From Methanoplanus endosymbiosus (lineage in GTDB: Archaea > Halobacteriota > Methanomicrobia > Methanomicrobiales > Methanomicrobiaceae), in the NCBI RefSeq assembly GCF_024662215.1, contig NZ_CP096115.1, positions 1,488,001-1,552,000 of the forward strand: a stretch of DNA of 64,000 nucleotides, in the 5' to 3' direction. The first letter of the stretch is position 1, and each line of letters opens with the position of its first letter. The notes beneath the pieces were generated by a model that saw only the letters and a list, made by a program, of their open reading frames with translations, did not search any database and was not told the DNA's origin. The translations under genes and the position numbers were made by a program. Of this stretch, positions 1 to 64,000 are shown in pieces.

Positions 1-429
1 CTCCGCAACATCAACAAGTTCAGGGATTACAGAAGTATCAAGTCCATATATCGTTGCCCGGCCATCCTTACCTCCGACACTTATGGAATCGGACTCTGAA
101 TACAACGCGACAACAAGATTTTCAGCACCGGAGATCTTCTCAATATCCCGGAGCTGACTGTCATCAATATACTCATCATCATCGGAGGAACTGCTGCTAC
201 TTCCCGGACCACTGCCTCCCCCCCCACCACTGTCAGGGGAGATCATAATGATATTGCCGCTCTCAGATAACTGGGCAGTAACTGAAAGCGTCATATTGGC
301 ACCCATTATGCCAATTGATGTGATTGCAACGACACCTATTACAATACCAATTGCCGCAAGCAGCGACCGGAGAAAGTTCAGCCTGATATTTCTGAGAGAC
401 AGCTCAAAGAATATATCCTTAATTATCAT
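1..429 (-). CDS. MacB/FtsX-type ABC transporter permease, N-terminal part (runs off window)
   Basis: Only the first 143 codons are present; the rest lies left of the window. ATG at 429-427 overlaps the end of the upstream ATPase gene by 11 bases, so the two are probably co-translated. The start (MIIKDIFFELSLRNIR), one hydrophobic segment at about residues 20-42 and a following extracytoplasmic region match MacB/FtsX permeases and align with the full-length paralogue at 45211-46377. Residues about 68-92 form a Gly/Ser/Asp low-complexity stretch that the paralogue lacks. Likely role: membrane subunit of an ABC transporter working with the surface protein encoded at 1122-2408. The substrate is unknown. 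Confidence 0.85.
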   Translation of the reverse strand, partial: MIIKDIFFELSLRNIRLNFLRSLLAAIGIVIGVVAITSIGIMGANMTLSVTAQLSESGNIIMISPDSGGGGGSGPGSSSSSSDDDEYIDDSQLRDIEKISGAENLVVALYSESDSISVGGKDGRATIYGLDTSVIPELVDVAE

Positions 430-1102
430 GTACAATCCTCCCGTCAGAGATCACAATTTTCCGGTGAGCATACTCAGCAACACTGTCCTCATGGGTAACC
501 ATAACAATAGTCCTCCCGTCTCTGTTCAGATCTGACAGGATCTCCATAATCTGTGCACTGGTCTTGGAATCCAGATTTCCGGTAGGTTCATCACATAACA
601 GAATAGCCGGATCGTTTACAAGTGCCCTTGCCACCGCAACCCTCTGCTGCTGCCCTCCGGAGATCTCAGCCGGTTTATGCTTAAATCTATTATCCTCAAG
701 GCCGACCATTTTAAGGAGCTTTTCAGGATAACCGGATTCATCCTTTTTTTTGTGCTTCAGAATGAGCGGGTACTCCACATTCTCCCTAAGATCAAGAAGT
801 GGAATCAGATTGAATTTCTGGAAGATATACCCAATCTTATCCCTTCTCAGTTCAGTCAGCTCATCATCATTTAAATCACGGATATTCCTGCCGTCAATAT
901 AGAGATCACCTGATGTAGGGATATCAAGGCAGCCGATCTGATTCATGAGTGTTGATTTCCCCGAACCCGAAGGTCCCATTATTGCCACAAATTCACCTTC
1001 GCAGATGTCAAGTGAGACATTATCAAGAGCCACCACTTCATCAGACGGAAGAACATATACCTTAGTCACATTCTTAAGACTGATTACAGGTTGTGGAGTC
1101 AT
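419..1102 (-). CDS. ABC transporter ATP-binding protein (MacB/LolD type)
   Basis: A 227-residue nucleotide-binding subunit of the LolD/MacB/FtsE group. Visible motifs are Walker [10 protein letters not shown] (43-51), Q-loop Gln95, signature SGGQQQR (148-154), Walker [10 protein letters not shown] (167-175) and H-loop His204. A start 13 codons further up is open, but ATG at 1102 is preferred because GGTGG lies just before it and the paralogue at 44537-45214 begins at the same place. It sits 19 bases after the surface-protein gene and overlaps the permease gene, so the three form one operon. It would power the permease from the cytoplasmic face. Confidence 0.93.
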   Translation of the reverse strand: MTPQPVISLKNVTKVYVLPSDEVVALDNVSLDICEGEFVAIMGPSGSGKSTLMNQIGCLDIPTSGDLYIDGRNIRDLNDDELTELRRDKIGYIFQKFNLIPLLDLRENVEYPLILKHKKKDESGYPEKLLKMVGLEDNRFKHKPAEISGGQQQRVAVARALVNDPAILLCDEPTGNLDSKTSAQIMEILSDLNRDGRTIVMVTHEDSVAEYAHRKIVISDGRIVHDN

Positions 1103-1121
1103 CTGCTGCCACCTACAAAAA

Positions 1122-2408
1122 TCACTTCTTCCCCTTAGCAAGTTTTGCCTTCACTGCTTCAGATCCTTTTTTTATGTAACCTTTCTTCCATATGACTACA
1201 AGTCCAAGTCCGGCAATGATGATGACAACAATCTCAAGGACTGGAATCTTTGAAAAGCCTCCGCCCATACCTCCCATCATGCCGCCTCCGCCTCGTTGGG
1301 TGTTTGAACCGACATCAGAGGGATCAGGTGAGGAAGAACCTGAAGATACAGCAGATCCAGAACCTGATGAAATGGAATACTCCTTCTCATAGTCATTCCC
1401 GTTCAGGTCCTTGTATGTAATAATCACAGGAATCTCAGCTGAATATTTATCACTCTGCAGCTCATAAGTGACATCAAAGCTTGAGAAGTCATCAGGTTCA
1501 AGTGAACCGATCACATATATCTTGTACGGGTCAACAGGAACTGCCGGAGAACCAACTGTAACAACTATTGACATTGCATCCTCAAGTCCGGCATTGGTGA
1601 TGTCACCACTGACAGTGGAATAGCTTCCCGATGTTTTGGTCTCCACATTGTTTAAAATCGGATCCGCACCTGTTTTGTCATCACCATAGGATACCGGGAT
1701 TGATACGGACGAAATGTGCTTATTTATGCCGTTTCTCCATGAAGCATCAAATTCAATATATTTTGCATCCTCCGGCGTAATATCAAATTTCATCTCACAT
1801 GACTCATCGGGTTCAAGATTTCCGATAAAATAACTTGTCTGGGAAGAGGTGACACCTTCACCCAAAGGGGATATCTCAACTCCGTTAACTGTATTCTCCC
1901 TTGGATTGCCAATGAGAAGAGTAATCTTTTCCTCATTACCTTCCTGCCATGAATCCGGAGAGTCAATTACTGAGATAGACAGTCCTGTGCTCTCAATCTT
2001 TACAGGGATATTATAGGAAAAACTGTTTGAACCTGTATAGTCAAGATAAAATCTCGGATAGTAAATCCCGTCCGGAGCATCGGCATCCACAGTGAACGAA
2101 AACTGCATCTCATTGCCGGCACCAATGGGGGTTACGGTATCATATGCATCATCGTTTACCACCGAAATATCATTGGAATACAGTTCAGCCCGGTTTATTG
2201 AAACCGATTCTGTGCCTGTATTTTTTACTGTAATTGTAATTATTCCGGTATCACCCTTTACAAAAACGCCCGGATCAAGATTCACATCCGTTACTGCGAC
2301 CTGCGTATAGGCACTGCTCTCAGAATCATCTGCCGATACAATACCACAGAACGACACTGCAATAATAAGGAACATTAAAATTCCTGAAAATATTCTTTGC
2401 TTATTCAT
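1122..2408 (-). CDS. COG1361-type (CARDB-like) secreted surface protein, membrane anchored
   Basis: A 428-residue protein with a signal peptide (residues 1-26, ending in VSA), several beta-sandwich repeats of CARDB/COG1361 type, a Ser-rich and then Gly/Met-rich linker (GGGGMMGGMGGGF, about 375-387), one transmembrane segment (about 394-412) and a Lys-rich cytoplasmic tail. It is homologous along most of its length to 43341-44504, which also precedes an ATPase and permease. Known for the family: COG1361 proteins often accompany MacB-like ABC systems in archaea. Inference: it acts as the extracytoplasmic partner, a role the periplasmic adaptor MacA plays in bacteria. First gene of a three-gene operon. 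Confidence 0.8.
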   Translation of the reverse strand: MNKQRIFSGILMFLIIAVSFCGIVSADDSESSAYTQVAVTDVNLDPGVFVKGDTGIITITVKNTGTESVSINRAELYSNDISVVNDDAYDTVTPIGAGNEMQFSFTVDADAPDGIYYPRFYLDYTGSNSFSYNIPVKIESTGLSISVIDSPDSWQEGNEEKITLLIGNPRENTVNGVEISPLGEGVTSSQTSYFIGNLEPDESCEMKFDITPEDAKYIEFDASWRNGINKHISSVSIPVSYGDDKTGADPILNNVETKTSGSYSTVSGDITNAGLEDAMSIVVTVGSPAVPVDPYKIYVIGSLEPDDFSSFDVTYELQSDKYSAEIPVIITYKDLNGNDYEKEYSISSGSGSAVSSGSSSPDPSDVGSNTQRGGGGMMGGMGGGFSKIPVLEIVVIIIAGLGLVVIWKKGYIKKGSEAVKAKLAKGKK

Positions 2409-2602
2409 ATTATCTCAAATCCTGAACGTTACAATTTGTAAAAAATATTTAACATTATGCTATAAATATGATGGCAATACCTGAAGTTAAACGGGCATTT
2501 TAAGTTGCAGATTTAAAAAATCCGGAGATAGCAATAGACATTTATGTCCTGAACCAAAAAGAGAAGTATTATCTTAAAGATCATAAGCAGAAAGAGGAGT
2601 TC

Positions 2603-3565
2603 ATGAAAAGGAATACTGCAAATATTATAATAATCTACACATCTGCTATTCTTCTGCTACTGATTGATATATATGTATATCCGGATAAAAACATCCGGAA
2701 TACACTATACTCAGCATTTGCCCTTGCTTCAGTCCTTGCCGGTGTAAAAATAATAAATGAGTATATTCTTGAAAAGAAAATAGAAGACAGAAAATCATAT
2801 TATAGCCTGAAAAAAGCTGTATCAGTCATTGCAGGTATGATATTACTTGCCATAATCTTCAGAATATGGGTTGAAAATACAGAGTCGCTCCTTTTGTCAT
2901 ACGGAATTATAGTTGCAGGAGTTGCAATATCCCTTCAGGACCTGTTTAAGGACTTTGTGGGGGGGATTTCCATCATTGTACTCAGCAGTTTCAGAGTAGG
3001 AGACCGAATCGAGATAAATGGGATTACAGGTGATGTAATGGACATAGGAATAATGAATACAACCATGATGGAGATTTCCGGACTTGGAAAATGTGACAGA
3101 ACATCAGGAAGAATTGTAACTGTCCCAAACGGATTACTACTGTCCAATACGCTTTTAAATTACACCAGAGATCACAATTATGTATGGGATGCCATAATTG
3201 TACCAATTACATATGACAGTAACATACCACTCACAGAAGAACTCCTATTAAAAGCCGCAGACAGAGAAACTGATACAATATCAAAGAAGGCAAAAGAAGA
3301 ATTCCAAAAGATTGGCAGGAAATATTACCTCCCCGAAAAACCGACAGAAACTTCAGTTATGATAAACCTGACCGATAACTGGATAGAATTTGAAGTAAGG
3401 TATATATGTGAAGTAAGATCTCTTACACTTACGAGAAATTTAATCTCAAGGGAGATTCTTGGAATAATAAGGGACAATAATGACATCAAAATAGCAGGTG
3501 AAAGCCTCTCACTCAGCGGAGAGCATAAAGTTGAGATTATTTCAGAGAAAATATCACATAATTAA
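2603..3565 (+). CDS. MscS-family small-conductance mechanosensitive channel
   Basis: 320 residues. Four hydrophobic segments (about 8-26, 34-50, 68-88, 93-117) lead into the conserved pore and beta-domain sequence (GVAISLQDLFKDFVGGI, then FRVGDRIEINGITGDV), which is diagnostic of MscS. The rest is the soluble alpha/beta vestibule. Function in the family: opens under membrane tension to release solutes at hypo-osmotic shock. ATG at 2603 follows AGAGGAG at about the right distance. It stands alone between a minus-strand operon and a convergent minus-strand pair. The family assignment is firm; the ion preference cannot be read. Confidence 0.93.
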   Translation: MKRNTANIIIIYTSAILLLLIDIYVYPDKNIRNTLYSAFALASVLAGVKIINEYILEKKIEDRKSYYSLKKAVSVIAGMILLAIIFRIWVENTESLLLSYGIIVAGVAISLQDLFKDFVGGISIIVLSSFRVGDRIEINGITGDVMDIGIMNTTMMEISGLGKCDRTSGRIVTVPNGLLLSNTLLNYTRDHNYVWDAIIVPITYDSNIPLTEELLLKAADRETDTISKKAKEEFQKIGRKYYLPEKPTETSVMINLTDNWIEFEVRYICEVRSLTLTRNLISREILGIIRDNNDIKIAGESLSLSGEHKVEIISEKISHN

Positions 3566-3656
3566 AAATTTCAGGAGTATTAAGAGATATTTTCCCGGAG
3601 AACAACTTTATGATCAATCTTACCATGAATTATTATAATCTGAATTTTAGGGAGAA

Positions 3657-4277
3657 CTACTCCCCATATTCACTGCCAAAGAGTATCTCACTCAGCTCAG
3701 GCGGGATTCTTACTCTGCCAAAATGATATATCGTATCAAAGATTCCTGCATCGGAAATATTAACTTCATTTTCAAGAAAGCCCTTCATGCCGGAGAGCAT
3801 CCTGTGGCTGTATCTTCTCTCATTTGATGAAACCGGATTTTCATACACAAAAGTTCCTTTGGCAGCAATGCTGTCCCAGTCCGGCCTTTTTTCCTCAAAT
3901 GCACTCCTCAGATAGTCAATATTTGTCCATTCACCTTCAAGGCTCTGTCTGAGGCTCTCGCGGTGATGATTAATCTCATCAAGAAGGAATTTAAAGTCCT
4001 TAATAAACTCAAAATAATTTGCCTTAAACTCATCAAATATAATATCAGCCTTCTTCTCGGCATCAGGAGGGTCCAGAATAAGGCCAAGAACTGATGATCC
4101 GACAACAACATAAAAGCTGTTCATAAATCTCTCAAATGAATCCCATGCTTTAATCAGCGGATTTTTGACACTATTCTGTGCCTCACCGGCATCCTCAGCG
4201 CTGTAAATTCTTTCATACAGCATAAGGAAAAATGCAGGCAGTGTAGCCAGCACCGAAACAAAGGAGAATATTCTCAT
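3657..4277 (-). CDS. Uncharacterised membrane-anchored protein, second gene of a pair
   Basis: 206 residues, family not recognised. Residues 5-22 are hydrophobic (possible membrane anchor) and about 52-68 form a second weakly hydrophobic segment (SFYVVVGSSVLGLILDP). The remainder is soluble and charged, with a helical stretch around 75-130. ATG at 4277 overlaps the stop of the upstream 62-residue gene by four bases (ATGA), so the two are translationally coupled. It converges on mscS. No catalytic motif was seen. Named hypothetical on purpose. Confidence 0.65.
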   Translation of the reverse strand: MRIFSFVSVLATLPAFFLMLYERIYSAEDAGEAQNSVKNPLIKAWDSFERFMNSFYVVVGSSVLGLILDPPDAEKKADIIFDEFKANYFEFIKDFKFLLDEINHHRESLRQSLEGEWTNIDYLRSAFEEKRPDWDSIAAKGTFVYENPVSSNERRYSHRMLSGMKGFLENEVNISDAGIFDTIYHFGRVRIPPELSEILFGSEYGE

Positions 4278-4462
4278 ATATTCTCATTTATCCGGGTGTG
4301 AAATAAACCCTCTGCCGATATGAGAGAGAAAACCGTAAAAAATATGACAGATAACAACCCGGCCACCACAGGCAGGCCACAAAAAAGCACAACAGACGAA
4401 AAGCCGCCGGCCGGAGAGATCAAAAACCCATACAATTCATGGATGAAGTTAAGGGCACACAA
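4274..4462 (-). CDS. Small membrane protein, coupled to the downstream gene
   Basis: 62 residues with one long hydrophobic stretch (about 20-48), hence a probable integral membrane protein. The reading frame opens with TTG at 4462. GGTGG lies four bases upstream (4467-4471), which supports this unusual start. The stop overlaps the next gene's ATG by four bases. Function unknown. The coupling suggests the two products act together at the membrane. Confidence 0.5.
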   Translation of the reverse strand: MCALNFIHELYGFLISPAGGFSSVVLFCGLPVVAGLLSVIFFTVFSLISAEGLFHTRINENI

Positions 4463-4627
4463 CAGGCCACCAAAAATACGGGAAAAAATAACCCTGAGGC
4501 ATTACAGGCACCTGAAATTCAGTGGTAGCACTCAGCTACAGAAAATTCCGGGAAAAAATAATAGATTGAAATTGGGATTAACTGTCGTTCGGAATTAATC
4601 ATGTCCGGATAATTAAATCCGGATAAA

Positions 4628-6214
4628 TCAGATTTTCGCATATTTCGCTGTAAATACACCGTCAATCTGTACTATCTCATCCATGGCATCCTGTGGCACT
4701 TCAGAGTCCACATTTAAGACCATGATTGCCTCATCACCAGGACGGTTTCTTCCGACCTGCATACCGGCAATATTCACATTCTTATGCCCGATGATCGTTG
4801 CAAACTTTCCGATAACTCCGGGGACATCATGATGCCTTGAGATGACAACATGCCCTGTCGGAGTCATGTCTGTCATGTACTCACCAATCTTAACAATTCT
4901 TGGTTTTCCCGGTGACGAAACATTTCCGGATACAGACTCTTCCATCTTATCAGTCTTAACTCTGATTGTGATGACATTGGTAAAGCCAAATGACTCTTCA
5001 GTTATAGTCTCAGAGACGCGGATGCCTCTCTCTTTAGCGGCAAGCTCAGCATTGACAATATTAACAGGAGTCTGAAGAATGGGATCAAGCATTCCCTTGA
5101 GGGCAAGCCTTGTTATATATTTTGTATTCTGCCCGAATTCCGCAGTTTTGCCACCATACTCCACCTCAACAGATTCAATTCTGCCTTCAACAAGCTGAAT
5201 CAGAAGCTTTCCCATCTTCTGGGCAAGGTTTGCGTATGGTTCAATCCTCTCCACCTGGTCAGGCGGGATCATAGGTGCGTTTACGACAAATTTTGCAGAA
5301 CCGCCCTTTAATACTTCAATACACTGCTTCGCAACCGAAACTGCGACATTGAGCTGAGCCTCGACTGTGGATGCACCAAGATGAGGAGTGCAGATAACCT
5401 GATCCAGAGAGATAATTCCTGAAGCCTTTGGTGGTTCTTCCTCATAGACATCAAGCGCCGCACCTGCAACCTTTCCCTGCGCAATCGCGTCGCAGAGATC
5501 AGCCTCATTGATGATACCGCCGCGTGCACAGTTGATAATCCTGACACCATCTTTCATCGTTGCAATGGTGGTGGTGTTGATTAAGTGCTTCGTCTCCTTG
5601 ATAAGCGGGGTATGGACTGTAATGAAGTCCGCAACCGGAAAGAGTTCATCAAGTGTCATTACTTCAACACCGAGTTCTTTTGCCCTCTCGCGGTTGATAT
5701 ATGGGTCATATGCCACAACCTTCATCTCAAGGGCTGATGCACGCTTTGCAAGCTCCTGACCGATTCTTCCGAATCCTACAATTCCAAGAACCTTGTCATT
5801 AAGCTCAACGCCCATAAATGCAGAGCGCTTCCATTCACCCTTCTTAACAGAGGCTGTTGCCTGGGGGATGTTTCTTGCAAGTGATGCCATCATTGCAAGG
5901 GTGTGCTCACATGCCGCAAGTGTATTGCCCGCAGGCGCATTTGCAACAATGATTCCCTTCTTTGTTGCCGCATCAAGATTGATATTATCAACACCGGCAC
6001 CGGCGCGTCCCACAAACCTCAGTTTTTCAGCAGCTTCAATAACAGACTCAGTAACCTGTGTACCGCTTCTGACGAGAAGACCATCATATTCACCGATTAT
6101 TTTTATTAACTGCTCCTCGCTCAGTCCTGTTCTGACATCCACTTCGCAAAAACCGCGAAGAATCTCTATTCCTTCCTCTGCCAGCGGATCGCTGACAAGC
6201 ACTTTATAGTTCAC
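4628..6214 (-). CDS. serA: D-3-phosphoglycerate dehydrogenase
   Basis: First step of serine synthesis: oxidises 3-phosphoglycerate to 3-phosphohydroxypyruvate with NAD. Visible are the Rossmann motif GIVGFGRIG, the substrate region VGRAGAGVDNI, the catalytic-histidine motif TPHLGAST, the intervening ASB domain and a C-terminal ACT domain (GVIGKFATIIGHKNVNIAGM). The frame is open for 33 codons before 6214. I place the start at GTG 6214 because GGGGA sits seven bases upstream, the resulting 528 residues fit the family, and the homologous sequence (YKVLVSDPLAEEG) begins there. The class V aminotransferase at 36875 could supply the next step. Confidence 0.95.
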   Translation of the reverse strand: MNYKVLVSDPLAEEGIEILRGFCEVDVRTGLSEEQLIKIIGEYDGLLVRSGTQVTESVIEAAEKLRFVGRAGAGVDNINLDAATKKGIIVANAPAGNTLAACEHTLAMMASLARNIPQATASVKKGEWKRSAFMGVELNDKVLGIVGFGRIGQELAKRASALEMKVVAYDPYINRERAKELGVEVMTLDELFPVADFITVHTPLIKETKHLINTTTIATMKDGVRIINCARGGIINEADLCDAIAQGKVAGAALDVYEEEPPKASGIISLDQVICTPHLGASTVEAQLNVAVSVAKQCIEVLKGGSAKFVVNAPMIPPDQVERIEPYANLAQKMGKLLIQLVEGRIESVEVEYGGKTAEFGQNTKYITRLALKGMLDPILQTPVNIVNAELAAKERGIRVSETITEESFGFTNVITIRVKTDKMEESVSGNVSSPGKPRIVKIGEYMTDMTPTGHVVISRHHDVPGVIGKFATIIGHKNVNIAGMQVGRNRPGDEAIMVLNVDSEVPQDAMDEIVQIDGVFTAKYAKI

Positions 6215-6484
6215 TTCAAAGTCCCCGTTATTAATTTGGCTTATCTTATCTTCATATTTTCCGAAAAATTCATAAAAATTCCGGCAGTAAATTACATAAT
6301 CCTTATCTGTCACAGGCAGTCCAGTCTGAATTTATGGTTCTGCCATTATCATACAGCTGAACCACAGATAATACCTATCCCTCATATGAACAATCAGGTT
6401 CCATTATCATTTTCAGGTGGTCCGGCAACTTATCATGACCCTATTTTTCAGCAAGGATTGGCAAAGGTAAATTTAGCCTTTGAC

Positions 6485-6515
6485 AATATATAATATACAA
6501 CCTGATTAGGTGATG
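6485..6515 (+). promoter_or_regulatory. Promoter box A and strong ribosome binding site of ppsA
   Basis: An AT-rich archaeal box A candidate (AATATATAATATA, 6485-6497) lies about 30 bases before the ppsA start. It is followed by AGGTGATG (6508-6515), which matches the anti-Shine-Dalgarno end of archaeal 16S rRNA, eight bases before ATG 6523. Seen directly; the transcription start is inferred. If it lies about 25 bases after box A, the leader would be very short and would barely contain the binding site. Confidence 0.5.
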
Positions 6516-6522
6516 TTATAAC

Positions 6523-8790
6523 ATGAATAAAATGCCGGACATTCTGTGGCTAGCAGAGATAAAAAAAGAAGACATCCCCTCTGTCGGTGGCAAGGGAGCA
6601 TCGCTTGGAGAGATGACAGCCGTGGGACTGCCCGTACCACCCGCGTTTGTTGTTACAGCTCAGGCCTTCAGAAGATATCTTGTAGGTGCCGGAGTTGAAG
6701 AGAGACTCTACTCAAAACTTGAAGGGCTTGACGTGGATGACGCTGAACTCCTGGAAAATACTGCAAATGATGTAATGAACATCATAATGGAGACCGAAAT
6801 GCCGGAAGCGCTTGGCAGAGAGATCATTGCCGCATACAAAAAGATGGGCGACAATGAGATCGTTGCAGTACGATCAAGTGCAACAGCAGAAGATCTTCCG
6901 GATGCGAGCTTTGCCGGACAGCAGGAGACTTACCTCAATATAAAAGGGGACGAGGACCTTCTGGAGTCCATACACAAATGCTGGGCTTCGCTCTTCGGTG
7001 GAAGGGCAATATATTACAGGGCCAAACAGGGTTTTGACGACCGGAGCGTTGACATTGCCGTGGTTGTACAGAAACTTGTCTTCTCTGAAAAAGCAGGAGT
7101 AATGTTCTCATCCCATCCGGTTACCGGAGAGACCACAACAATAATTGAAGGTTCGTGGGGACTTGGAGAAGCTGTAGTCTCAGGTACAGTATCACCTGAC
7201 AATTATGTATTTGACCAGAGCACCAAAAGAGTCGTTGACAGGTATATTGCAAATAAAATAGTTGAAATCCTCCCTGACGGCGAAAAAGGCACAAAAGAGG
7301 TTGAAGTGGACAAAGAACGCCAGGATATTGCTGTACTCAACGACAATGAGATCAAAAACCTGGCAAAATTTGCAAAGATTGCAGAAGAGCACTACGAAAA
7401 TCCACAGGATATTGAATGGGGCATAGTAGGAGATGAAATTTACATCCTTCAGTCACGTCCGATAACCACAATCAAAAAAGGATCAGACAAAGAGGAAGCT
7501 AAAATGGAAAATGAAGGCAAAATACTCCTCGAAGGTCAGGGCGCGTCACCGGGAGTCGCAACCGGAAAAGTGGTCATTGTAAACACCATAAAGGATCTCG
7601 GCAAGGTAAATGATGGGGACATTATGGTTGCAAAGATGACCAACCCAGACATGGTTCCGGCAATGAGAAGAGCATCTGCCATAATCACTGACGAGGGCGG
7701 AATGACCTGCCACGCCGCAATTGTCAGCAGAGAACTGGGAACGCCTGCAGCAGTAGGCACAAAGAAAGCAACAAAAGTGCTGACCGCAGGCCAGACTGTC
7801 ACAGTTGACGGTGAGAAAGGAATAGTCTATGAAGGTGCGGTTGCAAAAAGCAGTGATGCAAACCCTGCGGTAATGCAGGCATCATTTGCAGCGGCACCTA
7901 TCATCACCGCAACGAGCATCAAGGTTAATGTTTCCCTTCCTGAAGCCGCAAAGCGTGCAGCAGCAACAGGTGCGGATGGTGTAGGACTGCTAAGAATTGA
8001 ACACTTAATCCTCGGCCTTGGCAGGACACCAAACTGGTATATCAGAAATGATAAAGAGGACGAATTCATCAATGAACTCTACACCGGAATTAAGACTGTA
8101 ATGGATGAGTTCAACGGCAAGCCTGTATGGGTGAGAACCCTTGATGCACCAACCGATGAATTCAGGAATATGAAGGGTGGCGAGGATGAACCTGAAGAGC
8201 ACAACCCAATGCTTGGATGGCGTGGTATCCGCCGCGATCTTCAGTCATTTGATCAGTTCCGCCTTCAGGTTGAGGCATTTAAGAAGCTCTGGGATGAAGG
8301 ATATGACAACCTTGGCATAATGTTCCCGCTTGTCGGACATCCGGACGAATTCCTCCAGGCAAAAGAGATGATGTATGACCTCGGCGTTGATGTTGATGCC
8401 AGGACACTTGGAATAATGGTGGAAATCCCAAGCAGTGCCATCTTAATTGACGACTTCATCGAAGCCGGAATCGACTTTGCATCATTTGGAACAAACGACT
8501 TAATCCAGTACACACTCGCAATTGACAGGAACAACCAGAATGTTGCAGATATGTACATGCCAAAACACCCGGCCGTCCTTAAGATCATCAAATTTGCAAT
8601 TGACCGCTGCCGCAGAGGCGGGGTTGAATGCTCAATCTGTGGACAGGCAGGATCAGATCCTGAGATGGTAAAATGGCTTATTGAGACCGGAATTACAAGC
8701 GTTTCAGCAAATATAGATGCAGTGCAGAAGATCCGCGAGACGGCTGCAAGAACAGAAACAAAGATAATACTTGACGCATCAAGAAAATAA
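6523..8790 (+). CDS. ppsA: Phosphoenolpyruvate synthase (pyruvate, water dikinase)
   Basis: 755 residues. Converts pyruvate, ATP and water to phosphoenolpyruvate, AMP and phosphate, the entry to gluconeogenesis in methanogens that make pyruvate from acetyl-CoA. Domains in order: N-terminal ATP-binding domain (GGKGASLGEM near the start, VRSSATAEDLPDASFAGQQET), the swivelling phosphohistidine domain with the catalytic His in GGMTCHAAIVSRE (His397), and the C-terminal PEP-binding TIM barrel with SICGQAGSDPEM (Cys706). Strong upstream ribosome binding site. It is followed after 13 bases by mfnA, so both may share a transcript. Confidence 0.96.
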   Translation: MNKMPDILWLAEIKKEDIPSVGGKGASLGEMTAVGLPVPPAFVVTAQAFRRYLVGAGVEERLYSKLEGLDVDDAELLENTANDVMNIIMETEMPEALGREIIAAYKKMGDNEIVAVRSSATAEDLPDASFAGQQETYLNIKGDEDLLESIHKCWASLFGGRAIYYRAKQGFDDRSVDIAVVVQKLVFSEKAGVMFSSHPVTGETTTIIEGSWGLGEAVVSGTVSPDNYVFDQSTKRVVDRYIANKIVEILPDGEKGTKEVEVDKERQDIAVLNDNEIKNLAKFAKIAEEHYENPQDIEWGIVGDEIYILQSRPITTIKKGSDKEEAKMENEGKILLEGQGASPGVATGKVVIVNTIKDLGKVNDGDIMVAKMTNPDMVPAMRRASAIITDEGGMTCHAAIVSRELGTPAAVGTKKATKVLTAGQTVTVDGEKGIVYEGAVAKSSDANPAVMQASFAAAPIITATSIKVNVSLPEAAKRAAATGADGVGLLRIEHLILGLGRTPNWYIRNDKEDEFINELYTGIKTVMDEFNGKPVWVRTLDAPTDEFRNMKGGEDEPEEHNPMLGWRGIRRDLQSFDQFRLQVEAFKKLWDEGYDNLGIMFPLVGHPDEFLQAKEMMYDLGVDVDARTLGIMVEIPSSAILIDDFIEAGIDFASFGTNDLIQYTLAIDRNNQNVADMYMPKHPAVLKIIKFAIDRCRRGGVECSICGQAGSDPEMVKWLIETGITSVSANIDAVQKIRETAARTETKIILDASRK

Positions 8791-8803
8791 ATCTGTTTTT
8801 GCC

Positions 8804-9901
8804 ATGCGGAAAAAGGGTTGCTCAGAAGAAGAAATCTTCTCTTTTCTATCTTTTGCAAGAGAAAAGGACAGAAAATACGATAAAGTTCTGTCATCAATGT
8901 GCACCATACCGCACCCTGTTGCGGTACGTGCACACAATATGTTTATTGAATCAAATCTCGGAGATCCAGGTCTTTTTGCAGGCACTGACGAACTGGAGAG
9001 CCTCTTAGTCAGAAAGATCGGTGAACTGATGCACATCCCGGATGCCTGCGGCTATGCAACATCAGGCGGCACTGAGTCAAATATTCAGGCACTGAGGATT
9101 GCAGGCAAACAGGCCCGTAAGAAGGTACCAAATGTTGTTGTTCCGGAATCTGTCCACTTCTCATTTGAGAAGGCATGCGATATCCTCTCATATGAACTGA
9201 GAACTGTTCCCTGTGATGGTAACCAGAGGATAGACACAGCAGTGCTTGAGGACTATATTGACAGAAACACAGTGTGTATAACAGGCATTGCCGGTTCAAC
9301 TGAATACGGCATCGTGGACCCGATAGAGCACCTATCAGACATATGTGTGGATCGGGAGATATTTCTTCATATTGATGCCGCATTCGGCGGTTTTGTCCTG
9401 CCCTTCCTGAAAAATCCCCCAAAATTTGACTTTGAACTGGACGGGGTATCAAGCATATCGGTGGACCCGCATAAAATGGGCATGTCAACCATTCCCTGCG
9501 GATGTTTTATAGCAAGGGATCCATCATATTTCAGGTCAACCGAGGTTGAGACACCCTATCTGACTGTGAAGAAGGAGTGTACCCTTCTGGGTACAAGGCC
9601 GGGCGGGCCTGTTGCCGGTGCACTGGCAGTTCTTGAATATCTCGGAAGAAGCGGTTTTGAAGAGATAGTTGAGAGGTGCATGAATAACAACAGAAGGCTC
9701 ATAGACGGCATGGCGGACTTGGGCTATGAAGTGGCCGTCCAGCCGGATGTAAACGTAGCCTCATTTATATGTGACCAAAGCCCCAATGGCTGGATAGTCT
9801 CAAGGACGAGAGCCGGGCATATGAGAACGGTCTGCATGCCCCACATTACAGAAGATATAATTGATGAATTTTTAAAGGATATTGGTGAGATGAATGTTTA
9901 A
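8804..9901 (+). CDS. mfnA: L-tyrosine/L-aspartate decarboxylase (PLP dependent)
   Basis: 365 residues, the usual MfnA length. Makes tyramine from tyrosine for methanofuran; archaeal members may also make beta-alanine from aspartate for coenzyme A. The PLP-binding lysine is in SVDPHKMGM (Lys224), with HIDAAFGGF upstream and [11 protein letters not shown] as the phosphate-binding region. The frame is open back to a TTG at 8771 inside ppsA, but ATG 8804 gives the conserved N-terminus. It overlaps hpt by eight bases, so the genes are coupled. Confidence 0.93.
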
Positions 9902-10445
9902 TAAGCTGACAGAGTCGCTGGAAAAATGCCCGATTGTTAAGAGAGGCGAATATAATTATTTTATACATCCGGTAAGCGACGGAGTGCCCATCGTTGAACC
10001 GTCACTCCTAAGGGAAGTTGCGGTTCTAATGGTAAAAAGTCTGGACCTTGAGGGCGTTACAAAGATTGTGGTCGCCGAGGCCATGGGCATACACATAGGG
10101 GTTGCACTCTCCCTTATGACTGACATTCCGCTCACAATTATCAGGAAGAGGGAGTACCAGCTTGAAGGTGAAATTGCCCTTCACCAGACTACAGGATATT
10201 CAAAAGGAGAGCTTTACCTCAACGGAATTGAGAAAGGCGAGAAGGTTGTTGTCATTGACGATGTATTCTCAACCGGAGGAACCATGAAGGCCATCCTTAA
10301 GGGCATTGCTGAGAAAGGTGCTGAGGTTTCAGATGTTCTTGTTGTAATCAAACGAGGAGAATGTGACATTGGAAGGCCATACAAATACCTCGTTGAGATT
10401 GAAGTGACCGGAGACGGTGTGCGTGTCACTGACACTAAATTCTGA
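9894..10445 (+). CDS. hpt: Hypoxanthine/guanine phosphoribosyltransferase (archaeal)
   Basis: 183 residues. Salvages hypoxanthine or guanine with PRPP to give IMP or GMP. The PRPP-binding loop [13 protein letters not shown] (about 116-128) and the archaeal-type N-terminus ([20 protein letters not shown]) identify the archaeal HPT group. It overlaps mfnA by eight bases and its end overlaps the start of dph2, making a tight operon mfnA-hpt-dph2. Substrate preference within purines cannot be read from the sequence. Confidence 0.9.
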
Positions 10446-11373
10446 TCTTTTAGAGAAGATTAAAGAATCAGGTGCTAAGACAGTTGCACTCCAGTTCCCT
10501 GAAGGCCTTAAAAGAAAGGCATTCCTTTTTTCAGAGCAGTTAAAAAAAGAGGGGTACAGGGTTTTCATCTCCGGAAATCCATGCTGGGGCGCCTGTGATC
10601 TCGACCTTGAGATACTCGGCCGGGCAGATATTCTGGTTCATTTCGGTCATGCACCTGTAGGTGATTTTGATAGGGTTATTTATGAGCCTTATTTCCAGAA
10701 GATTGAGATCAGAACGCTGGAAAAAGTGCTGCCACATCTGTCATCCGGAAATATATCCATTGTAACGACAGTTCAGCATGCTCCTCAGACAGATGAAATT
10801 ATAGAATTTTTCAGATCAAAAGGTTACTCATGCACAACAGGAAAAACCTCTGAGAGAACACCATACAGAGGGCAGGTGCTCGGATGCACGTACAGTGCCG
10901 CCAAGAATACCGGTGCTGACGAGATACTGTATATTGGCACAGGAGTATTTCATGCAATCGGAGTGAAACTTGCCACCGGAATAAAGGTGACTGCATTTGA
11001 TCCGGTCACAGGTGAGATTCAGGTTATTGATGAATCAAAGATGCTGAGAATCCGGTTCGCAAAGATAGAAAAAGCACGCAGTGCAGAGAAGACGGCCATT
11101 CTCGTCAGCACAAAATCGGGGCAGATCAGAGAGGAGCTTGCAGAGAGGCTCCTGTCGCTCTCCAAAAAGGCAGATATTGTATATATTAAAGAGATTACAC
11201 CCGATGCACTCCTCAATCTGGGTTATGAGGCATATGTCAATACAGCATGCCCGCGTCTTGCATATGACGATAATGTCCGCTTCCCCGCACCACTGCTCTC
11301 GCCTGAAGAGTATGAAATTCTTCTCGGTGTACGGGAGTGGGAAGATTATGAGATAGATGAGATTGTCAGATAA
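10423..11373 (+). CDS. dph2: 2-(3-amino-3-carboxypropyl)histidine synthase (diphthamide biosynthesis)
   Basis: First step of diphthamide synthesis on elongation factor 2. A non-classical [4Fe-4S] enzyme transfers the aminocarboxypropyl group of SAM to a histidine. The three family cysteines are visible, one per domain: GACD (Cys58), GCTYS (Cys155) and TACPRL (Cys276). Start uncertain: GTG 10423 has GGAG nine bases upstream, while GTG 10417 has only three bases of spacing. Either way it overlaps hpt by at least 20 bases. About 316 residues, normal for the archaeal homodimeric enzyme. Confidence 0.92.
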
Positions 11374-11503
11374 CAGGATGCCGGACAATCAGAGATTAAG
11401 CTGATTCCGGAGAACTCCTGCACCCTCAGGCAGTTCTGAATAATTATGGCCGGAGGGCCAGAGTAAATCCCGGAAAATAAGCATAAAAAGGCAGGTACAG
11501 CAA

Positions 11504-12109
11504 TTGAAACTAAGAAAACTTGAAATGATACTTCAGGGACTGAAGGATTTCAAAAATCCCGATGTATTCCTTGAACAGTACTCAACACCAGCAGAGGTCG
11601 CTGCCAGAATGCTCTACCACGCTTATATGAAAGGCGACATTGAAGATCTTAATATTCTGGACTTAGGGTGCGGAACAGGTGTTCTCTCCTGCGGTGCGGC
11701 ACTTCTGGATGCTTCTGAGGTTACAGGGATTGATACTGACAGCAGCGCACTTGCCATTGCTAAAGGTAATGCTGAAAAACTCTCACTGGACATCAGCTTC
11801 ATTGAGGCTGATATACAGGAGGTAAGTTGCGAAAACTTTGACACTGTTATTATGAACCCCCCTTTTGGTGCACAGAATAAACATGCTGACCGGCCTTTCA
11901 TCGACAAAGCGGTTGAATGTGCAGAGATAACCTACGGGATCTTCAATGAGGGGTCATCCGGTTTTGTAGGTTCATACCTTAAGGGAAAGGCGGTTGTGGA
12001 TGAGAAGATCAGGTGCGAATTCCCTATGAAGAGGACATTCTCCCATCACAAAAAGGACTGCGTTGAAATCCGCGTTGAAATTCTCCGAATCAGAAGGACA
12101 GAGGGCTGA
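11504..12109 (+). CDS. METTL5-like SAM-dependent methyltransferase (probable rRNA N6-adenine)
   Basis: 201 residues with the Rossmann methyltransferase core: motif I LDLGCGTGVLSCGA, acidic loop GIDTD, and the N6-adenine catalytic motif NPPF (118-121), followed by GAQNKHADRPFIDKA, typical of the METTL5 group. Human METTL5 methylates 18S rRNA; the archaeal substrate is an inference by homology. The start is TTG at 11504, preceded by AGGT, because the family N-terminus (KLRKLEMILQGL) begins there. It ends six bases before the MFS gene. Confidence 0.8.
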   Translation: MKLRKLEMILQGLKDFKNPDVFLEQYSTPAEVAARMLYHAYMKGDIEDLNILDLGCGTGVLSCGAALLDASEVTGIDTDSSALAIAKGNAEKLSLDISFIEADIQEVSCENFDTVIMNPPFGAQNKHADRPFIDKAVECAEITYGIFNEGSSGFVGSYLKGKAVVDEKIRCEFPMKRTFSHHKKDCVEIRVEILRIRRTEG

Positions 12110-12114
12110 CAACT

Positions 12115-13302
12115 ATGGAGAAAAGAGTCAGATCTGTGCTCGGACTTTCCGCAGCACACTGTATAAACGATATTTACTCACCCGTTCTTCCGGCAATACT
12201 GCCACTTCTGATTATTCAGGAGGGGTATTCATACTTCCTCGCCGGAATGCTGGTCACTGTCTATAACCTCTCGTCATCCTTCACACAGCCGGTTATCGGA
12301 TGGCTGTATGATAAAAAAGGCATAAGAATACCGATTCCAATATCAGTGCTGTTCTGTGCATTTTTCATGTCCTTTATAGGGCTTATGCACAGCTATGAGA
12401 TGATGCTCATATTTGCAATCGGAGGTGCACTCGGCCATGCCTTCTTCCATCCGAGTGCCCTTGGACTTGTAAGCCGGATTGCAAGCGGGCCGGACAGGGG
12501 AAGACTGACCTCACTCTTTGTTGTCGGCGGAAACTTAGGTTTTGCTATAGGGCCTGTGCTTGCCGGAATTCTGGTTGCATTCGGAGGGACAGATGCTCTC
12601 GTATTTCTGATAATACCGGCACTTGCAATTGCCATTGTTCTTAAAAAACTCCTGCCGCCGGTCTCTGAGCTTGAGAAGGATTATGCGAAAAACGATGATA
12701 ATTCCGGGAAGAAAAAATTCCCTGTCGGCCCGATATCCATGCTGGTAGCGGCATCTGCATTCAGGTCATGGGTCATCTTCTCATCAGTGGCCTTTATCCC
12801 GACATTTCTCACCACAAGAGGTTTTGATCTGATAACCGCAAACCTGCTGACATCACTCATGCTCATAGGAGGAGTTGCAGGCCAGATAATCGGCGCTACG
12901 ATGTCAGATAAATACGGCAGAAAGGAGTATATTATATTTGGAATGATAACCGCAATTCCGCCGTTCTTCCTCTTCCTTGCAACTGAGGGGATATTGTCGA
13001 TAATTGCAATGTTTGCATTCGGATACTTCCTCTGGTCCACATTCTCAGTTACGGTTGCAATGTCGCATGAACTCGCACCCGGAGGCACAGGTACGGTCTC
13101 AGGGCTTATGCTCGGTTTTGCAGTCGGTGCAGGCGGTGCAGGGGTTGCCGTTACCGGATATATTGCAGATCTTACATCTGCGCAGACGGCGTTTACATTC
13201 CTGATAATACCGATAATAGTTGCACTGGTACTCTTTATTCTCCTGCCATATCCATGGAAACTGTTAAAACGTGGCAGAACTCCGGCAGGGAAATTCAATT
13301 GA
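12115..13302 (+). CDS. MFS transporter, fosmidomycin-resistance-like
   Basis: 395 residues with about twelve hydrophobic segments and a central charged loop (about 185-205). The N-terminal signature AAHCINDIYSPVLPAILP and the following WLYDKKG loop match the fosmidomycin-resistance (Fsr) branch of the major facilitator superfamily. Known members export drugs by proton antiport; the natural substrate here cannot be told. It follows the METTL5-like gene closely. Its last eight bases overlap the end of the convergent HEAT-repeat gene. Confidence 0.85.
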   Translation: MEKRVRSVLGLSAAHCINDIYSPVLPAILPLLIIQEGYSYFLAGMLVTVYNLSSSFTQPVIGWLYDKKGIRIPIPISVLFCAFFMSFIGLMHSYEMMLIFAIGGALGHAFFHPSALGLVSRIASGPDRGRLTSLFVVGGNLGFAIGPVLAGILVAFGGTDALVFLIIPALAIAIVLKKLLPPVSELEKDYAKNDDNSGKKKFPVGPISMLVAASAFRSWVIFSSVAFIPTFLTTRGFDLITANLLTSLMLIGGVAGQIIGATMSDKYGRKEYIIFGMITAIPPFFLFLATEGILSIIAMFAFGYFLWSTFSVTVAMSHELAPGGTGTVSGLMLGFAVGAGGAGVAVTGYIADLTSAQTAFTFLIIPIIVALVLFILLPYPWKLLKRGRTPAGKFN

Positions 13303-14689
13303 ACCCATATATTTTTCTGTAGTGGGCAAATTCCTCGCCGGCAGCTTCGATAAGTTTCTTTCTCATTTCATGAGGAGATTTGTCCACAGCCTTCTGAATT
13401 TCAGCCATTGCATCCTCAGTTCCTATAAGCCCCAGTGACTCAACAATCCTCTCCTTAACCTGAGGGTCATCCTCATTAAAAAGCCTCTCAGATAACGCTT
13501 TTACAGTCTCATTGCCGGAGGTTTTACCAAGTGCTCCGGCGGCTGCAAGCCTTACACCCCTGACGGAATCGTTCAGAAGTGGGGTGAGGGACTCCGCATA
13601 TCTCCCGTCCCCAAGCCGCCCTACTGTCTTGGCAGACTCCCGGCGGACATAATGGTTCTCATCCTCAAGAAGCGGGATTATATATCTGAGTGATTCACTG
13701 ACACCAATGATACGCAGTGAGGTGATGCAGCCTGCCCTTATCTTCCAGCGCCCGTCAACCAGTGAGTCAATAAGAGGTGCTACCGCCGGCTCACCAATCC
13801 TTGCAAGTGCCTGAACAGCAGAGTTATGCACACGACGGGATCTGTCGCTCAGGGAATCTATCAGGGCACATATGTTATCAGGAGAACCGATTATACCAAG
13901 CATCTTTGCCGAGTTCTCCCTTACCGGAATAGAGTCATTACTCTCAAGCGCCTGTACCAGAAATTCCTCGGCAGGCCTTCCTATTGCAAGTATAGCAGAT
14001 TCAGTGTTGACCAGTATATCACGCTCATTTATCCGGAAAGATTCGATAAGCGGCATTATCTGTTCCGGAGGAATGGCCTGTGCAGATAAATCCGCCCCGG
14101 CACACGGTGAAATCAATCCTTTCTCCTGTCCTGCCGGATAACCCGCAGAACCGGCAGAGACTGAGGTTCCGGTCTGCACAGATATACCTGTGGCGGGAAA
14201 TGATTCTTCTTCTCTGACGGAGAGATCAGGGGAACCTGACGCTGTGATGCATGCATCCGGAGAAGACTGAGAAGATAGGGATTTCACTGTAGAATCCTTC
14301 TCATCCGCAACACCCGAATAGCCCGGAATTTTAAGTATGGCAAAGAAAACCCAGAGATATATTACTGAGGTAAATACCACAAACATCGCGTCAATGCCTG
14401 GTCCATAGAATATAAACGAGAAGAGAACCGAGACGAAGACAACCAGCAGTATTAAAAACTGAACAGTCCTGTGGCGGGGATACCACAATGCAGTGAGCAC
14501 AAGAGGGATGTAGATTAGATGCGGAGTCATTCTCGCAATGATATAGGCACTTTCATCAGTTTTTGAGGATGAAAAAGAGTAAAATCCCAGTATTGCAATG
14601 ACAATAAAATAAAGGATTATTACATACACCTTAATGAAATCCGAATGCCTTCCTGCTGTGAATTTCCTGTAATAATCTTTTTTATTCAT
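13295..14689 (-). CDS. HEAT-repeat protein with N-terminal membrane domain
   Basis: 464 residues. Four hydrophobic segments lie in the first 125 residues (about 20-38, 50-65, 72-92, 97-118). A low-complexity linker (about 125-205) and then tandem HEAT/PBS-lyase-type repeats of about 30 residues fill the C-terminus (for example AVQALARIGEPAVAPLIDSL and VRRESAKTVGRLGDG). HEAT repeats form protein-binding solenoids, so this is a membrane-tethered scaffold; partners are unknown. ATG 14689 has GGAG six bases upstream. Its 3' end overlaps that of the MFS gene. Confidence 0.8.
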   Translation of the reverse strand: MNKKDYYRKFTAGRHSDFIKVYVIILYFIVIAILGFYSFSSSKTDESAYIIARMTPHLIYIPLVLTALWYPRHRTVQFLILLVVFVSVLFSFIFYGPGIDAMFVVFTSVIYLWVFFAILKIPGYSGVADEKDSTVKSLSSQSSPDACITASGSPDLSVREEESFPATGISVQTGTSVSAGSAGYPAGQEKGLISPCAGADLSAQAIPPEQIMPLIESFRINERDILVNTESAILAIGRPAEEFLVQALESNDSIPVRENSAKMLGIIGSPDNICALIDSLSDRSRRVHNSAVQALARIGEPAVAPLIDSLVDGRWKIRAGCITSLRIIGVSESLRYIIPLLEDENHYVRRESAKTVGRLGDGRYAESLTPLLNDSVRGVRLAAAGALGKTSGNETVKALSERLFNEDDPQVKERIVESLGLIGTEDAMAEIQKAVDKSPHEMRKKLIEAAGEEFAHYRKIYGFN

Positions 14690-15027
14690 ATTATTCTCCG
14701 GATTTATTCAAGATAAACACAATAATTGCAGAGGGGAAAAATTACTATGACATCTCATATGAAATATAACTATTATTTTTTAAAATAGTCATTTAATAGT
14801 ATTATAACCTTCTTTTGTTATTTTAAGAGATAATATTCGGGACAATAGATAGTTATTTATGCGATGTCTAAAACATTTAGAATCTGACAGAAATATTCCG
14901 AGAGTGCCGGATTTCCGGATGGAATATACTCAATAAATAACTATGCCGGGCGGGTATAGATATAACATTACCATTATTCACAATTTCAAGCCGGAATTAT
15001 GACTAATAAAGATAAAGGGGATTTGCA
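14690..15027. other. Divergent intergenic region with a 12-bp inverted repeat
   Basis: 338 bases between the HEAT gene (minus) and the PAS gene (plus), very AT-rich, so promoters for both should lie here (for example around 14780-14812). Perfect 12-bp inverted arms, ATAGTTATTTAT (14849-14860) and ATAAATAACTAT (14933-14944), are 72 bases apart. This could be an operator or chance in AT-rich DNA. No open frame of note. Confidence 0.35.
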
Positions 15028-16080
15028 ATGAATACAAAAACTGAATTCAGAACTGATGAAGCAGGGCTTAAATTATGGGCCGAGGAGGAGGAGAAAAATC
15101 CTGAACTTATGTGGGAGAAGATCTATGACGCAATAGCTGATCCCATATTCATTCTGGACAGCACCGGTCTGCTATTGAGCATGAATAAGGCCTCCGAAGA
15201 ACTTCTCGAAGTTAAATTTCCGGATATAAAGGGCAGCAGGTGCTATGAGATAGTCCATAAAACAGCTACATTTATTGACGGCTGTCCATTCAGGAAATCA
15301 ATGAAATCAGGGGAGAGGGAGAGCTACAAACTTCAGATAGGGACACGCTGGTACAGGGTTTCGGTTGATCCGATAAAAAATTCAGGAGGGGATGTCATCG
15401 GAGCCGTCCATATAATTACCGACATTGATGAACTGATTAAGACCCATGCAAAACGCGCCCAGCTTGGAGCTGTAATAGAGAATACAGGAGAGGCTGTGAT
15501 AGGGACTGATCCTGACGGTATAATCGAGAGCTGGAACAACGGGGCAGAGGAGATATTTGGATTTACAGAAGATGAAATAACAGGCAAACCGTTCCTGAAA
15601 CTTATAAAGGAAGATCATACTGATGAGCCTGAGGAGATCATGAGAGATCTGAAGAAAAACTACCGGACCTCCGGAAGGGAATGGAAGATGATCAGAAAAG
15701 ACGGATCAGAAATTGAGATCGAACTCAGTTTTTCCCCGATATATGATGAAAGGGGAGTATTTTACGGGGCATCATATATCGGTCATAATATCGGCCCTCA
15801 AAGACTTGCCGAGAGAGAACTTCTGGCATATATGACTGAATCGTTCATCAGAATGAAAAAGCCGGTTGAGATAATCAACAGCAATCTCAGTGAGATCTCA
15901 GAACTTTATGAGAAGGATGAGATCAGTGCCGATGATACAAACGAGATGATAAAGATCCAGATTAAGAATGCGGAACAGATTCTCGCAAATCTCTATGATC
16001 TAAACAGAAAAATGGTTGAGAAAAAGATTGGAATTCCGGATGAATACTGCACATTCTTCCTTGAAAATGAGAATAAATAA
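15028..16080 (+). CDS. Tandem PAS-domain sensor protein without kinase domain
   Basis: 350 residues. PAS domain 1 covers about 25-135 (DAIADPIFILDSTGLLLSMN; a Cys-containing segment CYEIVHKTATFIDGCPF) and PAS domain 2 about 150-262 (GTDPDGIIESWNNGAEEIFGFTEDEITGK). The C-terminal 85 residues are helical and charged, with no histidine-kinase, GGDEF or output motif. AAGGGGAT precedes ATG 15028. The next gene (KaiC-like) starts 15 bases later with its own GGAGG, so the pair is probably one signalling unit. Ligand unknown. Confidence 0.85.
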   Translation: MNTKTEFRTDEAGLKLWAEEEEKNPELMWEKIYDAIADPIFILDSTGLLLSMNKASEELLEVKFPDIKGSRCYEIVHKTATFIDGCPFRKSMKSGERESYKLQIGTRWYRVSVDPIKNSGGDVIGAVHIITDIDELIKTHAKRAQLGAVIENTGEAVIGTDPDGIIESWNNGAEEIFGFTEDEITGKPFLKLIKEDHTDEPEEIMRDLKKNYRTSGREWKMIRKDGSEIEIELSFSPIYDERGVFYGASYIGHNIGPQRLAERELLAYMTESFIRMKKPVEIINSNLSEISELYEKDEISADDTNEMIKIQIKNAEQILANLYDLNRKMVEKKIGIPDEYCTFFLENENK

Positions 16081-16095
16081 ACAGAGGAGGAAATT

Positions 16096-16659
16096 ATGGA
16101 TCAGGCAGAAAGTATGGACACTGAAGAGACTATAACTGATGAAGAGAGCATTATCCTTTATTTTTCCGAACCGGAAAAAGGGCGTGCCACCAATACGAAG
16201 GTGATACAAAAATCCATAGATAAAGGCTACAGAGTGATAGTGGTCACCAATAATTTCCCCTCTAAAATTCTTGAAAAGCTCTATCTTAAAAACGGTATGA
16301 ATCCGGAGGAAGTATTTTTTATAGATTCTGTTACCTCATTTGCAGGGGGGAGTTCTGTAAAATCTGACAGCAACCATATAATGGTCAGAAGCCCGCAGGA
16401 CCTCACAGGCCTTTCGATGGCATTTTCTGATGCCTTAAAGAAGTTCAAAGAAGATCATATATTCATTCTCTTCGATTCACTGAGCACTATGCTCATCTAC
16501 CTGCCGGCTGACAAAGTGGTGAAGTTTATGCACTTTATTACAACAAAACTGCGGACACTTGAGGAATCAGGGGCAATCCTTGCAGTAAAAGGGGGTCTCG
16601 ACCCAATGCTCTACTCACAGATGGGATCACTTGTGGACGAAATCGTGGATGATGGATGA
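16096..16659 (+). CDS. KaiC/RecA-fold protein lacking Walker A
   Basis: 187 residues. The order of strands and the Walker B-like HIFILFDSLSTML followed by KVVKFMHFITTKLRTLEESG match the core of KaiC/Rad55-like ATPases, but the place where a P-loop is expected reads SEPEKGRATN with no GxxxxGK[ST]. It therefore probably does not hydrolyse ATP in the usual way. Similar P-loop-free KaiC-like proteins occur beside PAS sensors in archaea (DUF835-like groups are an alternative assignment). Co-transcribed with the PAS gene; a partner or output role for it is inference. Confidence 0.6.
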   Translation: MDQAESMDTEETITDEESIILYFSEPEKGRATNTKVIQKSIDKGYRVIVVTNNFPSKILEKLYLKNGMNPEEVFFIDSVTSFAGGSSVKSDSNHIMVRSPQDLTGLSMAFSDALKKFKEDHIFILFDSLSTMLIYLPADKVVKFMHFITTKLRTLEESGAILAVKGGLDPMLYSQMGSLVDEIVDDG

Positions 16660-16824
16660 TAAGCAAACCCCGGTATTTATACGGAATTTCCGGAACGCAG
16701 CAATCAAAGCAGAGATCATTATTCAGGATTTACAGATTCCGGCACAAAATTCCAGGATCATACCACATTTAAATATAAACAGAACCAATATTTTCAGGAA
16801 ATTTTAGTTACAATATTGCTATGA

Positions 16825-16850
16825 ACTCCCGTGGTGTAGCGGTCAATCAT
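16825..16850 (+). pseudogene. 5' fragment of a tRNA-Gln gene
   Basis: 26 bases corresponding to tRNA positions 1-26: acceptor strand ACTCCCG, TG, then GTGTAGCGGTCAATCAT. The last 17 bases are identical to the intact tRNA-Gln at 18741-18813. The anticodon arm, T arm and 3' acceptor strand do not follow, and no matching 3' half was found in the window. An AT-rich box A-like sequence (TTTAAATATAAA, about 16769) lies upstream, as for a real tRNA gene. The break coincides with the end hairpin of a TnpB element, which suggests disruption by insertion followed by loss of the other half. Confidence 0.7.
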
Positions 16851-16891
16851 GTTATGAAAATTGATAAACTCAGTATCAATTAACTTCATAA
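16851..16891 (-). repeat. Right-end hairpin of the first TnpB element (possible omega RNA 3' end)
   Basis: A 15-bp stem with a 3-base bulge: on the minus strand TTATGAAGTTAATTGATA, loop CTGAGTT, then TATCAATTTTCATAA. It overlaps the last codons and TGA stop of tnpB at 16876. In IS200/IS605-type elements the transposon right end forms the 3' scaffold of the omega RNA, and the guide is the DNA immediately beyond. Here the next minus-strand bases are the tRNA-Gln fragment. Hairpin seen directly; RNA function inferred. Confidence 0.5.
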
Positions 16892-18126
16892 GATGTAATC
16901 AAACATCTTTTTGGGTGTAACACTACACCCTCTATCCCATCCGCAAATGCATTTGGGAGTGCTTTTCTAATAATATTAAGTGCGCCATTGACATCAGCAT
17001 TAATCAATTTTCCTTCTTTGGACCTGAACATCCCACGCTGAATACGTCTGCCGCAATATTCTGTATGTTTGCAGACTTTTTCATTGTCAAGAAAACTACA
17101 TTTTGATGTATAACTTTCTTCATTTACTATAATAATTATACCACAATCTTCAGCTTTGTATTGAAGCATATGGATTAATCTGTTAAACGGAAGATTTACA
17201 AAATTCTGGTTGTTACGTTTACCCATGTTGGATTCCTGTTTCCAGCCATTATTTTTACCAATTACAATTGTACCCACATTATGCTCTTTACAGTAATTAA
17301 CGATAAATCTGCTAAGTTTATGAAAATAATCATTTATTTTTAAATTCCGGGAATAGTAAAGCTTTTCGAGTTTTTTACCGGATTTAATTTTCTGTAAATC
17401 ATATATACTTTGTAATCTACCTTTTTTCTTATTATAAAACTGATTTATGCTCTTAACAACGCCGCCCTTAACAACAGTTGGCTGCTCACCAAAGTTATTT
17501 GCAATAGTTACAATGTTTGATACTCCTAAATCAATTCCTATAACATTCGATTCATCTAAATCATCACATTTTACCTCTATTTTATAAACAATCTCACACA
17601 CCAGATCAAACTGATTTGGTATGATTCTGACTTCTCTCAAATTTATATCGTCCGGTAATCTCGTTTTTAATGTCAGTTGTACTCGTTTTGGAAATTTAAG
17701 ATAACCATCTTTGATCTTAACCTGCTGATTCGTAAAAACTAATAGGTTAACACCATCTTTAGGTTTATATTTCGGCAAACTCGGTCTGCCATTATATTTA
17801 TCCGGATGTTTTTCCCAATCTTTGATAGATTCAAAAAACGATTTCCAGTTTCTATCAAAAACCATTAAAATCTGTTGAGATGTCTTTGCAGGAAGTTGTT
17901 TATAACAACCCTGACATTTAACCAAAGTATATAATTCATTATATCTAATCCATCTTTGATTATGGATATATTCCTGACGAACGACATAATTTGAATAATT
18001 GTATAAATTTTTTGATAGGTGGCACATATTTGAAACTACATCCGATTTGAAATGTATTTGTTCCGTGCGTACCACTTCAATCATTATTTGGAGTAGGTCA
18101 ACAAAATATATACTGGTTTCGGACAT
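16876..18126 (-). CDS. tnpB: TnpB-like RNA-guided nuclease/transposase accessory protein (divergent clade)
   Basis: 416 residues as drawn; ATG at 18084 (MIEVVRTEQIHFKSD) may be the true start, and neither has a clear ribosome binding site. RuvC-like motifs: GIDLG (Asp199) and NADVNGALNI (Asp378). The usual RuvC-II glutamate position reads TIVIGKNNGWKQE and the zinc-ribbon region (SKCSFLDNEKVCKHTEYCG) lacks two clean CxxC pairs, so catalysis is uncertain. This is a different clade from the tnpB at 19552. No TnpA partner is in the window. The 3' end overlaps the element hairpin. Codons are more AT-rich than in neighbouring genes. Confidence 0.85.
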   Translation of the reverse strand: MSETSIYFVDLLQIMIEVVRTEQIHFKSDVVSNMCHLSKNLYNYSNYVVRQEYIHNQRWIRYNELYTLVKCQGCYKQLPAKTSQQILMVFDRNWKSFFESIKDWEKHPDKYNGRPSLPKYKPKDGVNLLVFTNQQVKIKDGYLKFPKRVQLTLKTRLPDDINLREVRIIPNQFDLVCEIVYKIEVKCDDLDESNVIGIDLGVSNIVTIANNFGEQPTVVKGGVVKSINQFYNKKKGRLQSIYDLQKIKSGKKLEKLYYSRNLKINDYFHKLSRFIVNYCKEHNVGTIVIGKNNGWKQESNMGKRNNQNFVNLPFNRLIHMLQYKAEDCGIIIIVNEESYTSKCSFLDNEKVCKHTEYCGRRIQRGMFRSKEGKLINADVNGALNIIRKALPNAFADGIEGVVLHPKRCLITSYEVN

Positions 18127-18740
18127 TACGTCAATTTTAAATTGATATTGTTGCGTAGTGCTACATATTATTATAATTATTAAAAAATCAAACTATATAT
18201 TGCAGTTTTCCTTTTAACATCTTTACTCCACGTCCGCTCATTTCAAAAGGTAAATGATCAAATTTGATTAGATATTGCTATATTTGGAGCTATTTTTGTA
18301 ATTAGGGCTACATGTAGCATATTCTGGGCCAGCAAATTATATGTAGCGGATTGGATAATATTCCTATTTTGTTCTGCACATTGGGAATAATATGATCTTT
18401 TTGGGACAAAGTCCGGGTGATTTTAGAACATTCGTCTCAATCTGTGATTTATGATTTAGAATGAGTGAAAGGACAGTTATAAGTAATTTATAACCGGCAT
18501 TCCCGGCACACATAACTATGGAGTGAAAAATAAGAGATAATTTATTTATGATTTTCATTTTGGCGGCATATTACCAGCATTCTGAAAATGTTTGCCTCCG
18601 TTGTGTGTTGCGACAGACACATAACGAGCACAATTATATTCATCAATAAATGTCACCCCGTTTAGAATTTAAGCCGAAATTCAGCCATTTTTAATGTGAT
18701 TCGTTATGAATTTGCGGGAATCTAGGTTATAAGTAATTAA
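18127..18740. other. AT-rich non-coding stretch left of the first tnpB
   Basis: About 610 bases with no convincing gene. It should contain the left end of the first TnpB element, but I could not place it. A perfect palindrome GCTACATGTAGC lies at 18307-18318, and related GCTACAT/ATGTAGC words occur near 18158 and 18340. The 64-codon open frame at 18364-18558 (minus) has no family resemblance or ribosome binding site and is not called. Confidence 0.4.
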
Positions 18741-18813
18741 TACCCCTGGGCGGATTCGAACCGCCGTTTCCAGCTCCAAAGGCTGGAATGATTGACCGCT
18801 ACACTACAGGGGT
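18741..18813 (-). tRNA. tRNA-Gln (anticodon UUG)
   Basis: 73 bases without encoded CCA. The acceptor stem ACCCCTG pairs with CAGGGGT over seven base pairs, with discriminator A. Anticodon stem CCAGC/GCTGG carries loop CTTTGGA, giving anticodon TTG. T arm GGCGG-TTCGAAT-CCGCC is perfect. No intron. Transcribed from the minus strand, with an AT-rich box A about 27 bases upstream. The integrase pseudogene ends 82 bases upstream, so this gene may once have been an integration site. Confidence 0.95.
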
Positions 18814-18835
18814 TCTGTAAAATTGGAATATAATG

Positions 18836-18848
18836 TTTATTTTTAAGG
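18836..18848 (-). promoter_or_regulatory. Box A promoter of tRNA-Gln
   Basis: On the minus strand CCTTAAAAATAAA is centred about 28 bases before the mature 5' end, the usual distance of an archaeal TATA element from the transcription start of a tRNA gene. Confidence 0.5.
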
Positions 18849-19446
18849 TTTAAAATTTCTTGTTATCTCTCATCGCTATAACCTGCCTTAATCTATCAAT
18901 TCTGATTATTCAGTTCACTCTGATCAATCTGAATATTTGCAAGCTTTGCCGCAACAAAGGCCTGAAAGTCTGACTGCTGCATAAGCATAGATGCAGCGGT
19001 CTGAGCCATCATATCTTCCTTCTGCTGCTTTAATGCAAATTCCCTGTCAAGAATTAATTAACATGAATTACAGTAAATCGCACCATATGAGTATATTGTT
19101 GAGCAGCGCGGGCAAATTCGCGGTTTATAATCATCCTTCAGCTCCTCCGGCTCTTCAATACCTGCATTTGAAAGCAGCTTATTTCTCACCACACTCTTCT
19201 GCGACCGGATATAATGTATGTTGGCAACCAAACTTCCGGCAACCCATCCGTAACGGATCTCCATCTCCTTTTGAGTGAATATCTGTGAATAATAAGTAGC
19301 TGAACCACTTCTCACAGCCTTTGGAGTGAATATTTTAATCAGCCCGGCCTTATTCCTCCAGCCCTTGAATTTTACTGAAACAGTTCTGTGATTAAGTGGT
19401 TTATTCTCCTGCACCCAGCGGTCACCTGCAAGCTTAAGAGTATTGA

Positions 19447-19551
19447 GTGAACTACCTCTGGGCTAAAGACCCAGAGGCTTCCTGCTTCATACCTCGGAGC
19501 AACCTCCACAAGTCCACAGGCCCTTCCCCTCGTTCCAAGGGTGTAAAGATA
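19447..19551 (-). ncRNA. Putative omega RNA 3' scaffold of the second TnpB element
   Basis: Non-coding part of the element between the tnpB stop and the right end. It contains the terminal hairpin CCTCTGGG-loop-CCCAGAGG and GC-rich upstream sequence (including AGGTATGAAGCAGG on the minus strand), also present in the 166-bp relative at 27626. In characterised TnpB systems this region plus the end of tnpB is the omega RNA, and the bases just outside are the guide: here TCAATACTCTTAAGCTTGCA (19446-19427). The RNA itself is inferred; its 5' limit probably lies inside tnpB. Confidence 0.6.
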
Positions 19552-20664
19552 TTATATTCCAATTAGATTCTGTCTATCAAGAGCAAATTTCCTGATATTT
19601 ATTGCAGCATTTATATCTCTGTCGTGATGCATTCCACAGTCAGGACAAACCCAGTCCCTTACTGACAAAGTCATTTCAGAGTTGTAATACCCACAATTGC
19701 TACAAATCTTTGTAGATGGTTCAAACTGTCCTATCTGCAATATGGTCTTACCATATCTTTCTGCTTTATATTTTAATTTTTCAAAAAAAGCAGACCATCC
19801 GACATCAGAGATACTTTTTGCTAATTTATGATTTTTAAGTAAATTTTCAACTTTCAATGTTTCAACTGCTATTGCTTGGTTCTCGCTTACAAATCGAAAA
19901 GAGATTTTATGCTGAAAATCATTGCGTTGATTACTTACTTTTTCATGTTTTTTGGCTAATTGTAATTTTGCTTTCTTGAAATTTGAAGAACCTTTCTTTT
20001 TCCGGCTAAGCCTTCTCTGAAGAACTTTTAACCGTGTTTCTGAATTTTTCAAGAACTTTGGATTGTCGTATTTCCTGCCTTCTGATGTAACGACAAAGTC
20101 CTTTATACCTACATCAAGACCAATTGTAGTACTGGCATTAAATATTTTAGTTTTGGGATACTCTATACCGTCATCAACAAGAATACTTATGAAATATTTT
20201 CCTGCGTTATTCCGGGAAACAGTTGCAGTCTTTAGATCTCCATTAAACTGTCTATGAAATATTGTTTTAACAACCCCGATTTTAGGTAACTTAACAAAAT
20301 TCCGATCAAGATTAACAAAATACCCTTGAGGAACAGAAAATGACTGAACTGGATTTTTTCGTGATTTAAATTTAGGAAATCCTTTTTTCTCTCTAAAAAA
20401 TCTAGTAAAAGCATTATCGAGATGTAATGTGGCTCCCTGAAGAGATTGTGAATTAACTTCCTTTAACCATTCATTTTCTTGTTTTAGTTCCGGAAGCATC
20501 TTGTTTAAAACAAATCTCGATACTGATTTTCCATCAGTTTCATAAGATTTTATCTTTATTTCAAGTGCAAAATTATATACAAATCTACAAGCACCAAAAT
20601 GTTGTTCAAATTTTTCAATTTGATATTTTTTTGGATACATTCTAAATTTGTAAGCAATTAACAT
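19552..20664 (-). CDS. tnpB: TnpB, RNA-guided RuvC nuclease (complete)
   Basis: 370 residues from ATG 20664 (MLIAYKFRMYPK); an eight-codon upstream extension is open but unlike the family. All expected residues are present: Asp184 in GLDVG, Glu268 in AVETL, zinc-ribbon cysteines 321, 324, 340 and 343, and Asp350 in HDRDINAAINI. It therefore looks catalytically intact. Known for the family: omega RNA-guided DNA cleavage next to a short TAM, which helps the transposon persist. It lies in an element inserted in the integrase gene, oriented along the same strand. Confidence 0.95.
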   Translation of the reverse strand: MLIAYKFRMYPKKYQIEKFEQHFGACRFVYNFALEIKIKSYETDGKSVSRFVLNKMLPELKQENEWLKEVNSQSLQGATLHLDNAFTRFFREKKGFPKFKSRKNPVQSFSVPQGYFVNLDRNFVKLPKIGVVKTIFHRQFNGDLKTATVSRNNAGKYFISILVDDGIEYPKTKIFNASTTIGLDVGIKDFVVTSEGRKYDNPKFLKNSETRLKVLQRRLSRKKKGSSNFKKAKLQLAKKHEKVSNQRNDFQHKISFRFVSENQAIAVETLKVENLLKNHKLAKSISDVGWSAFFEKLKYKAERYGKTILQIGQFEPSTKICSNCGYYNSEMTLSVRDWVCPDCGMHHDRDINAAINIRKFALDRQNLIGI

Positions 20665-21184
20665 GCATATAATAGTTAAACCTAACATATTAAATACTTT
20701 ACGTTAGTTATATTATATTGTCGCTTACATCCCCTTGGCTAAAGACCAAGGGGTTTTACGCTAATCTTATAAAGGCGCATCAGGATCTTTATTGAATTTG
20801 TGATGCCTAAACCATTCCTGAACATCAGGAATGCTGTTTATGAACTCAACCATCCTCTCACCCGCCTTACCCCTGAGAAAGACTTCACCATAGTTCAGAT
20901 GGATTCTAACATCCTTTATCCGGACATTAACAATCTCACTCCTTCTTGCTCCGGTCTCAAACATAAAATTAAGGAGAACCTTATCCCTGAGATTCTCAAT
21001 AACACCAAGAATCAGATCAATATCTTCACAGGTTATGTGATCTTTTGGCGGGACTTTAGGCCTCCGGGGCTTAATATCAGAAAAGTAATCTTTCCTCTTA
21101 TCAGGCTGAATAAAATCACAGAATAATTTCAAAGACTACACTTCACCGTATATTGTGGATTCACTTTTGACATTGAGAATAGAG

Positions 21185-21429
21185 CCTAAGTTTGACAGTT
21201 CATGTATTTCCACCCATTTGTGGCAAAAAAGAATTTGACAGTTGCATACTTTTGCAGAATAATCTCTCAAAATATCCTTAATTTGAGCTTAGATTTAATA
21301 TGACATGAACATTCTAAAAATAAAACTCCCATTTTACCCTTAAATTTGGTCAACTGTCATATACAATTCCGGCTTTTTTGGATATTTTGTGGGTGTAAAA
21401 TAGATTTTTGAACAAGTGTCAAACTTGGG
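21185..21429. mobile_element. MITE-like 245-bp element with terminal inverted repeats and 6-bp target duplication
   Basis: Ends CCTAAGTTTGACAGTT (21185-21200) and the inverted CCCAAGTTTGACACTT (21429-21414) match at 14 of 16 bases. ATAGAG flanks both sides (21179-21184 and 21430-21435) as a target-site duplication. Internal copies of TTTGACAGTT (21234) and AACTGTCA (21352) repeat the terminal motif. No coding capacity. Removing the element and one ATAGAG restores the integrase frame (EEYYFSILNVKSESTIYGEV). The parent transposon was not identified. Confidence 0.82.
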
Positions 21430-21654
21430 ATAGAGAAATAATATTCTTCAAGTTCTTCCTTCCCTGCAACCTTAAAATCATTAAATCCGGTAAATTTTAA
21501 AAAATGGTATATTCTCCAGATATGAGTTCTGACAGTCTCCGGTTTTTACCATAAAGGATCATTCTCCGGCGATAGTTCTCAAGATGATTAAGATTAACAG
21601 GATCTATATCCGGCAAAACACCAGGGCTGACATACTCATAATTTGACATAATAA

Positions 21655-21700
21655 GTGAACTACCTCTGGGCTAAAGACCAAGGGGCTTTATGCTTGTTTT
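21655..21700 (-). mobile_element. 46-bp collapsed remnant of the IS605-type element
   Basis: On the minus strand: TTTAC flank, AAAACAAGCATAAAGCCCC (left-end-like), then TTGGTCTTTAGCCCAGAGG and GTAGTTCAC (right-end). It is a fusion of the left half of the left hairpin with the right half of the right hairpin, so the whole interior is deleted, probably by recombination between the two hairpins, which share a loop. It sits six bases before the integrase start codon. Confidence 0.75.
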
Positions 21701-21777
21701 GTAAACCCGGATTCCGGATTTTCTTAACCGGAATAAAATAGAGGCATAACTCTATTAATCACCGGAATAAAAACTTC

Positions 21778-22479
21778 ATGAATAATATGGGAAAAACCCG
21801 GAAAAATAATCAAAAAAATAATACAAATATCCCGGACGAGAAAAATAATAATCTGCGTGGGCATCTTGACTCATTTTTAAAGAGTGAAGATCCTGTAAAA
21901 AGCACAATAAGAGACATTCTCTGGGTAGTTGTTGTTGTTGGAGTTATAGCGGCAGGATTATTTCTCTTCTCAGGCACATGGCCGGCAGTGGTAGCCGTAG
22001 AATCGGAGAGTATGGTCCCCAATATGAATATAGGAGACCTCATCTTTGTTGTGGAAGAAGACAGGTTCGGAGAACTTCAGACCTGGATGGACGGAACTGT
22101 AACTGGCTATGGTAAGTTCAACAGCGAACCCGACCTTCAGGGCAGAACAGTCTATGGTGATGTGATCATCTACAAACCAAACGGCGATGAATCTGTTCAC
22201 CCCATCATCCACAGGGCTGTCGAATGGTATGAAGGAAATACAGGCAGCGGTTATATAACAAAAGGGGACAACAACCAGATAGCCGACCAGTTAAGTGGCA
22301 TATCAGGAATAGGACAGATAATGCCGGTTAAGAAGGAATGGATTGTCGGAAAAGCACTCTTTTCAATACCATTAATTGGATATGCCCCCCTGCACATAGT
22401 GGAATTTGCTATAATATTAATTCTGATAATGGTTGTGCATGAACTGTACATACGATCAGACAGGAGAGATAAGAAATGA
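21778..22479 (+). CDS. Archaeal type I signal peptidase
   Basis: 233 residues. One transmembrane segment (about 46-66) is followed by the catalytic domain: Ser78 in ESESMVPNM, His145 in PIIHRAVEW (archaeal/ER-type enzymes use His where bacteria use Lys), and Asp164/Asp170 in KGDNNQIAD. A second hydrophobic segment is at the C-terminus (about 203-222). It removes signal peptides outside the membrane, and would process products such as 1122-2408. The Asn/Lys-rich first 30 residues are not conserved in the family, and a later start (Met4) is possible. Four-base overlap (ATGA) with cofH. Confidence 0.92.
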   Translation: MNNMGKTRKNNQKNNTNIPDEKNNNLRGHLDSFLKSEDPVKSTIRDILWVVVVVGVIAAGLFLFSGTWPAVVAVESESMVPNMNIGDLIFVVEEDRFGELQTWMDGTVTGYGKFNSEPDLQGRTVYGDVIIYKPNGDESVHPIIHRAVEWYEGNTGSGYITKGDNNQIADQLSGISGIGQIMPVKKEWIVGKALFSIPLIGYAPLHIVEFAIILILIMVVHELYIRSDRRDKK

Positions 22480-23567
22480 ACCAGAAGAACCTGAAAACAC
22501 TCCTTGAGGATACCCTTGAAGGCCACCGCCTTACAGTGACAGAAGCAGAACAGCTCTTTAAGGTAAAGGGCAGAGATGTATGGGAGATCGTATCAGCAGC
22601 AGACAGGCTGCGTGAGGAGAAGGTCGGAGATACGGTAACATATGTCAGAAACCAGAACATTCATATAACAAACATATGCAAAAACCTCTGCGGCTTCTGC
22701 GGATTCGGGAAGCCGAAAAACTCACAGGATGCCTTCATCTTCAGCACTGAGGATATGATCAGAGGCGCAATGCTCGCAAAAGAGAGGGATGTCACCGAAG
22801 TCTGCCTCCTGTCAGGCGTTCATCCGGACTTTGACACTGAAAGATGTGCAGATATAATCAGAACAATCCACCATGTCATCCCGGATGTGGACATACATGC
22901 CATGAGTCCGGATGAGATAATCCACTGTGCAGACAAAAGCAATATATCAACAGAAGAAGTCCTGGAAATATTCCGTGACGCAGGAATAGGAACATTACAG
23001 GGCACTGCCGCAGAGATTCTTGTAGATGATATAAGAAAGATAATCTGCCCGCTTAAACTCTCAACATCAGAATGGGTGAGGATCATCAAGGAAGCCCATC
23101 ATATGGGAATGAAATCAACAGCAACCATAATGTATGGCACAGTTGATAATGGATCAGACCGGGCAGAACACCTTGGAGTACTACGGGATATACAGGATGA
23201 AACAGGCGGCTTTACAGAGCTTGTAACCCTTCCATTCCTCCATAAAAATACAAAACTCTACGAGAGAGGGCTTACACCCGCAGGAGCAACCGGAAGGGAA
23301 GACATACTGATGTTTGCAGTATCAAGGCTCTTTCTGGACAACTTTGACAATGTGCAGGTCGCCTGGGGAAAATTAGGAAACAAATTCACACAGCTCGCCC
23401 TTATGGCAGGAGCAAACGACTTCGGCGGCACAATGTTTATGGATTCAGTCTCAGTTGAAGCCGGAGGAGAAGACTCCGATTACCTGGACCCCGCTGAGAT
23501 GAAAAGAATCGCAGAGGATGCAGGCCGGAAACTCAGGCAGAGAGATACAAAATATAATCTGATCTAA
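22476..23567 (+). CDS. cofH: FO synthase subunit 2 (5-amino-6-ribityluracil-tyrosine transferase)
   Basis: 363 residues. With CofG it makes the deazaflavin FO of coenzyme F420, by radical-SAM coupling of tyrosine-derived and ribityl-uracil moieties. The SAM-cluster cysteines are in NICKNLCGFCGF (68, 72, 75). HAMSPDEI and GTAAEILVDDIRKIICP separate CofH from CofG and from menaquinone enzymes. The ATG overlaps the signal peptidase stop, an odd coupling of unrelated functions. cofG is not in the window. Confidence 0.92.
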   Translation: MNQKNLKTLLEDTLEGHRLTVTEAEQLFKVKGRDVWEIVSAADRLREEKVGDTVTYVRNQNIHITNICKNLCGFCGFGKPKNSQDAFIFSTEDMIRGAMLAKERDVTEVCLLSGVHPDFDTERCADIIRTIHHVIPDVDIHAMSPDEIIHCADKSNISTEEVLEIFRDAGIGTLQGTAAEILVDDIRKIICPLKLSTSEWVRIIKEAHHMGMKSTATIMYGTVDNGSDRAEHLGVLRDIQDETGGFTELVTLPFLHKNTKLYERGLTPAGATGREDILMFAVSRLFLDNFDNVQVAWGKLGNKFTQLALMAGANDFGGTMFMDSVSVEAGGEDSDYLDPAEMKRIAEDAGRKLRQRDTKYNLI

Positions 23568-23658
23568 GAGAAAATTCCAAATAATATTTTTCCCGATCAT
23601 TAAAGCAGATCACTTTTGATGAACCTTAATGCACCAGACAAAAACCCGGCAGATAAAT

Positions 23659-25746
23659 TCAGATTCTGCCAAGCCTTCTTAGTTCTGCCCTGACTATACG
23701 CACCTCACTGGCAGTGATGCAGAGATCAGAACAATTCACAATATCCTTAATCCCGCTTCCGGGACTGAGAAGAATTTTATCAGAGATTAACTCTACCTTC
23801 CTATAGGGCAGAATATCCCCCAGATCAATCACCTCACCAGACTCTATCATATCTGCAATATGAAGTGATACAATATCAGGATTCAGTCCCCTCTCCTCTG
23901 CAATCTCTGCCAGAGTATAGCCGCCCCTGAAAAATTCAAGCGTAACTTCAGCAGATTTCAAATGAGTGGCACTCTTTTCAGAAGCATCAGGAGAAATCCG
24001 GGCAGCATTATCCGAATCTGTGGAAATAGATGAATTAATCAGTTTGAGAAACTGCCTGCCGTAATTCTGAGCCTTCACATCCCCGATTCCCTTTATCTCT
24101 TTAAGACCGGAGATATCAGCCGGCCTGTTCCTGACCATTGCTGAAAGGACAGAGTTTGAGAGGATTAGACAGGGCATTATACCCTTATCCTGCGAGATCT
24201 CCTTCCTGAGAGACTTCAGCTTATCCAGCAGAATCTCATCATCAGCGGAAAGAGCAGGGGCCTCTTCAGCCCCGGACGGTGGAGCAGGAGATCTCTTTCT
24301 GCCCTTACCTTTCTTCCCGGCTACTTTAAACCTGACTGAGAGATTTCCGGAGAGAAAATCATTAACCCTCTCTCCTGAAGAGATTACCGGGTATTTCTTC
24401 CCGGTCCTGCACAGAATACCCGAACTTATCATCTGATTTATAAAAGAGGATAACTCCTGCCTCGAATAATTCTTTCCGCTTCCAAAGGCCCTCAGGCTGT
24501 CATGGCCCCTCCCCTTAACCTTCTTCGATTTTGAGCCACGGATTATATCGGAGATATGGGTAGAACCATACGGGGTTCCGGCTTCCATCACACAGTCAAG
24601 AATAAGTCCTGCCACTTCCCGTCCGTCAATATATTCAGGAGGATTTATGCAGTTGTCACAACGCCCGCACCTCTCTGTTGCTGCCTCTCCGAAGTACTTC
24701 AGCATATATAAGACCCGGCATCTCTCAGACTCACAGAACTCAGTCATTACATCGAGCTTTTCCCTTGCAACCCTCTTCTGCTTCGCACTCTGCATCTTTC
24801 CGATGAAATACTCAGCCTTAACCAGATCCCCCCTGCTGTAGAACAGTATGCAGTCTGAAGCTTCACCATCCCTTCCGGCACGCCCTGTCTCCTGATAATA
24901 TCTCTCAAGATTTGGCGGAAGGTCATAGTGCAGCACATACCTGACATCAGACTTGTTAATTCCCATGCCGAAAGCTACAGTGGCAACTACGACAGAGACC
25001 ACGCCTTTGATGAACTTCTCCTGTGTCCTTGTCCTTTCATCCTTTGGCAGACCTGCATGATAAGGCAGGGAATAGACGCCATACGAATTCAGCTTCTTTG
25101 CCAGATTTTCAACTGAATTCCTGCCGGAGCAGTATATAATGCCACTCTCACCTTTCTTCCGTCTGATATACGAGAGAATCTGCCCCAGAACATCCACCTT
25201 CTCCCTCACTTCATAATTCAGATTGCTTCTCCTGAAACTGCCAATATGGATGAAAGGATCTGTTAACTTAAGCTGCCGGAGGATATCATCCCTCACCGCC
25301 GGATTCGCAGTTGCAGTGAGTGCAATGACAGGCACACCCGGAAATTCCTTTTTGATCAGGTTAAGCTGCCGGTATTCCGGCCTGAACTCATGGCCCCACT
25401 GTGAGATGCAGTGAGCTTCATCCACAGCAAAAAGTGAGATCTTCGCATTTTTAAGAAGTTTTCTGAATGAGTGTGAGGCCATCTTTTCGGGCGAGACATA
25501 TAACAGATCGATTTCCCCCCGTCCGGCATCAGCTGAAATCCGCCCATAATCCCGGATATCAAGACTGCTGTTGAATGACTCGGCATAAATTCCACTCTTC
25601 CGGAGGGAATCTGTCTGGTCCTTCATAAGAGAGATCAGCGGAGAGATGACAACCCCCATACCATCTGAGAGCAGTGCCGGGAGCTGATAGCAGATCGACT
25701 TGCCACCCCCTGTTGCAACTACGCCAAGTACATCCCTGCCGGACAT
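23659..25746 (-). CDS. recQ: RecQ-family ATP-dependent DNA helicase (start codon unclear)
   Basis: 695 residues from ATG 25746. Motifs: ATGGGKS (I), VDEAHCIS (II), ALTATA (III), [10 protein letters not shown] (VI), RecQ zinc site [11 protein letters not shown]...CGRCDNC, a winged helix, an HRDC domain (about 510-585) and a further winged helix ([20 protein letters not shown]). The frame continues upstream with family sequence ([21 protein letters not shown]), including the aromatic/Gln motif 0 region, but no ATG, GTG or TTG occurs before the in-frame TGA at 25858-25860. The 5' end is therefore mutated, uses a rare start, or holds a base error. Confidence 0.9.
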
Positions 25747-25860
25747 TACAGCATCAATAATCTCTTCCTGATAGGGATAGAGGGAATCATAGCCAAAATG
25801 CTTCTTTAAGAGATAACACCTCCGGGAACTGCTGCTTATACCGGCACACTCCAGGATTCA

Positions 25861-26563
25861 GACATAAAACTCATTAACCTGTACACGTTTGGATCTCCGG
25901 AAAAATTAAGGTTCATATCATAGGGCACTGTCTGAAAAATCAGTTACGAATAATAATAATCAAGCAAAAATTAGATTAACAGCCAATCTAAACCCAGATT
26001 ATCTGTTTCAGAGATTACGCCACTGAAAAATATGACTCTGCCCGAACAGAGACAAATTTAAGATAGTCATTCATGAGCCAGCGGGTTCACAGATGTTGGA
26101 GGAAACAAATGTTTCATATGAGTATATCACAGGAATATTTTGGACCGGGTAAAACGCCGGCCCCTCATCTCCTGCCAGAAATTCTGAACCTGTCTATATC
26201 CTTCTCCATAATAACGGACATTCCATTTACATAATCCATAGCAGAGAGCAGACACATACGATATGCATCACCAGATAACAGAATGGATAAATCATACAAA
26301 ACATCCACTACATAGAAAGTTTAAGCAAAATACAGAACAATAGAGGAATTATACCCAAATACACAATATAACCCACATAACTGGAGATATTATGTATTCA
26401 GACCCATAGAGATGATTAAAAAAACAGGAGAAGCAGAGATAATTAATTATAATTACAATAACAACAAGAAAATATTTACCAAACAGTTAATAGAGATATT
26501 TTTTAAATAATAATGGATTAGAGTAGTTCAGTTATTCCTCATGCAATAACTCGGGATTTTTAA
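25861..26563. other. Long intergenic region
   Basis: About 700 AT-rich bases between recQ and the small TPR gene. It holds the two-hairpin repeat at 26066-26122. A 47-codon minus-strand frame (GTG 26308 to TGA 26165) is open but has no ribosome binding site or recognised family. The last 100 bases before 26564 are extremely AT-rich (a promoter is likely around 26500). Nothing else is supported. Confidence 0.4.
26066..26122 (+). repeat. Two-hairpin 57-bp repeat, copy 1
   Basis: 50 of 57 bases match copy 2 at 52883-52939, with no gaps. Hairpin 1: TGAGCC, loop AGCG, GGTTCA. Hairpin 2: GAAAC, AAAT, GTTTC. The difference inside stem 1 (A to G opposite T) keeps pairing possible in RNA. No gene starts within 400 bases downstream. 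It could be a small RNA, an RNA-binding site or a palindromic intergenic repeat. Confidence 0.6.
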
Positions 26564-26923
26564 ATGAAAGTCGGCGTCAGATACTGGTACAAAAAAGGAG
26601 TGGCACTCTCAGAGGCAGAACTATACGAAAGAGCACTCAAATGCTTTGATAAAGCAGTTACGCTCGAAACAGAAGATGCAGAGATCTGGTTCAGGCGTGG
26701 ACTGTCCCTTTTTCATATAGGAAATCCCGAAGAGGCCGTCAGGAGTTTTGATGAGTCCATCAGAATCAATCCTGAAAATGCAGCAGCACTGAACAATAAA
26801 GGGGTAGCACTTGCAAAAATGAACAAAACCGATGAGGCCAAAGTCTGCTTAAATAAAGCACGTGAGATTGACCCTGAAAATCCCGCAATAAAATTAAACC
26901 TTAAAATTTCCCTTGACAAATAA
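26564..26923 (+). CDS. Small tetratricopeptide-repeat (TPR) protein
   Basis: 119 residues consisting of about three TPR units (ALKCFDKAVTLETEDAEIWF; AVRSFDESIRINPENAAALN; AKVCLNKAREIDPENPAIKL). TPRs mediate protein-protein contacts; there is no other domain. No clear ribosome binding site before ATG 26564. It precedes the ribbon-helix-helix gene by 20 bases, so they are likely co-transcribed. Partner unknown. Confidence 0.82.
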   Translation: MKVGVRYWYKKGVALSEAELYERALKCFDKAVTLETEDAEIWFRRGLSLFHIGNPEEAVRSFDESIRINPENAAALNNKGVALAKMNKTDEAKVCLNKAREIDPENPAIKLNLKISLDK

Positions 26924-26943
26924 TAATAGCCGGTGACAGACTG

Positions 26944-27495
26944 ATGAGAGCTACAATAACAATAGATGATGAACTTGCATCCGGAATTACAACTGCAGCA
27001 AAAGAAGAAGGTATTACAAAAGAAAAATGGATGATTGCCGCATGCAGAAAAGCACTTGAATCCGGAGAAAATTCAGAAAGCAGTCCGGCAAAGATCCCGG
27101 AAGAACACGATAAACTGCAGAATTCGCTCAAAGAAAAAGATAATGAAATTATCTCCCTGAAAAAAGAGATTAATCACCAGACCGAACTGAAAGAGACATA
27201 CAGCAAATTCCTTGAAGAGAAAACCCAGAGAATAGATGACTTAAAAGAAGAGATCGCAAGGATAGAGTCAATGAGTATGACAATGACTGACCAGATACTT
27301 CTTGACAGGGATGAGAGGATTAAAGATCTCAATCATATGATAGAGCACCTTCAGGCGCAGGCGGCGGCACATTCTGTTGCCCTGCAGTCTGCCATAAGGC
27401 CGGCACTTGAGGGGAAAAAGGAGATGGAAGAGATCAGAGATCTGGAAGAAGATGAAAATAAGCCAAAGAAAAGAAGATGGTTCTTCCGGAAATAA
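26944..27495 (+). CDS. Ribbon-helix-helix plus coiled-coil protein
   Basis: 183 residues. The first 42 (MRATITIDDELASGITTAAK...EKWMIAACRKALESG) look like a ribbon-helix-helix DNA-binding fold. Residues about 55-140 form a long coiled coil with Glu/Lys heptads. The tail is strongly basic (KPKKRRWFFRK). GGTGA precedes ATG 26944. A dimeric DNA-binding protein with a coiled-coil spacer is the best reading; the target is unknown and no cognate toxin is adjacent. Confidence 0.65.
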   Translation: MRATITIDDELASGITTAAKEEGITKEKWMIAACRKALESGENSESSPAKIPEEHDKLQNSLKEKDNEIISLKKEINHQTELKETYSKFLEEKTQRIDDLKEEIARIESMSMTMTDQILLDRDERIKDLNHMIEHLQAQAAAHSVALQSAIRPALEGKKEMEEIRDLEEDENKPKKRRWFFRK

Positions 27496-27625
27496 TAAAT
27501 CTATTTTACTGAGCATTCAGTCATATAATAACCGGATAAAATACCGGAACAAATAATTTTTTAGTACCATCATCAGATTTCTGAGATCTATTCTCAGTTC
27601 AGACCTCAGTTATAAAATACAGCAT

Positions 27626-27791
27626 GTGAACTACTTCCGGGCTAAAGACCCAGAGGCTTCCTGCTTCATACCTCGAACCATTGTTCGCAAGTCCACAGGT
27701 CCTTCCCCGCGTCCCAAAGATGTAAGATTAATATTTATATATGTCGCTTACATCCCCTTGGATAAAGACCAGGGGGATTTACGCTACGCTT
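27626..27791 (-). mobile_element. 166-bp non-autonomous relative of the IS605-type element
   Basis: Carries both ends of the 1322-bp element (right end GTGAACTACTTCCGGGC forward at 27626; left end with CCCCTTGGATAAAGACCAGG near 27754) but no tnpB. The internal scaffold (for example CCAGAGGCTTCCTGCTTCAT) is kept. On the minus strand it is preceded by TTTAA (27796-27792), matching the TTTAN flank of the other copies. It lies between the coiled-coil gene and the big TPR gene, only seven bases past the stop of the latter. Confidence 0.85.
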
Positions 27792-27798
27792 TTAAAAA

Positions 27799-30700
27799 TC
27801 AGATCTTATTTCTGGCCATAATTATTCCACGGCCGGCCTTTTTATTGGATGGATTAATCATCAGAACCTTCTCAAAGCAGTCAATTGCCTCAGCAAATCT
27901 GGCAGTTTTACCATAAAGCACCCCAAGTGAAAAATATCCGGATTCATTGTAATCATCAATAACAAGAGCCTGAAGCAGTGATTTTTCCGCAATATCATAA
28001 AAGCCGGACTTTGTAAGTTCAATGCCCTTCCGTACCAGTTCATTGGGGTCCTTCTCTTTATCTTCCTCAAATCTTATAGAATGACTTCTGGGTACTGATC
28101 TTTCAGACGAAATTTTACCATCTGATAACTCCCGCGCATATTTATCAAGGTCATCTTCGGAGATATCGTAAGGATAATCATGACCACGAACAGAAAGATC
28201 CGGTTTACTCTCAGACATATCCCGCCTTTCTGCGGAATCCCTTTTAGGCCTGTAACTTTCAGGAGAAGGAGGGATAACCACTTCTTTTGCCATCAGGAAA
28301 GAAGCTGCATTGATTCCGGATTCAAGCCACCGGTTTCCAAACTCAGGATTAGCCTCAAGTGACTTTTTATAGCATCTAAGTGCTTTCTCCTTTTCACCGA
28401 GGCAGAGCAGGGATATTCCGAGATTAAGCATAACCTCAGGGTCATCCCGCTTTTTAGCAAGTACACGGTTAAAACAGCTTACAGCCTCACGGTGCCTCTT
28501 TACCCCAGCCAGAATAAGTCCCTTTGAAAGCAATAGATCAGTCTCTTCAGGCATAAGGGAGATCAGCCTGTCATACACAGGCAGAGCTTCTTCAAGCCGT
28601 CCAAGGGAGGTGAGAAGATCAATCAGTTCCATCAGAATTTTGGTGTTTTTCCTGTCAAGGTTTAATGCAGCATTGTAAAGTACTATAGCCTCATCAGGCA
28701 TTCCTGTTCTGATGCAGGCTATTGCCTTATCAGCTATGAGAGAAGCGTCCGAAGGATTCTGAATGATCAGAAAGTTGTAGTCCGGAAGTGCTTCCTCATA
28801 TTTTCCCTGAGAGACAAGTACACGAATTCTGCCGCGCAGACCATCCTGACTGGTTGGGTCCAGTTTAAGTGCACGGTTATAGGCCAGCATTGACTCGTCA
28901 AACTGGCCGCTGTTTTCAGATAGTTTTGCAATGGTCAGCCAGATTTCAGGATTGTCCGGTTCAAGTGAAGATATGCTGACATAAGCGTCCTTTGCTTCAG
29001 CAAATAAATGGCTTTTGAGAAGTAGCTCAGCCTTGTTCTCAAGGGCAGACACCTCAGCCGGATTTATCTCCAGTATTTTATCGTAAATATTTACAGCTTT
29101 TTCATTATGCCCGGATTTCTCATATGATGAGGCAAGCCCGAATAAAGCCCATATGGATTTGGGGTCAGACTTTACAGCATTTTCATACTCCTGCACAGCT
29201 TCACTGTAATTTCCCTCAGCCAGTAAAATTCCTGCCTTCTCCTTCAGTGCATCGTTGTCTGACGGATTAATCTCAAGGCACTTCTCAAATGATGACAAAG
29301 CCTCATCATTTCTCAGAAGGGATTTGAGAACAAGCCCTTTTGAGTACCAGACTTCAGATACTCCGGGTTTTAATTTTGTAAGCTCACTATAGCATTCAAG
29401 GGCCTCATCATTTCTGCCTCTTTTGATGAGAAGAAGTGCCAGTTTAGCCCACGCAAGAGTGTTTTCATGGTCAAGGATGACGGCTTTTTTAAGCTCACGC
29501 TCTGCAACGTCATTATTGCCAGCCATCTCTTCAACAATCGCCTTATCATACAATAATGAGGAATCCCATGGCTTCTTCCGGATTAAAACATTGATAAATT
29601 CAACTGCTTCACTATAGGATTTCTTCCCTTTAAAGATGTAAAAGAGACCTGTTAAGGCATCTTCATCACCAGAGTCCAGATTTACCGCCTGAGTAAAGGC
29701 ATATTCGGCCTCCTCAGTCATGCCTCTTTTTGCAAGGACACTCCCAAGCCCGGACCACCCGGAAGGGTCCGAAGGATTCTTTTCAGTCAGATTCCGGAAA
29801 TATTCCACTTTATCCCCGGAAAAACCTTCAACAGCAGTATTATCAGAATCTGACAGTTCAGGTAACACTGAAAGGCCGGTTTCGCCTCCGGATTCTTCCA
29901 CAATAAATTCTGTATCAGACGATTCAGACGAACCTTCACTATCTGTAAAATCATCAGAGAAATCCGGCAATAGAGAATCAGAATCTACATCAGCAGAGCC
30001 TGCATCAGCCCCCTCAAAATCAACTGACACATCCAAATCTTCAAAGCCTTCAAAATCATCAAAAGCCCCGGGATCATCGAAATCACTGGGGAGAGCGTGC
30101 AGATCAATGTCACCACCATCAACAGCCACATCAGCAATATCGGCTATATCCCCGACATCAGCCATATCAGCAAAACCTGAATCAGCCTCTACTTCACCAC
30201 CAGATACATCCAGAACCTCAAAGTCTTCAAAACTTTCAATGCCTTCAAAATTATCAAAAGACCCGGGATCATCGAAATCACTGGGGAGAGCAGGCAGATC
30301 AATGTCACCACCATCAACAGCCATATCAGCAATATCGGCTATATCCCCGACATCAGCCATATCAGCAAAACCTGCATCAGTCCCTACCTCATCACCAGAT
30401 ACATCCAGACCCTCAAAGTTTTCAAAACTTTCAATGCCTTCAAAATTATCAAAAGCCTCAGGATCATCGAAATCTTCAGGCAAAGCAGGCAGATCAATGT
30501 CACCACCATCAACAGCCATATCAGCAATATCGGCTATATCCCCGACATCAGCAATATCAGCAAAACCTGCATCAGTCCCTACCTCATCACCAGATACATC
30601 CAGACCCTCAAAACTTTCAAAATCAATAGAGGTACTGAGGTCATCCAGATCTGCAATATCCGGAATTAAACCGGATATTATTTCAGAGTCGGACACTTCG

Positions 30701-31902
30701 GATGAAAGTTCTTCAGAATCACTGTCCGGGAGATCAGGCAGTACTAAGCTCTCTGCCCCGCCAGATTCCTGACCGAAATAACTATCAGACCGGAGGAAAT
30801 CTTCTGCACCCATATCCACATCAGATTCGGATAGTGATTCATCACCCGGAGCAGCATTTAGATCAGAAAAGTCTTCATCGGCAGATTCGTCCGGAAATTC
30901 ACCGGAAAAAGTATCCTCCGGGATAACAGAAGATAAACTGTCATCAAGGATAAATTCATCATCATCAGATATATCCTCCGGATTAAAAGATAATTCAGAT
31001 AGCAGAGAGGAATCAAGCGGATCAGAAACTCCGGAGGAGAGGAAATCAGAGGCATCCGGCGGCAGATCGGGGAGAACAAGCCCGGAATTCTGCAGAACCT
31101 GTTCGGAATCAGACAAAGGTACATCTGTTCTGAAGAGATCATCATCAGAAATCAGGGGAACATTACCGGATTCTTCAGAATCGGAAATACCAGTCAGTTC
31201 ATCAATGTTGAGGAAATTATCAGTCTCAGAATCATCAGATAATTCATCATAACCAAATGCTTCAGCATCAACCGGCAGAAGAGATTTATCTTCATATTCA
31301 ATAGAAAGAGATAAATCCTGACCCTCCGTCTCTTCTGCCATGACAGAATCACCTACATTATCCGCAGAAGGGCTTAGAGGGCTGCTTCTTTTCAGGACAG
31401 GGAAATTAAGTTTATCTCCGGCAGATTGAGTATTTTCAGAAATTTCATCCCCGGAACTCTCAGATCCGACTCTGAAAGAGGATTTAAAACTTAAACGATC
31501 ACGCAATGAACTCTTCTCCGGCTCAAGCTTACTTATTAAGTCAGAACCGGAATAATCATAAATCAGCTGATAGTCTTCAGCATACTCAGAACCAGGAGAA
31601 TATTCACCGGAAAAATTATCATTCTCAGCAGAGCCTATATTATCTCCGGCATTTTCCCAGGACAGTCTTATCCTGTCAATGAGATCATTGATCTGATCCG
31701 CAGCCCCTTCAATCATTGAACGTTTGGATGGCAGTGAAACAATGATTTTATCCTGACCAGGTTCAACAGTAAGCAGATTATAATCAACGGATATCTCATC
31801 CATAAGCCCCTGATCAGAACTATCAAGACTTATCGTAAACTCCGCAGGAAATAACATACCGTTATTTTCTTCAAAGTATCTTTCAATATTAATTTTTGCC
31901 AT
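27799..31902 (-). CDS. Very large acidic TPR protein
   Basis: 1367 residues. The N-terminal 90 residues have a non-repetitive folded look (FTISLDSSDQGLMDEISVDY). Residues about 90-700 are low-complexity and extremely acidic (Asp, Glu, Ser), including three 65-residue near-identical tandem repeats. Residues about 705-1220 carry roughly fifteen TPRs. A basic linker and a final TPR pair follow. No signal peptide or transmembrane segment, so cytoplasmic. It is most likely an assembly scaffold; the acidic arm could bind basic partners (inference). ATG 31902 follows a purine-rich GGTAGAGG. It is the longest gene in the window and is monocistronic. Confidence 0.85.
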   Translation of the reverse strand: MAKINIERYFEENNGMLFPAEFTISLDSSDQGLMDEISVDYNLLTVEPGQDKIIVSLPSKRSMIEGAADQINDLIDRIRLSWENAGDNIGSAENDNFSGEYSPGSEYAEDYQLIYDYSGSDLISKLEPEKSSLRDRLSFKSSFRVGSESSGDEISENTQSAGDKLNFPVLKRSSPLSPSADNVGDSVMAEETEGQDLSLSIEYEDKSLLPVDAEAFGYDELSDDSETDNFLNIDELTGISDSEESGNVPLISDDDLFRTDVPLSDSEQVLQNSGLVLPDLPPDASDFLSSGVSDPLDSSLLSELSFNPEDISDDDEFILDDSLSSVIPEDTFSGEFPDESADEDFSDLNAAPGDESLSESDVDMGAEDFLRSDSYFGQESGGAESLVLPDLPDSDSEELSSEVSDSEIISGLIPDIADLDDLSTSIDFESFEGLDVSGDEVGTDAGFADIADVGDIADIADMAVDGGDIDLPALPEDFDDPEAFDNFEGIESFENFEGLDVSGDEVGTDAGFADMADVGDIADIADMAVDGGDIDLPALPSDFDDPGSFDNFEGIESFEDFEVLDVSGGEVEADSGFADMADVGDIADIADVAVDGGDIDLHALPSDFDDPGAFDDFEGFEDLDVSVDFEGADAGSADVDSDSLLPDFSDDFTDSEGSSESSDTEFIVEESGGETGLSVLPELSDSDNTAVEGFSGDKVEYFRNLTEKNPSDPSGWSGLGSVLAKRGMTEEAEYAFTQAVNLDSGDEDALTGLFYIFKGKKSYSEAVEFINVLIRKKPWDSSLLYDKAIVEEMAGNNDVAERELKKAVILDHENTLAWAKLALLLIKRGRNDEALECYSELTKLKPGVSEVWYSKGLVLKSLLRNDEALSSFEKCLEINPSDNDALKEKAGILLAEGNYSEAVQEYENAVKSDPKSIWALFGLASSYEKSGHNEKAVNIYDKILEINPAEVSALENKAELLLKSHLFAEAKDAYVSISSLEPDNPEIWLTIAKLSENSGQFDESMLAYNRALKLDPTSQDGLRGRIRVLVSQGKYEEALPDYNFLIIQNPSDASLIADKAIACIRTGMPDEAIVLYNAALNLDRKNTKILMELIDLLTSLGRLEEALPVYDRLISLMPEETDLLLSKGLILAGVKRHREAVSCFNRVLAKKRDDPEVMLNLGISLLCLGEKEKALRCYKKSLEANPEFGNRWLESGINAASFLMAKEVVIPPSPESYRPKRDSAERRDMSESKPDLSVRGHDYPYDISEDDLDKYARELSDGKISSERSVPRSHSIRFEEDKEKDPNELVRKGIELTKSGFYDIAEKSLLQALVIDDYNESGYFSLGVLYGKTARFAEAIDCFEKVLMINPSNKKAGRGIIMARNKI
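30077..30622 (-). repeat. Three in-frame 195-bp tandem repeats inside the large TPR gene
   Basis: Copies start at about 30077, 30272 and 30467 (195 bp = 65 codons), nearly identical at DNA level, encoding VSGDEVGTDAGFAD...GDIDLPALP-type acidic segments. Within each unit a short ADVGDIADIAD sub-repeat occurs. The high DNA identity suggests recent expansion or gene conversion, so copy number may vary between strains. Confidence 0.85.
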
Positions 31903-32033
31903 CCTCTACCTCAATATATTGATAGGCAACATACATTGACCACAATGTTTTATCAATCGGGGTAACTGCCTATATAGAATCAGAATAGAATTGAAGAGGA
32001 GATAATAAAAAATTATTGTCTGTTATAAAAAAA

Positions 32034-32606
32034 TTATCTCTTTCCTTCACGATGTGTATTGGAAAGAAGTTTCAGTATTTTTTCAGCTATATCAATAGCT
32101 TTTTTAACAGCATGTTCATCTTTTAGGACTTCACCCTCACCAAATCCCCTGCCGGAGATATAACCAAGTGATGAAAAGTTATGGGTATTTACAAAACCTT
32201 CAAGTGTTTCAAGGGTTCTTTCACATCCACGATCAGCACAGACAGCAACAACGACAGCATTTTTACCCCCAAGTTTCCGGTCATGATAAAGAGAATATGT
32301 CCGGTCTATAAAATTTTTGGTCTGCCCGTTTACATCATAAAAGTAAGTAGGTGCACCAATGATCAAAACATCACAGTCCATAACTTTTTCAGCTATTTCG
32401 TCCCAGTCTCCACCCCTGACACACCACTTCTTATCCCTGCACAGTTCACATCCGATGCAGGGTTTAATATCCTTGCCTGCAAGAGTGACAAACTCCGTAT
32501 CAATCTCAGAACACCCTTCTGCCTGGATATGTGCCAGAATCCTCTTGATAAGCATTGCAGTATTGCCCTGATTACGCATACTTCCAGAAATACCAAGTAC
32601 CTTCAT
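32034..32606 (-). CDS. Flavodoxin-fold NAD(P)H:FMN reductase / iron-sulfur flavoprotein-like
   Basis: 190 residues. GSMRNQGNT near the N-terminus binds FMN phosphate and GAPTYFYDVNGQTKNFIDR is the second FMN loop. Four cysteines (CIGCELCRDKKWC, about 50-62) match the compact Cys motif of archaeal iron-sulfur flavoproteins (Isf), which move electrons from ferredoxin to small oxidants. The exact acceptor is unknown. A second, related protein is at 59059-59667. Single gene. Confidence 0.82.
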   Translation of the reverse strand: MKVLGISGSMRNQGNTAMLIKRILAHIQAEGCSEIDTEFVTLAGKDIKPCIGCELCRDKKWCVRGGDWDEIAEKVMDCDVLIIGAPTYFYDVNGQTKNFIDRTYSLYHDRKLGGKNAVVVAVCADRGCERTLETLEGFVNTHNFSSLGYISGRGFGEGEVLKDEHAVKKAIDIAEKILKLLSNTHREGKR

Positions 32607-32744
32607 AATAAAAACACGACTTTAAATTATTTGATATTTGTCTTCAAGAAAATTAGAAGCATAATGTCTGATCATCAGGTACCTTCAAAATTCCGGACGT
32701 AAAATCCATACAAAAAACCGGAAAATTACAGCAGAAACATAATT

Positions 32745-33212
32745 CTATTCAGATTGGATTGCAACCGTAAAAGGAATGAGCCCGGCCCTTTCAAACGCCT
32801 CATGTACTTCAGAAAGAGGAGATTCTTCCCGGTAAAAGAGATGCGAACCGCACCGGCAGTCACTGCACCCGAAATTTATGACACAATCTCCACCGATATT
32901 TCCGGCAACCTCACATTCCCTTCTTTCAGAGGTATTTGCAGCCACAATGAATTTAAGAGAGAAATCCGGCGATGCAGAGATATAATCGACATGCCACCTC
33001 AGACTACCACACTTTCTCCGGTTGATCCCAGAATGCCTCACAGCTCTCTTAAGGCCTCCGGGACCAAGTGCAGATCCGACATAGATGTGCCACCCGGAAT
33101 TAAATGTAATCTCTCCAAGACTGCCGACAGCAACGCAGGAAGGGCTGTTTTGGAAGATAAGGCAGTATATCCCCTTTCCACAGAGCTTTTCAGAGAACAG
33201 TGAATCTGACAT
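32745..33212 (-). CDS. DUF123 (GIY-YIG-like) protein
   Basis: 155 residues. GIYCLIF and GWHIYVGSALGPGGLKRAVRHS match the DUF123 family, a GIY-YIG-like fold sometimes fused to endonuclease III, so a DNA-repair role is possible but unproven. The C-terminal part has a cysteine cluster (INFGCSDCRCGSHLFY). ATG at 33212 shares its A with the stop TGA of the upstream metallo-beta-lactamase gene (TGATG), so the two are translationally coupled. Confidence 0.82.
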   Translation of the reverse strand: MSDSLFSEKLCGKGIYCLIFQNSPSCVAVGSLGEITFNSGWHIYVGSALGPGGLKRAVRHSGINRRKCGSLRWHVDYISASPDFSLKFIVAANTSERRECEVAGNIGGDCVINFGCSDCRCGSHLFYREESPLSEVHEAFERAGLIPFTVAIQSE

Positions 33213-33808
33213 CAGCACAGTCTGATCATCTTCAGAGCAGAGAGAATATGCCCGTTACCGTTGGACTGTACCGGAATGCCATGCCCCGGATAGAGACCCT
33301 CAACATCATAACTGCGTAATTTATCTATGGATCTCTCAAGATCCTCTGCGCTTCCGCCCGGAAAGTCACATCTGCCATAACCTCCGTCTGTAAAGACGGT
33401 ATCTCCGGATATAAGGGCTTTCTCTTCTTCGATATAACCACATATACCGCCGGGAGTGTGGCCGGGGGTGTGAATAATCTTAATCCCGGATATATAATCA
33501 CCGTCATTCAGGACTCTGTCAGGAGTTATTCCCGGACTTCTCTCCCCAAACATCATTGACAGGTTTCTGTGGCCTTCCGTAAGTCCGGAGACATCCAGAG
33601 AATGTATGCAGACTTTCCCGCCTGTAAGTGCCTTAATCTCTCTTACATGGGCAATGTGATCGTAATGGCAGTGCGTAAGTATGATTGTATCTATTACATC
33701 CCAATAACCGGAGATCTGATCGGGCAGAATTCCGGCATCGAAGAGAACATTTTCATACACATATGAATTGGCATAATATCCTGTACCTCTGATCCACTCA
33801 ACTGTCAT
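33212..33808 (-). CDS. Metallo-beta-lactamase-fold hydrolase (glyoxalase II-like)
   Basis: 198 residues from ATG 33808 (MTVEWIRGTGYYANSYVY). The metal-binding motif THCHYDHIAH is intact, followed by HTPGHTPGG, SGDTVF with the bridging Asp, and YPGHG. Members hydrolyse thioesters or similar bonds; the substrate cannot be read. The frame is open for another 62 codons upstream, but that would run across thiC, so the inner start is chosen. Divergent from thiC with 39 bases between. Coupled to the DUF123 gene. Confidence 0.88.
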   Translation of the reverse strand: MTVEWIRGTGYYANSYVYENVLFDAGILPDQISGYWDVIDTIILTHCHYDHIAHVREIKALTGGKVCIHSLDVSGLTEGHRNLSMMFGERSPGITPDRVLNDGDYISGIKIIHTPGHTPGGICGYIEEEKALISGDTVFTDGGYGRCDFPGGSAEDLERSIDKLRSYDVEGLYPGHGIPVQSNGNGHILSALKMIRLC

Positions 33809-33818
33809 GCAATTATTG

Positions 33819-33829
33819 TTTAAATTAAT
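33819..33829 (+). promoter_or_regulatory. Box A promoter of thiC, probably giving a leaderless mRNA
   Basis: TTTAAATTAAT is centred about 25 bases before thiC ATG 33848, so transcription should begin at or next to the start codon. No ribosome binding site and no room for a thiamine pyrophosphate riboswitch in the 39-base gap. Confidence 0.45.
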
Positions 33830-33847
33830 CAGGACTAAAGTATATCC

Positions 33848-35116
33848 ATGAGTACTCTTGTAAAAAAATGCAACTCCGTAGTGCCCGACATTATTGCCAG
33901 GGCAGCACAAAAGGAGGGTATTGACGGGAAAGAACTCGCATTGGCGATAGCTAAAGGAAAGGCAGTAGTACCGGCAAATCCTGCAAGGGAGCACGACCCG
34001 ATAGCAATAGGGGAAGGCTGCACTGTAAAAGTCAATGTAAATATAGGGACATCAGGGGCAAGATGCGACCCGGAATATGAATATAATAAAGCAGCGTGCG
34101 CAATAGCAGAGGGTGCGGATGCTATTATGGATCTCTCCACCGGAGGAGACTTAAAAGAGATCAGAAAAAAGATCCTCACTCTTAACGCAACGACCGGAAC
34201 AGTGCCCATATATGAAGCAGTTAAACGTGCAGGTAATGCACTTGACGTAACCCCTGACCTCTTATTCAGTATAATCAGGGAGCACTGCAAAGAAGGAGTT
34301 GACTTCCTCACTCTTCACTGCGGCGTCAATAAGGAGTCATATGAATCACTCAGGAAGGATCCAAGGGTGACCGGTGTAGTCTCAAGGGGAGGAGCATTTC
34401 ATACCGCAATTATAGCCACAACAGGTGAGGAGAACCCCCTATATTCCGAATATGACTATCTGCTTGAAATTCTGGCTGAAAATGAGACGATAATCTCACT
34501 TGGAGACGGCATGAGACCGGGAGCAGTCATAGATGCCGGAAGACGGGCAAAGTCAACGGAGTACCTGACACTCGGCGATCTCTCACAGAGAGCACTTGAG
34601 GCAGGGGTACAGCGCATAATTGAAGGTCCGGGGCACATCCCGATAGACCAGATAGACTACAATGTCAGGTTTATCAAAGAGGTCACCGGGAATGCGCCAT
34701 TATACCTCCTCGGCCCTCTTGTCACTGACATATTCCCCGGATATGACCATGTATCAGGGGCAATAGGCGGTTCAATCGCAGCTATGAGCGGCGCAGACTT
34801 CCTCTGCATGGTCTCCCCTTCAGAGCACCTTGCTCTTCCGGATATTGATGATATCAGGGAAGGCACAAGGGTTGCAAAACTCGCTGCCCATGTAGGAGAT
34901 CGCGGACGAAAAGGAGATAAATGGTTTGACAAAGGTGAGACGGGTATGGCTTTTGCCCGGAGAAATCTTGACTGGAATGCACAGTTTTCACATGCAGTAT
35001 ATGGAGACTATGCCAGAAGCATCCATGACAGAGACGGTGAGACTGAGACCTGCTCAATGTGCGGTGATCTCTGCGCAATAAAAATACTGAAAGAATGTCT
35101 GGAAAACCGGAATTAA
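33848..35116 (+). CDS. thiC: Phosphomethylpyrimidine synthase
   Basis: 422 residues. Converts aminoimidazole ribotide into the hydroxymethylpyrimidine phosphate of thiamine, by a radical-SAM reaction. Conserved blocks: NVNIGTSG, DLSTGGD, LHCGVN, SRGGAF, LGDGMRPG, EGPGHIP, LGPLVTDI. The C-terminal [4Fe-4S] site TCSMCGDLCAIK (CxxCxxxxC) is complete. Length fits the shorter archaeal/anaerobe form. Divergent from the metallo-hydrolase. Confidence 0.96.
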   Translation: MSTLVKKCNSVVPDIIARAAQKEGIDGKELALAIAKGKAVVPANPAREHDPIAIGEGCTVKVNVNIGTSGARCDPEYEYNKAACAIAEGADAIMDLSTGGDLKEIRKKILTLNATTGTVPIYEAVKRAGNALDVTPDLLFSIIREHCKEGVDFLTLHCGVNKESYESLRKDPRVTGVVSRGGAFHTAIIATTGEENPLYSEYDYLLEILAENETIISLGDGMRPGAVIDAGRRAKSTEYLTLGDLSQRALEAGVQRIIEGPGHIPIDQIDYNVRFIKEVTGNAPLYLLGPLVTDIFPGYDHVSGAIGGSIAAMSGADFLCMVSPSEHLALPDIDDIREGTRVAKLAAHVGDRGRKGDKWFDKGETGMAFARRNLDWNAQFSHAVYGDYARSIHDRDGETETCSMCGDLCAIKILKECLENRN

Positions 35117-35156
35117 TTCCGGAATTCAATACTTATTTTACCAGACATCCGGCTGG

Positions 35157-35561
35157 CTACAGCCTGCCTGCAACTGCAAGAATCTTAACTGCCAGATGTG
35201 CCGCATTTGCACCATTGTCAATACCGACACAGCCGACGGGGACACCACGCGGCATCTGCACAATTGAGAGCAGGGCATCAAGTCCGCCAAGAGTGCCCGA
35301 TACTGGCACACCAATCACAGGCTTATTGGTTTTTGAGGCAACAACTCCCGGAAGGGCCGCAGAAAGCCCGGCTATACAGATGAATACAAGTGAGTCAGAA
35401 CTCTTCACATAGTCATCAAGTTCATCGGGATTTCTGTGCGCAGATAAAATCTGATAATCATAATCAATACCGGCTTCATCAAGTACACGGGTTGTCTTCT
35501 CAACAATCTGTTCATCAGATGCAGATCCGGATATAATGGAGATCAAAGACATACAGATCAT
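35157..35561 (-). CDS. purE: N5-carboxyaminoimidazole ribonucleotide mutase (PurE)
   Basis: 134 residues. Purine pathway step that makes 4-carboxy-AIR. SGSASDEQ (phosphate loop), [30 protein letters not shown] and [22 protein letters not shown] are the class I PurE blocks. ATG 35561 is drawn; ATG 35552 ([10 protein letters not shown]) fits the family equally well. It converges on thiC and stands alone. PurK is not in the window. Confidence 0.92.
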
Positions 35562-35666
35562 AATGAATCTCTTTTAATTAATCTTTTATGGACAAAATTT
35601 CATGCAACAGTCCCGAAGTGAGCATGAAGGATTATATTATTAGTATGTCAGATAAAACATGATTCA

Positions 35667-36323
35667 ATGATTGACCTGATAATACTCGATTTTGACGGAG
35701 TTATCCTTGAATCAGTCTCTGCAAAGACAAAAGCATTCAGTAAGCTTTTTTCCGGGGAAAAACCAGAAGATCTCAGGAAAATAATCGACTATCACCTTAA
35801 GAACGGCGGGATGCCAAGGTTTGATAAGTTCAGGCATATCTACACAGAAATCCTCGATAAAGAACTTACTGAGGAGAAGATGAAGGAGTTATCTGAGAGT
35901 TTTGAGAAGATTGTGAAAAATGAGGTGATAAACAGCCCGTTTGTATCAGGGGCAGAAGAGTTCCTCTCCGGAATTACGGGTAAAATTCCGCTGTATGTGG
36001 TATCTGCAACACCGCAGGATGAGATAAGAGAAATTGTAAAGGAGAAGGGCATTAACAGATATTTCAGGGGGGTATTTGGGTCGCCGGAGACAAAAGCGTC
36101 ACATATCAGAAAAATTCTTGAGGATACAGGCGCAAAACCGGAGAACACAGTATTCATCGGTGATGCTAAGAATGACTGGAAAGCTGCTGTTGACAACAGA
36201 ATAAGGTTTATCGGCAGGGTGTGTGATAAGATTCCGGATACGATTACAGGGCTGCCGGATGTCGAGAAAATTGTGGAGGACATGAAGGATTTTGAGATGT
36301 ATATAAAGGCATATATGCTCTGA
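35667..36323 (+). CDS. HAD-superfamily hydrolase (phosphoglycolate-phosphatase-like)
   Basis: 218 residues. HAD motif I is DFDGVILES (Asp nucleophile near residue 8), motif II VSATPQDE, motif III Lys, motif IV FIGDAKNDWKAA. The cap is helical (C1 type). Members remove phosphate from small metabolites; the substrate is not readable. No clear ribosome binding site (AT-rich upstream sequence suggests a short leader). Single gene. Confidence 0.87.
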   Translation: MIDLIILDFDGVILESVSAKTKAFSKLFSGEKPEDLRKIIDYHLKNGGMPRFDKFRHIYTEILDKELTEEKMKELSESFEKIVKNEVINSPFVSGAEEFLSGITGKIPLYVVSATPQDEIREIVKEKGINRYFRGVFGSPETKASHIRKILEDTGAKPENTVFIGDAKNDWKAAVDNRIRFIGRVCDKIPDTITGLPDVEKIVEDMKDFEMYIKAYML

Positions 36324-36874
36324 ACAATTCAAAAGCCCAGACTCAGGTCATAATTTAGCAATTATGGCCAGATTCAGCCTTAGTCTCCACTGACCTGAAA
36401 TATCAGGAATCCAGGAGAACCCTTAAATTTCAGTTCAGAAAGTATCAGCCAACCACAGCAATTCAACGAAATAATATTTCATATTTAGATCCAGACAGAA
36501 ATAATAGCCAAACAAAAGTAGTTCATAAATACCTTTTTTAACATAAATACAGACTATTTATCCGGCCATAGTCCCCAACAGAAGAAATGGCCGAAGTAAA
36601 TATAATAAGAGGAGAGGTTTAGTGATGTTTGACCAGGCAGCATTTCTGAGTCGAATTACAGAGAAATTGAGGCAAATTGCATACAGCGGCTTATTATCAT
36701 AAGCCGGAATACAATCAGATTTTTTTCCATATTTGACATATGCCGGTGATTTTACCCACCGGAAAAATTCCGGCAACTATCCCGGAATCCACCGGAATTT
36801 TTAAGACTTTTTTTGATCATTAATCGACATAATAAATTGTCTTTAACTGAAAACGTTATTACAACTGATTTATT
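36324..36874. other. Intergenic region of about 550 bases
   Basis: AT-rich. T-rich runs near 36533-36539 may end upstream transcripts. The only coding signal is the 25-codon frame at 36625-36702, which has a good ribosome binding site. Otherwise nothing is recognised. Confidence 0.4.
36625..36702 (+). CDS. Candidate 25-residue small protein
   Basis: ATG 36625 is preceded by GAGGAGAGG (36609-36617) at a normal distance. The frame encodes MFDQAAFLSRITEKLRQIAY and five more residues, then TAA. The peptide can form an amphipathic helix. No family recognised; reported because of the strong ribosome binding site in otherwise empty DNA. Confidence 0.3.
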   Translation: MFDQAAFLSRITEKLRQIAYSGLLS

Positions 36875-38481
<1,607 letters not shown>

Positions 38482-38525
38482 GGTATTATAGCTATATCAG
38501 AATATAATCAATAAGAGGATTTGAA

Positions 38526-38933
38526 ATGACAATAAAACTAGGATTCGTAGTTGCGGAATTCAACCGTGACCTTACATATATGATGGAGATTGAGGGAGAG
38601 GAGCACGCAAAGTTCCTCGGTGCGGAGATTGTTGACAGGATCTACGTTCCGGGAGCATATGACATGCCCCTTGCAATCAAGAAACTCCTCAAAGATGACA
38701 ATATTGACGCTGTTGTAACAATCGGATGTGTCATCGAAGGTGCAACAAGCCATGATGAAATTGTAGTCCAACATGCGGCAAGAAAGATCATTGATCTCTC
38801 ACTCGAATATGACAAGCCGGTCGCACTCGGAATTTCAGGTCCTGGCATGACAAGACTTGAAGCAACACAGAGAATCGACTACGCAAAGCGTGCTGTTGAA
38901 TCTGCAATAAAGCTCGTACAGAGACTTAAATAA
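38526..38933 (+). CDS. ribH: 6,7-dimethyl-8-ribityllumazine synthase
   Basis: 135 residues. Condenses ribityl-uracil with dihydroxybutanone phosphate. Blocks [42 protein letters not shown] (catalytic His in the last) and [10 protein letters not shown] are typical; family members assemble into pentamers or 60-mers. GAGG sits upstream of ATG 38526. Tandem with its distant relative ribC. A T-rich terminator follows. Confidence 0.95.
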
Positions 38934-38937
38934 TTAA

Positions 38938-38949
38938 TTCTTTTTTTCT
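38938..38949 (+). terminator. Oligo-T terminator after ribH
   Basis: TTCTTTTTTTCT with seven consecutive T (38941-38947) immediately after the ribH stop, the usual form of archaeal intrinsic termination. The next gene begins 15 bases later, so termination may be partial. Confidence 0.4.
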
Positions 38950-38963
38950 GGTGTTAATTAATT

Positions 38964-40100
38964 ATGAGAAAACTCTCTGAAAAAATTCAGGGATTACCCC
39001 CATCGGCAACGATCGAGATTACGGACAAGGCCCGCCGCATGAAAAAGGAGGGCATAGATGTAATCTCCCTCTCAATAGGCGAACCTGACTTTGATACTCC
39101 CGGCCATATCACCGAGGCATGCATAAATGCCTTAAAAGAGGGAAAAACCCACTATGAATCGAGCAGAGGCATTCCGGAACTATGCTCTGCAATCTCAGAC
39201 AAACTGAAGACTGAGAACAGAATTCCCACCTCACCTGAGAATATCATAGTCTCCTGCGGTGCAAAGGATACCATCTATGAGGGAGTACAGGCATGTATAA
39301 ATCCCGGAGATGAAGTCCTGATACTTGATCCATCATGGGTATCATATGACCCGATTGTCATGCTTGCCGACGGAAAACCTGTACACCACCCTTTGGACGA
39401 TGTACACTTCCAGTTAAAAGATGACGTTCTGGAAAAGATTACACCAAAAACAAGGATGTTAATCTTCAACACTCCTTCAAACCCGGCAGGATCAGTTCTC
39501 AATTCAGATTCACTCAGTCTCATCAAAGACATATGTGAGGATAATGACATAATCGCACTTGCGGATGAGATTTATGAAAAACTGATCTACGGAAAGGAGC
39601 ATATCTCAGTGGCATCACTCGGCGATATGTACGAGAGGACAATAACCGTAAACGGTTTTTCAAAGGCGTACGCAATGACTGGCTGGAGAATAGGATACGC
39701 CTCGGCACCGGACGAAATCATAAGACCAATGACAAAGATCCAGCAGCATACAATAAGCCACCCTACCACATTTGCGATGTGGGGTGCTGTTGCCGCACTG
39801 AAAGGCGATCAGTCCTGTGTTGAGAGTATGAGGCAGGAGTTTGACAGCCGGAGAAAGTATATCACAGGTGCACTTTCAGATATGGGGATGAGAACAGCTC
39901 CGGCAGAGGGTGCATTTTATGCCTATGTAAATACAGGAGGCAATGACACAGAGGTTGCCGCAAGATGGCTTGATGAGGCACATGTCGCAGCAACTCCGGG
40001 CACGGCCTTTAACACACCAGGATGGATTCGACTCTCATACGCTGCCGGAACTGACAGGCTGCGCGAGGCAATGAGACGTATTTCAGAATTATCTGATTAA
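38964..40100 (+). CDS. Class I aminotransferase (aspartate aminotransferase-like)
   Basis: 378 residues. SLSIGEPDFDTP, the PLP-lysine motif VNGFSKAYAMTGWRIGY, FNTPSNPAGS and the C-terminal arginine (TPGWIRLSYA) define the group I-gamma aspartate/aromatic aminotransferases. The amino-group acceptor cannot be told from the sequence. It follows ribH after the T-rich run. Confidence 0.9.
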   Translation: MRKLSEKIQGLPPSATIEITDKARRMKKEGIDVISLSIGEPDFDTPGHITEACINALKEGKTHYESSRGIPELCSAISDKLKTENRIPTSPENIIVSCGAKDTIYEGVQACINPGDEVLILDPSWVSYDPIVMLADGKPVHHPLDDVHFQLKDDVLEKITPKTRMLIFNTPSNPAGSVLNSDSLSLIKDICEDNDIIALADEIYEKLIYGKEHISVASLGDMYERTITVNGFSKAYAMTGWRIGYASAPDEIIRPMTKIQQHTISHPTTFAMWGAVAALKGDQSCVESMRQEFDSRRKYITGALSDMGMRTAPAEGAFYAYVNTGGNDTEVAARWLDEAHVAATPGTAFNTPGWIRLSYAAGTDRLREAMRRISELSD

Positions 40101-40254
40101 ACACAGAGCAATCAGAGGGAAAAACAGATCATATAAAATTCCGGGAAAAACAATGCGGGTTTCCCGGAATTTAAAATAATATAACATATATTCCTCTTTT
40201 GGCAACCGGAATATACCCTGATTTTATCAGGTTTTAACAATCATAATTATTGAA

Positions 40255-40986
40255 ATGACTGAAGAAGAGATCCCGGTTAAAAAATTATCCGGACACCTGA
40301 TGATATTACTGAGGTTTTTTCTTCCCTTTATATTAGGCATCGCCTATGTAGGCGGATTATACATCTCAATGCCCTATGGCGAATTTCTCACACTTGCCGG
40401 GCTGATGTTCGTCTATTTTGTTCCTCCGGCAGGAAAGGAATCAGTAATACCACTTGGAATTGCGATGGGAATTCCCTGGTGGCTCATTGCATTTTCAGTG
40501 GCCCTGATGGATATATTGTCGTCATTCTTCATGGTGCTGAACTTTGACCTTGCGCTGAAGATACCGGTTCTTGGGGATCGTTACATGAAATCCTTTATGG
40601 AAGCAGGAGAAGGATTTTTTGAGAAGCACAGATATATTGAGAGGCTTTCAACCATAGGGCTTGCAATATTTGTAATGATACCGATGCAGGGCACGGGCGG
40701 AGTATCAACACCAATAGTCGGCAGAATGATTGGCATTCCACCGGTCAAAGTAATGATTGCCGTAATAACCGGATCGCTTCTCGGCTGCACAATAATCGCT
40801 CTTGGAACGGAGTATATAAAAGATATTTTTGCTACGGATTTCACAACCGGAATATTAGTTATTGTCGGAATTGTACTGGCAGCTGTTGCCGGATTTTTGA
40901 TCTACAGGAAGCATGATGCAAAACTCCGGTCAAAAAAACCACACCATCACCACCAGCAGACATCAGATTCCGGGCAGGAAAAATAG
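40255..40986 (+). CDS. Small multidrug export-type membrane protein (Sm_multidrug_ex family)
   Basis: 243 residues with about five transmembrane segments (about 17-38, 45-62, 70-97, 140-160, 165-185 and 195-220). MIPMQGTGGVSTPIVGRMIGI is the family hallmark loop. The C-terminus is His-rich (KKPHHHHQQ). The family name rests on weak early evidence, so the transport role is uncertain. Single gene. Confidence 0.75.
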   Translation: MTEEEIPVKKLSGHLMILLRFFLPFILGIAYVGGLYISMPYGEFLTLAGLMFVYFVPPAGKESVIPLGIAMGIPWWLIAFSVALMDILSSFFMVLNFDLALKIPVLGDRYMKSFMEAGEGFFEKHRYIERLSTIGLAIFVMIPMQGTGGVSTPIVGRMIGIPPVKVMIAVITGSLLGCTIIALGTEYIKDIFATDFTTGILVIVGIVLAAVAGFLIYRKHDAKLRSKKPHHHHQQTSDSGQEK

Positions 40987-41085
40987 GAATAAAATGGAAG
41001 GGCCGCAGAAATAACCGGAAAATCACTCGTATGCAGGCAGATTGTGGATTAAAAAACACATAACAGAAAGTTGTTACCGGAAATT

Positions 41086-41496
41086 ATGGCAAAAAAACGA
41101 AGGATATTATTCATCTGCACATATAATTCAGTGAGGTCACAGATAGCTGAGGCCATAATAAACAGCAGATATTCAGAGAGATTTCATGCTGAAAGTGCAG
41201 GACTAATACCCGGAGGGGTCGATCCATATGCCATTTCAGCCCTTAATATGAGAGGGATTGAGACATTGTACCTTAAATCCAAATCCATAGGCCAAATATC
41301 TGACAGAAAGTACAGTCTGATAGTATTCCTCTGTGAGAATGCCTATTTAAGAGCAGAATATCTGCCTGTATCTGACATAACAGAATGCCGGTTTGTCTCA
41401 CTCCCGCCCGGAAAAAGCATTGATCCGGTTTCAGCCTATTCCAGACTCACTGACATCCTGATCAATATGTTTGAGACTGACCCCCTATTTAATTAA
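41086..41496 (+). CDS. Low-molecular-weight phosphatase/arsenate-reductase-like protein (short)
   Basis: 136 residues from ATG 41086. The P-loop CTYNSVRS (CX5R) sits right after the first strand (ILFICTYNS), as in LMW protein tyrosine phosphatases and ArsC. The usual downstream catalytic Asp-Pro motif is not clear (SLPPGKSIDPVSAY), so activity is uncertain. It is a diverged paralogue of the next gene (41567). An upstream TTG extension of five codons is open and rejected. Confidence 0.75.
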   Translation: MAKKRRILFICTYNSVRSQIAEAIINSRYSERFHAESAGLIPGGVDPYAISALNMRGIETLYLKSKSIGQISDRKYSLIVFLCENAYLRAEYLPVSDITECRFVSLPPGKSIDPVSAYSRLTDILINMFETDPLFN

Positions 41497-41566
41497 CAAT
41501 TTAAAGCACAAATTTCCGGAATAATCCACAATTCACAATTTAAAATCCATTTCAGAAGGTTAAATA

Positions 41567-42577
41567 ATGGAGAAAAAAATGAAGAAGAAGGTATTATTTA
41601 TCTGCAACCACAATGCAGGAAGATCACAGATAGCTGAAGGATTACTGAATAATTTGTATGGTGACAGGTACGAGGCATTCAGTGCAGGGTTAAACCCGAC
41701 AGATTCAGTAAATCCACATACAACAGCAGTGTTAAGGGAGATCGGCATTGATATCTCCGGAAAAACTCCTCTGCCGGTATCAGAATACCGGAATATGAGA
41801 TTTGACAGAGTTGTAATATCATGCGATTATAACCCAAAAGATCATGAACTGCCAGCTTCAGAAGATATAACCGAGAAGAAATTCCCTGATCCCTATCTCT
41901 TCTCAGGTTCAGACGATGACATCCTGAAAGGGTTCAGAGAAGTAAGGGACGAGATAAAAGAGTGGACAGATAAGGAATTTTCCGGAGACAATGGGATGAA
42001 TAATAACAATAATATCGGCAATAATAACATAAATATAGATGATAAAAATAATGATCTGAATTACAACAATAATAGTGACAACGTAAATAACAATATCAAT
42101 GATAAAAATAATGATCTGAATTACAACAATAATAGTGACAACGTAAATAACAATATCAATGATAAAAGTAATGATCTGAATTACAACAATAATCCCGAAA
42201 ATCATAAATGCAGGCTGATTACAGTAACTGTTTTCGTACCCGATGACCCATTAAAACCACCTTTCCGCTCTCCGGATACAGGCAGAAGCTTAAGCGAAGT
42301 GGTAAGGGACATAAGTACCATGATGAAAAATCAGGGCTTTGAGATAAGATACGAAGAGAGACCGGAAGATGAGAACAGAACTAAAAGCCTTCTTCTGATA
42401 AACAGCAGGCCGATAGAGGATTTTGTCCCGCTTCCCGATCCGTCAAAATACTGTGGAATGGCATGTGCGGACTGTGGCGGCAGCCGTTCAGATGCACCAT
42501 GCAGCAGGATATACGAGAATATACCGGAATCAGTGCTCAGACTTGCAGTAAAAAAAGCGGCTGATTTCAGAGATTAA
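41567..42577 (+). CDS. Arsenate-reductase-like phosphatase fused to a Cys-containing C-terminal domain
   Basis: 336 residues. Domain 1 (about 1-140) has P-loop CNHNAGRS and the Asp-Pro loop FPDPYLFSGSDDD, complete for LMW phosphatase/ArsC. Residues about 146-212 are Asn/Asp-rich with a 20-residue tandem repeat. Domain 2 (about 215-336) starts with CRLITVTVFVPDDPL and contains ILL-INSRPIEDFV and CGMACADCGGSRSDAPCSR, resembling DUF2703-type domains. AAGGT precedes the ATG. The fusion suggests arsenic, metal or redox handling (inference). Confidence 0.75.
   Translation: MEKKMKKKVLFICNHNAGRSQIAEGLLNNLYGDRYEAFSAGLNPTDSVNPHTTAVLREIGIDISGKTPLPVSEYRNMRFDRVVISCDYNPKDHELPASEDITEKKFPDPYLFSGSDDDILKGFREVRDEIKEWTDKEFSGDNGMNNNNNIGNNNINIDDKNNDLNYNNNSDNVNNNINDKNNDLNYNNNSDNVNNNINDKSNDLNYNNNPENHKCRLITVTVFVPDDPLKPPFRSPDTGRSLSEVVRDISTMMKNQGFEIRYEERPEDENRTKSLLLINSRPIEDFVPLPDPSKYCGMACADCGGSRSDAPCSRIYENIPESVLRLAVKKAADFRD
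42041..42193 (+). repeat. 60-bp in-frame tandem repeat (two full copies plus 33 bases)
   Basis: Copies at 42041-42100 and 42101-42160, then a partial at 42161-42193, differing by single bases. Each encodes DKNNDLNYNNNSDNVNNNIN. It forms the linker between the two domains of the arsenate-reductase-like protein. The identical copies suggest recent slippage or unequal exchange. Confidence 0.9.
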
Positions 42578-42692
42578 AGACAAAACAGAAACATTCAGGC
42601 AAATAAATAAACCCACATACAACAACATCTGTCATATCCGGTATAAGTGGCATCTGCAATATTTATAATGTCGTGCAGTCATAATAAGCGGT

Positions 42693-43331
42693 ATGATACC
42701 GATAAAGGAAATTATTCTTTCACCAAAGAGCTTCTTTGACGGCTTATGTAATCAGCCTGAAAGCCTTGGCAAACCCTTTTTAGTCATCAGCATTCTGGGC
42801 CTCATCTCCGGGATTTCCGCGGCGATTGTGTCCCAGAAATCAGCAGGCCTCCTGCCTGCCGAAGCACAGTTCATGGCCGGAATTCTGCCTGTTATCGGAT
42901 TTGTAGGCGCTGTCATTATGACATATATTATCTGGCTGTTATGGTCGGTGGTTTTCTTTGTTATATCGTCCCTTCTGAAAGGAGAGGGTTCATTTAAACG
43001 AATGATGGAGATAACCGGATACGGTTCAGTGCCACAGATAATCGGAGGCATATTCAGCGCAATAATAACTGTATATTATATGTCCGGCCTCGACATCAGA
43101 CCAATAACAGATCCCACACAGATAGAGGCATACACCCAGACCCTTATGGCAGATCCGATGATGATTGCAGCTGCATTTATTGGAATTATATTCCTGCTAT
43201 GGAGTGCAAATATCTGGATCTTTGGAGTAATGAAATGCAGAAAGCTTGACTTCAAAAAATCGGTAATAACTGTCCTTCTGCCAGTAATCATATATATTAT
43301 TATATTTGATCTGCCGCTTATAGGAATGTAG
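42693..43331 (+). CDS. Yip1-family membrane protein
   Basis: 212 residues with five hydrophobic segments. The N-terminus SPKSFFDGLCNQPESLGKPF and the layout match the Yip1/YckC-like family found across archaea. Molecular role unknown. It lies ten bases upstream of the COG1361 gene, so it belongs to the same operon as the ABC module; the other module at 1-2408 has no such gene on its visible side. An AT-rich box A (about 42659-42668) is 25-30 bases before ATG, so the mRNA may be leaderless. Confidence 0.75.
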   Translation: MIPIKEIILSPKSFFDGLCNQPESLGKPFLVISILGLISGISAAIVSQKSAGLLPAEAQFMAGILPVIGFVGAVIMTYIIWLLWSVVFFVISSLLKGEGSFKRMMEITGYGSVPQIIGGIFSAIITVYYMSGLDIRPITDPTQIEAYTQTLMADPMMIAAAFIGIIFLLWSANIWIFGVMKCRKLDFKKSVITVLLPVIIYIIIFDLPLIGM

Positions 43332-43340
43332 GAGCATAAC

Positions 43341-44504
43341 ATGAAAAAATACATCTCAATAAAAGGAATAATCGTAGCTGCACTGATATTATGTGCATTG
43401 CTGCTCACACCGGCATCTGCTGTATTAAATGAAGATGCAACACACATATCCATAGCATCATACACCGTTGAACCTGAAGCACTGATGCAGTATGATACAG
43501 GCATTATCACTGTAAAAGTTACAAACTCCGGCACATCTCCGGTGGACATCAGAAGAGTAACACTATTCTCTGAGGATCTTCTCCTGATTAATGAACGGTC
43601 ATACGATACAGTCGGCGCAATCGGCCCGGCCACATCAAGGGAATTTACATTCTCAGTCAAAGCAGCAGCACCTGACGGAATTTATTACCCGAAATTTTAC
43701 ATAGACTTCTCATCCGGAGGAAGCCTCTCATATCTCATACCTGTAACAGTGCAGAGCACACCAATTGAGATATCGGTAGTCAGCGAACCGGATGAGTACA
43801 AAAAAGACGTGGAATCCACAATAAAACTCTCCATAGGCAATCCCCGTGACAACAGAGTAACCGGCGTTGTTGTACGGCCTGTAAGCGACTCCGCAGAATT
43901 CACACAGAACAGCTATTTTGTTGGTGAACTTGAAGCCAACAAAAACAAGGAAGTAACCTTTGAGATGACACCATACTCTGAAGGCGAGGTGCAGTTCATC
44001 GCAGAGTACAGAAACGGAATAAACAACCATGAATCTGTCAAAACCCTCGATTTGAATCCAGGAACAGGAAAGAAGGATGCAGATCCGGTAATAAACAATA
44101 TAGAGTCCGGATACAGGGACGGGATACAGTACATTGCAGGAGATGTAACAAATGCAGGCCTTAAAATTGCCAAATCAGTGATTGTGACCACCAAAAGCCC
44201 GGCAAAACCAACAGAGCCTAACAGACTGTATGTAGTGGGCGAACTTGAACCTGATGACTTTTCAAGCTTTGAAGTTACATTTGAGACCGATGAACCCGGA
44301 GAGATACCTCTGATTGTAGAATACAAAGACGAGGACGGAAACAGTTATTCAAAGGAATTTCCGGTTAAAACTGACTCATACACATCGTCAAATGCAAAAA
44401 CCACAGGCTCAGGCGATGAAGGAATGCCGGTTGTGATAATAATACTGATAGTCGTGGTTATCGCTGCAGTCGGCGGGATAATATATCATACATGGAAAAA
44501 ATAA
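43341..44504 (+). CDS. COG1361-type secreted surface protein, membrane anchored (second copy)
   Basis: 387 residues. Signal peptide 1-28 (ending TPASA), beta-sandwich repeats aligned throughout with the 1122-2408 protein (shared blocks DTGIIT, APDGIYYP, YRNGIN, LEPDDFSSF), a short linker and one C-terminal transmembrane segment (about 363-383). The Gly/Met-rich linker of the other copy is absent. GGAG precedes the ATG. Followed by the ATPase (GTG start, 32 bases on) and the permease. Inferred role: extracytoplasmic partner of this ABC exporter. Confidence 0.82.
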   Translation: MKKYISIKGIIVAALILCALLLTPASAVLNEDATHISIASYTVEPEALMQYDTGIITVKVTNSGTSPVDIRRVTLFSEDLLLINERSYDTVGAIGPATSREFTFSVKAAAPDGIYYPKFYIDFSSGGSLSYLIPVTVQSTPIEISVVSEPDEYKKDVESTIKLSIGNPRDNRVTGVVVRPVSDSAEFTQNSYFVGELEANKNKEVTFEMTPYSEGEVQFIAEYRNGINNHESVKTLDLNPGTGKKDADPVINNIESGYRDGIQYIAGDVTNAGLKIAKSVIVTTKSPAKPTEPNRLYVVGELEPDDFSSFEVTFETDEPGEIPLIVEYKDEDGNSYSKEFPVKTDSYTSSNAKTTGSGDEGMPVVIIILIVVVIAAVGGIIYHTWKK

Positions 44505-44536
44505 TCATGAATTCACATTTTCCGGAGGAATAAACT

Positions 44537-45214
44537 GTGAATACTACATCTCCGGTAATAAAACTTGAAGATGTCAAAAAAATATATGAACTTCCCTTTG
44601 GAGAGGTGAGGGCGCTTGACGGGATCACACTGGAGATCTTTCAGGGTGATTTCATAGCAATTATGGGGCCTTCAGGATCAGGAAAATCAACACTCCTTAA
44701 TATGGTCGGCTCACTTGATGTCCCAACCTGCGGAGAACTTTACATAGACGGAATAAATGTAAAAAAATTAACTGATGATGAACTTACTGATCTCAGAAGG
44801 GATACCATAGGCTTCATCTTCCAGCAGTTCAATCTCATTCCCCTGCTGACCGTAAAAGAGAATGTAGAATATCCGTACATCCTGAAATACCGCCATTCAG
44901 ATAAAGAAGGCAGATGCGAGGCCCTTCTCGACAAGGTAGGTCTGACAGACAATCTGATTCACCACAAGCCAACCGAACTTTCCGGCGGACAGCAGCAGAG
45001 GGTTGCCATTGCAAGGGCACTGGTCAATGATCCAAAGATACTGCTCTGCGATGAACCTACCGGAAATCTGGACTCAAAGACCGGAAAACAGGTTATGGAC
45101 CTATTAAATGAGTTAAATAAAGCCGGAAAAACGGTAATCATGGTTACACACGACTCAAACACAGCAGAGTATGCCCACAGGACAATCAGAATAGAGGACG
45201 GCGTGATCATATGA
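44537..45214 (+). CDS. ABC transporter ATP-binding protein (MacB/LolD type), second copy
   Basis: 225 residues from GTG 44537, with CCGGAGGAA eight bases upstream. Walker [10 protein letters not shown] (44-52), Q-loop Gln96, signature SGGQQQR (149-155), Walker [10 protein letters not shown] (168-176), H-loop His205. Very close to the 419-1102 ATPase, consistent with duplication of the whole module. Its end overlaps the permease start by four bases (ATGA). Confidence 0.94.
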
Positions 45215-46377
45215 GTACTGCTATTTTCTTTGAATTTGCAAAGAGAAGTACCAGGCTTCACTTGCTGAGATCCCTTCTCGCAATAATCGGCATAGTAATA
45301 GGTGTAGCTGCAATAGCCTCAATGGGAATGCTTGGAAACAGTCTTGTACTCTCGGTCTCAGAATCACTATCTGACGTAGGGGATTCGGTAGTGGTTTACC
45401 CACACGGAGGCGTACAGCAGGGGCCGGGCTCAGCATCTGTAAAGGAGTACATCACTGAAAGGGATTTAAAGGATATCAAAAGGGCAGCAGGTTCAAATGA
45501 TGTCATACCTGTGCATTCAACAGCTGACAGGGTATATATCGGCAATGAGGAGACAATATCATCTATATACGGGATGTACGAAGACGATGCTGAAAAACTC
45601 CTCCATCTTACAGACGGGCAATGGCTTAAAGGGTCATCGGGCGCACTTGCCGGCTCAAAAGTTTCAGACGACTATAACCTTAAAGTCGGAAGTCGTGTCA
45701 AAATAGGGGACGACAGCTTCAGAATTGCCGGTATTCTTGAAGAGAGAGGGATGGGATTTGATATAAACCCTGACAATTCTTTTATCATATCAGAAAAGGC
45801 ATTTTCATCAATTTACGAGCAGGATGACTTTAATTTCGTAATTGTAAAAGTCAAAGATCTTGATGATATTGATATAGTAAAAGAAGACATTGACAATAAG
45901 ATGAACAAAAGAGATGATGTTGTCGATGTCTTTGACACAAAAGCCATACTTGAGGTAATCCTTGACACCTTCGGCAAAATTTCGGCATTCACAACCGCAA
46001 TTGGGGGAATTTCACTGATTGTAGCCGGAGTTTCAATCTTCAACGTCCAGATGATGTCGGTTACAGAGAGAATCAAGGAGATTGGAATCATCAGGAGTAT
46101 AGGCACAAGAAGAAGAGAGGTTATGAAGACATTTCTGTATGAAGCCCTCATTCTCGGACTGCTGGGATCGGGATTAGGTGCTGTATTCAGCATTGCCGGA
46201 GGATATCTGATAATTCTTTTTATGCTCCAGGAAACCTCATACTTCTTTGAACCCAGCACACTGATATATATCCCGTTCGGAATGATATTTGGATTGGCAA
46301 CAAGCCTTATATCAGGACTTTATCCGGCATGGAAAGCCGCAAACTTAAACCCGATTGAGGCACTCAGATTTGAGTAG
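45211..46377 (+). CDS. MacB/FtsX-type ABC transporter permease, second copy
   Basis: 388 residues. N-terminal transmembrane segment (about 18-40), a large MacB periplasmic-core-type domain (about 45-255), then three transmembrane segments (about 262-285, 310-335, 350-372) forming the FtsX domain with [23 protein letters not shown] and the C-terminal [19 protein letters not shown] signature. Homologous to the partial permease at 1-429. Such systems move lipoproteins, peptides or drugs, or transmit force outward; the substrate here is unknown. Confidence 0.93.
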
Positions 46378-46432
46378 CCTCAGACAATACATACATGGGC
46401 TTAAAATGAGAGATAAACTGCCAGGATATATT

Positions 46433-46711
46433 TCACTCATCACCCGGCTTTTTATCAGGGGATGATGAACCGGCAGACAGAATAAAGTCATTCAGACATT
46501 TATCATCAATATCCCCACAATTCCCACCCAGATCAAAGTAATAATATTTCCCCTGCACAGCAAAGAGCAGAAACTCAGGACTGACATCTGCGTGAACAAA
46601 TGAATTACCTGAGATCACCTGCGTACTCACAAGCGGAATAATTCTTACCCCACCAATTAAAACTGATTTCCCGGAGATATTTCCGGAAGTGATTTTTACT
46701 GAACTTCTCAT
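46433..46711 (-). CDS. Small hypothetical protein, third gene of the GerW-DUF2953 operon
   Basis: 92 residues, not recognised. No signal peptide or transmembrane segment; beta-rich N-terminus (SSVKITSGNISGKSVLIGGVRIIPLV) and a disordered tail. GGGTG precedes ATG 46711 and the gap to the DUF2953 stop is 17 bases, so it is co-transcribed. The opening resembles short GerW-like strands, but the similarity is too weak to name. Confidence 0.55.
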   Translation of the reverse strand: MRSSVKITSGNISGKSVLIGGVRIIPLVSTQVISGNSFVHADVSPEFLLFAVQGKYYYFDLGGNCGDIDDKCLNDFILSAGSSSPDKKPGDE

Positions 46712-46728
46712 TCATAGCACCCTAAAAA

Positions 46729-47478
46729 TCAAACAGGATTATTATGCCCGGTTAAGGACGATTCAGCACCTTTGACCTTTGAAATGTCATCCTTATTACC
46801 TGACGATGTATCCCTGCTATCATCCCGTTTACCGATAAGGCCTGCTGCCTTCAGTCTCCTGTACATCTTCACCGCAAAGATCATTATTCTGTAAATTCTG
46901 CAAACCCTGATGCGCCCGTCACAGTAAATCTCAAATGCCGGCCTGTCAAAACGTGAATATACATTTAAAGAGAGATATCTGTGTGAATACAGGTACCCGC
47001 TGACTGCCATCAGATATCCATAGATCTTTCCGGTTGCAACCGGATCATCAAGACCAACGGTAATGTCCGTATGGAACCTTTCAAAATCAATCTGCCTGAG
47101 AAGAGAACCAAATTCCCCTGTCAGGAGATTATCCCTGATAAAACATATAATCTTCAGATAATCTGTTTTATCCTCTGCCGGCAGATCTTTGGTATCCTCA
47201 GCCTTTCCGGAATCTTTCTTTGCTTTTTCTTTGGAATTTTTATCTTTGAGATCGCTTAAAGGTCGTCTGAATACCTTCAATCCGTACAGCCTGACTGTAA
47301 GAAGATCATCCTTCACTTCGCCGGAGATCATTCCAATACCCCAGCGGAGATCAAAAACAATGCCGGACTTTACCGGATAACCACCCTTAAGCCCGATATG
47401 TACAGGGAGCAGGAAAATGTGCAGAACCGCAGTTAAAAGTACTATCAGCAGAAAAAGAAAAATGATCTGTAGAATCAT
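46729..47478 (-). CDS. DUF2953 membrane protein
   Basis: 249 residues. N-terminal transmembrane segment (about 4-24), beta-strands (GLKGGYPVKSGIVFDLRWG), a charged linker (about 75-105), then the conserved core FERFHTDITVGLDDPVATGKIYGYL and a hydrophobic/basic tail. In Bacillus and clostridia DUF2953 (YtfI) is encoded next to GerW (YtfJ), as here. Function unknown; the conserved pairing implies joint action at the membrane. Confidence 0.82.
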   Translation of the reverse strand: MILQIIFLFLLIVLLTAVLHIFLLPVHIGLKGGYPVKSGIVFDLRWGIGMISGEVKDDLLTVRLYGLKVFRRPLSDLKDKNSKEKAKKDSGKAEDTKDLPAEDKTDYLKIICFIRDNLLTGEFGSLLRQIDFERFHTDITVGLDDPVATGKIYGYLMAVSGYLYSHRYLSLNVYSRFDRPAFEIYCDGRIRVCRIYRIMIFAVKMYRRLKAAGLIGKRDDSRDTSSGNKDDISKVKGAESSLTGHNNPV

Positions 47479-47521
47479 TGTTTTGGAAGTTTAGCGGCCT
47501 GCATCAGAACTATCCGGAGAA

Positions 47522-47932
47522 CTACTCTTCCGGATTTTCTTCTGATACCTCTGCCTTCTCTTTCTCCTCTTCCTTTCCCATCTCTTTTTTTATGATTTCA
47601 ACCACTTTGGGAAGGATGTCCTCACCGACTGCGGTAATTGCCTCGGTGACAACTCCGGGCTTTCTTAACGGAACTACCCTTATTCCCTCAGGTCCGCTGA
47701 CATTCTTCTCGATAACTACCAGGGCTACAGGTGAGACTCCGCCACCGGCACCAGTACCCGCACCCCCGTTACTCTCACTTCCGCCTGCACCGGCACCAAA
47801 TCCGAACCCAAATGCTGCAACAGGGACAATTACCCTGTCACCCATCTCAACAGGATCTCCCATAACAGTGCCTGCATTTACAAGACGGTCAATCTCCGCA
47901 AGTGCTTTTTCAAATAGATTATCTGCATCCAT
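47522..47932 (-). CDS. GerW-family (YtfJ-like) protein
   Basis: 136 residues. MGDPVEMGDRVIVPVAAFGFGFGAG with a Gly-rich segment, then GGGVSPVALVVIEKNVSGPEGIRVVPL, is the GerW/YtfJ signature. The C-terminus is Glu/Lys-rich. In Bacillus YtfJ affects spore germination; archaea make no spores, so the role must be more general. First gene of a three-gene operon. Confidence 0.88.
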   Translation of the reverse strand: MDADNLFEKALAEIDRLVNAGTVMGDPVEMGDRVIVPVAAFGFGFGAGAGGSESNGGAGTGAGGGVSPVALVVIEKNVSGPEGIRVVPLRKPGVVTEAITAVGEDILPKVVEIIKKEMGKEEEKEKAEVSEENPEE

Positions 47933-48035
47933 ATTTTAATACCTCATATTCTGTTACTATTGAGTAATAACTGTAATAATATAAAAAATAAAGGGTTGCA
48001 GGAATTCCCGGATTATAACCGGATTATCTACTGCC

Positions 48036-48875
48036 TTAGAGGTCCCGGATGACAAAAACCCTCCAGTTATTATCCCACATATCAACTGTCGTCCAGAAGG
48101 CCTCTTTCCTGATCTTCTTATCAAATCCCGTATCATAGAAGCTGTACTCATAACTGCCGGACCACTCTTCCGAGTACAGCCGGGCAAAGATTAATATCTC
48201 CGGAAAATCCTCATATTCAGGATTTCCAAATGTTTCCTTACCAACCTCTTCAGGATCTGGATCGTATAAAATAAGCCCTCCGGGCTGCGCAGCCATAGCT
48301 GAAAATCCGGTACGCAGATTTAAATTTTCTGCACTCTCACGTACCAGTTCAGACGGAAGGAAAGAGAGGCTGACAAAACCTCTGTATCTCCCTTCAGAAT
48401 CAAATACCGGATAATAAAGAGCAGAAGCATGGGTTTTGTCATGGAGGATAAAACTATCAGTCAGCATGGGCACTTTTATCTCAGTCTGCTCCCTCACACT
48501 TGACTGTGAGAGCAGATTCATGCCGGAAATATTCCCGCCTGCACCGGAATTATTTATTTTTACAGTCCCGGAACTGTCGATATAGACCACAGTATAAACA
48601 GCAGGATTTTCTGCAACAATTTTATCAAAGAATTCAGTTACAGATCTCTCATCGCCCCCATCTTCCGCGACCTTTCTGCCGCAGTCCTCTGTTATACTGC
48701 CAAGAGCTTTAAGGTCAGTACTGACATCCCCCTGAAAAGCCATCAGTTCTGAGAGTGCAGCATTCCGGTCGGCAATATCATCCGGACATTCACCGGCAGG
48801 ATTCACACATCCGCATGTGACAATAACAGAAAAAACCACGAGGCTTGAAATTACAAAGACCAGCAGATTCACCAT
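48036..48875 (-). CDS. Secreted or lipid-anchored cache-domain protein
   Basis: About 279 residues. A hydrophobic N-terminus ends in VTCGCVNP, a plausible lipobox-like site, and the rest is a cache-like extracellular sensor fold (YTVVYIDSSGTVKINNSGA; ALYYPVFDSEGRYRGFVSLSF; GGLILYDPDPEEVGKETFGNP). No output domain, so it may bind a small ligand for a partner. Start uncertain between ATG 48884 and ATG 48875 (GGGGA lies close to the latter). Convergent with nothing; single gene. Confidence 0.65.
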   Translation of the reverse strand: MVNLLVFVISSLVVFSVIVTCGCVNPAGECPDDIADRNAALSELMAFQGDVSTDLKALGSITEDCGRKVAEDGGDERSVTEFFDKIVAENPAVYTVVYIDSSGTVKINNSGAGGNISGMNLLSQSSVREQTEIKVPMLTDSFILHDKTHASALYYPVFDSEGRYRGFVSLSFLPSELVRESAENLNLRTGFSAMAAQPGGLILYDPDPEEVGKETFGNPEYEDFPEILIFARLYSEEWSGSYEYSFYDTGFDKKIRKEAFWTTVDMWDNNWRVFVIRDL

Positions 48876-48924
48876 ATTCCCCATTACCAAAAATTAGTTC
48901 CGGACAATATATCACTATTCTCAT

Positions 48925-50226
48925 TCAGGATTTTCTGAATACAACAATCCGGTTTGTATTTGTCCCTCTCTTTTTATTGCTCACTCCCCAGATGTTAGAG
49001 GTCTTGGTAAAGTTCTGCTCATTAATCAAAACTCCGGCACACTCAAATCCGGCATTGATCCCGACAGGAACTATATAATCATCAAGACGAATCTTACCTT
49101 TTCTGACCTCACCGACTTCAAAGGCAACCCAACCTCCCGGTTTTGTTATCCGGAAAAGTTCATGAAATACATCCTGCATACGGGATGACCATTCTGAGGC
49201 AGTACGTGCCATCGTGATCTTTTTCCCTATGGACTGTGCATCAAGAGAGTTAAACCAGCATCTCAGCCAGTTGTCATCGCGGTAATTAACAATGTCAAGA
49301 AACGGAGGGGAAGTTACTGTCAGGCTGATGCTCTCATCATCTATATGGGATGTCTCTGCCGCATCCTCATTCAGAAATACTGCATTTTCTCCTGCTGATC
49401 TCAGGTTAACAAGGGCCTTATCACCAATATCCTTCAGGAGTGACCTGCTCTTTTTTTTAACCAGCTCTCTTGTATCCCTGTATTCCGGAGACTGACCCCT
49501 CTTATCATTTATTTTGATCTGCCTCTCCGGCAGCACTGCCTGGTTTGGCGGCAGGGTATATACCGAGAAAAAACCGGGAGAATGACCGGTGAGACGGTTT
49601 GTTGCGACCATTCTTATCCAACGGTCAGTATGATCCTCATCCCCGGAATTTTTCCTTTCATCAAGGTAATTTTTCAGTGACATAATCTCTGATGCTGTCC
49701 TTTCATCATAAAACATAGAGAGATCAATATCAGGTGAGAGGTTGTAGTCATAGGGTACTGAATTCATCCTCTCTGTGATCTCTGCGACAGAAGGCGGATT
49801 CATCCGTGGTTCACATATTATTCTGCTTAACGGACTGATATCATTGGAGAGAACATTTCTTCCGAGAAGTGCTGCCTCTATTATGGTAGTGCCACGCCCT
49901 GTAAAGGGATCATACACTAAATCACCCTCATCTGTCAGGATTTTTATAAAAAATCCGGGAAGCTGCGGCTTAAAGCATGCCCGGTATGATATTTCATGAA
50001 GCCTCGATGCCGCTCTCTGCTTTGAGGTCCAGAATTCATTTGTGTAAACCGGAATTTCGGGATTTATGGCCGAAGAACTGACAGCTGTACTGCGGGCTTC
50101 ATTTCCGGCCACATCTTCAGAGATTATCAGCTCCTGATCTATTCCGCAGCTGCGGCTCCAATATTCTGAAAAAATAAAATCTGTTATATATTCGCGAAAC
50201 TCAGTGGCTGAATTAATTAATGGCAT
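48925..50226 (-). CDS. Orphan DNA methyltransferase (N4-cytosine/N6-adenine type)
   Basis: 433 residues from ATG 50226. SAM-binding motif DPFTGRGTT (106-114) precedes catalytic motif TSPPFLD (305-311), separated by a long target-recognition-like insert. A C-terminal GGWVAFEVGEVRKGKI follows. TSPPx is typical of N4-cytosine methylases, but this order is the reverse of M.PvuII-type enzymes. No restriction endonuclease is adjacent, so it is an orphan, with an epigenetic or protective role inferred. An RNA substrate (TRM11-like) is an alternative. An 11-codon upstream extension is open. Confidence 0.75.
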   Translation of the reverse strand: MPLINSATEFREYITDFIFSEYWSRSCGIDQELIISEDVAGNEARSTAVSSSAINPEIPVYTNEFWTSKQRAASRLHEISYRACFKPQLPGFFIKILTDEGDLVYDPFTGRGTTIIEAALLGRNVLSNDISPLSRIICEPRMNPPSVAEITERMNSVPYDYNLSPDIDLSMFYDERTASEIMSLKNYLDERKNSGDEDHTDRWIRMVATNRLTGHSPGFFSVYTLPPNQAVLPERQIKINDKRGQSPEYRDTRELVKKKSRSLLKDIGDKALVNLRSAGENAVFLNEDAAETSHIDDESISLTVTSPPFLDIVNYRDDNWLRCWFNSLDAQSIGKKITMARTASEWSSRMQDVFHELFRITKPGGWVAFEVGEVRKGKIRLDDYIVPVGINAGFECAGVLINEQNFTKTSNIWGVSNKKRGTNTNRIVVFRKS

Positions 50227-50296
50227 TCTGCTACAGTATTGCACCATATATAGAATCATTATAACTCCAACTTCCAGAAATATAAGCTCAGCAATG

Positions 50297-50308
50297 TATA
50301 AATATATA
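50297..50308 (+). promoter_or_regulatory. Box A promoter of trpB2
   Basis: TATAAATATATA is centred about 25 bases before ATG 50328, with no ribosome binding site after it, which predicts a leaderless trpB2 mRNA. Confidence 0.45.
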
Positions 50309-50327
50309 CAGGATCATACAACTTAGT

Positions 50328-51689
50328 ATGAAATCACGCATCATTCTTGATGAGAATGAGATACCAAAACAATGGTATAACATTCAGGCGGATATGCTAA
50401 ATATCCCAAAACCACCGATAAATCCTGCAACGATGAAGCCGGTAGGGCCGGATGACTTAAAGCCGATCTTTGCAGAAGAGCTTATCAGGCAGGAGATGAG
50501 CACAAAGAAATATATTGATATTCCGGATGAAGTCAGAGATATTCTCACCCAGTACAGGCCAAGCCCACTCTACCGTGCAAAAAGACTTGAGGAGAAACTG
50601 AAGACAACAGCAAAGATATACTTCAAATACGAGGGATTAAGCCCGCCGGGATCTCATAAAGCCAATACCGCCATTGCACAGGTATATTACAATGCAAAGC
50701 AGGGCATTGAGAGAATTTCAACTGAAACCGGGGCAGGACAATGGGGGTCTTCACTTGCATATGCAACACAGATCTTCGGCCTTGAGTGCATGGTCTATAT
50801 GGTCAGGGGCAGCTATGACCAGAAACCCTACAGAAAAATAATGATGGAGACCTGGGGAGCGCAGTGCTATCCAAGCCCGACAGATATGACAGATGCCGGA
50901 AGGGCAGTGCTGAAGAAAAATCCGGATACAGCCGGAAGTCTGGGCATTGCCATATCTGAAGCGGTTGAAGACGCTGCAAAGCATGACAATACCAACTATG
51001 CACTTGGTTCGGTCTTAAACCACGTATGTCTTCACCAGACAGTCATCGGACAGGAGACACAGAAGCAGCTTGAAATTGCGGAAGAGAAGGCCGATGTAGT
51101 AATCGCATGCGCAGGCGGCGGATCGAATTTTGCCGGAATTGCATTCCCGTATATAAGAGATCAGATCTCCGGCAAGGAAAGAGATACCGAAATCGTAGCA
51201 GTTGAGCCTTCTGCATGCCCGACCCTCACAAAAGGGCTGTACGCCTATGACTTCGGTGATGTGGCAGGCCTTACACCGATAATGATGATGTACACTCTGG
51301 GCCACGGCTTTATCCCGCCGGCAATCCATTCAGGCGGGCTGAGGTACCACGGAATGTCTCCACTGGTATCAAAACTACATGCAGACGGGTACATAAACGC
51401 AATCTCATATCACCAGAATGAGGTCTTTGAAGCGGCAGTTATGTTTGCAGGATGTGAAGGAATAATTCCCGCACCGGAGTCCGCACATGCCATAAAAGCA
51501 GCTGTTGATAAAGCCATTGAGTGCAGAAAGAACGGTGAGGAGAAGACCATAGTGTTTAACCTCAGTGGACACGGGCACTTTGATCTCTCATCATACCAGG
51601 CATTCCTCGCAGGAAAACTTCATGATTATGAATATCCTGCTGAACTGATAAAGGAATCACTTGGCGACCTGCCAAAGGTTGAGGTCTGA
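50328..51689 (+). CDS. trpB2: Tryptophan synthase beta-like protein, TrpB2 type
   Basis: 453 residues, longer than TrpB1 and with the TrpB2-specific N-terminus ([11 protein letters not shown], then [15 protein letters not shown]). The PLP lysine is Lys111 in [28 protein letters not shown] and LSGHGHFDL are further blocks. TrpB2 makes tryptophan from indole (or related reactions) and in many archaea lies apart from trpA, as here. It is followed by the COG3199 kinase with a short gap. Confidence 0.93.
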
Positions 51690-51721
51690 AGACCGGAATG
51701 ATAACTCCAAAAAAAGAGATA

Positions 51722-52828
51722 ATGAGAAAGATTGGGTTTGTCATAAACCCTGTCGCCGGGATGGGCGGCAGGGTGGCACTAAAAGGCACAGACGGGATGG
51801 CTGATGCAGCAGTAAGCCTTGGTGCAGAACCTATGGCATATAAGCGGGCAAAGGTTTTTTTAGAGGCTCTGGACACCCATAAGCTTAGAAGGGAAGGTGC
51901 TGAATTCCTCACTGCCGGAGGTGATATGGGGGAGAATGCACTCAGGATAAGCGGAACTGAAAATATAAGGATAGTCCACATACCGGAAGAGAAGAGTTCT
52001 GCCGATGATACAAAAGAGTCATGCAGGCAGTTTAAAAAGGAAGGGGCAGATCTGATAGTATTCTGCGGAGGGGACGGCACTGCACAGGATGTGATATCAG
52101 TTACGGGAGAGGAGATACCTGTGCTTGGCATTCCTTCCGGGGTAAAGATGTACTCCGGAATTTTTGCCCGGAGTCCGGCTGCGGCTGCAAATATCATCAA
52201 CAACCCTGAAAAAACGGCTTACATTTCAGCAGAAGTTCTTGACATTGACGAGGATAAATACCGGGCAGGAAAACTGGAACTAAAACTCTTCGGGATCGCA
52301 AAAACACCCACGATTCCTGATATGACCCAGAGTTCAAAGATGCCTTCTTCCGGGAACGAAAAAGATGCTCAGAATGAAATTTCCGGATTTTTAACCTCAC
52401 TTTTCGCCAGAAAAACACTCTGCCTGATAGGTGCAGGTTCAACTGCAAAATCCCTGTGCAGTTCTGCTGAAGGGGAATGCACCCTTCTTGGAGTTGATGC
52501 CATGTACGAAGGAGAGATCATAAAAAGAGATCTATCTGAGAAGGACATTCTTGAACTTCTTGATGAATATGAGAGGGTAAAGATAATTGTAAGCCCCATA
52601 GGAGCACAGGGCTTTATTTTCGGCAGGGGAAACCAGCAGTTCTCTCCGGAAGTGCTTAAGAAAGCAGGGAGCAGAAACGTAATCGTCATCGCAACGCCCG
52701 CCAAACTGGAGATGACTCCCAGACTCTACATCGACACCGGAGACTCTTATGCCGATAATAGTTTTGGGGAGAGCATCCAGGTGATATGCGGATATGCGGC
52801 TGCAAGAAGAATACCCCTGATACATTAG
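51722..52828 (+). CDS. ATP-NAD kinase-like protein (COG3199)
   Basis: About 368 residues from ATG 51722 (MRKIGFVINPVAGMGG); ATG 51698 is an open alternative eight codons up. VFCGGDGTAQDVI carries the GGDG motif of NAD and diacylglycerol kinases, followed by GIPSGVKMYSGIFA. The C-terminal half (YERVKIIVSPIGAQGFIFGRGNQQFSPEVL) is characteristic of COG3199. The substrate is probably NAD or a related polyol; unproven. Confidence 0.87.
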   Translation: MRKIGFVINPVAGMGGRVALKGTDGMADAAVSLGAEPMAYKRAKVFLEALDTHKLRREGAEFLTAGGDMGENALRISGTENIRIVHIPEEKSSADDTKESCRQFKKEGADLIVFCGGDGTAQDVISVTGEEIPVLGIPSGVKMYSGIFARSPAAAANIINNPEKTAYISAEVLDIDEDKYRAGKLELKLFGIAKTPTIPDMTQSSKMPSSGNEKDAQNEISGFLTSLFARKTLCLIGAGSTAKSLCSSAEGECTLLGVDAMYEGEIIKRDLSEKDILELLDEYERVKIIVSPIGAQGFIFGRGNQQFSPEVLKKAGSRNVIVIATPAKLEMTPRLYIDTGDSYADNSFGESIQVICGYAAARRIPLIH

Positions 52829-52882
52829 TCAGTCACTGCTGTCCGCTTACAGATCAAACCTCCTTCAAAAACAGATAAAAAA

Positions 52883-52939
52883 GTCATTCATGAACCTGCG
52901 GGTTCACAGATGGCAGATGAAACAAATGTTTCATAGGAG
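52883..52939 (+). repeat. Two-hairpin 57-bp repeat, copy 2
   Basis: Matches 26066-26122 at 50 of 57 bases. Hairpin 1: TGAACC, loop TGCG, GGTTCA (perfect 6 bp). Hairpin 2: TGAAAC, AAAT, GTTTCA (perfect 6 bp). It ends 35 bases before the DUF1805 start, so it would lie in that gene's leader or promoter. Confidence 0.6.
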
Positions 52940-52974
52940 ACAGATTAAATTATATTAAGAGAGGATATTAACAG

Positions 52975-53274
52975 ATGACAGAATCAAAGATAGAAATATC
53001 CGGAAAAGAAGTCGAATGCTTTGAGATACCGATTGGAGATGTAAATCTCGTATTTGCAAAGAACGATAAAGGGCTTATCGGATGTGGTGCTTTTGATGTC
53101 ATAGCGCTTGAAAAGTTCTCATATGCAGCAGCAAAGGTGAAGCCATCAGGAAATTCCGTTAAAAATACAGAAGATCTCTTAAACGGTGAGATTGCCCTTG
53201 CAAACAAATTTGCAAAGGAGAAAGGCATAACTGAAGGCATGTCAGGCAGAGAAGCCATAGAAAAGCTGATCTGA
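52975..53274 (+). CDS. DUF1805 protein
   Basis: 99 residues matching DUF1805 throughout (IPIGDVNLVFAKNDKGLIGCGAFDV, then NTEDLLNGEIALANKFAKEKGITEGMSGREAIEKL). Small cytosolic protein, common in methanogens and some bacteria, function unknown. GAGAGG lies upstream. The two-hairpin repeat sits just upstream. Single gene. Confidence 0.88.
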   Translation: MTESKIEISGKEVECFEIPIGDVNLVFAKNDKGLIGCGAFDVIALEKFSYAAAKVKPSGNSVKNTEDLLNGEIALANKFAKEKGITEGMSGREAIEKLI

Positions 53275-53424
53275 AAATATTCCTGCCGGCAGAGACATAA
53301 AAAAAGATAAAACTGAGAGGGAATAACAGCCGGATTAGGGACAGCAGTTATTGCTGCCGGGAAATATTCTACTGCACTGAGGCAAAAAGACGGGTGTAAA
53401 TCCCGGATTTTCTGTGCGAATAAA

Positions 53425-53913
53425 TTATTCCAGTCTATTTTCAAGTGACTTTATCGAGTCAGTCATGGCCTTATTTCCGGGTTTCATAATCACAACCGGA
53501 ATGTCAACAATTCTCTCGACAAGTGAGGCCAGAACCGGTGCACAGACAATACCGCCTGCACCGTCCTTCTCGGCTTTAACGGCGGAGACGATACATTCCT
53601 CCAGAGAGTATGACGGATAGCCCTTTATCCTGTACTCCTTTCCCGCAGCAGTGATGCTTTTTGTATCAATATCATCCAGAAGAAATTTTGCACCGATTAC
53701 TGCCACAAACTCCCCGCCTGAAGGTTCAAATGCAGCACAAATTGCCTTTATTGTTGAAAATCTCGGATCACGTTCTCCGGATGTAATTTTATATATCGTT
53801 GCAGAAGGAATACCTGCCTTCTCAGAGAGATCTTTTATAGACATCCCTGTTCTCTTTAATTCATCTTCAAGGACGGTCTTAAAGTCATAATGAAATATTT
53901 TTCTGGAAAACAT
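53425..53913 (-). CDS. Helix-turn-helix transcriptional regulator with C-terminal CBS-free domain
   Basis: 162 residues from ATG 53913 (eight further upstream codons are open). Residues about 12-60 form an XRE-type helix-turn-helix (MSIKDLSEKAGIPSATIYKITSGERDPRFSTI). The C-terminal half (EECIVSAVKAEKDGAGGIVCAPVLASLVERIVDIPVVIMKP) resembles small-molecule-binding regions of archaeal regulators. Target unknown; probably co-transcribed with the upstream gene (62-base gap). Confidence 0.78.
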   Translation of the reverse strand: MFSRKIFHYDFKTVLEDELKRTGMSIKDLSEKAGIPSATIYKITSGERDPRFSTIKAICAAFEPSGGEFVAVIGAKFLLDDIDTKSITAAGKEYRIKGYPSYSLEECIVSAVKAEKDGAGGIVCAPVLASLVERIVDIPVVIMKPGNKAMTDSIKSLENRLE

Positions 53914-53975
53914 ATGATTAATACAGTAGTACCACATTATTTAAAAAAATTTACTTTGGGGAAAATTACCCCTCC

Positions 53976-54362
53976 TCAGTAGCAGTGAAAGATGCACTCT
54001 GTTTCATCATTATAGAGGTGATCAAATTCCAGATAGAAAAGTTCTGCCTCTGCCTCAAAACCCCTGATGTTTCCGGATTTAACATATTTGGATGCTTTAT
54101 TAAAATGCAGCCTAAGTGTCACGGCATCCCGGCCTTCGATTCCGGCGACTGTGAGCATATCCCCCATCGTTGAAAGTTCATCGGGAGACCGAATCTCAAG
54201 TATTTCACTATCTCCACACTCACAGAGTCCGTCTTTTTCATAAGCCAGTGGTTCAGTGACGGAGAGGAGTGATGCGGACCGGAAGGACTCTTCAACTGCG
54301 CCAAAAGTTACGCCCTTCTTTACCTCCAGGCATTGTACCCCATTTAAGCCGGCTTTCTTCAT
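53976..54362 (-). CDS. Hypothetical protein upstream of the regulator
   Basis: 128 residues, not recognised. Start set at ATG 54362 because GGTGAT lies four bases before it; ATG 54365 and 54374 are alternatives. The sequence is soluble, slightly acidic, with Cys residues in LCECGDSE and a C-terminal ECIFHCY. No motif named. Same strand and close to the regulator, so the regulator may control or be controlled with it. Confidence 0.6.
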   Translation of the reverse strand: MKKAGLNGVQCLEVKKGVTFGAVEESFRSASLLSVTEPLAYEKDGLCECGDSEILEIRSPDELSTMGDMLTVAGIEGRDAVTLRLHFNKASKYVKSGNIRGFEAEAELFYLEFDHLYNDETECIFHCY

Positions 54363-54504
54363 CATAATCACCATAAAGCTCTCAGTGTGTAATTGGAATT
54401 TGGATTAAATAAATGAATTATATGCCGGAGATTAACCGTTATAACCTTCAGGTTATACACAGAGAGCCGGATGATCTCAGTCAATAGAATATTACAGATC
54501 TCTT

Positions 54505-56316
54505 TCATATGGCATATTTATCCATATTCTCATTCAAAAATCCTGCGAGATCTGTAACTTCATGGATTGCACTTCCAATCTCCTCAATTGAGGCATTTGT
54601 CTCCTCTGCAAGGGCTGCAAGTTCATCCATTACATCATTTACTTCCTTTGTGAGGGTTGTTCCCTCATCAGTATCCCTTACAATATTATTCGCAATATCT
54701 GCCTGATCTTCAATCGCTGTCACAATATTACGGATGTCTTCATTCACTTCTTCAGCACTGAGGATGATATCATTCAGCCCGTCAATTGCCTCATTTACAC
54801 TATTGACACTCTCATGTATCTCTTCATTGGATTTTTTAATGAAGGAAACAGTCTTTTCACCTGAAACCTGGACAACTGAGACCACCTTTTCGATACTGTC
54901 CGTTGCCGACCTTGCTTCAGCGGCGAGATTTTTGACCTCACCGGCAACGACTGCAAAGCCCCTGCCGTGTTCACCGGCCCTTGCGGCTTCAATGGCTGCA
55001 TTAAGAGCAAGGAGATTGATCTGCCCGGTAATATTATTGATCAGCTTCAGCACATTTGAGACTTCATTAATCTGCCCGAATAGTGAATTTATCTCATCCT
55101 CACTCTCCTTTGCAATGGATTCCACGGCATTCATTTTATTTTTAGAGAGATCTCCGGCGAACTGTGCTTTGCGGCCCGTTTCTACAACCAGATTAGTCTT
55201 TTTATACACTTCATTCGAGGTTGAGGCGATCTCCTCATTTGAAGCTGATAGATCAGAGATCCGGTTATTAATATTCTCAATTTTTCCGTATAATTTTCCG
55301 GTAAGCTGAGCGGCTCCCGAACATGATGTGGCCACCTTCTCCGATGTCTTATAGACATCATCCGAACTTCTGCTCACCTCTGCACAGTTATTATCAATCT
55401 TTGAAACCGACTCAGAGACATCTGAGACAACCCCTGAAAAGGACTCGCCGACAGTGTTGAGGCTATTTTTAATGACAGCCATATCCCCTTTAAAATCGAG
55501 GTTCTCATCAACTCTTGCCCGGAAGTTATTTCTCTCAAATTCCTGGGATATCCTCCCGATCTCATTAATTGTTTTACCAATCTCATCTCCGGCTTTATTG
55601 ACACTGTTTTTAAGCAGGAGAAAATCACCCTGAAACTTATTCTCCCTGTCCATCACAACACTGAAGTCGCACTCCGAATAGCTCTCAAAGATCTTCATAA
55701 GCTCCTTAAAGAAAAGCCCGTATTCATCGAGGACATCATTGACACCGGATACGACCTTCTTTAATTCACCTTTATGCCACGAAGCTTCAATTCTTCCCCT
55801 GATGTCTCCTTTCCTGATATTATCACTGATATACAGGATGTCCTCAATTGCACGGGCATTGGCATCCTTCTGGTTGAAGATATTCATCGATGCCGGAAGA
55901 AGGCTCCCGATAACATTGATCAGGTTTCTCTCCTCTTTAAGAAAAGGCCCTTCATAATTCTCCACCTTCTCTTCAAGATAGAGCACATCAAGAGTGCCGG
56001 AGATTCCGTCAGAATCGGTAAATTCAACACTCTGAATCCAGGGAGTTTCCCTGTACCCCGGACTTCTGATATCAATATCCTTATACCTGAATCTCGCAAC
56101 CGTAATTTCGGGATACTGCCATCCGGGCGGGATCATATCAACCACATTTCTGAGAATATATTCCCTCTCAAGAGTTCTGTCAAAAAGTATTGCAGATATT
56201 CCGTTTACAAGGGCCTGCTCCTTCAGTCTTTCATTATACTGATATGCAAGCGTTTCAAGTTTTGTCTCCACCTTCTCATCTGCACTGAGCAGCTCCCTAA
56301 GTCCTTCAAATTTCAT
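54505..56316 (-). CDS. Methyl-accepting chemotaxis protein, cytosolic
   Basis: 603 residues without a transmembrane segment, so a soluble chemoreceptor. An N-terminal PAS/GAF-like sensory region (about 1-160) is followed by HAMP-like helices (about 165-300), then the signalling tip (EVSNVLKLINNITGQINLLALNAAIEAARAGE region around residues 420-455) and a C-terminal coiled coil with Glu/Gln methylation-type sites. No cheA, cheW or archaellum genes are in the window. The sensed signal is unknown. Confidence 0.9.
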   Translation of the reverse strand: MKFEGLRELLSADEKVETKLETLAYQYNERLKEQALVNGISAILFDRTLEREYILRNVVDMIPPGWQYPEITVARFRYKDIDIRSPGYRETPWIQSVEFTDSDGISGTLDVLYLEEKVENYEGPFLKEERNLINVIGSLLPASMNIFNQKDANARAIEDILYISDNIRKGDIRGRIEASWHKGELKKVVSGVNDVLDEYGLFFKELMKIFESYSECDFSVVMDRENKFQGDFLLLKNSVNKAGDEIGKTINEIGRISQEFERNNFRARVDENLDFKGDMAVIKNSLNTVGESFSGVVSDVSESVSKIDNNCAEVSRSSDDVYKTSEKVATSCSGAAQLTGKLYGKIENINNRISDLSASNEEIASTSNEVYKKTNLVVETGRKAQFAGDLSKNKMNAVESIAKESEDEINSLFGQINEVSNVLKLINNITGQINLLALNAAIEAARAGEHGRGFAVVAGEVKNLAAEARSATDSIEKVVSVVQVSGEKTVSFIKKSNEEIHESVNSVNEAIDGLNDIILSAEEVNEDIRNIVTAIEDQADIANNIVRDTDEGTTLTKEVNDVMDELAALAEETNASIEEIGSAIHEVTDLAGFLNENMDKYAI

Positions 56317-56701
56317 ATGACATCATCTAAAATATTTCAACTGCATTTGTCTCAAAACCCGGATTATAGTCAATTTATGTAACTCTCAATAATCAAGCTT
56401 GTTCTCCTTAAGCATATGACTTTAAAATTTGCAGTAATTTTAAAATGCCGCATTTATTCATTAAAGGATAACTTAACGAAACATAGGGAAGGACCATATT
56501 CACAAAATCCGGAGATTAAATATAAATCAAATTTCAGCTTTAATAGTGTCATTAAGAATTACAGATATATTAACCAAACTACATAATAATAAATAGAATA
56601 TATAGTTAAATGCCAGATCCGGCATTATGGAGAGAACAGGTGAAAAACAGAGAGATAAATATAAAAAAACGTCAGGATCTCTTCAGATTTAAAATACGGA
56701 A
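56317..56701. other. Intergenic region between the chemoreceptor and pgk
   Basis: About 385 very AT-rich bases upstream of the chemoreceptor start and downstream of pgk. Several box A-like sequences face the minus strand (for example around 56345-56360). No gene, RNA or repeat recognised. Confidence 0.4.
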
Positions 56702-57925
56702 TTAATTTTTATTCCCGAATATCTGCCAGGACTCCTCAAGGGCAACAACTGCGGGCAGTTTTTTTCCGGTTAAAAACTCAATACAGGCCCCGCCTCCGGT
56801 TGAGATATGGCTGAATTTATCATTAATACCAAGTGATTCAACAACAACTGCCGTATGACCTCCGCCGACAACCGAAAACTCCGCCTCAGCAGATGCCCTT
56901 AACAGTTCAAAAGTTCCGGTTGAGAAGATCTCCTCTTCAAAAACCCCGGCAGGACCATTAAATACAACAGTGCCGGAATTTTTGATTATTCCGGTAAACT
57001 CCGCAAGTGAATCTATGCCGAGGTCAAGAACAGGCAGATCCTGCGGGATTTTGTCCACCGGATATTCAGCTCTGATTCCTTCTTCCCGGACTGCCACATT
57101 ATCAGGAATTATAACCTTATCCTCATGTGCAGAGAGGATCTCCTTTGCTTTCTCAATCTCTGATATATAGCCAAGTTTTCGTATAAGCTCCATTGCAGGT
57201 TTTCCGACATTTATCCCTTTTGCAAATAAGAAGACATTTGCAACAACGCCGACGGCCATAACCTGATCGGCAATTCCTGAATCAAGGACATTTTTTGCTA
57301 CATCCAGAGAGTCATCCACCTTTGTTCCGCCAAGTACAAAGGTTACAGGAGATGGTGCATCAGTAAAGACTCTTGAAAGAGTCTTAACTTCCTTTTCCAT
57401 CAGAATTCCGGCAACAGATTTCATGGCAAACGGAAGGCCGACAATTGAGGGCTGTGACCTGTGAGCAGTGCCGAATGCATCATTTACAAAATAGTCGCCC
57501 ATCGAAGAGAGGCTCCTGACAAGATGAGTCTGTGCAGCTTCAGGCCCTGAAAGTTTAAGGATCTCTTCAGAACTGAACCTGATATTTTCAAGCATAAGAA
57601 CATCACCGGCATCCATTCTTTGTACAGCGTCCCTTGCGCACCGGCCGAATATGTCATCTATATACTTTACATGCCTGCCAATAAGCTTCTCAAGCTTATC
57701 AGCGTGGGCACTAAGAGTAGTAAAATCCTTTTTTCCCGGCCTGCTCTGATGTGCGAGAATTACACACTTTGCATCCTCAAGCGCCCTTACAGTAGGTAAA
57801 TGCTCCCTGAACCTTTTATCATCAAGAATCAGGCCGGAAGCAGGATCTATTGGTGAATTGAAATCCACACGAAGAAGTGCTGTCCCTTTGAGTGTATCAA
57901 GATCATTGAATGTACCGAATTTCAT
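56702..57925 (-). CDS. pgk: Phosphoglycerate kinase
   Basis: 407 residues from ATG 57925 (MKFGTFNDLDTLKGTALLRVDFNSP); the frame is open 32 codons further up without family similarity. Interconverts 1,3-bisphosphoglycerate and 3-phosphoglycerate, here mainly gluconeogenic. Visible: LRVDFNSP, LAHQSRPG, NDAFGTAHR, FVLGGTKVDDS, FNGPAGVFE, GGGHTAVV and STGGGACIEFL. Works with ppsA and feeds serA with 3-phosphoglycerate. Single gene. Confidence 0.96.
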   Translation of the reverse strand: MKFGTFNDLDTLKGTALLRVDFNSPIDPASGLILDDKRFREHLPTVRALEDAKCVILAHQSRPGKKDFTTLSAHADKLEKLIGRHVKYIDDIFGRCARDAVQRMDAGDVLMLENIRFSSEEILKLSGPEAAQTHLVRSLSSMGDYFVNDAFGTAHRSQPSIVGLPFAMKSVAGILMEKEVKTLSRVFTDAPSPVTFVLGGTKVDDSLDVAKNVLDSGIADQVMAVGVVANVFLFAKGINVGKPAMELIRKLGYISEIEKAKEILSAHEDKVIIPDNVAVREEGIRAEYPVDKIPQDLPVLDLGIDSLAEFTGIIKNSGTVVFNGPAGVFEEEIFSTGTFELLRASAEAEFSVVGGGHTAVVVESLGINDKFSHISTGGGACIEFLTGKKLPAVVALEESWQIFGNKN

Positions 57926-58029
57926 ACTTGCCCGCCACCGGAGAATAACTATTATTACATATATTGGTGCGGCACTGAAATATTGGTTTTCTTCCTGTGC
58001 CGGAATATTCAGGATCAGCACCCCGGATA

Positions 58030-58176
58030 AATGACTACTATATACCGCTTGAAAAAAAGATGATGAAATTAAAAGAAGGGATACTGAAAAGTGAAGAGGA
58101 AGAGATTCTTAATTTCATCCTCAGAAAACACAGCTCAGAATACGGTCATACACTTTTCATAACAGAGAATGCATAA
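58030..58176 (+). pseudogene. C-terminal remnant of a class I methyltransferase paralogue
   Basis: The frame DYYIPLEKKMMKLK ... EEEEILNFIL ... SSEYGHTLFITENA ends at TAA 58174-58176. It aligns with the last ~50 residues of the next gene (DYYIPLEKKVMKLKGEKHDK, EEEEILDFIL, SNEYGYAFFIAEKIE). No upstream start or catalytic domain is present. Remnant of a tandem duplicate. Confidence 0.75.
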
Positions 58177-58261
58177 ATATATCTCAACTGACGGCCCTGA
58201 AGATAGGACCACCCGATCTTTTTACCACAAAGATTGTATTGCCTGAGAAAAATTAGTAGAT

Positions 58262-59008
58262 ATGGACGATTCATATTTCTTCAGTATATATGAAGGCCTG
58301 CCCCGGCAGGGGCCGGGAGATAACAGTTGCACGGCAAAAGCATTTGCTCTGACAGCACCCCCTCCGGGAAAAACGGAAATTATTGATATTGGCTGTGGAA
58401 ACGGTATGCAAACCATTGCACTTGCAAAACTATGCAGCGACTGTATGATAACTGCAATTGATATTTATCAGCCTTTCCTTGATGAACTGGAAGAAAGGGC
58501 TGAGAAAGAGGGGGTTGAAGAGAAAATAAAAACAATCTGTACCTCTATGGATGAACTGGACTTCAAAGAGGAAATATTTGATATTCTCTGGGCTGAAGGG
58601 TCTATTTTCATACTTGGAGTTGAAGAAGCAGTAAGCAAATGGAAAAGCCTTCTTAAACCGGGCGGAAAAATTGCATTTACTGAAGCTGTCTGGATCACAG
58701 AAGAACGAACAGCTGTAGCTGAGGAGTTCTGGCTTAATGGATATCCGGGCATGAAAAATGAGGAGGAAATATGCCATATTCTCGAATCAGCCGGATTTAA
58801 GAACGTCAAAAAATTCAGGCTGCCGGATTCTGCATGGCTGAAGGATTACTACATCCCGCTTGAGAAGAAGGTTATGAAACTTAAGGGAGAGAAACACGAT
58901 AAAGAGGAGGAAGAGATACTTGACTTTATTCTGTCAGAGATTGAAATATTTAGAAAATACAGCAATGAATATGGATATGCATTCTTTATTGCAGAAAAAA
59001 TAGAGTGA
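58262..59008 (+). CDS. Class I SAM-dependent methyltransferase (small-molecule type)
   Basis: 248 residues. The SAM motif DIGCGNGMQTIALA (about 41-54), AIDIYQPFLDEL (motif II), ILWAEGSIFILG and LKPGGKIAFTEAVW are the Rossmann methyltransferase core of methyltransferase-11/25 type. The substrate is unknown. A dead C-terminal copy lies directly upstream, showing a past tandem duplication. The next gene, a flavoprotein, starts 50 bases later. Confidence 0.87.
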   Translation: MDDSYFFSIYEGLPRQGPGDNSCTAKAFALTAPPPGKTEIIDIGCGNGMQTIALAKLCSDCMITAIDIYQPFLDELEERAEKEGVEEKIKTICTSMDELDFKEEIFDILWAEGSIFILGVEEAVSKWKSLLKPGGKIAFTEAVWITEERTAVAEEFWLNGYPGMKNEEEICHILESAGFKNVKKFRLPDSAWLKDYYIPLEKKVMKLKGEKHDKEEEEILDFILSEIEIFRKYSNEYGYAFFIAEKIE

Positions 59009-59058
59009 AGAGATGGGATTTTGTAAAAATTCGATAAATCAGAAGGGGAGGATTCTAA

Positions 59059-59667
59059 ATGAAAGTTGTAATGTTTAACGGAAGTCCGAGGAAGAAGGGC
59101 AATACAGGAATTTTACTAAAAGAGGTTGAAAAAACCCTGAATGATGAAGGTATAGAGACAGAGATTGTGCAGATTGCCGGAAAGAAATTTCACGGATGCA
59201 CAGCCTGTATGAAGTGCTTTGAGAACCAGGACTGCAAATGTGTCTTCGATGACGATTTTATCAATAATTGTATTGAAAAGATGGCTGATGCAGACGGGAT
59301 AATCATAGGATCACCCACATATTTTGCAGATGTTTCAGCTGAAACAAAAGCTCTTATTGATAGAGCTGGTTTTGTCGGCACAGCAAACGGAGGTCTTTTC
59401 AGAAGAAAAGCAGGGGCTGCTGTAGTTGCTGTAAGACGGGCCGGTGCAGTGCATGCCTACGATACAATAAACCACTTCTTTGGAATAAGCAGTATGTTTA
59501 CTGTCGGGTCATCTTACTGGAATCTTGGAATCGGACTTGATGAAGGGGATGTACTGAAGGATGAAGAGGGCCTTTTAACGATGCAGGAGCTTGGAAAAAA
59601 TATGGCCTGGCTTTTGAGGAAGATAAATTCAGACGGAAAAGAGGAAGAAGAAGAGGAAATAATCTGA
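59059..59667 (+). CDS. Flavodoxin-fold NAD(P)H reductase / iron-sulfur flavoprotein
   Basis: 202 residues. GSPRKKGNT binds FMN phosphate; [19 protein letters not shown] is the second FMN loop; cysteines in [17 protein letters not shown] (about 47-63) match the Isf-type cluster. The C-terminus is a run of Glu. GGGGAGG precedes the ATG. Related to 32034-32606. Electron acceptor unknown. Confidence 0.85.
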
Positions 59668-59819
59668 ATTAATTCCGGAATCAGGGACTGCAAAATCCTC
59701 CAGGTGAACACTGCTGTCAGCCGGAAATATTTCCGGAATTATTATCATCAAAGTCAATTTTTATTATCCTTAAGGACTGATATTTAAGATCCAGAGATTA
59801 TCTGAAATAAGGATCTAAT

Positions 59820-60365
59820 ATGAGTCAAAATACAGAAAACAGAATTACAGACAAAAAAGAGCAGGGGACAATAGAGAAAACATTTGAAAAATTCCTCTGG
59901 AGCCTCAGGTATGTCGTAATTTTGGGAGTGATATTCGGCGCACTCAGTGCCATTGTTCTCTTCATTATCGGTTCAAAGGAAATTCTTGATATAATTATCG
60001 AGAGTGTTTCTATCACATCCGGCCATGTAAGTCATGAATCCATACTTGTTGGCCTGATTGGAGCAATTGACTTTTACCTGATTGGTCTTGTCCTGCTGAT
60101 ATTCAGCTTTGGAACATATGAACTGTTTATATCCGAACTTGATATCGCAAGAAAATGCGGGGGATTTGCAAGCATTCTTGAGGTTAAGAATCTCGATGAT
60201 CTCAAGAACAAGATAATCAAGGTCATAATCATGGTCCTGATTGTAAACTTCTTCCAGAGGATATTATCTATGGAAATGACTAATGCCATGGATATGCTCA
60301 GTATGGCAGTTTCCATCTGTGTAATATGTATAGGGGTTTACTTCCTTGGGAAGCATAACTATTAA
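59820..60365 (+). CDS. YqhA/UPF0114-family membrane protein
   Basis: 181 residues with four transmembrane segments (about 30-52, 75-98, 128-146, 155-173). The N-terminal FEKFLWSLRYVVILGVIFG and the loop ELFISELDIARK fit the YqhA (UPF0114) family of unknown function. Ends before a strong stem-loop terminator. Confidence 0.82.
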   Translation: MSQNTENRITDKKEQGTIEKTFEKFLWSLRYVVILGVIFGALSAIVLFIIGSKEILDIIIESVSITSGHVSHESILVGLIGAIDFYLIGLVLLIFSFGTYELFISELDIARKCGGFASILEVKNLDDLKNKIIKVIIMVLIVNFFQRILSMEMTNAMDMLSMAVSICVICIGVYFLGKHNY

Positions 60366-60381
60366 TCCGGAAATTGTCCAT

Positions 60382-60404
60382 ACAAATAAATTTTTTATTT
60401 GTTT
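60382..60404. terminator. Bidirectional stem-loop terminator between yqhA-like and ykgJ-like genes
   Basis: Perfect 9-bp stem ACAAATAAA (60382-60390), loop TTT, TTTATTTGT (60394-60402). The six-T run in the middle and T-rich right arm serve the plus strand; the stem read on the minus strand serves the convergent gene at 60451. Confidence 0.5.
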
Positions 60405-60450
60405 GATATGCAGCCCGAAATGAAGTTAAACTGTCAGTCAGACCAAATTT

Positions 60451-60933
60451 TCACGTCCTGACAGTATACCCGGCTTTTCTTAATTTATCTATGATGATTC
60501 TGTCCCATTTTTTTGTGTCAGGTTCTCTTATGTCCTTTATTTCTTCCTGCCGGAATTTCTCAAGTTCGGATGTCTCCGCCGAGAAGTAACGATCTTCCAT
60601 CACCCTGCCGGCCCTCTTCCCGTTTTTGTCAAGAATCAGAATTCTCCAGCAGGAATAGCTTTTGCACATTTCAGTTCTTGTTGCATGGACTGTGCAGCAG
60701 ACGCGGTTGTTCTCCGGATCTGCCCTGAGAAAAGGGCAGGCACATGGTTCTTTATCAAATATGCTTCTGTCTGAAAAGAGATGCCTTTTGTCCTCATCAA
60801 CGATTACGTGGTGCTCCTCGTTTGTGTACTCATTCCGGATTTTAAACTCATATTCTCCGGTCTGCTCAATAATTACAAGGACAAGTCCAAGGCATGAGCA
60901 GCACTCCCCGCACTGCTGACAGTAAAATGACAT
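60451..60933 (-). CDS. YkgJ-family cysteine-cluster (Fe/Zn-binding) protein
   Basis: 160 residues from ATG 60933 (MSFYCQQCGECCSCLG), with an 11-codon upstream extension rejected because the family starts here. The N-terminal CxxCGxCC cluster, EPCACPFL, CCTVHATR and MCKSYSCW are the YkgJ/UPF0153 metal-binding cysteines. Probably binds an iron-sulfur cluster or zinc; role unknown. Single gene, convergent with the YqhA gene. Confidence 0.87.
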   Translation of the reverse strand: MSFYCQQCGECCSCLGLVLVIIEQTGEYEFKIRNEYTNEEHHVIVDEDKRHLFSDRSIFDKEPCACPFLRADPENNRVCCTVHATRTEMCKSYSCWRILILDKNGKRAGRVMEDRYFSAETSELEKFRQEEIKDIREPDTKKWDRIIIDKLRKAGYTVRT

Positions 60934-61115
60934 ATTTAATCCTGAATAGTATATTATATCAGACAATTGATATATCCAACATATTTTTGCAATCCGGATA
61001 TGAGCACAGTCACTCTTTTGTCAGAACAAACTACAAGGCGCAGCAATTGTAAAACGCATACAACACCATTCTTTAGAGATAGACATTTATACTGTTGTAA
61101 CCAATATACAATACA

Positions 61116-61703
61116 ATGACACACACCACAAGACTGAAAGATATAGCATCTCTCAATCTGGGCCGGCCATTCAGAAGGAAACTTGAGCATGACAGCTCGG
61201 GCACTGTCTGCATCATACAAAACAGAGACATTCTTCCGGACAGCACAATAGATTACAACAACTGCCTGAGACTGTCTCCTTTTGATGTCAGTGATAAACA
61301 CAGGGTGAATAAAGGAGATATCCTTTTTCGCTCACGCGGGCCGGATACCTGCTCTGCAATCATCGAAGAGGAAACTGAAGAAGCAGTCTTTGCCTCCCCG
61401 CTTATGAAAATAGAAGTAAATGACAGAGAACAGGTTTTACCAGAATACTTAAACTGGTTCTTAAATCAGAGACCATCACAGGCGTACTATGCAAACAACA
61501 GGAGGGGCTCTGTTGTTATGATGATAAGTATCTCCACACTTTCAGAATTACCCGTATTTATTCCGGAACTTAAGAAACAAAAAGGTTTTGTAGAATTCTC
61601 TGAACTGATTAAAAGGGAGAGAAGGACATCTGAAAAACTTTCAGAGAAGAGAGAAAAGATCAGCCTGGCGATTTTAGAGAGAACAATGAAGGGTGAAGCA
61701 TAA
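61116..61703 (+). CDS. hsdS: Type I restriction specificity subunit, single-domain (half HsdS)
   Basis: 195 residues, about half a usual HsdS. One target-recognition domain (LKDIASLNLGRPFRR...GDILFRSRGPDT...RRGSVVMMISISTLSELPVFIP) is followed by one conserved helical spacer (FVEFSELIKRERRTSEKLSEKREK). Two copies would be needed per complex, giving a palindromic target. The stop overlaps the hsdM ATG (TAATG). A box A-like sequence lies at about 61085-61110, and there is no ribosome binding site. Confidence 0.87.
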   Translation: MTHTTRLKDIASLNLGRPFRRKLEHDSSGTVCIIQNRDILPDSTIDYNNCLRLSPFDVSDKHRVNKGDILFRSRGPDTCSAIIEEETEEAVFASPLMKIEVNDREQVLPEYLNWFLNQRPSQAYYANNRRGSVVMMISISTLSELPVFIPELKKQKGFVEFSELIKRERRTSEKLSEKREKISLAILERTMKGEA

Positions 61704-63226
61704 TGGCATATAATTCAGATTTCAAAATAGAACAAAAGGACATCAATGACGCAGCCTGGGCAGCATGCGATACATTCAGAGGAGTAGTTGATCCTGCACA
61801 GTATAAGGACTACATTCTCGTCACATTATTTTTAAAATACATATCCGATGTATGGAATCAGCATTACCGGGAGTATAAAGAAAAATTCGGAGATGATAAA
61901 GAAAGAATCCTCCGAAGACTTGAACGTGAGAGATTTGTACTTCCGGAAGAATCCAACTTCTACACCCTGTATAAAAGGCGCAATGAGAATAATATCGGAG
62001 AACTGATAAATGAAGCCCTTGTCGCTGTTGAAGACAAAAACAGGTCAAAACTGGAGGGCGTATTCCGGAATATAGACTTTAACAGTGAATCCAACCTTGG
62101 CAGGACAAAAGAGAGAAACCGCCGGCTGAAGACCCTGCTTGAGGATTTTAATAAACCACAACTGGATATGAGCCCGGGCAATGTCTCAGAAGATGTGATC
62201 GGAAATACATACATATATCTGATTGAGAAATTTGCATCCGATGCAGGAAAGAAGGCTGGGGAATTTTACACACCACACGCAGTATCAAAGCTTATTGCTA
62301 AACTTGCAAAGCCAAAAGATGGCGACAGGATCTGCGATCCTTCCTGTGGTTCCGGGGGACTGTTGATTGAAGCCGGAAGAGAGGTTGGAAGTGACAATTA
62401 TGCTCTCTTTGGTATGGAGGTTAACGGCAGCACCTGGGCACTTGCACGGATGAATATGTTCCTTCATAACGCTGACGGGGCAAGAATTGAATGGTGCAAT
62501 ACTCTGACAAACCCCGCCCTGGTCGATGGTGACCGCCTGATGAAGTTTAATGTTGTTGTTGCCAATCCTCCGTTCAGTCTGGATAAATGGGGTGCTGACG
62601 TAGCTGAAACTGACATATTCAACCGCTTCTGGCGCGGCATTCCTCCGAAGAGCAAGGGCGACTGGGCGTTTATAAGCCACATGATAGAAGCGGCACTCAA
62701 TAAGGAGGGCCGTGTTGCCGTAGTTGTCCCACACGGCGTATTATTCCGTTCAGCAAAGGAAGGAAAAATCCGTCGGAAAATGATCGAGGAGAACCTCCTT
62801 GATGCAGTAATTGGCCTGCCTGCAAACCTCTTTCCGACTACCAGCATTCCGGTTGCAATCTTAGTCTTTGACCGCAGCCGTGAAAGAGGCGGAGATAATG
62901 AGAACAGACGAGATGTATTATTTATTGACGCAAGTTCTGAGTATATCTCCGGAAAAAACCAGAATTCACTCTCAGATTTACAACTGGACAGGATTGTTAA
63001 GACATACTATGACCGCACAGATGTGGAAAAATACGCTCATGTTGCCAATATGGAAGAGATTGAAGAGAATGACTTCAACCTCAACATTCCCCGCTATGTG
63101 GACACCTTTGAAGAGGAGGAGGAGATTGACATAGATGCAGTTCAGATGGAGATTGATGAACTTGAAAAAGAACTCGGTGAAATCCGTCTGAAGATGGCCC
63201 ATAAACTTGATGAGATCCGGAGATGA
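61703..63226 (+). CDS. hsdM: Type I restriction-modification DNA methyltransferase subunit
   Basis: 507 residues. An N-terminal HsdM helical domain (about 10-150) precedes the N6-adenine methylase: GEFYTP (186-191), SAM motif DPSCGSGG (212-219), catalytic NPPFS (288-292), FISHMIEAAL, and a C-terminal helix. Methylates adenine in the target set by HsdS. Overlaps hsdS by one base; dinD follows after four bases, so hsdS-hsdM-dinD is one operon. No hsdR in the window; it may follow to the right. Confidence 0.95.
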   Translation: MAYNSDFKIEQKDINDAAWAACDTFRGVVDPAQYKDYILVTLFLKYISDVWNQHYREYKEKFGDDKERILRRLERERFVLPEESNFYTLYKRRNENNIGELINEALVAVEDKNRSKLEGVFRNIDFNSESNLGRTKERNRRLKTLLEDFNKPQLDMSPGNVSEDVIGNTYIYLIEKFASDAGKKAGEFYTPHAVSKLIAKLAKPKDGDRICDPSCGSGGLLIEAGREVGSDNYALFGMEVNGSTWALARMNMFLHNADGARIEWCNTLTNPALVDGDRLMKFNVVVANPPFSLDKWGADVAETDIFNRFWRGIPPKSKGDWAFISHMIEAALNKEGRVAVVVPHGVLFRSAKEGKIRRKMIEENLLDAVIGLPANLFPTTSIPVAILVFDRSRERGGDNENRRDVLFIDASSEYISGKNQNSLSDLQLDRIVKTYYDRTDVEKYAHVANMEEIEENDFNLNIPRYVDTFEEEEEIDIDAVQMEIDELEKELGEIRLKMAHKLDEIRR

Positions 63227-63230
63227 TCAG

Positions 63231-64000
63231 ATGAACTCAGAAAACATTGAAAAAAAGCACCATCTGACTTTTGAGGAGATGAAACAGACAGATCCTGATG
63301 GGAGTGAATTCTGGATGGCACGTCGGTTATCCAGAGTTTTAGAATATGCAGAGTTCCGGAATTTTCAGCCGGTGATTGAGAAAGCAAAAAAGGCCTGCGT
63401 AAATAGTGGCCAGAATGTAAAAGACCATTTCGTGGAGATGCACGAGATGGTCAGGATAGGTTCAGGCGCTGAAAGAAAAATGGACTCATACGCTCTCTCA
63501 CGCTATGCCTGCTACCTGATTGTTCAGAACGGAGATCCGTCAAAACCGGTTATTGCCAATGGCCAGACATATTTTGCCATTCAGACACGAAGGCAGGAAC
63601 TGGCTGATGATGAGGCTTTTCAGCGCCTTAAAGAGGAGGAAAAACGGTTGTTTCTTCGTTCCGAGATGCGTGAGCACAACAAACAGCTCATGGAGGCAGC
63701 ACAGCAGGCCGGTGTTGTTTCCGGGATGGACTTTGCTGTTTTTCAGAACCACGGGTACAGGGGACTTTATGGCGGACTGGATGCCAAAGCGATTCATAAG
63801 AGAAAACAACTGAAGAAGAACCAGAAGATCCTTGACAATATGGGCAGCACTGAACTTGCAGCCAATCTCTTCCGTGCAACACAGACCGACGAAAAGATAC
63901 GCAGGGAAGAGATCCGGGGAAAAAATAACGCCAACAGGACACATCTTGAAGTCGGCAGCAAGGTGCGCCAGACAATTGAAGAACTTGGCGGAACTATGCC
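63231..64000 (+). CDS. dinD: DinD-like DNA-damage-inducible protein (truncated by window end)
   Basis: 257 codons visible, open to the window edge. The N-terminal BRO-N-type domain FWMARRLSRVLEYAEFRNF, then SRYACYLIVQNGDPSKPVI and GQTYFAIQTRRQEL, is near-diagnostic of DinD. In E. coli DinD is SOS-induced and inhibits RecA; homologues often sit inside type I restriction loci, as here. ATG 63231 lies four bases after the hsdM stop, and the GGAGATGATC sequence before it serves as ribosome binding site. Confidence 0.9.
   Translation, partial: MNSENIEKKHHLTFEEMKQTDPDGSEFWMARRLSRVLEYAEFRNFQPVIEKAKKACVNSGQNVKDHFVEMHEMVRIGSGAERKMDSYALSRYACYLIVQNGDPSKPVIANGQTYFAIQTRRQELADDEAFQRLKEEEKRLFLRSEMREHNKQLMEAAQQAGVVSGMDFAVFQNHGYRGLYGGLDAKAIHKRKQLKKNQKILDNMGSTELAANLFRATQTDEKIRREEIRGKNNANRTHLEVGSKVRQTIEELGGTM

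What the first reader, a model, noticed from the sequence alone, without database searches (positions are those of the whole stretch)
16825..16891. TnpB right-end hairpin abuts half a tRNA-Gln gene; the positional guide matches the surviving tRNA-Gln
Only one base separates the 16852-16891 hairpin from tRNA positions 1-26. If this element works like other TnpB systems, its guide begins ATGATTGACCGCTACAC, which is identical to 18788-18804 in the intact tRNA-Gln (mismatch at position 18). The element would then target the cell's remaining tRNA-Gln gene, or be domesticated to sense it. The missing 3' half shows that the locus rearranged after insertion.
Basis: partly seen in the sequence, partly recalled or inferred. 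Interest (0 to 1): 0.7.

Follow-up and report, generated by a model that had tools for sequence, protein, structure and literature searches.

The report
Transposon TnpB inserted in tRNA-Gln gene
A small mobile element carrying the RNA-guided nuclease TnpB landed inside this archaeon's tRNA-Gln gene, so its guide RNA matches that gene by origin; the spare tRNA-Gln gene that serves the cell lacks the short signal the nuclease probably needs, so self-targeting or a sensing role is unlikely.

Summary
A same-genus genome (G001) has an intact tRNA-Gln(TTG) at this place, and homology resumes at window 21714. In the window that gene stops after nucleotide 24 (16848), and a TnpB element's right end abuts it. 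The right end is 16849, not 16852: two other right-end remnants in this genome also finish ...TTTCATAACAT, and relatives finish ...ATAACCT. The guide therefore begins GATTGACCGCTACACCACGG. Related elements insert after RTAT (10/10 and 4/4 copies; one insertion checked against uninterrupted homologues). The G001 site reads GTAT|GATTGACC, so the site fits ordinary insertion and guide capture.

The intact tRNA-Gln(TTG) (18741-18813) shares 15 guide bases, with mismatches at 16, 19 and 22, and has GAAT where RTAT is expected. The match is tRNA homology; the guide best fits the allele that was destroyed. Sensing or domestication has no support. A weak cut at GAAT cannot be excluded.

The surviving tRNA-Gln(TTG) resembles other genera more than G001, suggesting it was acquired and replaced the broken gene.

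The parts
16825..16848 (+). 5' remnant (nt 1-24) of the ancestral tRNA-Gln(TTG) gene
   Evidence: colinear with intact tRNA-Gln(TTG) in G001, L071 7997-8069; one base different
16829..16848 (-). predicted positional guide (first 20 nt: GATTGACCGCTACACCACGG)
   Evidence: sequence directly after the right end at 16849; transcription and use as guide inferred from the TnpB family
16849..16960 (-). right end and omega-RNA scaffold: stems GGGTGT/ACACCC, AGATGT/ACATCT and the terminal hairpin, then CATAACAT
   Evidence: conserved in nine right ends, 9 of 24 pairs with compensatory changes; same terminus at two other places in this genome
16876..18087 (-). tnpB gene, 403 aa from the ATG at 18087 (reading frame open to 18126)
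   Evidence: OrfB_IS605 and Cas12f1-like_TNB; 54-63% identical relatives in other archaea; RuvC motifs as in relatives
18160..18201 (-). probable zone of the element's left end; exact base not fixed
   Evidence: RTAT motifs at 18164, 18194 and 18196 at about the distance seen in G176 elements
18741..18813 (-). intact tRNA-Gln(TTG), probably acquired, functional replacement of the broken gene
   Evidence: ARAGORN, Rfam 64 bits; closer to G015, G005 and G002 than to G001
18786..18804 (+). GAAT followed by the 15 nt shared with the guide: protospacer-like match without RTAT
16849..21713 (.). mosaic block absent from G001: TnpB element, repeats, intact tRNA-Gln, broken integrase gene, second TnpB element
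   Evidence: G001 homology stops at 16850 and resumes at 21714; repeats

Best explanation
A TnpB-only element of the IS200/IS605 group (about 1.3 kb) inserted on the minus strand of the ancestral tRNA-Gln(TTG) gene directly after the motif GTAT. This cut the gene after nucleotide 24 and made the flank GATTGACCGCTACACCACGG the positional guide of its omega-RNA. Shown by sequence comparison: the insertion site, the right end, the motif in relatives and at the G001 site, and the flank sequence. Inferred from the TnpB family: TnpB uses this guide to cut copies of the empty site, which helps the element stay in place. The 3' half of the gene and about 160 bp were later lost in a rearrangement that joined the element to a block carrying a different tRNA-Gln(TTG), which now does the job. 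The match to the surviving tRNA-Gln genes is tRNA homology. They lack RTAT, so they are probably neither cut nor regulated.
For: Intact gene at the same place in G001. Same right-end terminus at three places in this genome with unrelated flanks and a like terminus in relatives. RTAT before the left end in 10/10 G176 copies and ATAT in 4/4 G079 copies; joined flanks of one G176 copy match uninterrupted homologues. G001 site GTAT|GATTGACC with 25 of 26 guide bases matching. Surviving tRNA-Gln genes have GAAT and ACAT; ACAT also precedes the guide at the element's own right end. Conserved omega-RNA stems.
Against: The left end and the motif beside it cannot be read in this genome because the tRNA 3' half is gone. 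The TAM is inferred from insertion sites, not from cleavage. No transcript data. An archaeal TnpB with a flexible TAM exists (PMC11043419), so GAAT could be a weak TAM.
Confidence: 0.82

Rival explanations
1. The TnpB-guide complex acts on the surviving tRNA-Gln(TTG) gene (cuts or represses it), or has been domesticated as a sensor of tRNA-Gln: the first reader's idea.
For: 15-nt uninterrupted match, within the 12-16 bp heteroduplex reported as enough for TnpB cleavage (PMC12803034); flexible TAM in a Sulfolobus TnpB (PMC11043419).
Against: GAAT instead of RTAT; mismatches at 16, 19 and 22; the same 15 nt match in tRNA-Gln(CTG) with ACAT, which also precedes the element's own perfect match. 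On weak TAMs the Sulfolobus enzyme needed a full match (PMC11043419). Cutting an essential gene would be costly. RuvC motifs are not lost as in nuclease-dead repressors.
Confidence: 0.08
2. The fragment is an attachment-site scar of an integrative element whose tyrosine integrase lies in the block (18915-21648), and the TnpB element came later beside it.
For: A broken integrase gene lies in the block, and integrase relatives sit next to tRNA genes in other genomes.
Against: The remnant is a 5' half and lies inverted to the intact tRNA, whereas attachment sites are direct repeats, usually of the 3' part. In relatives the tRNA lies upstream of the integrase start; here it lies beyond its 3' end. 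The junction at 16848/16849 is exactly a TnpB right end after a GTAT site.
Confidence: 0.05
3. The intact tRNA-Gln(TTG) is an old duplicate of this lineage and not an acquired gene; the TnpB insertion then simply hit the dispensable copy.
For: 73 nt carry little phylogenetic signal; in G002 a similar tRNA-Gln also lies inverted about 3 kb from the same gene pair.
Against: By the tRNA-Gln pattern no relative searched shows more than one full TTG gene beside the CTG gene. The intact gene is nearer to G015, G005 and G002 than to G001, and its 48 nt upstream align best with G002.
Confidence: 0.2

Closest known systems
TnpB-only elements of the IS200/IS605 group (IS1341-like) with omega-RNA/reRNA
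   Same: OrfB_IS605 and zinc-ribbon domains, right-end hairpin scaffold ending at the element border, positional guide from the flank, insertion after a short fixed motif without target duplication in relatives
   Different: Motif inferred as RTAT; no tnpA in the element; the glutamate of RuvC-II is not at the usual place, a conserved E in (N/Q)EES(Y/H)TS may stand in (inference)
Sulfolobus islandicus TnpB7 (PMC11043419)
   Same: Archaeal IS605-type TnpB; short guide; sequence directly after a conserved right end acts as guide
   Different: TAM TTTAA there, RTAT inferred here; different right-end sequence
TnpB gene drive of IS200/IS605 elements in plasmids (PMC11870625)
   Same: Guide records the insertion site so that copies without the element can be cut
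   Different: Shown there on plasmids; here only inferred for a chromosome
TldR, nuclease-dead TnpB derivatives used as RNA-guided repressors (own knowledge)
   Same: TnpB-like protein with a guide matching a host locus
   Different: Here RuvC motifs equal those of mobile relatives, and the guide is the flank of a fresh insertion

Membership tests
IS200/IS605-group TnpB element | tnpB with OrfB_IS605 and C-terminal TNB domains | tested here: met
IS200/IS605-group TnpB element | Structured right end forming the omega-RNA scaffold, with a fixed terminus | tested here: met
IS200/IS605-group TnpB element | Insertion after a fixed motif without target duplication | tested here: met
   for relatives; at this locus on the right side through G001
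IS200/IS605-group TnpB element | Left end with subterminal hairpin next to the motif | tested here: inconclusive
   left flank rearranged, several RTAT candidates
IS200/IS605-group TnpB element | Y1 transposase to move it | tested here: inconclusive
   none in the element; two Y1 genes elsewhere in the genome, one with a stop
Active RNA-guided TnpB nuclease | RuvC catalytic residues D, E, D | tested here: inconclusive
   both D present; E not at the usual place but a conserved E shared with multi-copy relatives
Active RNA-guided TnpB nuclease | Cleavage of TAM-flanked target | not testable with these tools
   needs an in vitro assay
TldR-type repressor | Loss of RuvC catalytic residues | tested here: not met
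   motifs as in mobile relatives
tRNA attachment-site scar of an integrative element | Direct-repeat attachment sites, usually of tRNA 3' sequence | tested here: not met
   5' half, inverted to the intact tRNA; 3' part absent

The most novel reading that the evidence does not exclude
TnpB homing fixed a disruptive insertion in an essential tRNA gene across the chromosome copies of an archaeon, and the cell escaped only because an acquired tRNA-Gln(TTG) lacks the TAM (GAAT instead of GTAT): a tRNA gene replaced under pressure from an RNA-guided nuclease.
Probability: 0.12. Interest if true: 0.6.

Novelty: new member of a known kind. Interest (0 to 1): 0.34.

Why it matters
It is a natural case in which an omega-RNA guide, its probable TAM and the empty site can all be read from sequence, and in which the disrupted gene is very likely essential and was replaced. 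It gives RTAT as a testable TAM for an archaeal TnpB subfamily. It also shows that guide matches to paralogous tRNA genes can arise without any regulatory role.

Tried and rejected
The lost tRNA 3' half was searched for in the window and is absent. Rfam gave only the intact tRNA and one hit far below its cut-off. Bacterial relatives of TnpB (mainly cyanobacteria) were not used for ends. The left end could not be fixed: the other right-end copies in this genome are truncated remnants, and G334, the nearest protein relative, shows no clear right end. Paper searches for a relocated catalytic glutamate and for TnpB with TldR and tRNA found nothing usable. An attachment-site origin of the fragment was rejected on geometry. 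A role of G002 as direct donor was considered; the 73-nt gene is too short to decide.

Full report
What is there. The window lies at G000:C1:1488001-1552000 of a 3.16-Mb chromosome; gene content suggests a methanogenic archaeon (inference). On the plus strand 16825-16848 carries the first 24 nt of a tRNA-Gln gene. Directly beside it begins the right end of a tnpB gene on the minus strand, 16876-18087, reading frame open to 18126. The protein has OrfB_IS605 and Cas12f1-like_TNB domains. An intact tRNA-Gln(TTG) is at 18741-18813 on the minus strand.

The fragment is a broken gene. In G001, a genome of the same genus, window 8960-14750 and 14760-16850 align with L071 1-5798 and 5945-8022, and window 21714-25922 with L071 8229-12436. 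Between them G001 has a whole tRNA-Gln(TTG), 7997-8069, identical to the 24-nt fragment but for one base. G008, G013, G015 and G019 also have a tRNA-Gln(TTG) within about 2.5-4 kb of the same gene, in the same orientation. So the ancestral gene stood here, and window 16849-21713 replaced its 3' part and about 160 bp downstream. No trace of that part remains in the block.

The element end. TTTATCAATTTTCATAACAT occurs three times without mismatch in this genome, and the DNA to its right is different each time: GATTGACC here, AACTTTC at 2957161, GATCCGC at 801385. Elements with TnpB 53-58% identical from several genera finish ...ATAACCT or a close variant. Nine right ends share three stems, with compensatory changes in 9 of 24 pairs.

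The motif. In G176 all ten left ends follow RTAT; in G079 four of four follow ATAT. One G176 insertion lies in a gene; its joined flanks match uninterrupted homologues in many genomes of that genus, with the motif present once. The G001 tRNA reads ...CCGGTAT|GATTGACC... on the minus strand. Site, motif and right end therefore agree with a normal insertion. This is inference from insertion sites; cleavage was not measured.

Does the guide fit the surviving tRNA genes? The G001 allele matches 25 of 26 guide bases, with GTAT. Intact tRNA-Gln(TTG) matches the first 15 and differs at 16, 19 and 22, with GAAT. tRNA-Gln(CTG) at 1448344 matches the first 15, differs at 16, 19, 23 and 26, and has ACAT. 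ACAT is also what precedes the perfect match at the element's own right end, which an active TnpB must spare. In Sulfolobus an archaeal TnpB accepts weak TAMs but then needs a full guide match (PMC11043419); TnpB cleavage needs roughly 12-16 bp (PMC12803034). Targeting of the tRNA genes is therefore improbable, though not excluded for the TTG gene. The RuvC motifs equal those of mobile relatives, so there is no sign of conversion to a repressor.

The known role that fits. TnpB guides record the insertion site and cut copies lacking the element, which favours its retention or spread (PMC11870625). The guide here fits the lost empty site and so fits that role. This is inference; no transcript or activity data were available.

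The replacement. By the tRNA-Gln pattern this genome has two full tRNA-Gln genes, one CTG and one TTG. The intact TTG gene is nearer to those of G015, G005 and G002 than to G001's, and its upstream 48 nt align best with G002. Acquisition and replacement is the simplest account; 73 nt cannot prove it. A TTG anticodon is needed to read CAA (general knowledge), so the second gene was probably present before, or at the time, the first was lost.

The block 16849-21713 is a mosaic. It holds a second TnpB element, 19446-20774, with more than ten relatives in this genome, and repeats at 18225-18480, 18492-18733, 21185-21429 and 21649-21711. It also holds a broken integrase gene whose C-terminal piece carries a zinc ribbon. 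Integrase relatives elsewhere often sit beside tRNA genes, but the geometry here differs and the remnant is a 5' half, so it does not look like an attachment-site scar. The order of events beyond 'TnpB inserted into tRNA-Gln' is not resolved, and the left end of the element is not fixed to the base.

Verdict.

Noticed in passing
window 18915-21648 (-): Broken tyrosine integrase gene (start MSNYEYVSPGVLPDIDP... near 21648, C-terminal zinc ribbon ending near 18915), interrupted by a repeat at 21185-21429 and by the second TnpB element at 19446-20774.
   Followed up: partly
window 19446-20774 (-): Second TnpB element with a canonical zinc finger; more than ten relatives at 71-98% identity in this genome, one of them next to a Y1 transposase gene with a stop codon.
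   Followed up: partly
G000:C1:801385 (L252) and G000:C1:2957161 (L254): Truncated right ends of the same TnpB element family: about 49 nt (96% identical) and 112 nt (86%), without a tnpB gene; they may be remnants or solo omega-RNA sources.
   Followed up: partly
window 18492-18733 and L004 1798-2041: A roughly 240-bp repeat (67% identical) lies near both tRNA-Gln genes of this genome, TTG and CTG.
   Followed up: no
window 16876-18087 (-): This TnpB subfamily lacks the RuvC-II glutamate at the usual place; a conserved glutamate in (N/Q)EES(Y/H)TS may replace it.
   Followed up: partly
L072 (G002) 5962-6037: In G002 the tRNA-Gln(TTG) near the same gene pair is inverted relative to G001 and most other family members.
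   Followed up: no
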